Below, piece by piece: positions 1 through 26,679 of a DNA stretch of 26,679 nt. Within the stretch, counting starts at the first letter, position 1. Each line of letters opens with the position of its first letter. This stretch comes from a virus. The stretch lies in the IMG/VR virus record IMGVR_UViG_3300018088_000004, positions 1-26,679 of that record, one strand, 5' to 3'. A model generated the notes under the pieces. The model worked only from the letters and a program-made list of their open reading frames with translations, had not been told where the DNA came from and did no database searches. The translations under genes were made by a program, and so were the position numbers.

Positions 1-1770
1 CACAAGGATGTCACCGACCTACTCACGGCAGGGGGCGCCTTGGAGCAGCTCGTGCCCTTGGACGCGTCTGAGGGGCCGGCAGGCTCCGAGACCAAGGGCA
101 AGCCCCAAAAGCCCCGCCTGACCCCCGCGGCGGCGGACGGCACCCCCGTCCCGCTCATCGTTGGCCATCACGGTGGCATCCGAAGTATCGTCGCGAATGT
201 CCTGACGGTCCTGACGACGGATGTCGACTGTGCCGACCTGCTCGAGTATGACTCGTTTCGGGAGGCGGTCGCCGTCCGACGCGACCCCCCTTGTCGGTCC
301 GCTGAGCGGCCGCCGGTGCGCGAGGGCAATGAGTGGTCTCCGGAGGACTCCACGCGGTTTGCCGCCTGCGTGGCCAGCAAATACGACCTGCACGTGACGG
401 CGGCCCAAGTCGAGGAGGCGGTCGCTACGGTGGCGCGCAAGCGCACGGTGCATCCGGTGCGCGATTGGCTGGCAGGGCTCAAGTGGGACGGCAAACCGCG
501 AATCCCGAAATTGTTTTCCACGTACTTCGGGGCCGCCGACAGCGCGTACCATGAGGGCATTGCGGTCTGCTGGATGGTCTCGGCCGTCGCTCGCGTGCAC
601 CAGCCGGGCTGCCAGGTCGACTACCTCATCGTGCTCGAGGGCAAGACGGGCACGGGAAAAACGACGGGCCTTGAGGCGCTTGCAGGCAAAGATTGGTTCT
701 CCGATACCGCGCTCGACATCTCGAGCAAAGACGGGCCGCAATGCCTGCACGGCATCTGGGTGCACCTATTCGACGAGCTTGAGGGGATTTCAGGGCGGGC
801 GGCGGTTTCGCGCGTCAAAAACTTCCTCAGCCGGCGCAACGACCACTATCGCCCGAGCTACGGTCGTGTCGCCCGCACGTTCCCGCGCCAATGCGTTTTC
901 GCCGCCACGACGAACGAACAGGAGTACCTGCAGGACCAGACGGGCAACCGCCGAATTTGGCCCGTGCGGTGCGGACTCGTCTACGTCCAGGACATCGAGC
1001 GTGACCGCGAGCAGCTATGGGCCGAGGCGGTGCATCTGTACCAGTCGGGCACCAAGTGGTGGCCCACGGGCGACCTCATAGCGCTCTGCAATCCCGAGCA
1101 AGAGCAGCGCACGAGGATTGACGCGTGGGAGACGGTCATCGAACGCTGGCTCGACAAGCCCACTGAAGTCTCGCTCGACGAACGCGGGCGGGCGACGAGC
1201 TACGGGCCCTTCGACATTTCGGAAGGGCTCACGACGGCAGATGTTCTCGTGCACGCGCTTGGCAAGCGCATCGGCGATTGCTCGAACGCCGACGAGCAGC
1301 GAGTCGGGACCATCCTGCGCAAGCTCGGCTATGAGCGCCGACGTCGCCGTAGAGAAGGCAAACCAGAATGGCGTTATGTAATGGTCCGATCCCAGGTTGA
1401 ACCTGGGCCTACCCCTGGGATCACCACCTGGGATCAGGGTTCACAGCCAAATTTACCTAATGTACAAGCGCGATCCCAGGTGATCCCAGGTAAATTGAAC
1501 AAACAAGCTACACACGGTGATGAAACGATTGGACCACATACATATGCGCACCCTTACCATGGAGAGAGTTGGAGATCGCCTAGAACACCTGGGAACCCGG
1601 GATCAGAACCAGATAAGATGACGAAATTATTAGAAAATTCGGCGGATCCGGGTTCAGATTCAGCGACTTGTGACCCAAGATCACCTCCGTCGAACCTGAG
1701 ATCACCAGACGAGCCCGATCTCGGCGACTGGCTCGACGAAGTGGGCATCGATCCAGAAAAAACTCATTGA
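1..1770 (+). CDS. VapE/VirE-family phage primase-helicase, 5'-truncated by window edge
   Basis: Replication protein with a superfamily-3-like helicase ATPase. The frame is open to base 1; the first residues (HKDVTDLLTAGG) resemble the end of a Toprim or primase domain, so the true start lies outside the window and the in-frame TTG at 40 should not be used. Visible motifs are Walker A EGKTGTGKTT (bases 637-666), Walker B HLFDELEG (about 763-786), a sensor-like CVFAATTNE and an arginine-finger-like TGNRRIWPV. These are typical of VirE/VapE helicases that unwind phage or island origins. The last ~130 residues are low-complexity linker encoded by repeated CCTGGGATCA-type DNA, and may be an origin rather than a protein domain. 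It ends with TGA at 1768-1770, followed by 650 bases without a convincing gene. Confidence 0.9.
   Translation, partial: HKDVTDLLTAGGALEQLVPLDASEGPAGSETKGKPQKPRLTPAAADGTPVPLIVGHHGGIRSIVANVLTVLTTDVDCADLLEYDSFREAVAVRRDPPCRSAERPPVREGNEWSPEDSTRFAACVASKYDLHVTAAQVEEAVATVARKRTVHPVRDWLAGLKWDGKPRIPKLFSTYFGAADSAYHEGIAVCWMVSAVARVHQPGCQVDYLIVLEGKTGTGKTTGLEALAGKDWFSDTALDISSKDGPQCLHGIWVHLFDELEGISGRAAVSRVKNFLSRRNDHYRPSYGRVARTFPRQCVFAATTNEQEYLQDQTGNRRIWPVRCGLVYVQDIERDREQLWAEAVHLYQSGTKWWPTGDLIALCNPEQEQRTRIDAWETVIERWLDKPTEVSLDERGRATSYGPFDISEGLTTADVLVHALGKRIGDCSNADEQRVGTILRKLGYERRRRRREGKPEWRYVMVRSQVEPGPTPGITTWDQGSQPNLPNVQARSQVIPGKLNKQATHGDETIGPHTYAHPYHGESWRSPRTPGNPGSEPDKMTKLLENSADPGSDSATCDPRSPPSNLRSPDEPDLGDWLDEVGIDPEKTH
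1387..1650. repeat. Iteron-like CCTGGGATCA cluster with AT-rich patch; candidate replication origin
   Basis: Clear copies of CCTGGGATCA or its complement lie at 1387-1396, 1414-1423, 1427-1436, 1471-1480 and 1481-1490. Half or degenerate copies occur at 1402-1407 and 1588-1605, and relatives such as GATCCGGGTTCA and CTGAGATCACC continue to about 1710. Orientation is mixed. The stretch 1601-1650 is strikingly AT-rich for this genome (for example GAAATTATTAGAAAATTC). Iterons beside an AT-rich unwinding element, inside or just after the replication helicase gene, is a known layout of phage and plasmid origins. The origin role is inferred. Confidence 0.55.
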
Positions 1771-2003
1771 AATTCAATAACTTACGACACCTGGGCTCGA
1801 ACGGTAGTAACCAAATGTTCACAACTACGCAAAGTTTTCCGGTGATCCCGGCCTCGCCTTCGAAGCCCGCGCCGGCGCGGCGCCACAGGCGCGCGCGCGC
1901 GGAAGCGCGCACGCGTCGCGCGCGCGCGCCCCAGGGAGAAGGTCCCCCTTGCGCGCGGGCGCGCGCAGGTCCTTCGTCCTGCACGCCCATGGGACGAGTT
2001 GGG

Positions 2004-2017
2004 TTGATTTGGATCAA
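2004..2017. promoter_or_regulatory. FNR/ANR-type palindromic box 1 (TTGAT-TTGG-ATCAA)
   Basis: The sequence TTGATTTGGATCAA matches the published FNR/ANR consensus TTGAT-N4-ATCAA at all ten defined positions. No good -10 element is placed for a class II promoter, so the site may bind another dimeric regulator. The match is seen directly; FNR control is inference. Confidence 0.45.
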
Positions 2018-2137
2018 TGGGTGTGCGCGTCGGGAAGTTGAGATCGCGGTCGGGGCATTTCCCTTCGCGCGTCTGCGCGCGCACGCGGGCGCGCGCGCAG
2101 GGCATGCCTCCCCTTCGTCCTGCGCGCGCGGGGGTGG

Positions 2138-2151
2138 TTGATTTGGATCAA
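2138..2151. promoter_or_regulatory. FNR/ANR-type palindromic box 2 (TTGAT-TTGG-ATCAA)
   Basis: Second exact copy of TTGATTTGGATCAA, 134 bp from the first, with the same TTGG spacer. It lies 22 bp upstream of the first 28-nt dispersed repeat and about 270 bp upstream of the gene at 2421. Confidence 0.45.
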
Positions 2152-2172
2152 GTGAGAGGCCCTCATAACGAT

Positions 2173-2400
2173 GGCAGCGCGGCGCCTCAAGTCCGCGAGG
2201 CGTTGCGCCACGCGATGCCCGTCGCTCGAACGGGAATCAAAGGCATTGCGGCGCCTGCAAGTTCGCGAGACGCCATGTACCGTTACGTTAGGATGTCACG
2301 TTTCATGGGATCAGAGGCAGCGCGGCGCCCAAGTCCACGAGCGCGCTACACGCATCCCGCAGGTAGCGCGATGGCATTGCGGCGCCTCAAGTCCGCAAGC
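2173..2400. repeat. Cluster of four ~28-nt dispersed repeats (family R, copies 1-4)
   Basis: Copies at 2173-2200, 2242-2270, 2316-2341 and 2373-2400 share GGCA(GC/TT)GCGGCGCC, then a 1-5 nt variable joint, then AAGTCCGCGAG or a close variant. Start-to-start spacing is 69, 74 and 57 bp. Three further copies lie at 6122-6236. Copies 1 and 4 are preceded by AT, forming ATGGCA, but the reading frame is not maintained between copies, so DNA-level function is likelier than coding. Confidence 0.8.
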
Positions 2401-2420
2401 GAGCCCTCGGAGCAAGACGG

Positions 2421-3254
2421 ATGATTGAACAAGACGGCAGTCATGCACACAGGCTTACTGAAGAGCAGATATCTACTGCTATCAGTGAAATCCGGGCGAA
2501 ATTCACTGAGTTGCCCACTGTCGCCTACAAACTCGCAGCGCGTCGGGATGCGAGATCAACGGATGAGCAATTCGCGGAAGCCCTGAAGACACTTCGGCGG
2601 CGCGGTCGAGTTTCGTGCGTTGCCGATGGCATGCATCGGAAAAATCGCATGCGGAAGTCGGACGCCGATGATACAGTGATCACCATGACTACTGTAGCTA
2701 TCGCGAAACCGGATGAACCCGAGGATGTTGAAGGAACCGGCGAGGAGCCGGAGGAGGCAGCGAGCGACGACATGGTGGACGAATTGGAGAAGGCCCGCAA
2801 ACGGGTTGAGGAATTGGAGCGGGAAGAGCGCGTGAAGATCGCAGCGCTCCGCAAAGAAGCCGACCGGCTTGAGGCGAGGCTGCGGCCACTGCCTGTTGGC
2901 ATGCATGGTGTGCAGTCTTCACTGGCGGAAGCGCAACCGGATGCGGCAAGTACGCCGCCGCGACGTGAAGCAGGTCGACCCACGAAGTCGGCAACTATGG
3001 CGAAGACTACGGACCAACCGCGCGCGAAGGGCAAACCAGGGCCTCGAGGACCTCGAGCGGACTCGCTCGTGTCGCGGGTGCTTACCTTTTTGGCGAAGCA
3101 TCCCAATAGCCGATCTGGTCACATCGCAGACGGGATAAGAGTGGAGAACACGGGCCTCGTGAGCTCGGCGCTGCAGGCATTGCGGAAGCGTGGAGCTGTA
3201 ACCAGTGAAGGCGATCGGTTCAACATGACGTGGAACGTGGCGAGGCGAGGCTAG
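2421..3254 (+). CDS. Putative DNA-binding protein: two winged-helix-like ends joined by a coiled coil
   Basis: 277 residues. Residues ~12-70 and ~213-273 both look like winged-helix domains, and each contains a similar recognition-helix/wing segment (ALKTLRRRGRVS near 54-65 and ALQALRKRGAVT near 250-261), suggesting an internal duplication. Residues ~117-155 form a strongly charged coiled coil (ELEKARKRVEELEREE). A Lys/Pro/Gly-rich linker (about 180-212) joins it to the C-terminal domain. The ATG at 2421 has GGAG at 2409-2412. It is the first gene after the repeat- and palindrome-rich region, so it could be the regulator binding there; that is inference. No named family was recognised with confidence. 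Confidence 0.75.
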   Translation: MIEQDGSHAHRLTEEQISTAISEIRAKFTELPTVAYKLAARRDARSTDEQFAEALKTLRRRGRVSCVADGMHRKNRMRKSDADDTVITMTTVAIAKPDEPEDVEGTGEEPEEAASDDMVDELEKARKRVEELEREERVKIAALRKEADRLEARLRPLPVGMHGVQSSLAEAQPDAASTPPRREAGRPTKSATMAKTTDQPRAKGKPGPRGPRADSLVSRVLTFLAKHPNSRSGHIADGIRVENTGLVSSALQALRKRGAVTSEGDRFNMTWNVARRG

Positions 3255-3286
3255 GTTCGCGCATCGGGAAGGCGAGGAGGAACAAC

Positions 3287-3487
3287 GTGAGTCTTGCGAG
3301 GAGGCTCCGGCGGGCGGAACAGAGATCGGGGGAACGCGATCAGGTCGCCCGCCGGATGCTGCCGACCATGCAATGCGAGGACGGCTGCGGCCAGCCGAAA
3401 AAGCGGCCTAGACCTGGTGTCAGAAAATCGAGCACGCCCCCTGGACAACTTGAGATGCCGGAAGCTGGAAAAGGTAATAAAAAGTGA
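3287..3487 (+). CDS. Small basic hypothetical protein
   Basis: 66 residues starting at GTG 3287, chosen because GGAGG at 3276-3280 sits six bases upstream; the frame is open further upstream but without a comparable ribosome site. The protein is Arg/Lys-rich, with one CEDGC motif and a Pro-rich tail ending in KGNKK. Its gap to the preceding gene is short and it is probably cotranscribed. No function is recognised. Confidence 0.5.
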   Translation: MSLARRLRRAEQRSGERDQVARRMLPTMQCEDGCGQPKKRPRPGVRKSSTPPGQLEMPEAGKGNKK

Positions 3488-3558
3488 GCGCACGTACCTA
3501 CGTCTGCGTAATGCAGATGAAGCCGCGCGACGCGGAACGCCAACGAGAGGAGGATTAT

Positions 3559-4119
3559 ATGAGTGCGTATGAAGTTTTGAATTGGGCAATAGAGAATGGA
3601 GTTGTGACGCAGCAGGATATTGCGCTCCGTTTGCACGGCGAGGCTCCCGGCCGCGAAGCCTGGGTTCTGTGCAAGAGTGACGGCTCATGCTCCGTGGTCA
3701 TGACAGAACGCGGCAGCGCGACACGGCACTTGGTCTGGAATGAGGAGATCAAGCGGGATGTGCTTGCGTTTCTGCATGGCGCGGACCAGGAGTCGCAGGG
3801 TGGTAAGTCCATGACCATAGAATCGCGTCCACCGTGTCCCATCTGCCGGCCATTCTATCGCGAACATCCGAAGGGATCGAGCGGCGAGAGCACCGATGAA
3901 GCCCGGCTGAGCGCCCGTCACACGGCTAGGAGTATCGCTCTTTCGGCCGTGATGGCTGAGGCCTATAGACTGCGTGCAGCCTTTGAGGCTCAGAAAATCA
4001 CGAATGCCTCGTACTTGGCGCCGTTCTTCATCAATGAAGTCCTTGGCGAGTTGAAAGTGATTGCCATGGCACTTGAAGTTCCGGTGCTTGAGGAAGTGTC
4101 GCCCGCGAAAGGAGCGTGA
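3559..4119 (+). CDS. Hypothetical protein, early region
   Basis: 186 residues. The start at ATG 3559 is supported by AGGAGG at 3548-3553 with a five-base spacer. An alternative GTG at 3484 overlaps the previous stop (GTGA) and would add 25 residues. The N-terminal ~80 residues are compact and mixed alpha/beta. The middle carries a CPIC pair (PPCPICRPFY), possibly metal-binding. The C-terminal half is helical, from TARSIALSAVMAEAYRLRAA to the end. No family recognised. Confidence 0.65.
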   Translation: MSAYEVLNWAIENGVVTQQDIALRLHGEAPGREAWVLCKSDGSCSVVMTERGSATRHLVWNEEIKRDVLAFLHGADQESQGGKSMTIESRPPCPICRPFYREHPKGSSGESTDEARLSARHTARSIALSAVMAEAYRLRAAFEAQKITNASYLAPFFINEVLGELKVIAMALEVPVLEEVSPAKGA

Positions 4120-4122
4120 GAC

Positions 4123-4215
4123 ATGGGCATCATGGTCGAGATGAAATGCGAGGGCGTTGTCGGCTTTCGTGGAATTTATGGGGACCAAATACGACTCAAA
4201 TCAGTGAGGACATGA
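4123..4215 (+). CDS. Very small hypothetical protein (30 residues)
   Basis: Candidate micro-gene filling the gap between two larger genes. ATG 4123 is preceded by AAAGGAG (4108-4114), and the TGA at 4213-4215 lies three bases before the next ATG at 4219. Product begins MGIMVEMKCEGVVGFRGIYG. Support is the ribosome site and snug fit; there is no homology evidence. Confidence 0.4.
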   Translation: MGIMVEMKCEGVVGFRGIYGDQIRLKSVRT

Positions 4216-4218
4216 CGA

Positions 4219-4953
4219 ATGTTTCGTCTCCAGCCTGATCTACAGAAGGAACTCACGTGGTTTTGGTGCGAGTTCGACGGCGATGCCGGGCTCCGGTCGA
4301 ATTTCGAAGTCAACCGGGCTCAGATCGAGCGGCATGTCGTTCCCGACGAGGCGTGCCCTTCGCCTCCGCCTGATGGAATCCGGCTCGCGTTGGACTCGCC
4401 CAGCCGTCGCTGGGCTTCGAAGGACGAACAGCTTCGGCAGATGTGGGAGACAATGCATGTGCACGAGTCCCCCCAATGCGCGCGCGAGATCGATCTGCTC
4501 GATTTCCTTCAGATGATGCGCTCGAAGGTAATCTTGGGCGAGCGCGCATCGCTCGTAAACGATGCGCTGCGGCGGATGGTCCGATTGCACGGGCCACATC
4601 ATGAGCGTGTTCTCTACCGCGTCTACGGACCGCTCAAGGCGCTTCGCCGTGGCTTCGAGGCCGTCGAGAAACAGCGAAACACAACGGCACTCAATGAGCT
4701 CGCGCAGCTCATTGAGTACACCGATGTGGTCGAACAAGCGCGGGGGGTGCATCAGAGTTACTCCGAGGCGGCTGAGAAGCTGCTCTCGCACGCGAAGTCG
4801 GCTACCGTGGAGCGCATTCGGACTGAGTGCAATTACATGCTTGAAGCTGCAAGTCGGTGCTACGTGGAGTGCAGGCGCGCGGTTGTCGAGGAGCGAAAGG
4901 CGACCGATGATGCCAGATTCGCCGCAAAGCTTGCGGGAGGAGCATCGCTTTGA
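4219..4953 (+). CDS. Hypothetical mostly alpha-helical protein
   Basis: 244 residues. The N-terminal part (1-60) includes an acidic, Trp-rich stretch (KELTWFWCEFDGD) and a Pro-rich segment. From residue ~65 on it is predicted helical, with many charged residues and repeated Arg/Glu patterns, resembling phage early proteins that bind host or replication proteins, but no family was recognised. Its stop overlaps a TTG (TTTGA) that could start the doubtful gene at 4950. Confidence 0.65.
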   Translation: MFRLQPDLQKELTWFWCEFDGDAGLRSNFEVNRAQIERHVVPDEACPSPPPDGIRLALDSPSRRWASKDEQLRQMWETMHVHESPQCAREIDLLDFLQMMRSKVILGERASLVNDALRRMVRLHGPHHERVLYRVYGPLKALRRGFEAVEKQRNTTALNELAQLIEYTDVVEQARGVHQSYSEAAEKLLSHAKSATVERIRTECNYMLEAASRCYVECRRAVVEERKATDDARFAAKLAGGASL

Positions 4954-5567
4954 ACTTCAACGAGGTGAAAATCAGGGCTTGCATCCGGCAATGCGGCGGT
5001 AACACCATCGCGTCAGCGGGAGCTGGATCGGATGCACCTGGACATGCTGCATCATCAGGAGCAATAAACTTGCTGGGCGGAGGCTTTGCCCCAAAAGGGG
5101 CTGCTAGACCGACGGTTGAACCGAAGGCACACGTTGGCCTCAAGGCCCGTTTCTCGGTGGCCCCCATTCGGTCGCTCTATCGAGGTGGAACTGGAAAGAG
5201 CGTCAGTCTAGGGGGCTTTCTACCATTAGCGCGACTTCAACACTGTCTCACCTCCACGACATCTGAGCGTCCTCCCACGATTGCGCTCCGCAGCCTTGCG
5301 GATGATGGTCACGGATATCGCGTTCAGGGCTGGGATTGCGTTCCGCACAAGGCCCTATCGACACCCGCAGATAGAGTCAAGCTTGGAGACGTGAAAACAG
5401 GTCTCTGCCTCAATAATCGTCCGGCTGCCTCAAAAATAGGCCCAGCGGATGGCATTTTGAGGCAAAGCCCTGGGCGGATTGATCGACCTGGCTATCCGTG
5501 GCCCGCGCGCGTTCTCGACACGCTCGCCGGCTGGTGCGTTCGCTTGAAGAGAGGGATTCGGAAATGA
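4950..5567 (+). CDS. Doubtful gene filling the interval before the Ntn hydrolase
   Basis: 205 codons from a TTG that overlaps the previous stop, ending in ATGA shared with the next start. These overlaps argue for a gene. Against it, the product has no recognisable fold, amino-acid composition is atypical, and the DNA contains several inverted and direct repeats (5386-5464) more like a regulatory region. A short different-frame segment near 4975-5068 encodes RQRELDRMHLDMLHHQEQ, which looks more protein-like and may be the remnant of a frameshifted gene. Treat as hypothetical or non-coding. Confidence 0.25.
   Translation: MNFNEVKIRACIRQCGGNTIASAGAGSDAPGHAASSGAINLLGGGFAPKGAARPTVEPKAHVGLKARFSVAPIRSLYRGGTGKSVSLGGFLPLARLQHCLTSTTSERPPTIALRSLADDGHGYRVQGWDCVPHKALSTPADRVKLGDVKTGLCLNNRPAASKIGPADGILRQSPGRIDRPGYPWPARVLDTLAGWCVRLKRGIRK
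5386..5464. promoter_or_regulatory. Operator-like cluster of direct and inverted repeats
   Basis: TGCCTCAA occurs at 5406-5413 and 5426-5433, exactly 20 bp apart (two helical turns). The second copy extends to TGCCTCAAAA (5426-5435), which is perfectly inverted as TTTTGAGGCA at 5455-5464 across a 19-bp spacer. A separate GAGAC/GTCTC inverted repeat lies at 5386-5390 and 5401-5405. Phased repeats about 100 bp upstream of the gene at 5564 suggest a repressor operator. No clear -35/-10 pair was placed. Confidence 0.4.
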
Positions 5568-6154
5568 CGACGCTAGCATACAAAGACGGAATCCTTGCCG
5601 CCGACAGGCAGGGCCATAAGGGAAATCGTATCGTACATGCATGTAAGATTTACTTGTGTGGCGAGTTCTTGTTCGCCGAATGCTGCCAGATAGGGCCAGG
5701 AATTCAGGTGCAGCGGTGGCTCGCGAGTGGCGCCGACCCAAAGGATGCTCCTCGATTTGACCCAGATCAACTGGCCGCAGGAATTGCCTTCCACTTGCCC
5801 ACGCAGCGACCGTTCTACGTCGATGGCACGGTCTGTGGACTTGGCGATTGCTCAGACCAGTTCCTCGCCTATGGGAGCGGCGTGGACTTCGCGATTTCTG
5901 CCATGGCGATGGGAAAGAGCGCGCCGGATGCCGTGGAGTTTGCGTCTCAATTTGACGTCTACACAGGGGGTGGAGTGGATTCGGTAATCATTGAGGGGGA
6001 TGGGAATATCCTTGCGCATTCTTTGGCTCTTGTTGGCACAGGCGCGTGCGAATATGCATTAGTGAAAACGAATGAGGAATTGCGCGGCGCGCTAACGGGA
6101 TGGGCGAGGAATGAGGCCATGAAAGCGCGGCGCCCAAAGTCCGCGAGAACCTAA
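5564..6154 (+). CDS. Proteasome-like Ntn-hydrolase (20S/HslV fold peptidase family)
   Basis: 196 residues. The N-terminus MTTLAYKDGILAADRQ is the signature of proteasome-type Ntn hydrolases: removal of Met exposes a catalytic Thr, with Asp in AADRQ and Lys in HACKIYLCGEF as the likely Asp17/Lys33 equivalents. The later GSGVDFAISAMAMGKSAPDA matches the helix entered after the core sheet in this family. ATG 5564 is chosen because it places Thr second; GAGAGG lies just upstream. The role could be proteolysis of a host or phage protein, or prohead maturation, but it sits far from the capsid gene. The last residues, MKARRPKSART, are encoded by a copy of dispersed repeat R (6122-6148), suggesting the repeat replaced the original 3' end. 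Confidence 0.8.
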   Translation: MTTLAYKDGILAADRQGHKGNRIVHACKIYLCGEFLFAECCQIGPGIQVQRWLASGADPKDAPRFDPDQLAAGIAFHLPTQRPFYVDGTVCGLGDCSDQFLAYGSGVDFAISAMAMGKSAPDAVEFASQFDVYTGGGVDSVIIEGDGNILAHSLALVGTGACEYALVKTNEELRGALTGWARNEAMKARRPKSART

Positions 6155-6236
6155 GGATGATGCGGAGCAGAGGCATCGCAGCGCCTTGAGTCTGCGAGGA
6201 GAAAACCTGGCAGCGCGGCGCCCAAAGTCCGCGAGA
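6122..6236. repeat. Cluster of three dispersed repeats (family R, copies 5-7)
   Basis: Copies at 6122-6148, 6171-6200 and 6209-6236 match those at 2173-2400. Copies 5 and 7 share GCGCGGCGCCCAAAGTCC followed by GCGAGA; copy 6 is diverged. Copy 5 lies inside the 3' end of the Ntn-hydrolase gene; copies 6 and 7 fill the gap to the next gene. Translated in one frame, most copies read (A/L)RR(L/P)KSAR-like peptides. Confidence 0.8.
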
Positions 6237-6249
6237 TCGGCTCTCGAGC

Positions 6250-6615
6250 GTGAACCTTCCAGGACTGCGAGGACATCCCACCATTCCGGAGCTGGCCACG
6301 AAGTACGGCATGTGCCGACGTACGCTCCTCCGGCGCCTGCTCGCGATGCGGGAACAGGACGAGCACATCGGCCGTGTGCCGGACGTCTGGATGTACTGGG
6401 CTGGGAACCGGTGGCGGGTGAACACCTCACGACTTGAGCGTGAGCATCCGGAGCTTCTCGACCTGCCGACCATCAGCGAAATGACCCAACGGATCGGACA
6501 CGTTGAAGATCGCGTGGATCGCCTGCGATCTGACGTGGATCAGATGGCTTCCCAGTTCGCAAAGCTGAGACACCGTGGGACACTGCGGGACACACGAGGG
6601 GGCGGAAAGAGGTAG
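6250..6615 (+). CDS. Helix-turn-helix protein with C-terminal coiled coil
   Basis: 121 residues from GTG 6250. Residues ~11-33 (TIPELATKYGMCRRTLLRRL) form a MerR/excisionase-like helix-turn-helix, followed by a Trp-rich segment (VWMYWAGNRWRVN) that could be a wing. Residues ~76-107 form a heptad-patterned coiled coil (RIGHVEDRVDRLRSDVDQM), probably for dimerisation. It begins 13 bases after the last R repeat, so those repeats may be its operators. It is the last confident plus-strand gene before the minus-strand block. Confidence 0.7.
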   Translation: MNLPGLRGHPTIPELATKYGMCRRTLLRRLLAMREQDEHIGRVPDVWMYWAGNRWRVNTSRLEREHPELLDLPTISEMTQRIGHVEDRVDRLRSDVDQMASQFAKLRHRGTLRDTRGGGKR

Positions 6616-6630
6616 GAGCACGCGCGCGCG

Positions 6631-6783
6631 ATGTCCCATGGCGCGGCGGCCGGCCCGTCCGGGGGCAAATCCCGGCAAAAAGACGGAGAAAACAACATGG
6701 CTGCTGCAAGAGGACGAGGAATTGCCGCTCGCGTGCGCGCGGCTGGTGGTGCTGGCGGTCGGGGCACGCCGCAATTTCGGTAG
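6631..6783 (+). CDS. Possible small Gly/Ala/Arg-rich protein
   Basis: 50 codons from ATG 6631; GGAG at 6615-6618 is rather distant. A second start, ATG 6697, has GGAG about nine bases upstream and would give a 28-residue basic peptide (MAAARGRGIAARVRAAGG). An overlapping frame is also open. Composition is simple and no homology is recognised. It lies in the 220-base gap between the convergent HTH gene and the minus-strand block. Confidence 0.25.
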   Translation: MSHGAAAGPSGGKSRQKDGENNMAAARGRGIAARVRAAGGAGGRGTPQFR

Positions 6784-6838
6784 TGTCCTAATTTGCGCGG
6801 CGCGGGAGCGCTAACTGGCACGCTTCGTGTCGGCCTCG

Positions 6839-7350
6839 TTAGTCGAGGCTTTCGCTCGGGTCCCACACGTGATCCGGATCCGGCACGAACGCCATACCGC
6901 CGCCCCAAGCATTTCCTGGCGCATTCGCCGCAAGCGTAGGTTTGCCGGCCCACACGGCGACCAGCCACCCGCCGGTAACCTTCGCTCGACGTGCGCGAGT
7001 TTGGCCAGCTTGACCTGCACTTTTGCTGTTTTGATGCCATAAACGTCCGCGTGTGCAAGGCCCTGTCGTTGCCGCCCGACCCATACGCGCGGTGAATGAA
7101 CTACTGCAAGAGGTAGCGGCTCGGCACGGACAGCCCCCGTTTGCAGCGCGATCACTGTCATCCGATGAGGTTGTTTACACGTGGCTCTGCACTCTTCAGC
7201 GGTACAGTATTTCGACCAGCTTGTGGACATACCGCTGCCTCTGTCTTCAAAGGCCTCGGCATACGGGCGCCCATTGGCATCGACCTTGCTTGGAGGAAAC
7301 CATTTATAGAGCAAGGCCTCGTCAGGGATGAATTCTACGTCGAGGATCAT
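6839..7350 (-). pseudogene. Hypothetical protein, frameshifted near 6980-7000
   Basis: From ATG 7350 the frame encodes a soluble protein beginning MILDVEFIPDEALLYKWFPP, coding-like as far as KVQVKLAKLAHVE. Beyond it, the same frame turns Arg/Cys-rich and runs to 6811. The neighbouring frame instead continues convincingly (KVTGGWLVAVWAGKPTLAAN ... PDHVWDPSESLD) to a stop at 6839. The natural product therefore seems split by a one-base shift near 6980-7000. No slippery heptamer is evident, so a mutation or sequence error is likelier than programmed frameshifting. The start overlaps the upstream gene by 29 bases, implying translational coupling. Function unknown. Confidence 0.6.
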
Positions 7351-7879
7351 GATCGATTAGCCACTGCGCTATTGAATCCACAGGATCGGTGCTATGCGTC
7401 TTGAGTGACCCTTCAATAGATGCTCCGTCTCTTGTCTCACCGTAGAAGGTGATTCTCTTTTGGCGATCAGATGGAACGCTAATAAGCAATTCCGCATTTT
7501 CGTTACGCCAGTGAAGAGCCACTCCGCCGCCACCGCCCATTCCGACACGGGGTACGGTAGCGAGGGCCGCATCGTGTTTGTACTGTGCCCATGCGATGCG
7601 CGTCGCCAGTGCGCGCGCAATCAAGCTCGTCTCGTTTGAGGGAATGGGGTATTCGCTAGCCGATGCAAGATCATCCTCATCGGGAGTCACCCGAAGAAAC
7701 TCCTCCGTAATATCCGCGTCGAGGGCATGCCAAGGATCAATAATTCCTATTTTGCTATGCGGAGGTCTAATCTCAGCCACGCGAGGTACCTCGGGCAACC
7801 GCGGAATGCCGCGTAGGGGCTTTGCGCGCAGCGTAGGGGGCTGCGGAAGTACCAGGGACAAAGATGGGATCGGAAACAT
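7322..7879 (-). CDS. Hypothetical protein, minus-strand accessory block
   Basis: 185 residues. A Pro-rich N-terminus (about 1-40) is followed by a helical middle (SNETSLIARALATRIAWAQY) and a beta-rich C-terminus (VALHWRNENAELLISV ... KRITFYGETRDG). The last part resembles a small domain often found beside a partner gene like the one immediately downstream, with which it overlaps by 29 bases; this is recollection, not a search result. It starts three bases after the stop of the gene upstream. No toxin catalytic motif is visible. Confidence 0.65.
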   Translation of the reverse strand: MFPIPSLSLVLPQPPTLRAKPLRGIPRLPEVPRVAEIRPPHSKIGIIDPWHALDADITEEFLRVTPDEDDLASASEYPIPSNETSLIARALATRIAWAQYKHDAALATVPRVGMGGGGGVALHWRNENAELLISVPSDRQKRITFYGETRDGASIEGSLKTHSTDPVDSIAQWLIDHDPRRRIHP

Positions 7880-7882
7880 CGC

Positions 7883-8272
7883 TTATTTCGAGCTCAAGTC
7901 CGTTGGTCCAGTGGGTCCTGATAAAGGTTGGGATACTGGGGTAATTGGCGAACCCCACGCTGTACCAGTGGCTCCGCCGGCCTCCCCAACACCAGCCAGT
8001 ATAATCTCCTTCTTCGGTATTTCCTGCGGACCCAGCTTGTTCAGCTCGTTCACTGTCGCTTGAAGCTGCGTGAAGAACTGCGTCAAGTAGACACCAGAAA
8101 TCCACATCGCCTTGAAGATGTCCATGCCCATCTGTGAGCAAGTCGTGAGCGGGATCACGAGCTCTACGGGTTCTGTCCCTAAGTCGGTCGCATTTTCGTC
8201 GGCGCCCCAGCCAAGCTGTAGAAGAATGTAGTCTGGGAAGCGCGTCAGCTTGTATCGATTGACGATCCTCAT
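7883..8272 (-). CDS. Hypothetical protein, minus-strand accessory block
   Basis: 129 residues. The N-terminal ~55 residues look beta-rich (RYKLTRFPDYILLQLGWGAD, then VELVIPLTTCSQMG). A helix follows (GVYLTQFFTQLQATVNELNK), and the Gly/Pro/Ser-rich tail appears disordered. There is no signal peptide. It is the upstream partner of the tightly packed gene pair to its left. Function not recognised. Confidence 0.6.
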   Translation of the reverse strand: MRIVNRYKLTRFPDYILLQLGWGADENATDLGTEPVELVIPLTTCSQMGMDIFKAMWISGVYLTQFFTQLQATVNELNKLGPQEIPKKEIILAGVGEAGGATGTAWGSPITPVSQPLSGPTGPTDLSSK

Positions 8273-8320
8273 GGCTCGTCGGAGCGTATCTCGTCCCCAC
8301 GCAATAGTGGACGGCTACGT

Positions 8321-8557
8321 CTAACTTCGTCCACAATGTGGGCAAGCGTCCTCTTGCGGCCATCGCCCATCCAGCACATCCTCCACGCTCACGCCTGCCA
8401 GCCGCGCTGCTCGGAGCGCAAGGCCCGCGCTGGGCTTTCCTCGAGTCGTCAAGGCGCGGCGCACCAGCGACGGTTTGACGCAGAGCGCGACCGCAAACTT
8501 GACCGTACCTCCATGGCGAACGCGAAGGAATCGAAGCGCGACGCGAACATGTGCCCG
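8321..8557 (-). CDS. Cro/CI-type HTH domain with C-terminal CPHCGR, lacking a start codon in frame
   Basis: The 78 residues from RAHVRVALRFL to the stop form a clear lambda-repressor-like HTH: GGTVKFAVALCVKPSLVRRA, then SAGLALRAARLAGVSVEDVL, ending DACPHCGRS. The same layout (HTH, 'ARLAGVSVEDVL', CPHCG end) occurs in many small phage or actinobacterial/myxobacterial regulators. No ATG, GTG or TTG exists in this frame at the natural start. The frame can be extended to TTG 8659 only through a non-protein-like, Arg/Ser-rich stretch that overlaps the preceding gene. It is therefore probably read from the upstream frame through a lost or gained base near 8550-8590, or is inactivated. Confidence 0.55.
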   Translation of the reverse strand, partial: RAHVRVALRFLRVRHGGTVKFAVALCVKPSLVRRALTTRGKPSAGLALRAARLAGVSVEDVLDGRWPQEDACPHCGRS

Positions 8558-8816
8558 TTCCTCGCTTCGTCCCCGTCGTCGGCTCCGACCACGCGTAGAC
8601 CCGCGTCGCCTTGGGATGCCCGACAAGCTCGAACACCTCGACGTCGTGCTCGAACACAAGCTCCCCGCGAAACTCTTTGCGCACGTGAACCGTCTCGACG
8701 TGCTTTGCGCCGCAGTCGTGCAGGTGGCGGATGGCGTCGATCAGTGCGGGGATGCCCGCGGGATCAGGCATGCGACGAAAGGTAACCACGAGGAAAGGGT
8801 CCGTCCATGAACACAT
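8449..8816 (-). pseudogene. Hypothetical protein with disrupted 3' end
   Basis: From ATG 8816 the frame reads MCSWTDPFLVVTFRRMPDPA ... HVETVHVRKEFRGELVFEHD ... VGHPKATRVYAWSEPTTGTK, a convincing alpha/beta domain of ~85 residues. After ~8560 this frame becomes improbable although it stays open to 7773. A second frame (GADDGDEARNGHMFASRFDS ... stop 8449) and a third (the HTH domain ending 8321) look more natural there, so at least one indel separates the parts. Whether the original was one fused regulator or two overlapping genes cannot be decided. An alternative start is ATG 8882. Confidence 0.5.
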
Positions 8817-8903
8817 CAGACATTGCCTTGGAACTATGCGTCGACGTGGAATTGCCGCCGCTTCTGCGGACAGTGGAGGCATACTTCGCGCTTGTCGATC
8901 CGG

Positions 8904-9368
8904 TCAGTTTGGAAGTGGAGCTCGTGCCGCTCGAAACCTTTTCACGGTCAAGTCCAATACGTACGGCTCAAGACGATTGTTCGCATCGATGAGAAGAAGG
9001 TGCGCGTGCTTCTCGGGTGGAGGCGTCTGTATCCACTCGGTCATTCGCTTCACCGTTCGACGTGACCGCTCGTCTTTGGCGACGTATCGAAGCAGCGTAA
9101 CGAAGTGTTGCGGCAGCCACTTGGATGCCAGGACGGGCTGCTTGTCCGAAGCCCTCAAAGCATCAATTTCTTTTTGCGCGTCCGCGAGCGCCATACCTTG
9201 TGCCCGGAGCTTGGCAACAGCGACCGCACTTCCGAGTGCTCCCATCACATCGAAAACGACGAAAACGTGGTCATTTGTCGCGGCACCATGCGCGACAAGG
9301 TCGGCAAGCATGGGGGCGATTGCGTTTATCGCGGTGGCCAGCATCGGATGCGGCGTGTCGGTTGGCAT
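8904..9368 (-). CDS. Hypothetical alpha-helical protein, minus-strand accessory block
   Basis: 154 residues from ATG 9368. The N-terminal half is hydrophobic and helical (MLATAINAIAPMLADLV, then NDHVFVVFDVMGALGSAVAV), but charged residues argue against membrane insertion. The middle (AQKEIDALRASDKQPVLASK) and the KERSRRTVKRMTEWIQ segment are helical and basic. No motif identified. The ribosome site is weak. It follows the PAPS-reductase-like gene after a 67-base gap and reads in the same direction. Confidence 0.55.
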   Translation of the reverse strand: MPTDTPHPMLATAINAIAPMLADLVAHGAATNDHVFVVFDVMGALGSAVAVAKLRAQGMALADAQKEIDALRASDKQPVLASKWLPQHFVTLLRYVAKDERSRRTVKRMTEWIQTPPPEKHAHLLLIDANNRLEPYVLDLTVKRFRAARAPLPN

Positions 9369-9435
9369 GTCGCCAATAATCCGTCACATCACGAAGCATG
9401 CCAAGCTGCGTTCCCCGTCGATTCAAATCCGGCCA

Positions 9436-9759
9436 CTACCGGATTTTCTCGATGATTGCCGCGCGCTCCGGGGGCTGGAATACAAGACCGCGCAGCATCC
9501 GCGGGAGCGATGGATGCGGCAGCCTCAGAATTTTCGTGTCGAAGAACGCCTCGTAGTAGGTCAGCCCCTCCTCGACGAATTCGAGGTCGGGGACGACGTA
9601 GAGGTAGTACGGCACACATTCGAATCCCATGTCACGCAGCCGGAGCCACGAGCATACCGCGTCCTTGCCTGCGGAGAATGCGAGCAGGCAGCACGGGCCC
9701 GCGTCGGCCTTCACGGCGCGGCATAGAGATTCGCTGTCTGGCCAATGCTTCGCAAGCAT
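9436..9759 (-). CDS. PAPS-reductase/ATP-pyrophosphatase-like protein, short form
   Basis: 107 residues. The motif AFSAGKDAVCSWLRL (27-41) corresponds to the PP-loop SGGKDS of PAPS reductases and related ATP pyrophosphatases, followed by the second strand (VPYYLYVVPDLEFVEE) and RLPHPSLPR ... FQPPERAAIIEKIR. Phage PAPS-reductase-like proteins usually continue well past this point, so the stop at 9436 probably truncates the domain, and no continuation is seen in other frames. In the loop the second Gly and final Ser are Ala, which may weaken nucleotide hydrolysis. ATG 9759 is chosen because a strong promoter places transcription start almost on it. Confidence 0.65.
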   Translation of the reverse strand: MLAKHWPDSESLCRAVKADAGPCCLLAFSAGKDAVCSWLRLRDMGFECVPYYLYVVPDLEFVEEGLTYYEAFFDTKILRLPHPSLPRMLRGLVFQPPERAAIIEKIR

Positions 9760-9766
9760 GCATGTG

Positions 9767-9795
9767 AATTTACCATCCACCAGCCAACATGTCAA
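9767..9795 (-). promoter_or_regulatory. Strong sigma70-like promoter for the minus-strand block, probably leaderless
   Basis: On the minus strand, TTGACA (9795-9790) is separated by exactly 17 bp from TAAATT (9772-9767). Transcription would start around 9760, at or within two bases of ATG 9759, giving a leaderless message. It sits in the 53-bp gap between divergent starts at 9759 and 9813, so it likely drives the whole minus block against the head operon. Confidence 0.6.
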
Positions 9796-9812
9796 CTCGA
9801 GCAGTATAATAC

Positions 9813-10568
9813 ATGCCGCGCAGGAAAAATGACATAGAGAGACCTGGTCCTCCGATGGACCCGGTACCGCCCCGAAAGCCCCGCAGGGGCCGTCGTGTCG
9901 ATCGTGGTCATGGCGGAGGATATACCACTCCGCAGGCAATTTTCGCACGCGCCCAACGAGATGCGCAAATCGCGGAGCTCGTGCTTGCGGGGCTGCGGAA
10001 TCGCGAGATCATGGCCCGACTCAACATCCGCGATGGCGCCCTCGTCTCTAGTGCGTGGCAACGGGTCATTGAGACCGTCCGCGCGCCCCCGTCACTACGT
10101 GCGGAGCTGCGCGAATGGCAGCTCAAGAGTGGCCTGCGCTACGAGCGCAATTGGCGACGGCTTGAGATTGCTCACGAGCGACTCGAGCGGCTCATGAGTG
10201 GCGCGATGCGCGTCGCGCAGGCGATGATGGATGGAGGCTACACTCTTGAGCGGCTCAACGCGGAGCGCCAGACGGAATTCGTGACGATCGAGGGCGGCCT
10301 TGACCCGCTCATTGCGAACGAACTCGCGAAGGCGTACAGCCAGCACCTCTGCGCGATCATTTCCGGGCAGAACGCGACTCAGGCATCCTACGAAAAGCTC
10401 TTCGGCCTGCAAACGCCCACAGCAGTGCGGACCGATGGCCGGCTTGAGGTGTCAGGCCCGCACGGGGGTCCGATCGTCACCGTGAAGCTGGAGGACGTCG
10501 ACGCAGCCCTCGCCGCAGCGGCCGACAACGTGGCAGCCGCGGCAAATGATGGTACAGCCGCAGCCTGA
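9813..10568 (+). CDS. terS: Putative terminase small subunit
   Basis: Up to 251 residues. It would recognise phage DNA and present it to the large terminase. After a basic, Pro-rich N-terminus (RKPRRGRRVDRG) comes an HTH-like segment around residues 51-88 (AELVLAGLRNREIMARLNIR), typical of small-terminase DNA-binding domains. A helical region likely forms the oligomerisation ring, and the C-terminus is Ala-rich. It overlaps the large terminase start by 23 bases. TATAAT at 9805-9810 ends two bases before ATG 9813; if it is a real -10, the message would begin near 9817 and ATG 9855 (residue 15) would be the start. Identified mainly by context and the HTH. Confidence 0.7.
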   Translation: MPRRKNDIERPGPPMDPVPPRKPRRGRRVDRGHGGGYTTPQAIFARAQRDAQIAELVLAGLRNREIMARLNIRDGALVSSAWQRVIETVRAPPSLRAELREWQLKSGLRYERNWRRLEIAHERLERLMSGAMRVAQAMMDGGYTLERLNAERQTEFVTIEGGLDPLIANELAKAYSQHLCAIISGQNATQASYEKLFGLQTPTAVRTDGRLEVSGPHGGPIVTVKLEDVDAALAAAADNVAAAANDGTAAA

Positions 10569-12159
10569 CGTCACGACAGCGCAGCCGGATCGCGCGAAGG
10601 CGATCACACAAGCCTTCAAGAGTTTCCCGGCTTTCTGTGGCCTGCTCGACATCCTTCCGAAGACGACAGGACGTCTCTGCAAATTCAGGCTGAATCGCAT
10701 CCAACGGCTCTACTATGCGAGCCGCTCTGCCCGCGATGTCGTCCTCAAAGCACGGCAGGTGGGTCAGACGACATATCACCAAGCCGAGGATGTCTACAAA
10801 TTCATCACGGTGCCCGGGTCGCGCGTAGTAGCAACTTGTCACTCGATGACAGGAAGCGATTCGCACAAGTTCCTGCGGATGAATTACGACATCATGTTTC
10901 GCTCGCTTGAACGACTTGGTGTTCGGCTGGTATTCCAATCGCGTTCAGCTTCGGAATGGACGCTTGCCGACCGAGATTCCTCGCTACGAATCATCGATGC
11001 CGGAGCGAGCGAAGCGGCAGCGAGCAAGAAGGGGCGTTCGGGCACGATCACTAGGCTGCACTTGACCGAGACGGCGTTCTACGAGTATGCCGACGAGACG
11101 CTCAACGCGATGCTTGAATGCGTTCCCGGAGTCGAGAGCGGCTCCGAAATCGTGAGCGAGTCCACGCCCAAGGGGGCGGTTGGTCGATTCTACGAGCAGT
11201 GCCGCGATGCGATGTCGGGCAAGAGCGGCTTCCGCTTCCACTTCTTCCCATGGTTCCTTCATGAGGAATATGCGGTACCTCTTGAGCCGGGCGAGATTAT
11301 CGAGCCGGCGAATGACCGCGACCGGTGGCTCCTCGAGAAGGGAAACGTTCGTCTCGACCAGCTCAAGTGGTACCAGCGCAAGCGCCGAGAGAAGGGCCAA
11401 ACGCTGCTGGATCAGGAGTATCCGAGCGACCCGGAGAGTTGCTTTCTGCTCTCAGGGCGCGGGTTCTTCGACGGTGCCATGCTGGCGAAGAACCTTCTCG
11501 AGATCCAGGAGCCCCTCAAGAGCTTCCGCATTCGGGAGACCGGCGCACGCAGCGCGATCATCGACAACTGCGAGGTGCCTGCCGTCCGCATTTGGGCTGA
11601 AGCAGAGCCAGGACGGCGCTATCTCCTCGCAGTCGATACGTCTTCTGGGGAGCTTGAGAAAGACCGCGGGGGCGCGCTGGTGTTCGACCGCGCCAGCGGC
11701 CAACACATGGCGACCCTGTGGGGCGAGTTCATTCCGTGGGAGCTCGCGCGGCACACAGCTGCTGTCGCGAGGCTGTACGCGCCGGACGGCGAGCTGCCCC
11801 TCATCGTGGTCGAACGACTCAATCACGGTGGCACCGTCCTGCGGGCTCTGATGCACGAAGTGAAGTACCCCGAGCGTTGCGTTTTCGTCGATCGCGACGG
11901 CAAATTCGGCTGGCTCACCACCGAGACATCCCGCACGGCTGCACTCGATGGACTTGAGAAGGGGCACCGTTGCGGCCACTTCAAAACCTACGATAGGTAT
12001 CTGTTATCGGAGATGCGCACCTTCCAGATCAACGAAAAAGGCCGAGCCGAGGCGCGTCGCAACGAGCATGACGACCTTGTCATGATGTCCGCGATCGGCT
12101 GGGATGTCCTTTGCCGGCAGCAGCCGTATCGCTCGCTCGGCAACCTCACGGCGGCTTGA
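10546..12159 (+). CDS. terL: Terminase large subunit (packaging ATPase/nuclease)
   Basis: 537 residues. Motor that translocates DNA into the prohead and cuts it. Walker A KARQVGQTT is at residues 68-76, a Walker B-like LHLTE at 171-175, and the coupling motif ESTPKG at 205-210. The C-terminal RNase H-like nuclease shows D364 (LLAVDTSSG), E423 (IVVERLNHGG) and D509/D510 (NEHDDLVMMSA). Both domains are complete and length is normal. Its stop shares TGATG with the portal start, indicating translational coupling. Confidence 0.92.
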   Translation: MMVQPQPDVTTAQPDRAKAITQAFKSFPAFCGLLDILPKTTGRLCKFRLNRIQRLYYASRSARDVVLKARQVGQTTYHQAEDVYKFITVPGSRVVATCHSMTGSDSHKFLRMNYDIMFRSLERLGVRLVFQSRSASEWTLADRDSSLRIIDAGASEAAASKKGRSGTITRLHLTETAFYEYADETLNAMLECVPGVESGSEIVSESTPKGAVGRFYEQCRDAMSGKSGFRFHFFPWFLHEEYAVPLEPGEIIEPANDRDRWLLEKGNVRLDQLKWYQRKRREKGQTLLDQEYPSDPESCFLLSGRGFFDGAMLAKNLLEIQEPLKSFRIRETGARSAIIDNCEVPAVRIWAEAEPGRRYLLAVDTSSGELEKDRGGALVFDRASGQHMATLWGEFIPWELARHTAAVARLYAPDGELPLIVVERLNHGGTVLRALMHEVKYPERCVFVDRDGKFGWLTTETSRTAALDGLEKGHRCGHFKTYDRYLLSEMRTFQINEKGRAEARRNEHDDLVMMSAIGWDVLCRQQPYRSLGNLTAA

Positions 12160-13943
12160 TGGGCGAGTTCAATGTCTCTCGTCCGATGCTGCCGTTCGGG
12201 CATCAAACGCCGCTGGGCGGAGGTGCACCGCTGTCCGATGGCAGCGAGGTCGTCGAGGGCACGTCGACGTCGATTCGCTATGACATTCTGTGTCAGACTA
12301 ATCCTACGTACGACCGCGAGACGCTCGAAGAAATTGAGGATCTCTACGTCGGCGGCTATCGCATGCAACGTAACGCCAAGCGCTACCTGCTCAAGATGCC
12401 GAATGAGCCCGACCAGGTCTTCGACGTGCGATCGAAGGTCGCGAGCTACGTGGCGTACTTCGGCGCGATCGTCGACAGCTTTGCCTCGTCGCTCTTCGGT
12501 CAACCACTCTCGGTAGACGCCGCGGCCGATGCGAAAGACCCGACCACACCTGGCGAGCCCCCGGACAAGGTCTACTATCCGAAATTTGCCACGAACTGCG
12601 ATGGCCGGGGAAAATCGTTCATTGAGCTGATGAAGGTCGTCATGACGACGGCCCTCAAGAAACGCTACGCGCTCATCATGGTCGATGCGCCCTCGGAGCC
12701 TGCGGGTGCGCCCCCACCGATGAATCGTGCGGAAGAGGAACAACGAGGCGCTCGCGACCTTTACGCGTACGAAATCCCAGTTGAGCAGATGATCGATTGG
12801 GAAAAGAACGAGAAGGGAGAGCTGCAATTCGCCGTGCTTCGCAAAAGCGAGCAGCGGCGCGCTGGCCCCCGGACGAAGCGGGAGGTGATTCACGAGAGCT
12901 TCACGATCTGGGAGATCGGCGACGACGGCTTCGCTCGTTGGGAGCGCTACGAGATCGCCTACAAGCCGAGCGACAAGCCGAGGCCCGAGACCATGGTGCC
13001 TCGCGTGGCAGAGGGGTCGACCAACTTCCGCCGCATCCCAATCCACTGCCTGGAGCTCCCGGAGGGACTGTGGATCGGCAACAAGATCGGCACGCAGGCA
13101 AAAGAGCACTACCAGCGGCGTACGTCGCTCGTGACGGCGGAGTATCGCTCGCTCGTGGCGATTCCGGTGGCGCGCCTCGGGCCTGAGTTCGGAGGCCCGG
13201 GAGGGGCGGTACCCTCCGAGGTGCAGCAGAATCCTGCGCGGGGGCGCAATCCGGTTGCCTCGTTCGAGCAGCGAGGCTTCGTCTGTATCGGCTCGGGCGA
13301 CTCAATCGAATACGCCGAACCTTCCGGCCACTGCTACGAGCTCGTGGGCAAGGAGCTCGGCGAACTGAAGGACGAGATGTACCGCGTGAGCCACCAGATG
13401 GCTCAATCGCTGCCACCCACGCCCACGGCGCTTGGTCGCTCGGGGCTGTCCAAGCAGAAGGACGAGGACGAAACGAATCGAGTGCTGCGCGCGCTCGGCG
13501 GCATCGCTCGCACTTGTGCCGGAGCCATTTACGAGACCATTTCGAAAGCACGCGATGAAGATGTCGTCTGGGTCGTGGCGGGTCTCGACTCGTACGACAT
13601 CGACGATCGGCAGGAGGTCGTCGCCGAGTCCCTGCAACTCGATGCCATACAGATCCCGAGCAAGACGTTCCGGAAAGAAATGAAACGCGCGGCGGCAGAG
13701 CGACTCGTCGGCAAGTATGTGAACTCGCAGACGATGGCCACGATTCGCGACGAGATTGACCAGGGCGTGGACGATGAGGAGGACCTCCGGCAGCTCAAGA
13801 CCGAGGCCGAAACGGCGGAGACAGAGCGGCGAAAGAAGCCGCCGGCTCCCCCCGCGCCAGGCCCAGGACAACAACCGCCGACGTTCCAGCTTCCGAAGAT
13901 GAAGTTGGCGCCTGAAGGCGCTGGCGCAAGCGCTTCTCGATAG
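12159..13943 (+). CDS. Phage portal protein
   Basis: 594 residues. Forms the dodecameric ring at the unique vertex through which DNA is packaged. Recognised by position directly after the large terminase, size, and portal-like pattern: helical N-terminus (RETLEEIEDLYVGGYRMQR), a stem/wing region with ETISKARDEDVVWVVAGL, and a Pro/Gln-rich flexible C-terminus (PPAPPAPGPGQQPP). The segment KVASYVAYFGAIVDSFASSL is characteristic of portals of the DUF4055 type, although this was not searched. The ATG at 12159 overlaps the terminase stop; a longer in-frame start would overlap the terminase by 48 bases. Confidence 0.82.
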   Translation: MGEFNVSRPMLPFGHQTPLGGGAPLSDGSEVVEGTSTSIRYDILCQTNPTYDRETLEEIEDLYVGGYRMQRNAKRYLLKMPNEPDQVFDVRSKVASYVAYFGAIVDSFASSLFGQPLSVDAAADAKDPTTPGEPPDKVYYPKFATNCDGRGKSFIELMKVVMTTALKKRYALIMVDAPSEPAGAPPPMNRAEEEQRGARDLYAYEIPVEQMIDWEKNEKGELQFAVLRKSEQRRAGPRTKREVIHESFTIWEIGDDGFARWERYEIAYKPSDKPRPETMVPRVAEGSTNFRRIPIHCLELPEGLWIGNKIGTQAKEHYQRRTSLVTAEYRSLVAIPVARLGPEFGGPGGAVPSEVQQNPARGRNPVASFEQRGFVCIGSGDSIEYAEPSGHCYELVGKELGELKDEMYRVSHQMAQSLPPTPTALGRSGLSKQKDEDETNRVLRALGGIARTCAGAIYETISKARDEDVVWVVAGLDSYDIDDRQEVVAESLQLDAIQIPSKTFRKEMKRAAAERLVGKYVNSQTMATIRDEIDQGVDDEEDLRQLKTEAETAETERRKKPPAPPAPGPGQQPPTFQLPKMKLAPEGAGASASR

Positions 13944-13946
13944 CGA

Positions 13947-14726
13947 ATGGTAGCAACTGCAAATGCTCACGTGCGGCTGTCGGTAGGAACGCTTTTGCTG
14001 ACGCAAGACCGCGCCGAGCGAATGGTCGCTGACGCCGTCCACGATGAGGCGGACATCGCCGCGGCGCAGCTCGCCCGCAAAAAGGAGCGAGAGCGGCGCG
14101 CCGTCATCCTCGCGATGCTGCTCATCGCCGGCAAGCGGATGGCTGGCTCCGTGCAGCGAGCGCTGGTTCGAGGCCGGGCGCAGGCGCGCATCGCCGCAAG
14201 GGGACGGCTGGAGGCTGAGCTCGAAGCCGTGGGGCTCTCGGCGGCCATCATTGCAGCGCTGTCTAGGCACGCAGGCGCGAAGCGGGAACGGCTGGACGAC
14301 GACAAGCTGCACGCGCAGGCGGCGGCCGACTCGCTGGCGAGTCAGTGGCGCACCGTTGCGATTGCCGCCGCGCTGTCGGCCGTCGCGCGCGGGCGGGACC
14401 CCTCCGATGCCATTGCAGGTTCAGCGCGGCTCGTTCGGACGCGTTCGGACAGAACCGCCGAGACCGAAGCTGGCCAAGCCTACAACGACGAGCATTTCGG
14501 CGCGCTGGACGATGCCGTCCAAGCCGACGAGTCTTTCGCCGCCGCGCTGGAGGAGGCTCGCATCATGCGCGAGTGGTCTGCCCTCGCCGACGCGTGTCCT
14601 TCATGCGCGCCGCTCGATGGCACTCGTGTCGGACTTCCCGAACCGTTCCCGGGCGGGGTTGAACCGGGAACAATGCATCCCCGCTGCCGCTGCATTGCGG
14701 TTCTCGTCTCCGGAATGGTGCCCTGA
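13947..14726 (+). CDS. SPP1 gp7/Mu F-like head morphogenesis protein
   Basis: 259 residues. Minor head protein that joins the portal and the prohead in SPP1- and Mu-like phages. Long charged helices fill residues 20-160. The C-terminal domain has the family hallmark: W210 followed by ACPSCAPLDG (C217, C220) and GTMHPRCRC (H244, C247, C249), a probable zinc knuckle. Starts three bases after the portal stop. It shares TGATG with the next gene. Confidence 0.85.
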   Translation: MVATANAHVRLSVGTLLLTQDRAERMVADAVHDEADIAAAQLARKKERERRAVILAMLLIAGKRMAGSVQRALVRGRAQARIAARGRLEAELEAVGLSAAIIAALSRHAGAKRERLDDDKLHAQAAADSLASQWRTVAIAAALSAVARGRDPSDAIAGSARLVRTRSDRTAETEAGQAYNDEHFGALDDAVQADESFAAALEEARIMREWSALADACPSCAPLDGTRVGLPEPFPGGVEPGTMHPRCRCIAVLVSGMVP

Positions 14727-15214
14727 TGCCTATTGCGTCTTTCATCTTCAACGAAACGTCGCCAGCGACCGCTGGAACCGCGGCAAGCTCAAATGCTGTT
14801 ACGGGCGCGGCGTCGTGGTTGCCAGCCGGTGTGGCGGGGCCGCTAGATGATTACGAGGGGGTCGACATTGTGGCCGAGCTTCAGGGGGCCACCGGGGGCA
14901 CGCTCGACGTCTACGTCCAACTCTGCCCGGACGGACAGAATTGGTACGACGTCATCCATTTTGCGCAGCAGGCCGCCGCTGGCTCGCTCAACATTTACCA
15001 AGCCACACTTAGCCTCGCTACGACGACCACCGCGCCGATTGCCGTGGGCAAGAATCTGTCGCCGGCTCTCGCCGCAAGCACCGTGGTCAACGGAGCGTGG
15101 ACTGATCGCTTGCGCCTCGTGATGAAGGCAGGGGCGAGCACCAGCGCTGGCGCCCCCGTTGTCGTTCGGGTCACGCCCCAACGCTCCCGAGTGCGCGAGA
15201 GCGGAGGCTCTTGA
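14726..15214 (+). CDS. Putative virion decoration/head protein, beta-rich
   Basis: 162 residues. Small, Ala/Thr/Ser-rich and predicted beta-sandwich. Contains repeated Thr (SLATTTTAPIAVG) and a LDVYVQLCPDGQNWYD core strand pair. No signal peptide or helix bundle. Position between the portal-associated head protein and the scaffold suggests a head decoration or accessory structural protein. The Thr-rich exposed stretches make it a candidate target for the glycosyltransferase encoded downstream; this is speculation. The ATG overlaps the upstream stop (TGATG). Confidence 0.55.
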   Translation: MPIASFIFNETSPATAGTAASSNAVTGAASWLPAGVAGPLDDYEGVDIVAELQGATGGTLDVYVQLCPDGQNWYDVIHFAQQAAAGSLNIYQATLSLATTTTAPIAVGKNLSPALAASTVVNGAWTDRLRLVMKAGASTSAGAPVVVRVTPQRSRVRESGGS

Positions 15215-15522
15215 TGGAAGAAAGAACAGAAGAAGGCGTCACGAAGATCGAAATCGCCGTCGATGGTGCAAATGATCCATCGCGCGTGGCGCGTCTCACC
15301 GCCGAGCAGCTCAAAAAACTACGGATGAATTCTGGCATGGTCCACATCGTAATGGCTCGCAACATGCGAGACGGAGAAGTCGCCCACGAACTCGGTCGCT
15401 TTCCCGAGGAGCATGGGGCGCAGATGTTCGCCGCCAAGCTCGATGAGCGCTGGTGGTACGACGTTCGCATAGAACCACGCCAGGAATGCTACGAGCCGAG
15501 GACTATTGCGGAGCTTCGGTGA
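15214..15522 (+). CDS. Hypothetical protein in head cluster
   Basis: 102 residues from ATG 15214, with GGAGG a few bases upstream and TGATG overlap with the preceding stop. Acidic N-terminus, then VARLTAEQLKKLRMNSGMVH and a compact alpha/beta region (ERWWYDVRIEPRQEC). Function unknown. The stop overlaps the next GTG (GTGA), so translation is probably coupled. Confidence 0.6.
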   Translation: MEERTEEGVTKIEIAVDGANDPSRVARLTAEQLKKLRMNSGMVHIVMARNMRDGEVAHELGRFPEEHGAQMFAAKLDERWWYDVRIEPRQECYEPRTIAELR

Positions 15523-16022
15523 AAATCTACCTCGTTCGCCACTCCACTCCGGAGGAAGGATCGCCCGACGACGACGAAGAGGCCGATGCTGGGCGCGAGC
15601 TGACCGACGAGGGGCGTAAGATCGTCGAGTCGCTTGCCGAATGGATGCGCGACAAGGGCGAGTTCCCCACGGTCATCTACACGAGCCCGACGCAGCGCAC
15701 GCGCGAGACAGCCGAAATTTTGCAGAAGGAGCTCGGCGTCCCTGTGCTTCGTGATGACGTTTCGATCGGACCTCATTCGTCGATTCGCGGGCGCATCAAG
15801 GCGCTAGCGGATGATGACAGCATCACGCGCCCGATGATCGTGTCGCATCATGAGTCGATTTCGCACGGGCTGAGGGCACTCGGGGCACAGCCGGACGAGA
15901 CGTATCATTTGCCGCTTGCCGAGGGCGAACTTCGAATCTTGAAGGTCAAGCGCAAGGGCCCGAAGATTCTGGAGCATCGGCGCGTCATGCCGAGCAAGCT
16001 TGGCAACGTGGATCACTATTGA
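15519..16022 (+). CDS. Histidine phosphatase (SixA/phosphoglycerate-mutase-like)
   Basis: 167 residues from GTG 15519, with GGAG upstream. The N-terminus KIYLVRHSTPEEG is the catalytic motif of the histidine phosphatase superfamily; the usual RHG is RHS here. TSPTQRTRETAEIL (55-68) supplies the second phosphate-binding Arg (R60), and VSHHESIS (109-116) the second catalytic His (H110). It would remove phosphate from a phosphohistidine or small phosphorylated substrate; SixA-like members act on phosphorelay proteins. Its location between head genes is unusual and its target is unknown. Confidence 0.8.
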   Translation: MKIYLVRHSTPEEGSPDDDEEADAGRELTDEGRKIVESLAEWMRDKGEFPTVIYTSPTQRTRETAEILQKELGVPVLRDDVSIGPHSSIRGRIKALADDDSITRPMIVSHHESISHGLRALGAQPDETYHLPLAEGELRILKVKRKGPKILEHRRVMPSKLGNVDHY

Positions 16023-16279
16023 ATTCCGAAGAGCCTCGTGAAGTGAAGCTTCGGCGGCGCGTGCGTCCCGTCTTCGTGTCGCAGATGTTGTTCGATGAAT
16101 ACCACCATCGAAGGCACGAAATCGCGCGCCAATGGCCCCCACTCTCATCCTCGCCTGAGATGTGGGAGTCGATGATGTTGCTTCGCCACGCGGCTCTCAA
16201 TGAGCTCGGTGATGAAATCCTCGAGCGCCTTAGCTTCGGCCTTGAGTGTAATCAGGGAAATTACCTTATCGCAGTATAG
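16019..16279 (+). CDS. Small hypothetical protein
   Basis: 86 residues from TTG 16019, overlapping the previous stop (TTGA). Basic N-terminus (EVKLRRRVRPVFVSQMLFDE), a WPPLSSSPEMWES stretch and a helical C-terminal half. No known function. An unlisted 160-base gap follows to the scaffold gene and contains only a repeated GCTCACACGG (16346-16355 and 16402-16411). Confidence 0.5.
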   Translation: MNSEEPREVKLRRRVRPVFVSQMLFDEYHHRRHEIARQWPPLSSSPEMWESMMLLRHAALNELGDEILERLSFGLECNQGNYLIAV

Positions 16280-16440
16280 CGCGACCGACCGCGCCATGGA
16301 CGGAGAGTGCTGAGCGCGCGCTCATCCGGTCAATCCAAAATCCGTGCTCACACGGGCGGGCAGCGCCATGGCGTCGCTGACCCGAGCCACCCGAAACCAA
16401 CGCTCACACGGCGCCCACGCGTCGAGAATACGGAATTGCA

Positions 16441-17115
16441 ATGGCTGAAAATCAGACGACCGCACCTCCCGGTGAGCTTCCGGAGGAGTGGAAGATGCAG
16501 TTCGCCGCCCTCGTGAACAACGCGTTCACGCAGCGAGCCAAAGCCGAAGAGAAGCGGCAAGAAAAGGCCTTAGAAGCTCTCCGCGCCGAGTTCAAGCAAG
16601 CTTTTGAAGGTCTGCAGAAGCCTCCCGCGCCGCAAGACCCCGATGATGGCGGTGGCAAGGGATCTAGCAAGAAGGACCTCGAAATCTCCACGCTTCGCAA
16701 GCAGCAGGAAGATCTCAAGCTTCGCCTTGATGCCGCCGAAGCTGCCCGCTCCCGTGCCGAAGAGCAGCAGCGCCAAGCAGCACTGCGAACCTTCGTGCTC
16801 GACTCGTTGACGGCTGCGCAGATCGTTGGAACATCAGCGCAGGCAGCAATCAGCCATATCTTCTTCAATAACCTCGCTGGCTACGACGACGACGGTCGGA
16901 TCGTCTGGCGCGAGGATGGCAATCCCGTCGAGTATGCGACCGGCTTCAAAAGCTGGCTCAAGACGGATGTTGCGAAGTTGTTCTTGCCGGCGGCGGGCAC
17001 GCGGGGCTCCGGCTCGCGCCCTGGCGGAACATCACCGCATGGCAAACAGCCTTTGACCAAAGAGGAACAGCAAACGGCCATCGGTAACGCCTTGGTCGGC
17101 ATCCTCGGAGGTTGA
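16441..17115 (+). CDS. Putative scaffolding protein
   Basis: 224 residues. Placed directly before the major capsid gene, with the composition of internal scaffolds: acidic/basic coiled coils at ~30-60 (QRAKAEEKRQEKALEALRAE) and ~78-118, Gln/Pro-rich linkers, and a C-terminal region rich in Gly/Ser ending in a helix. Such proteins guide shell assembly and then leave the prohead. A TTGACA at 17112-17117 lies at its stop but lacks a good -10. Function inferred from position and coiled-coil pattern. Confidence 0.65.
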   Translation: MAENQTTAPPGELPEEWKMQFAALVNNAFTQRAKAEEKRQEKALEALRAEFKQAFEGLQKPPAPQDPDDGGGKGSSKKDLEISTLRKQQEDLKLRLDAAEAARSRAEEQQRQAALRTFVLDSLTAAQIVGTSAQAAISHIFFNNLAGYDDDGRIVWREDGNPVEYATGFKSWLKTDVAKLFLPAAGTRGSGSRPGGTSPHGKQPLTKEEQQTAIGNALVGILGG

Positions 17116-17184
17116 CACCGCTAGCGCGCGCGGATTCGGTCCGGGCTCGCCAGCACTTCTTCATACGAAAGGAGACCTGCCGTC

Positions 17185-18297
17185 ATGGCTGGCGAAACCC
17201 TATCCACCATTCTCAATGCACTGTCCCAAGTCATGGCGCCGGACCTATACCGGCAGTGGAACCGCACCACGTATCTCCTGCGGATGCTCCAAGCCCGTAC
17301 GGGAGCTATCACAGATGGCATCGGGAAAAACTGCGCGTTCGATGTCGAATTCACCGGCGCGACCGCGCAGACCGTCGCTGAAGGCTCGGACGTTCCGGCG
17401 AGCGAATTCGCTCAGGACATCAATGAGCCAATGCTCATGCCGTGGGCAACCTATCGGACGTCGTTTCAGATTTCAGAGCAGGAAGTCGACGCGGCGCGCA
17501 CGAGCGTTGGAACCGCCGATGCGCTGCGGGATCTGTTCGGTGCTCGTCTGCTGAGCGCGAATGCCATTCTCGCGCGGCAGATCGAGAGCGACATGCTGAC
17601 TGGGACCGGAGTCGATGGCAACGGAAACCCGACGCTCATCGGCGTTTTCGGCGGGGCACTGACCGCCAGCGGCGCCTACGGTGGCCTCAGTCCGGCCACG
17701 TACTCAGAGTGGGCATCCACGCAGCTCACGAATGGAGGCACCGCCCGAACGCTCACGCCTGCCCTGATGGCATCGGCGGACCAATTGATTTTCACGGCCG
17801 CGTCCCTTCCGTGGAATGCAATCGTGACCAGCGCTGGTGTCGTGTCCAAGTATGAGCAGTTTTTCACGACTGGTGCTGCATTCGGAACGCAGCAACCGCT
17901 CATCCGAATGCAGGATAACCCGGCAAGCCCGCAGTACGGCATGGGTGTGCCGAACGACCCGACAATGCAGCTCACGAATCTGTATTGGAAGGGTCAGCCT
18001 GTCGTCCGAAATCCAGTCGCGCCCACGGGAAAGATGGCCTTCCTCAACACGGATTTCATCAAGATCAAGTACCTGCCGCATGTCCCGACGCGGAACGAAA
18101 TCGAGTTCCTCGAGAACATCGGTCTGCAAGGCAGCACCGGCGGAAATCAGGTGATCCAGGCAACGGGACTCCAGGCGCGCATCGTCGAACTTGGGAAGAC
18201 CGGAGATTCACACAAGCTGAGCGCTCGCATCACGCTTGCCGCCGCGTTCGTGCGACGCAACGCGATGGCGATCATTCAGGACATCAGCGAGACGTAA
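17185..18297 (+). CDS. Major capsid protein
   Basis: 370 residues. Main shell subunit. AAAGGAG at about 17168-17174 lies some ten bases before ATG 17185, a strong site for an abundant protein. The sequence has the HK97-fold pattern: N-terminal helices (ETLSTILNALSQVMAPDLY), E-loop-like region (IGKNCAFDVEFTGATAQTV), spine-helix segment (ALRDLFGARLLSANAILARQ) and a C-terminal beta-rich part (SARITLAAAFVRRNAMAIIQ). Recognised from order, size and these patterns. Confidence 0.8.
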   Translation: MAGETLSTILNALSQVMAPDLYRQWNRTTYLLRMLQARTGAITDGIGKNCAFDVEFTGATAQTVAEGSDVPASEFAQDINEPMLMPWATYRTSFQISEQEVDAARTSVGTADALRDLFGARLLSANAILARQIESDMLTGTGVDGNGNPTLIGVFGGALTASGAYGGLSPATYSEWASTQLTNGGTARTLTPALMASADQLIFTAASLPWNAIVTSAGVVSKYEQFFTTGAAFGTQQPLIRMQDNPASPQYGMGVPNDPTMQLTNLYWKGQPVVRNPVAPTGKMAFLNTDFIKIKYLPHVPTRNEIEFLENIGLQGSTGGNQVIQATGLQARIVELGKTGDSHKLSARITLAAAFVRRNAMAIIQDISET

Positions 18298-18361
18298 TCC
18301 GAAGAGGCGTGTGCTGCGTTTCGTGCGTGGCCGCGCAAGCCACGAAAGGAATGCAAAGCAT

Positions 18362-19054
18362 ATGAGTACTCAGGAGCCCCAGGACTTCTATCCGCAAGCA
18401 GATCAGCCGTTTGCCGCGCCTGCGGAATATCTGGAAACATCGCGCGAGACGATCTGGTTCAATCCCACCGATAAGGACTGCGTGCTGGATGTTCATATCG
18501 GCACGACACCCTGCTACAGCAAAGCGGCGCAGGAGGCGTGGCGCAGAATGCGCCCCGAGCAGAAGTGGGAAGCCAGGACCGGCAGACGACGGTACGTGAT
18601 CAAGGCGGGGCAAACGAAGGCGATTCCGCGCGACTTCGATCTTGAAATTCAGCAGACACAATGCCTCGAAACGAGCTGCTTGCAGCGGCCACTGTACTGC
18701 ACTGACCCGAGCCATCATCGCATTGTGGTGGCCGGACTGGGCCCGCAACTAGTGAATCGAGGATGGCAGGAAGTTCCGCGGCTTCACCCATCGCTCGACA
18801 CCCGAGCTGCCCAGACAGAGCAAGCCATGCAGGCGGCTGCGCAAGCCACCGTGGCCCACCAAAAGGCTGCGATGGATCTCGCAAATGCCAACTTGCAGCT
18901 TGAGGTGGCGCAGAAAGAAATTCGCGAGGCGAACGAGGCGCGCCGCGCCGCGGAGCGTACTGCCGAGGAGGCAACGCGGAGGCTCGGCGAGCAAATGGCC
19001 AAACCGGCGCAGCCGCAGGGGGGTGCGCCGCCACCGCAACAGAAACGTCAATAG
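18362..19054 (+). CDS. Post-capsid family protein 1: NPT-KD domain, Cys/His cluster, coiled coil
   Basis: 230 residues from ATG 18362. Residues ~28-140 hold an unrecognised domain shared with the genes at 19670 and 20049: RETIWFNPTDKDCVLDVHIG, then RRRYVIKAGQTKAIPRDFD. It continues with a C101/C106/C113 plus SHH (118-119) cluster that suggests zinc binding. Residues ~150-212 form a long Ala/Glu/Arg coiled coil, and the tail is Pro/Gln-rich. It sits just after the major capsid gene, where head-fibre, decoration or connector proteins occur. A CGTGGC/GCCACG hairpin (18326-18344) lies just before its ribosome site. Confidence 0.7.
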   Translation: MSTQEPQDFYPQADQPFAAPAEYLETSRETIWFNPTDKDCVLDVHIGTTPCYSKAAQEAWRRMRPEQKWEARTGRRRYVIKAGQTKAIPRDFDLEIQQTQCLETSCLQRPLYCTDPSHHRIVVAGLGPQLVNRGWQEVPRLHPSLDTRAAQTEQAMQAAAQATVAHQKAAMDLANANLQLEVAQKEIREANEARRAAERTAEEATRRLGEQMAKPAQPQGGAPPPQQKRQ

Positions 19055-19085
19055 ACGCGGCTGACGGCCGCGAAGGGACATTACG

Positions 19086-19364
19086 ATGGCTGCCTTCGGT
19101 ACTACCTATTACCTCATCGACGACTATCAAGTCTCTACCACCTTCGGCGCTGGGAGTGGCACTGGCCAGCAACTCACGCCCGAGTTCCAAGCCGGTAGCC
19201 AAGCGGACGCGATTGTCGTGGCCCAGACCTTCGCCACGATGTTCAACCGCACAGTGAGGCTGGTGCAGAAGACAGGCTCATCGCCTCCATGGACGCTGTC
19301 GTACAGCCCGAACACGGCTTGCCGGACGATCCCCAGCAACATGCCCCCGAGCATCACGTTCTGA
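19086..19364 (+). CDS. Small hypothetical protein, head-tail region
   Basis: 92 residues with AAGGGA before ATG 19086. Beta-rich: GTTYYLIDDYQVSTTFGAG and FNRTVRLVQKTGSSPPWTLS. Short, soluble and without Cys clusters. Shares TGATG with the next gene. Could be a connector or decoration subunit, but no family was recognised. Confidence 0.6.
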   Translation: MAAFGTTYYLIDDYQVSTTFGAGSGTGQQLTPEFQAGSQADAIVVAQTFATMFNRTVRLVQKTGSSPPWTLSYSPNTACRTIPSNMPPSITF

Positions 19365-19561
19365 TGGCTTGGTACAAGACGAGAATGCACGAGCCGGACG
19401 GACGCGTGTTTCACGCGCTCGCCGGCTCGCCGGATACCGCGCCTCAGATCGTCTATGCGTGCGGCTTTCCGGTATCGTTCCACGACATCGCGGTGCCGCC
19501 TCCTCCGGAGGAAATGCGTTGCACGAGGTGCAGCGCGAGAATAGACTCCGCCGCATGCTGA
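19364..19561 (+). CDS. Small protein with CxxC zinc-ribbon-like end
   Basis: 65 residues from ATG 19364 (TGATG overlap). Begins MAWYKTRMHEPDGRVFHALA. Ends with PPPPEEMRCTRCSARIDSAA followed by C, a CxxC pair with another Cys, resembling half of a zinc ribbon. Length and position suggest a structural or assembly accessory protein. No homologue is named. Confidence 0.55.
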   Translation: MAWYKTRMHEPDGRVFHALAGSPDTAPQIVYACGFPVSFHDIAVPPPPEEMRCTRCSARIDSAAC

Positions 19562-19731
19562 CCGGCGACCCTTTCATGCCCCATTTCAGCAACCGCTATT
19601 GGCTCTCGCTCGGTTTCGTGGGGCTGATGCTGCTGGGGCGTTCGGTCAAGCAGCGAACGGAGGAGGACCGTGGAGAAGACGACTCGGGAGACGATTTGGC
19701 ACAACCCGACGTCGAAGGATGCACTCCTTGA
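19555..19731 (+). CDS. Small single-pass membrane protein candidate
   Basis: 58 residues from ATG 19555, which overlaps the previous gene's end. A hydrophobic segment, RYWLSLGFVGLMLLG, could span a membrane, followed by an acidic tail (EEDRGEDDSGDDLAQP). ATG 19576 is an alternative start. It overlaps the next gene by 62 bases in another frame, long for a phage, so its C-terminal part is doubtful. Function unknown. Confidence 0.4.
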   Translation: MLTGDPFMPHFSNRYWLSLGFVGLMLLGRSVKQRTEEDRGEDDSGDDLAQPDVEGCTP

Positions 19732-20038
19732 CGTCGGTCGCGCTGGCAAGCGGCGTTACGTGATTCGGGCCGGGGATACGCGAGCAATCCCGAAGGAGTG
19801 GGATCGCGAAGTTCGGAAGGCGGCAGTAGAGCTCGCATTAGATCTCCGCAAGCGTGGTGTGCAGGATCTTACGTTCCTTGATCCTGCATATGCACTTGAG
19901 TCCCAAATTGCGAGAATACGTCAGAAAATGAAGGCCGTTCTCGTGAAGGCCATCTTGGATCTTGTGGTTGCCGGACGACTGATTGAACAGGCAAAGCGCC
20001 GAATGCTCGCAAAGATCAAGGGCTGCGCTTCACAATAG
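19670..20038 (+). CDS. Post-capsid family protein 2: short NPT-KD domain protein
   Basis: 122 residues from GTG 19670, with GGAGG at 19659-19663 six bases upstream. Residues ~5-50 repeat the domain of its neighbours: RETIWHNPTSKDALLDVGRA, then RRYVIRAGDTRAIPKEWDRE. The insert between the two motifs is missing and so is the Cys/His cluster. The rest is helical (ELALDLRKRG and an Arg/Lys-rich C-terminus KAKRRM). It is a compact paralogue of the genes at 18362 and 20049. Confidence 0.7.
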   Translation: MEKTTRETIWHNPTSKDALLDVGRAGKRRYVIRAGDTRAIPKEWDREVRKAAVELALDLRKRGVQDLTFLDPAYALESQIARIRQKMKAVLVKAILDLVVAGRLIEQAKRRMLAKIKGCASQ

Positions 20039-20048
20039 GAGGAGTTCT

Positions 20049-20858
20049 ATGGCTGCACCCGTCATGGAATATGATGAATCTGAGCATGAGACCAAGTGGC
20101 TAAATCCTACAGATCGGGATGTCGTTCTGGATCTTCATATTGGGACAAATCCGTTCTACAGTAACAATATGAAACGGACGCTAAATGCGCTCAGTCCAGA
20201 ACAACGTAGAGAGAGCATCACCGGCCTCAGACGCTACATTTTCAAAGCAGGCGATACTACGTCGATGCCTCGAGAGTTCGATCGCGCAATTCAGCAGACA
20301 CGCTGTTGTGAGAACGGATGTGGTTCGAACCCACTATATTGCGATGACCTGAGTCATCATCGCGAGGTTGTCGGCGGCTACGGACCACAACTGATCAACC
20401 TCCGTTGGAAAAACCGGCCTGTCCTGCACGCATCATTCAGACAACAGAGCGATGATGATGTTAGGGCGGAACTGAACCGCACTCATGCTGCTTGGCCGGC
20501 TCCTAAGCTCGCGCCTTCGAATCAACCTCCATTCGATGAGCAGAAACAATCAGCGCAGAAAAAGCTGATCGGGTTGGCACTGGAAGAGTGGTCACACGAC
20601 CAGTGGCGGGGTCACTATCCGTCGCGCCCACCTCCTACTGTTGATCTTCCGAAGGACTATGTCAGTGCTGCATGGCAGTCGGTTCGGTTATGGCTTCTTC
20701 GGAGGCGCGCTGGTGTCATTTTGCGGGATGTAGCATCTAGCCGATTGAAGACCATATCGATTTCGCTCGGCAAAACAGAAGCAGCTCACCGGGCACGCCA
20801 TTTGGCCAACAGAACCATCGATCGAATCAGCGAGCTAATGAAGCCGCATGAAGGCTAG
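20049..20858 (+). CDS. Post-capsid family protein 3: NPT-KD domain with Cys/His cluster, low-GC
   Basis: 269 residues from ATG 20049, with GGAGG (20038-20042) upstream. The shared domain reads ETKWLNPTDRDVVLDLHIG, then LRRYIFKAGDTTSMPREFDR. It keeps the Cys/His cluster (C86, C87, C91, C98, H103, H104) of the first paralogue and adds a unique C-terminal half without long coiled coil but with helical basic stretches (RLWLLRRRAGVILRDVASSR). Base composition is visibly lower in GC than the surrounding head genes, suggesting separate acquisition rather than recent tandem duplication. Confidence 0.7.
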   Translation: MAAPVMEYDESEHETKWLNPTDRDVVLDLHIGTNPFYSNNMKRTLNALSPEQRRESITGLRRYIFKAGDTTSMPREFDRAIQQTRCCENGCGSNPLYCDDLSHHREVVGGYGPQLINLRWKNRPVLHASFRQQSDDDVRAELNRTHAAWPAPKLAPSNQPPFDEQKQSAQKKLIGLALEEWSHDQWRGHYPSRPPPTVDLPKDYVSAAWQSVRLWLLRRRAGVILRDVASSRLKTISISLGKTEAAHRARHLANRTIDRISELMKPHEG

Positions 20859-20897
20859 GAAAGCTGCTGGTATCGTGCGAGACTGCTTGCTCTAAGC

Positions 20898-23800
20898 ATG
20901 ACCGACGTCTCCGCCTGCCTCATCGTCAAGGACGACCCTCGAGTCGTTCAGGCGCTCACTTCGATTCGTGCCCACGTCGACGAGATCGTGGTCGTCGACA
21001 CGGGCCGCTCGATGGATGAATGGCCCACTGAGGAAGATCAGCTCTACTATGAGGGGCTTGCCGACAAGCTCCAAGTCTTCAAGGAATGCAACTTCCCTGA
21101 TGGCGACATCGCCGACTTCTCGGCGGCGCGCAACCGCTCGTTCGAACTCGCGACACACGATACCGTCATGTGGCTGGATGCCGATGACGAGGTCGTCGGG
21201 CTGGAGCACCTGCAGGATGCCATCGCGTGGTGCGAGCGCGAGGCGGCTGGGCGGCCGTGGCGGGCCCGCTTCCCCTACGAGTACGAGTATGACGAGCAAG
21301 GCGTATGCATCACGATGCAATCCCGAGAGCGCATCGTGGCACCCAAGGCCGCCTTCCACTGGGTGCGCCGGGTGCATGAGGGACTGACGGCCAAGCAGCC
21401 GACTGGATGGATCACGATTCATCCACCGTTTCCGATCATCTGGAAGCACCGAGCAAAAGGCAGCGAATCGAAGGAGCACAACCGCCGCAACTTGCGGATC
21501 TTGCGCGACGTCGCCAAGCTCGCCCCCGACGACATCGACGCGAAGACCGCGTTCGACCTCGGGGTGGCGCAGTACCGGAATGGTGACCATCTCGCCGCGA
21601 TTCACTCGCTGGCATGGTGCGCGGATCGCTCTGACTGGACCGAGGAGAAGCTGCTCGCCTGCATGCATCTGGTCGAGCTTTACAGCTTCTACCCGGGAAC
21701 CGAGCGGGCCGAGGCGTGGGCCCTCCGCGCCGTGGACACTTGCCCGGAATGGCCAGACGGCTATTTCGCGCTCGCCAAGATTGCCTTCAGCGCGGCTGAG
21801 AAGCACGGTGCCGACGAGCGGCGTCAACTGGAGCGCGCCGCCCACTACGCGGCCCAGGGGCTCGCGTGCGCCGAGCCGGACGCGCTGGGCACCCGAAACC
21901 CCCAGGACCGCGCGCGCAACATCCCGTGGATCCTGCACGAATCGTTGCGGCGGCTTGGTCGTCTCTCCGAGGCTCTTTGCGCAATCCGGTTGTGCACCGA
22001 CGACAACCCCCAGGTGCGGCTGCGACAGCGTGACCTCGAGTTCGAGACTGGGGAACGGCGCGCGACGATCGACATCGCGATCGTGTGTGGCGAGAGTCCG
22101 GAGCGCTTCGACCCACTGACCGTCGCGACCAAAGGGATCGGCGGGAGCGAGACCGCTGTCATTGAGGTCGCCAAGCGACTCGTCACCGGTGGGGCGCGGG
22201 TGCGCATCTTCTGCGAGTGCGAGAACCCCGGGCTCTACGACGAGGTCGAATACCACTCGATGAGCGACCTCGCCGCCGTCGAGTCATGCGAGCTCCTGAT
22301 CGCGTGGCGCAAGGCGACACTCCTCGAGCTTTTGCCGGCGCGCGTGAAGTGGCTTTGGTGCCACGACAAGGAGCCAAACTACTACACGAAATGGGCCGGC
22401 CAACTGGCGGACCGCGTGCTCGTGCTCAGCGAATGGCACAAGCAGCACATGGCCGAGCTCTTCCCGGAGCTGGCGTTCAAGCTCTGCGTGACCCGCAACG
22501 GAATCGATCTCACGCGGTTCGATGTCGTCGTAGAGCGCGACCACAAGCCGCACAAGGCGATCTGGTCCTGCTCGCCCGACCGAGGCCTTGAATGGCTCCT
22601 CGGCATCTGGCCGACGATTCGGGCCCGCGTGACGGACGCCGAGCTGCACTGCTTCTACGGGTTCGTCAATTTCGACCCCGATGACGGGCGCGCCGTCCGG
22701 ATCCAAGCGCTCGCCGCCACGCTTACGGATGAAGGCGTCATCATGCGCGGGCGCGTCGACCAGAGGACGCTGGCAGCCGAGATGCTCAGCGCAGGCGTGT
22801 GGCTCTATCCGAGCTGGGCATACGACCGCCCGTTCCATGAGACCTCGTGCATCGGGGTGATGGAGGCGCAGGCGGCCGGACTCCGAGTCGTGGCGTCGGG
22901 TTGGGGCGCGCTTCTGGAGACGGTACGCGTCGGACATCTCATCCTCGGCGACGACGTTCGCACCGCCGAGTACGAGACCGAATTCGTCGAGGCGACCGTC
23001 GCCGCGATGACCGATGGTCAAGATCATCTACGGGCGCTCTCCCAAAGGGCCGCCCGCGAAGCTTTCAGTTGGGACGGTGTCGCGGCCGAGTGGTCGCGTT
23101 GGGCGGTCGAGGATGTGCGGGAGCATCCCGTGGCATCGATTCGGCCCGAGCGCTCCGACGAGCCCATCGTGCACATGGTGCTCGGTCCCCAGGGAAGCGG
23201 CGGCCTGGTGATGGATGTGCGCGCCGGCTTGGGCGACGAGGCGATGGGTGGCGGCAGCCGCGCTGGCTTCGTCCACCTCACCCGCGCCTTGGCGAGGCGT
23301 GGGCTACGAGTGCGCGCTTTTTCGACTTTCGCCGATGCCTACGTAGAGCAGGATGGCGTGGAGTGGATCCGGCTCGACCGCCTGCGTGCGCATGGCACGC
23401 CTGACGTAATGTTCGCCTTCCACGACACATCCGTCCTCGAGCTCGCGCAGCCGGGAGTGCTGCGGATCGGCTCACACCACAGTTATCAGCCGTACCTGCA
23501 TTTCCAGCACACCGACGTCAACACGGCGCCGAGCGAGCACGCAATGCGGTTCCTGCGTGATCGGTTCGACCCGGGGACGCCATGGTACGTGCTCCCAAAC
23601 GGCGTGCCCAAGATGTCGGTCGACCGAAAACCGGTGCCCGGGCGCGTTCTCTACCACACGAGCCCCGAGCGGGGGCTGCGTTTGCTCCTGCGCGTCTGGC
23701 CGAAGATTCGGGCGAGTGTTTCACGTGCAACGCTCCATGTGGTCGGGCCCGTGGAGGAGCTTATAGCGGCAGCAAGCGCCCCGTCGTGGAGAACCAGCTT

Positions 23801-24260
23801 GGCTGATGGGCTGGCAGATGCGCACCTCGCCGGCGGGATCAAACTTCTCGGGCGCCTTCCGCGTTCCGAGGTCCTCCGGGAACTCGGGGAGGCCTCGATT
23901 TTCGCCTTTCCGTGCTCGCCACCGGCCCCCTGCGAGACGTTCAGCCTGTCGACGATGGAATGTTGCAAGCTCGGGGTTCCGGTCGTTCTCGCCCCCGCCG
24001 ACGCGCTTGAGTCGATCTACGGGGGGACAGTGCGGATGACTCCGTCCCCTGTTCGAGAGCATCTGGACGAGTTCGCAGCGGCCGTCATCGACGTCCTTCA
24101 GGACTCCGATGAACAGGCCAGGCTTGCGGAGACGGGTCGTCAGCTCGCCAACAAGTTCACTTTCGAGCGTGAGGCCGAGGTGCTGGACGGCATCATCAGG
24201 AAGCACTTGCGACCGAAGAAAGAAGGATATGGCGCATCCGCTGAACTTCGCCAGAGTTGA
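20898..24260 (+). CDS. Tri-modular glycosyltransferase (GT2-like, TPR-like, two GT4-like domains)
   Basis: 1120 residues. Domain 1 (~1-190) is GT2-like: ACLIVKDDPRV, DEIVVVDTGRS, and W92-L-D-A-D-D-E98 holding the DXD metal site. Residues ~200-370 are helical, repeat-like and TPR-like. Domain 2 (~390-740) is GT4-like: GIGGSETAVIEVAK (GGSE 415-418), RNGIDLTRF, SPDRGLEWLLGIWP near 559, and the acidic end FHETSCIGVMEAQAAGL. Domain 3 (~770-1105) repeats this: MGGGSRAGFVHL at 783, LPNGVPKM, SPERGLRLLLRVWP near 922, and CETFSLSTMECCKLGVPVV. It would transfer up to three sugars to virion, host-surface or DNA acceptors. Such a large fused enzyme is unusual in a head cluster. Confidence 0.85.
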   Translation: MTDVSACLIVKDDPRVVQALTSIRAHVDEIVVVDTGRSMDEWPTEEDQLYYEGLADKLQVFKECNFPDGDIADFSAARNRSFELATHDTVMWLDADDEVVGLEHLQDAIAWCEREAAGRPWRARFPYEYEYDEQGVCITMQSRERIVAPKAAFHWVRRVHEGLTAKQPTGWITIHPPFPIIWKHRAKGSESKEHNRRNLRILRDVAKLAPDDIDAKTAFDLGVAQYRNGDHLAAIHSLAWCADRSDWTEEKLLACMHLVELYSFYPGTERAEAWALRAVDTCPEWPDGYFALAKIAFSAAEKHGADERRQLERAAHYAAQGLACAEPDALGTRNPQDRARNIPWILHESLRRLGRLSEALCAIRLCTDDNPQVRLRQRDLEFETGERRATIDIAIVCGESPERFDPLTVATKGIGGSETAVIEVAKRLVTGGARVRIFCECENPGLYDEVEYHSMSDLAAVESCELLIAWRKATLLELLPARVKWLWCHDKEPNYYTKWAGQLADRVLVLSEWHKQHMAELFPELAFKLCVTRNGIDLTRFDVVVERDHKPHKAIWSCSPDRGLEWLLGIWPTIRARVTDAELHCFYGFVNFDPDDGRAVRIQALAATLTDEGVIMRGRVDQRTLAAEMLSAGVWLYPSWAYDRPFHETSCIGVMEAQAAGLRVVASGWGALLETVRVGHLILGDDVRTAEYETEFVEATVAAMTDGQDHLRALSQRAAREAFSWDGVAAEWSRWAVEDVREHPVASIRPERSDEPIVHMVLGPQGSGGLVMDVRAGLGDEAMGGGSRAGFVHLTRALARRGLRVRAFSTFADAYVEQDGVEWIRLDRLRAHGTPDVMFAFHDTSVLELAQPGVLRIGSHHSYQPYLHFQHTDVNTAPSEHAMRFLRDRFDPGTPWYVLPNGVPKMSVDRKPVPGRVLYHTSPERGLRLLLRVWPKIRASVSRATLHVVGPVEELIAAASAPSWRTSLADGLADAHLAGGIKLLGRLPRSEVLRELGEASIFAFPCSPPAPCETFSLSTMECCKLGVPVVLAPADALESIYGGTVRMTPSPVREHLDEFAAAVIDVLQDSDEQARLAETGRQLANKFTFEREAEVLDGIIRKHLRPKKEGYGASAELRQS

Positions 24261-24672
24261 TGACCGAATATTTCGGGGAGGTCAACCAAAAGGAATCGAG
24301 TGGGATTCTCTCGTTTATGAGGGCATTCGTTCGGTTCTAAAGCTCAACGAGCTGACCACTGGCGATGATGCGTCCGCATGTTCCAGTCGAGGACTTATAC
24401 TGATAGAATTCACAATTACGGACGAGGTTGCACAGAGTCAGATAGACGAAGTTTCTGTCTTCGACAGAATCGATGACATACTTGATTCTGGCGGTCCTTG
24501 GTATGCACATTGCACCGAAGGTAAGGATCGCGTCGGCATCGTAGTTGCTCGTTATCGCGTCCGTCGTCAAGGCTGGTCCAAAGAGAAGGCTTGGAACGAA
24601 TGGGTGGCGATGGGATCACACGGATACAAAGGTCTCGTGAAAGCATGGCAAGATTGGCAACCTGGTAAATAA
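24229..24672 (+). CDS. Dual-specificity/tyrosine phosphatase (PFA-DSP-like)
   Basis: 147 residues from ATG 24229 (GAAGG upstream), overlapping the glycosyltransferase end by 32 bases. Starts LNFARVDDRIFRGGQPKG, the opening of plant-fungal-type atypical dual-specificity phosphatases. The active-site loop HCTEGKDR (H94, C95, R101) is the CX5R signature and is intact. It would dephosphorylate protein or inositol phosphate substrates. GC content is clearly lower than neighbours and codons differ, indicating a recently acquired cargo gene. Target unknown. Confidence 0.85.
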   Translation: MAHPLNFARVDDRIFRGGQPKGIEWDSLVYEGIRSVLKLNELTTGDDASACSSRGLILIEFTITDEVAQSQIDEVSVFDRIDDILDSGGPWYAHCTEGKDRVGIVVARYRVRRQGWSKEKAWNEWVAMGSHGYKGLVKAWQDWQPGK

Positions 24673-24677
24673 ATCCA

Positions 24678-25187
24678 ATGGCATATTCCGAGCAGGACCG
24701 AACGATTATTCGGCACTTCTTGGGATACCCTGCCATCTTCCTGCAGGCCGAGCCGCGCCTTGAAGCTGCGATCACGGCAACGCAGTCGGTCGCTGACGGC
24801 GGCGGTCGCCCCGACTCGAACACCGAGAACTACATCCTCGGCCTCGTCTACGGCACCAATCCGCAGACCGGCTCGGCGATCACGCTCGGGCCTGCGTCGC
24901 AAACGAGTACGCCCCGAGCGATGCCGGCAACGCAAGGGCTGCTCTCCATCGAGCAGCAAATCGCGAGCCTGCGACCGATCACCTTTGTGACCTCCGCCGA
25001 CAAGGGAGACGCCGTCATCGATGCCGCCCGCGGGATGGCCCTGCTGCGCGCCGAAGGGCGACGCCTGGTGAACGCACTCTCTCGCATGCTCGCGACCAAG
25101 CCGCGGGCCGACGTTTTCACGGGCGCAGACGTCGGGCCAGAATCGCCGCTGTTCTTCCCCGACCAACCCGCACCTTACGGCTGGTGA
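24678..25187 (+). CDS. Putative head-tail connector/neck protein
   Basis: 169 residues. Begins MAYSEQDRTIIRHFLGYPAI and contains a helical core (EQQIASLRPITFVTSADKGD ... MALLRAEGRRLVNALSRML). This layout resembles conserved hypothetical phage proteins located between capsid and tail genes, probably head-completion or connector subunits. Identification is from remembered pattern and position, so moderate confidence. GC and codon use match the head cluster, unlike the phosphatase before it. Confidence 0.55.
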   Translation: MAYSEQDRTIIRHFLGYPAIFLQAEPRLEAAITATQSVADGGGRPDSNTENYILGLVYGTNPQTGSAITLGPASQTSTPRAMPATQGLLSIEQQIASLRPITFVTSADKGDAVIDAARGMALLRAEGRRLVNALSRMLATKPRADVFTGADVGPESPLFFPDQPAPYGW

Positions 25188-25188
25188 G

Positions 25189-25884
25189 ATGGAAACTAAG
25201 TTCGTCCACGATCATCCGATTGCAGGCTTCTACGTGGTCGACCCGGAGACGGGCGGCTACAAGCACACGACGCACACGTTTTTCGACCACGAGCCGATGC
25301 TCTCGGCGTGGGGCAAGGCGATCAAGGAAGGCGACATCGCGATCGACGTTGGAGCCTGCTTCGGAAGTTTCACGCTACCGGCGCTCGCTCTCGGAGCTAC
25401 CGTCATCGCCGTCGAGCCGTCGACTGACGGGTTCGAAATCTTGGAAGCCAACGTCGGAGTCAATGGATGGCAGGGCCGATGCCAAGTGGTGCGGTCGGTG
25501 CTGTTCGACGGAACGCCATACCCCCAAGCTTTGCTGCAAGAGGTCTTCGGCCATCACTATCCAGGAAAAGACTTCGTCTTCGAGACGCTTGACGGGCTCG
25601 TCGCGCGGCTGGAACTCAAACGCGTCGACCACGTCAAGCTCGACGTCGAGGGCGCGGAGCTCGGCGTGCTTGAGGGAGGTCATGCAACGCTCGAGCGTTG
25701 GCACCCAGCCCTCTACATCGAGGACCACGACGGCATCAACAGCAACCCAGACTGCGTTGTCAGTTCCTATCCCGCATCGATTCGGAGCTCAGAGCGCATC
25801 CACGAGATGTTGCAGGGGCTCGGATACAACATCGAGGTGATGCCACACTCTTGCTCGCGCAAGTTCATCGTGGCGCGGAGGTAA
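25189..25884 (+). CDS. FkbM-family SAM-dependent methyltransferase
   Basis: 231 residues. Rossmann methyltransferase with SAM-binding motif I AIDVGACFGSFTLPAL (51-66), acidic motif II VIAVEPSTDGFEIL (72-85) and the FkbM-type post-motif HVKLDVEGAELGVLEGG (148-164). FkbM enzymes methylate sugar hydroxyls or amides. It begins one base after the connector gene's stop. Together with the glycosyltransferase upstream it suggests synthesis of a methylated glycan. The acceptor is unknown. Confidence 0.85.
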   Translation: METKFVHDHPIAGFYVVDPETGGYKHTTHTFFDHEPMLSAWGKAIKEGDIAIDVGACFGSFTLPALALGATVIAVEPSTDGFEILEANVGVNGWQGRCQVVRSVLFDGTPYPQALLQEVFGHHYPGKDFVFETLDGLVARLELKRVDHVKLDVEGAELGVLEGGHATLERWHPALYIEDHDGINSNPDCVVSSYPASIRSSERIHEMLQGLGYNIEVMPHSCSRKFIVARR

Positions 25885-25886
25885 CG

Positions 25887-26033
25887 ATGCCAATCAAATC
25901 GAAAGCTCAACGAGGATTCATTCATGCTGCCGAGGCCCGCGGCGATGTTCCCAAGGGCACGGCGAAGAAGCTCGAATCCGAAACCCCCAAGGGCAAGAAG
26001 CTCCCGAAGCGTGTCAAGAAAGGGAAGCGCTGA
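25887..26033 (+). CDS. Small basic protein, DUF3008-like
   Basis: 48 residues from ATG 25887. Sequence MPIKSKAQRGFIHAAEARGD then PKGTAKKLESETPKGKKLPK ending in KKGKR. This KSKAQ...E(T/S)PKGKKLP pattern occurs in many small phage and bacterial proteins annotated DUF3008. Lys-rich and likely nucleic-acid-associated. Its TGA shares a base with the next ATG (TGATG). Confidence 0.65.
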   Translation: MPIKSKAQRGFIHAAEARGDVPKGTAKKLESETPKGKKLPKRVKKGKR

Positions 26034-26260
26034 TGGGCCGCGCCGAGCAGACCGAGGCGATGCGGCACGCGGACAAGCCCGGGGCGGGCGTGTGCAAGCG
26101 GCGTAAGCTCGGCGCATCCGACCGCGCGTCGGCCATCATGCGGGAGTTCCATCGGGGCACTCTCCGGAGCGGCTCGGGCGGCAAGGTCAAGAGCGAGGAG
26201 CAGGCCAAGGCGATTGCCGCCAGCGAAGCGCGGCGCGCGAGGGGCGGCGGGAAACGCTGA
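26033..26260 (+). CDS. Small basic protein, DUF6496-like
   Basis: 75 residues from ATG 26033, overlapping the previous stop. The C-terminal half (IMREFHRGTLRSGSGGKVKS, then EEQAKAIAASEARRARGG) matches the pattern of DUF6496-type phage proteins: 'MREF..G.L.SGSG..V....QA.AIA.SEARR'. Often found next to DUF3008-like genes. Role unknown, perhaps DNA-associated. Family assignment is from memory. Confidence 0.65.
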   Translation: MGRAEQTEAMRHADKPGAGVCKRRKLGASDRASAIMREFHRGTLRSGSGGKVKSEEQAKAIAASEARRARGGGKR

Positions 26261-26263
26261 GCG

Positions 26264-26440
26264 GTGCGGATCAAGCCTCAGCAGGAGCGAGAGCGGAACG
26301 TGCCGGTGCTCAACGCCGAATCAGCCGCGCTGGCACACGAGATCCTCGACGTCGACGGCGAGGCGTATCTGCGCTGGCTTGAGACCGGCGAAGGCGAGGA
26401 TCCGTGTCAGGTGTGTCCCCAGCGCCCCTTTTCGCAATAG
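26264..26440 (+). CDS. Small hypothetical protein with C-terminal CxxC
   Basis: 58 residues from GTG 26264, three bases after the previous stop. The product is protein-like (NAESAALAHEILDVDGEAYL then RWLETGEGED) and ends with PCQVCPQRPFSQ. Its last 34 bases overlap the convergent zinc-finger gene on the other strand. There is no strong ribosome site, so translation may depend on coupling. No function recognised. Confidence 0.45.
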   Translation: MRIKPQQERERNVPVLNAESAALAHEILDVDGEAYLRWLETGEGEDPCQVCPQRPFSQ

Positions 26441-26679
26441 GCCTTGGTGCCCTGAGAGCGCGCGGTTCGCGACGACGTCCGCGTTGCCAGATTCGTGCAG
26501 CCAGGCGCAGAGCAGGGCAAAAGAGGCTTCAGCGCCCTGTCGCCGCCCTTGTGTTCTTCGCAATAGGCCTTGGTGCCTCTGAGGCGCGCCTGATATGACG
26601 ATCCCCACGTCGCCAGGTTCGTGCAGCCAGGCACCGAACACGGCATCCATGGTATTAGGGGGCCGCCCTTGTGTTCTTC
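26407..26679 (-). CDS. Repeated Cys/His zinc-finger-like protein, 5' end beyond window
   Basis: Minus-strand frame open to the right edge. It encodes a ~40-residue unit of the form PC(S)xPGCTNLAT, then G-T-K-A-Y-C-E. Two units are visible (CSVPGCTNLATWGSSYQ and CSAPGCTNLATRTSSRT), plus the end of a third (EEHKGG) at the edge, in the same frame. Unit 1 ends CEEH, giving a C-x4-C ... C-x2-H metal site; unit 2 ends CEKG, losing the His. ATG 26646 is internal to the open frame, so the true start is probably outside. Resembles the Cys-rich N-terminal module of HNH endonucleases. It reads against the head operon. Confidence 0.55.
   Translation of the reverse strand, partial: EEHKGGPLIPWMPCSVPGCTNLATWGSSYQARLRGTKAYCEEHKGGDRALKPLLPCSAPGCTNLATRTSSRTARSQGTKAYCEKGRWGHT
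26431..26679. repeat. Tandem ~120-126 bp DNA repeat at right edge
   Basis: TTCGCAATAGGCCTTGGTGC occurs at 26431 and again at 26557 (126 bp), and the lead-in CCGCCCTTGTGTTCTTC recurs at the right end (26663-26679), 120 bp later. Both full units also share TTCGTGCAGCCAGGC. It encodes the repeated Cys-rich units on the minus strand and continues beyond the window. Confidence 0.8.

Follow-up and report, generated by a model that had tools for sequence, protein, structure and literature searches.

A three-module glycosyltransferase and an FkbM methyltransferase in the head operon of an uncultured phage: a probable virion-protein glycosylation system

The head operon of an uncultured virus, represented by an IMG/VR record of 26,679 bases (analysed as a whole and referred to here as the window), encodes a fused glycosyltransferase (GT) of GT2-TPR-GT4-GT4 architecture and, downstream of it, an FkbM-family methyltransferase. 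From sequence comparisons, gene neighbourhood and a model of the GT we consider it probable, at roughly 0.7, that the two constitute a system for glycosylation of virion proteins. Decoration by the phage of its own virion is supported by the homology of the GT2-TPR half of the GT with protein and peptide glycosyltransferases, by the recurrent placement of such genes after the capsid gene and by the intact active sites.

Results

Table 1. Positions of the capsid gene, the GT and its modules, and the genes downstream of the GT in the window
Feature	Position	Strand	Evidence
SU10-like major capsid protein	17185..18297	+	PF17236 2.9e-7 (over cut-off); phrog_9953 major head protein 2e-15; L006 orthologue 1e-158
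GT2-TPR-GT4-GT4 glycosyltransferase, 1120 aa	20898..24260	+	Pfam, PHROGs, AlphaFold2, module profiles; 50% identical orthologue in L006
GT2 (GT-A) module, residues about 3-190	20898..21467	+	PF00535 just under cut-off; GmaR, SunS matches; conserved D94/D96/D97, H160/E161, H184
TPR domain, residues about 191-385, all-helical	21468..22052	+	Model secondary structure; profile match to TPR proteins including OGT; module profile
First GT4 (GT-B) module, residues about 391-742	22068..23123	+	Pfam, module profile; E418, D490, R562, E648
Second GT4 (GT-B) module, residues about 756-1105	23163..24212	+	Pfam, module profile; E1013-x7-E1021
Dual-specificity-type phosphatase	24229..24672	+	Y_phosphatase2 2.4e-11; intact HC-x5-R (HCTEGKDR)
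g24678, conserved head-operon gene between GT and FkbM	24678..25187	+	65% identical in L006
FkbM-family methyltransferase	25189..25884	+	PF05050 8e-16 (over curated cut-off); TIGR01444 2.1e-19 (over cut-off)

The original prediction recognised a GT2-like DXD site and two GT4-like modules in the GT, and both were recovered: two GT4-type stretches score well above the Pfam cut-off (Glyco_trans_1_4, 1.6e-21), the GT2 stretch (residues 16-113) falls just short of it (22.7 bits versus 23.3), the DXD site is D94-A-D96-D97, and E-x7-E motifs are present at E648-x7-E656 and E1013-x7-E1021. Overlooked in that first reading was the TPR domain between the GT2 and first GT4 modules, which is matched weakly by Pfam and is the best clue to the function of the GT. 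PHROGs assigns residues 15-301 to phrog_13126 (beta-1,4-glycosyltransferase) and the first GT4 module to phrog_2170 (glycosyltransferase). An AlphaFold2 model built with 32 viral sequences has a mean pLDDT of 86.7 over the 1120 residues, and its order of strands and helices fits a GT-A fold (to about residue 185), helical repeats (188-384), a GT-B fold (392-742) and a second GT-B fold (757-1104); its pTM is 0.66, so the placement of the modules relative to one another is less certain than each module itself. The two GT4 modules, which are 25% identical to each other, have the features of that family, i.e. the GT-B fold and the E-x7-E motif, together with Pfam family assignments and fold matches to PimA and MshA.

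Module profiles recovered the GT2-TPR-GT4 order in all 28 viral proteins compared, so the architecture is not a product of chance. Among these 28, the third module (the second GT4) is fused to the GT only in the window and in L006, its closest relative, and is encoded by a separate neighbouring gene in four others (L007, L008, L011 and L029); by a fusion-type argument this suggests that the modules act together.

Degenerate active sites had been named as one outcome that would speak against the proposal; we found instead that the catalytic residues of all its GT modules are intact and conserved. In the GT2 part D94, D96, D97, H160, E161, H184, R197 and N198, and in the first GT4 module E418, H489, D490, R562 and E648, are identical in 28/28 sequences. 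The constancy of WxDxDD is partly built in, since this motif was among the search patterns used for retrieval; it was the only one of the listed conserved GT residues to be included there, the His/Glu pair and the others lying outside the patterns. Of the 28 sequences, 12 have Lys in place of the second Glu of the E-x7-E motif of the first GT4 module, but the window GT has Glu there; in the second GT4 module both Glu residues are kept in the six sequences compared.

A profile of the 32 viral proteins matches the glycosyltransferase domain of GmaR (1.9e-43, positions 3-193), SunS (2.3e-29) and ThuS (1e-22); the window GT alone as query matches only GmaR (4.3e-7), and its model matches the SunS and ThuS folds (TMt 0.58-0.59). 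Many other matches of the profile are generic or designed TPR proteins, which show its TPR nature only. Like GmaR and SunS, the GT has a DXD-bearing GT2 (GT-A) module followed directly by TPR helices, and the DXD is accompanied by the invariant His-Glu and His. By sequence comparison, the GT2-TPR half is thus homologous to protein/peptide glycosyltransferases acting on flagellin (GmaR) and bacteriocin (SunS/ThuS). SunS and ThuS modify a bacteriocin cysteine; these peptide S-glycosyltransferases share GT2 and helical repeats with the window GT but are without its GT4 fusion, and SunS is itself prophage-derived. GmaR, the Listeria flagellin O-GlcNAc transferase and anti-repressor, likewise has an N-terminal GT2 followed by TPRs, but it continues into an anti-repressor domain (PMC9638930), whereas the window GT, encoded in a phage head operon, has GT4 modules in that place; neither Pfam nor the model revealed the anti-repressor domain in the window GT. 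The GT domain of GmaR moves GlcNAc onto flagellin, its TPR domain being proposed to recognise the substrate (PMC9638930), and the TPR domain of FlmG has been shown to bind flagellins (PMC7591256). OGT and SPINDLY, which match the GT model in fold, also combine TPRs with a following GT-B fold and act on proteins; they belong, however, to GT41, whereas the GT-B modules of the window GT are GT4, and a Pfam scan of the GT gave no GT41 match. Within 10 kb of 80 bacterial GT2-TPR loci no flagellin or FkbM motif was found, so a flagellin link is unsupported there and the protein-acceptor reading draws on distant characterised homologues.

The placement of the GT and FkbM genes in a co-directional head operon, as originally predicted, is upheld. 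Upstream of the GT are genes for a VapE-type helicase, a terminase-like protein, a portal, a Mu-F-like protein and the SU10-like capsid protein (Pfam, PHROGs), and the GT is followed by the dual-specificity phosphatase, g24678 and the FkbM methyltransferase; terminase, portal, Mu-F, capsid and all the genes from the GT to FkbM are on the + strand. The identification of the methyltransferase likewise holds, with both family profiles above their cut-offs and with the SAM motif DVGA...G and KxDVEGxE conserved. For g24678, profile scans gave no family match, and its structure model, from two sequences only, has a pLDDT of 35, which leaves the connector-like label first given to it without support.

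L006 carries g16441, the capsid gene, g18236, g19086, the three-module GT, g24678 and FkbM in the order of the window (identities of 50% for the GT, 65% for g24678 and 44% for FkbM), with a second FkbM-like gene ahead of the FkbM orthologue, and is without the phosphatase and the genes at 19369-20858. The GC3 of the phosphatase gene is 0.456 versus 0.803 for the GT. For 19983-20858 it is 0.513, while the genes from terminase to capsid, and the GT, range over 0.64-0.80; the phosphatase and the genes at 19670-20858 together (0.456-0.582) lie below the GT and most head genes. Gene order in L006 and GC3 in the window thus point to a conserved set of GT and FkbM around a head-operon gene, to which the phosphatase, in composition probably a foreign late insertion, has been added. 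Of the cassette first proposed, the GT and FkbM stand, and the phosphatase is ruled out as a member by its absence at this position in L006 and its low GC3.

Searching viral contigs with the GT or the capsid protein as a single query gave no match, and relatives were found instead with an alignment-based search that used GT similarity alone and not the capsid. Of the resulting 35 GT-bearing records (33 from IMG/VR and two from GenBank), 19 encode the SU10 capsid family, 17 of them from IMG/VR; in 14 of these 17 the GT gene lies 489-1201 bp downstream of the SU10-type capsid gene on the same strand, the other three being arranged otherwise. In the GenBank record MW202718 the GT follows an SU10-type capsid gene after 580 bp, and in MW202497 it sits between terminase and portal. 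In L026 the GT is preceded by a capsid gene of another type (phrog_14242, 9.5e-49), and so it is, as judged only by N-terminal similarity, in L020, L023 and L028. Where relatives have large genomes, the GT is found instead close to genes for collagen-like proteins or tail fibres, which are likewise virion proteins. Among records with GT2-TPR but mostly without a GT4 match, the capsid family occurs in 1 of 32, which is a weak control given their shorter contigs; in that one record (L051) the GT again follows closely after the capsid gene. The proposed search for a similar neighbourhood in related phages thus yielded a capsid-proximal GT in most IMG/VR records with the capsid family and the order capsid-GT-g24678-FkbM in L006. 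Methylation is a variable component, as FkbM was found in only 5 of the 35 records, many of which are fragments; the GT recurs together with FkbM in L008 and L013, and tblastn of FkbM against GenBank phages gave no match.

Distances between GTs and between capsid proteins co-vary (Mantel r 0.87, p 0.0001, 14 pairs, capsid identity 26-80%), which shows a long association; plain vertical inheritance also predicts such co-variation, which by itself does not show function.

Discussion

In the mechanism that we infer, from the head-protein acceptor and the Ser/Thr linkage to the order of additions and the methyl group on a sugar, the TPR domain would dock on a head protein in the cytoplasm of the infected cell. 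One candidate is the major capsid protein, although its gene may simply identify the surrounding operon as that of the head; others are small proteins encoded close by, for example g14726 or g19086. A first sugar would be placed by the GT2 module on a side chain, most likely of Ser/Thr, and a second would be added by the first GT4 module; a third may come from the fused second GT4 module, and FkbM would O-methylate the glycan as a cap; FkbM enzymes are present in flagellin glycosylation islands (PMC4875605). The earlier, more specific suggestions of the Thr-rich g14726 as acceptor and of a defined trisaccharide made without other enzymes received no direct support, and sequence alone cannot give the donors, the acceptor or the number of sugars.

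The original prediction had left a choice between decoration of the virion and remodelling of host glycans. The latter, in which the enzymes would alter LPS, capsule or teichoic acid and so block superinfection or change receptors, fits the resemblance of the GT4 modules to PimA, MshA and exopolysaccharide GTs and the precedent of phage-encoded GTs that alter host serotype (PMC12619734). It is nevertheless unlikely, because the GT has no membrane-type segment (the highest 19-residue mean hydropathy is 1.24) and is encoded in the head operon beside the capsid gene; the TPR-linked GT2 of the GmaR/SunS kind also argues against it, and of the two original options it is virion decoration that homology, placement and intact sites favour. 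The closest solved relative being GmaR, a protein polymer of the host (flagellin, pilin or S-layer) might be glycosylated during infection, as by GmaR and FlmG in bacteria. This we consider quite improbable, as there is no host-protein gene nearby, no flagellin motif near the bacterial relatives, and a post-capsid position that is kept down to 26% capsid identity and is a better fit to a virus-encoded target.

Since hypermodification of DNA is known for several phage GTs (Pyle 2024, as described where PMC12619734 cites it), sugar modification of phage DNA bases was weighed as well; it appears very improbable, given that the enzymes which the GT2-TPR half resembles in sequence and fold have peptides or proteins as substrates and that no base-modifying enzyme was recognised among the window genes tested, in a record that may be a fragment. 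We give equally little credence to the GT, phosphatase and methyltransferase being moron genes without relation to one another that chance has brought into one operon. The absence from L006 of the phosphatase and the 19369-20858 stretch, and the low GC3 of the phosphatase and nearby genes, are what such cargo would look like; this holds for the phosphatase, but the GT, g24678 and FkbM keep their order in L006 at the identities given above, and the GT is again accompanied by FkbM in two further relatives. With virion-protein glycosylation as the preferred reading, it should be borne in mind that gene neighbourhood can mirror the timing of expression rather than the substrate.

A wider proposal, which we regard as possible and advance tentatively, is that a widespread, capsid-linked phage GT2-TPR-GT4 lineage acts ahead of capsid assembly or while it proceeds, putting sugars on the major capsid protein or on its decoration partner; in the present phage one fused polypeptide would assemble a short sugar chain on the capsid protein, which FkbM would finish by methylation, and the lineage would be a general system outside actinobacteriophages. 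Phage particles are usually regarded as bare protein, although capsid glycans that alter antibody recognition have been reported for mycobacteriophages. If the proposal is true, the recurrence of this GT family next to the capsid gene across many uncultured phages, over capsid identities reaching down to 26%, would imply that sugar-coated capsids are common. The GT also provides a gene marker for choosing culturable phages for a direct test by mass spectrometry, and as a single chain it is a possible tool for glycoengineering.

Virion glycosylation as a kind is not new, having been reported in mycobacteriophages, where, according to the accounts of Freeman et al. 2023 in papers that cite it (PMC11256854, PMC11600133, PMC12619734), phage-encoded GTs modify the capsid and tail tube and, in cluster O, lie downstream of an O-methyltransferase. 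Phage-encoded GT genes are common to those phages and the window; the mycobacteriophages, as described in the same accounts, carry their GTs as several individual genes, which in Maravista lie towards the 3' end of the genome, whereas the window has one fused GT2-TPR-GT4-GT4 protein after the capsid gene in the head operon and a methyltransferase of the FkbM type. We found no paper tying such a GT to a capsid gene in the literature searched, which is weak evidence given its coverage. Judged by the literature that could be searched, three features are new: the fused architecture, the presence of an initiator of the GmaR/SunS type within a phage head operon, and the repeated occurrence of the GT after the capsid gene. 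The Manatee Spring phage MW202718 (ctxSa4) resembles the window in having a GT2-TPR-GT4 protein, annotated as beta4glucosyltransferase, after its SU10-type capsid gene; unlike the window it is without the fused third module and its record gave no FkbM match, the GT being followed there by more GTs and methyltransferases.

In the window, the dual-specificity phosphatase gene, the start of which overlaps the end of the GT2-TPR-GT4-GT4 glycosyltransferase (GT) gene, has a low GC3 (0.456) and no counterpart in the closest, syntenic viral relative, L006; it is probably a late insertion. In L006, a second FkbM-like methyltransferase gene immediately precedes the orthologue of the window FkbM gene, and matches of the AlphaFold2 model of GT to A0A6J5M7M7 and A0A6J5SUQ0 in BFVD, both uncultured Caudovirales proteins named 'Methyltransferase FkbM', hint at possible GT-FkbM fusions.

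Methyltransferase and phosphatase genes in the window and in L006
Feature	Coordinates	Characteristics
Second FkbM-like methyltransferase	L006:6825-7454	motifs DVGSHCGSF ... DVLKCDSEGTE
Dual-specificity phosphatase	24229-24672	HCx5R intact
SixA-like histidine phosphatase	15453-16022	PF00300 1.4e-14; within head operon

Among other relatives, L003 has its GT2-TPR-GT4 gene split in two (3472-7791), with a groEL-annotated gene between the two pieces and between terminase and portal. Immediately upstream of GT in L007 lies a tail-fibre protein (1-3048) with a collagen-like Gly-rich repeat, a plausible candidate target for O-glycosylation.

Three window genes (18236-19054, 19670-20038 and 19983-20858) share a small domain with the pattern WxNPT..D..LD....RRYVI+AG.T..IP..FD, whereas L006 has a single copy; it looks like a duplicated head-operon domain. 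At the end of the record, on the opposite strand (26321-26679, -), a zinc-finger-like Cys/His motif, CSxPGCTNLAT...GTKAYCEEHKG, occurs in tandem copies.
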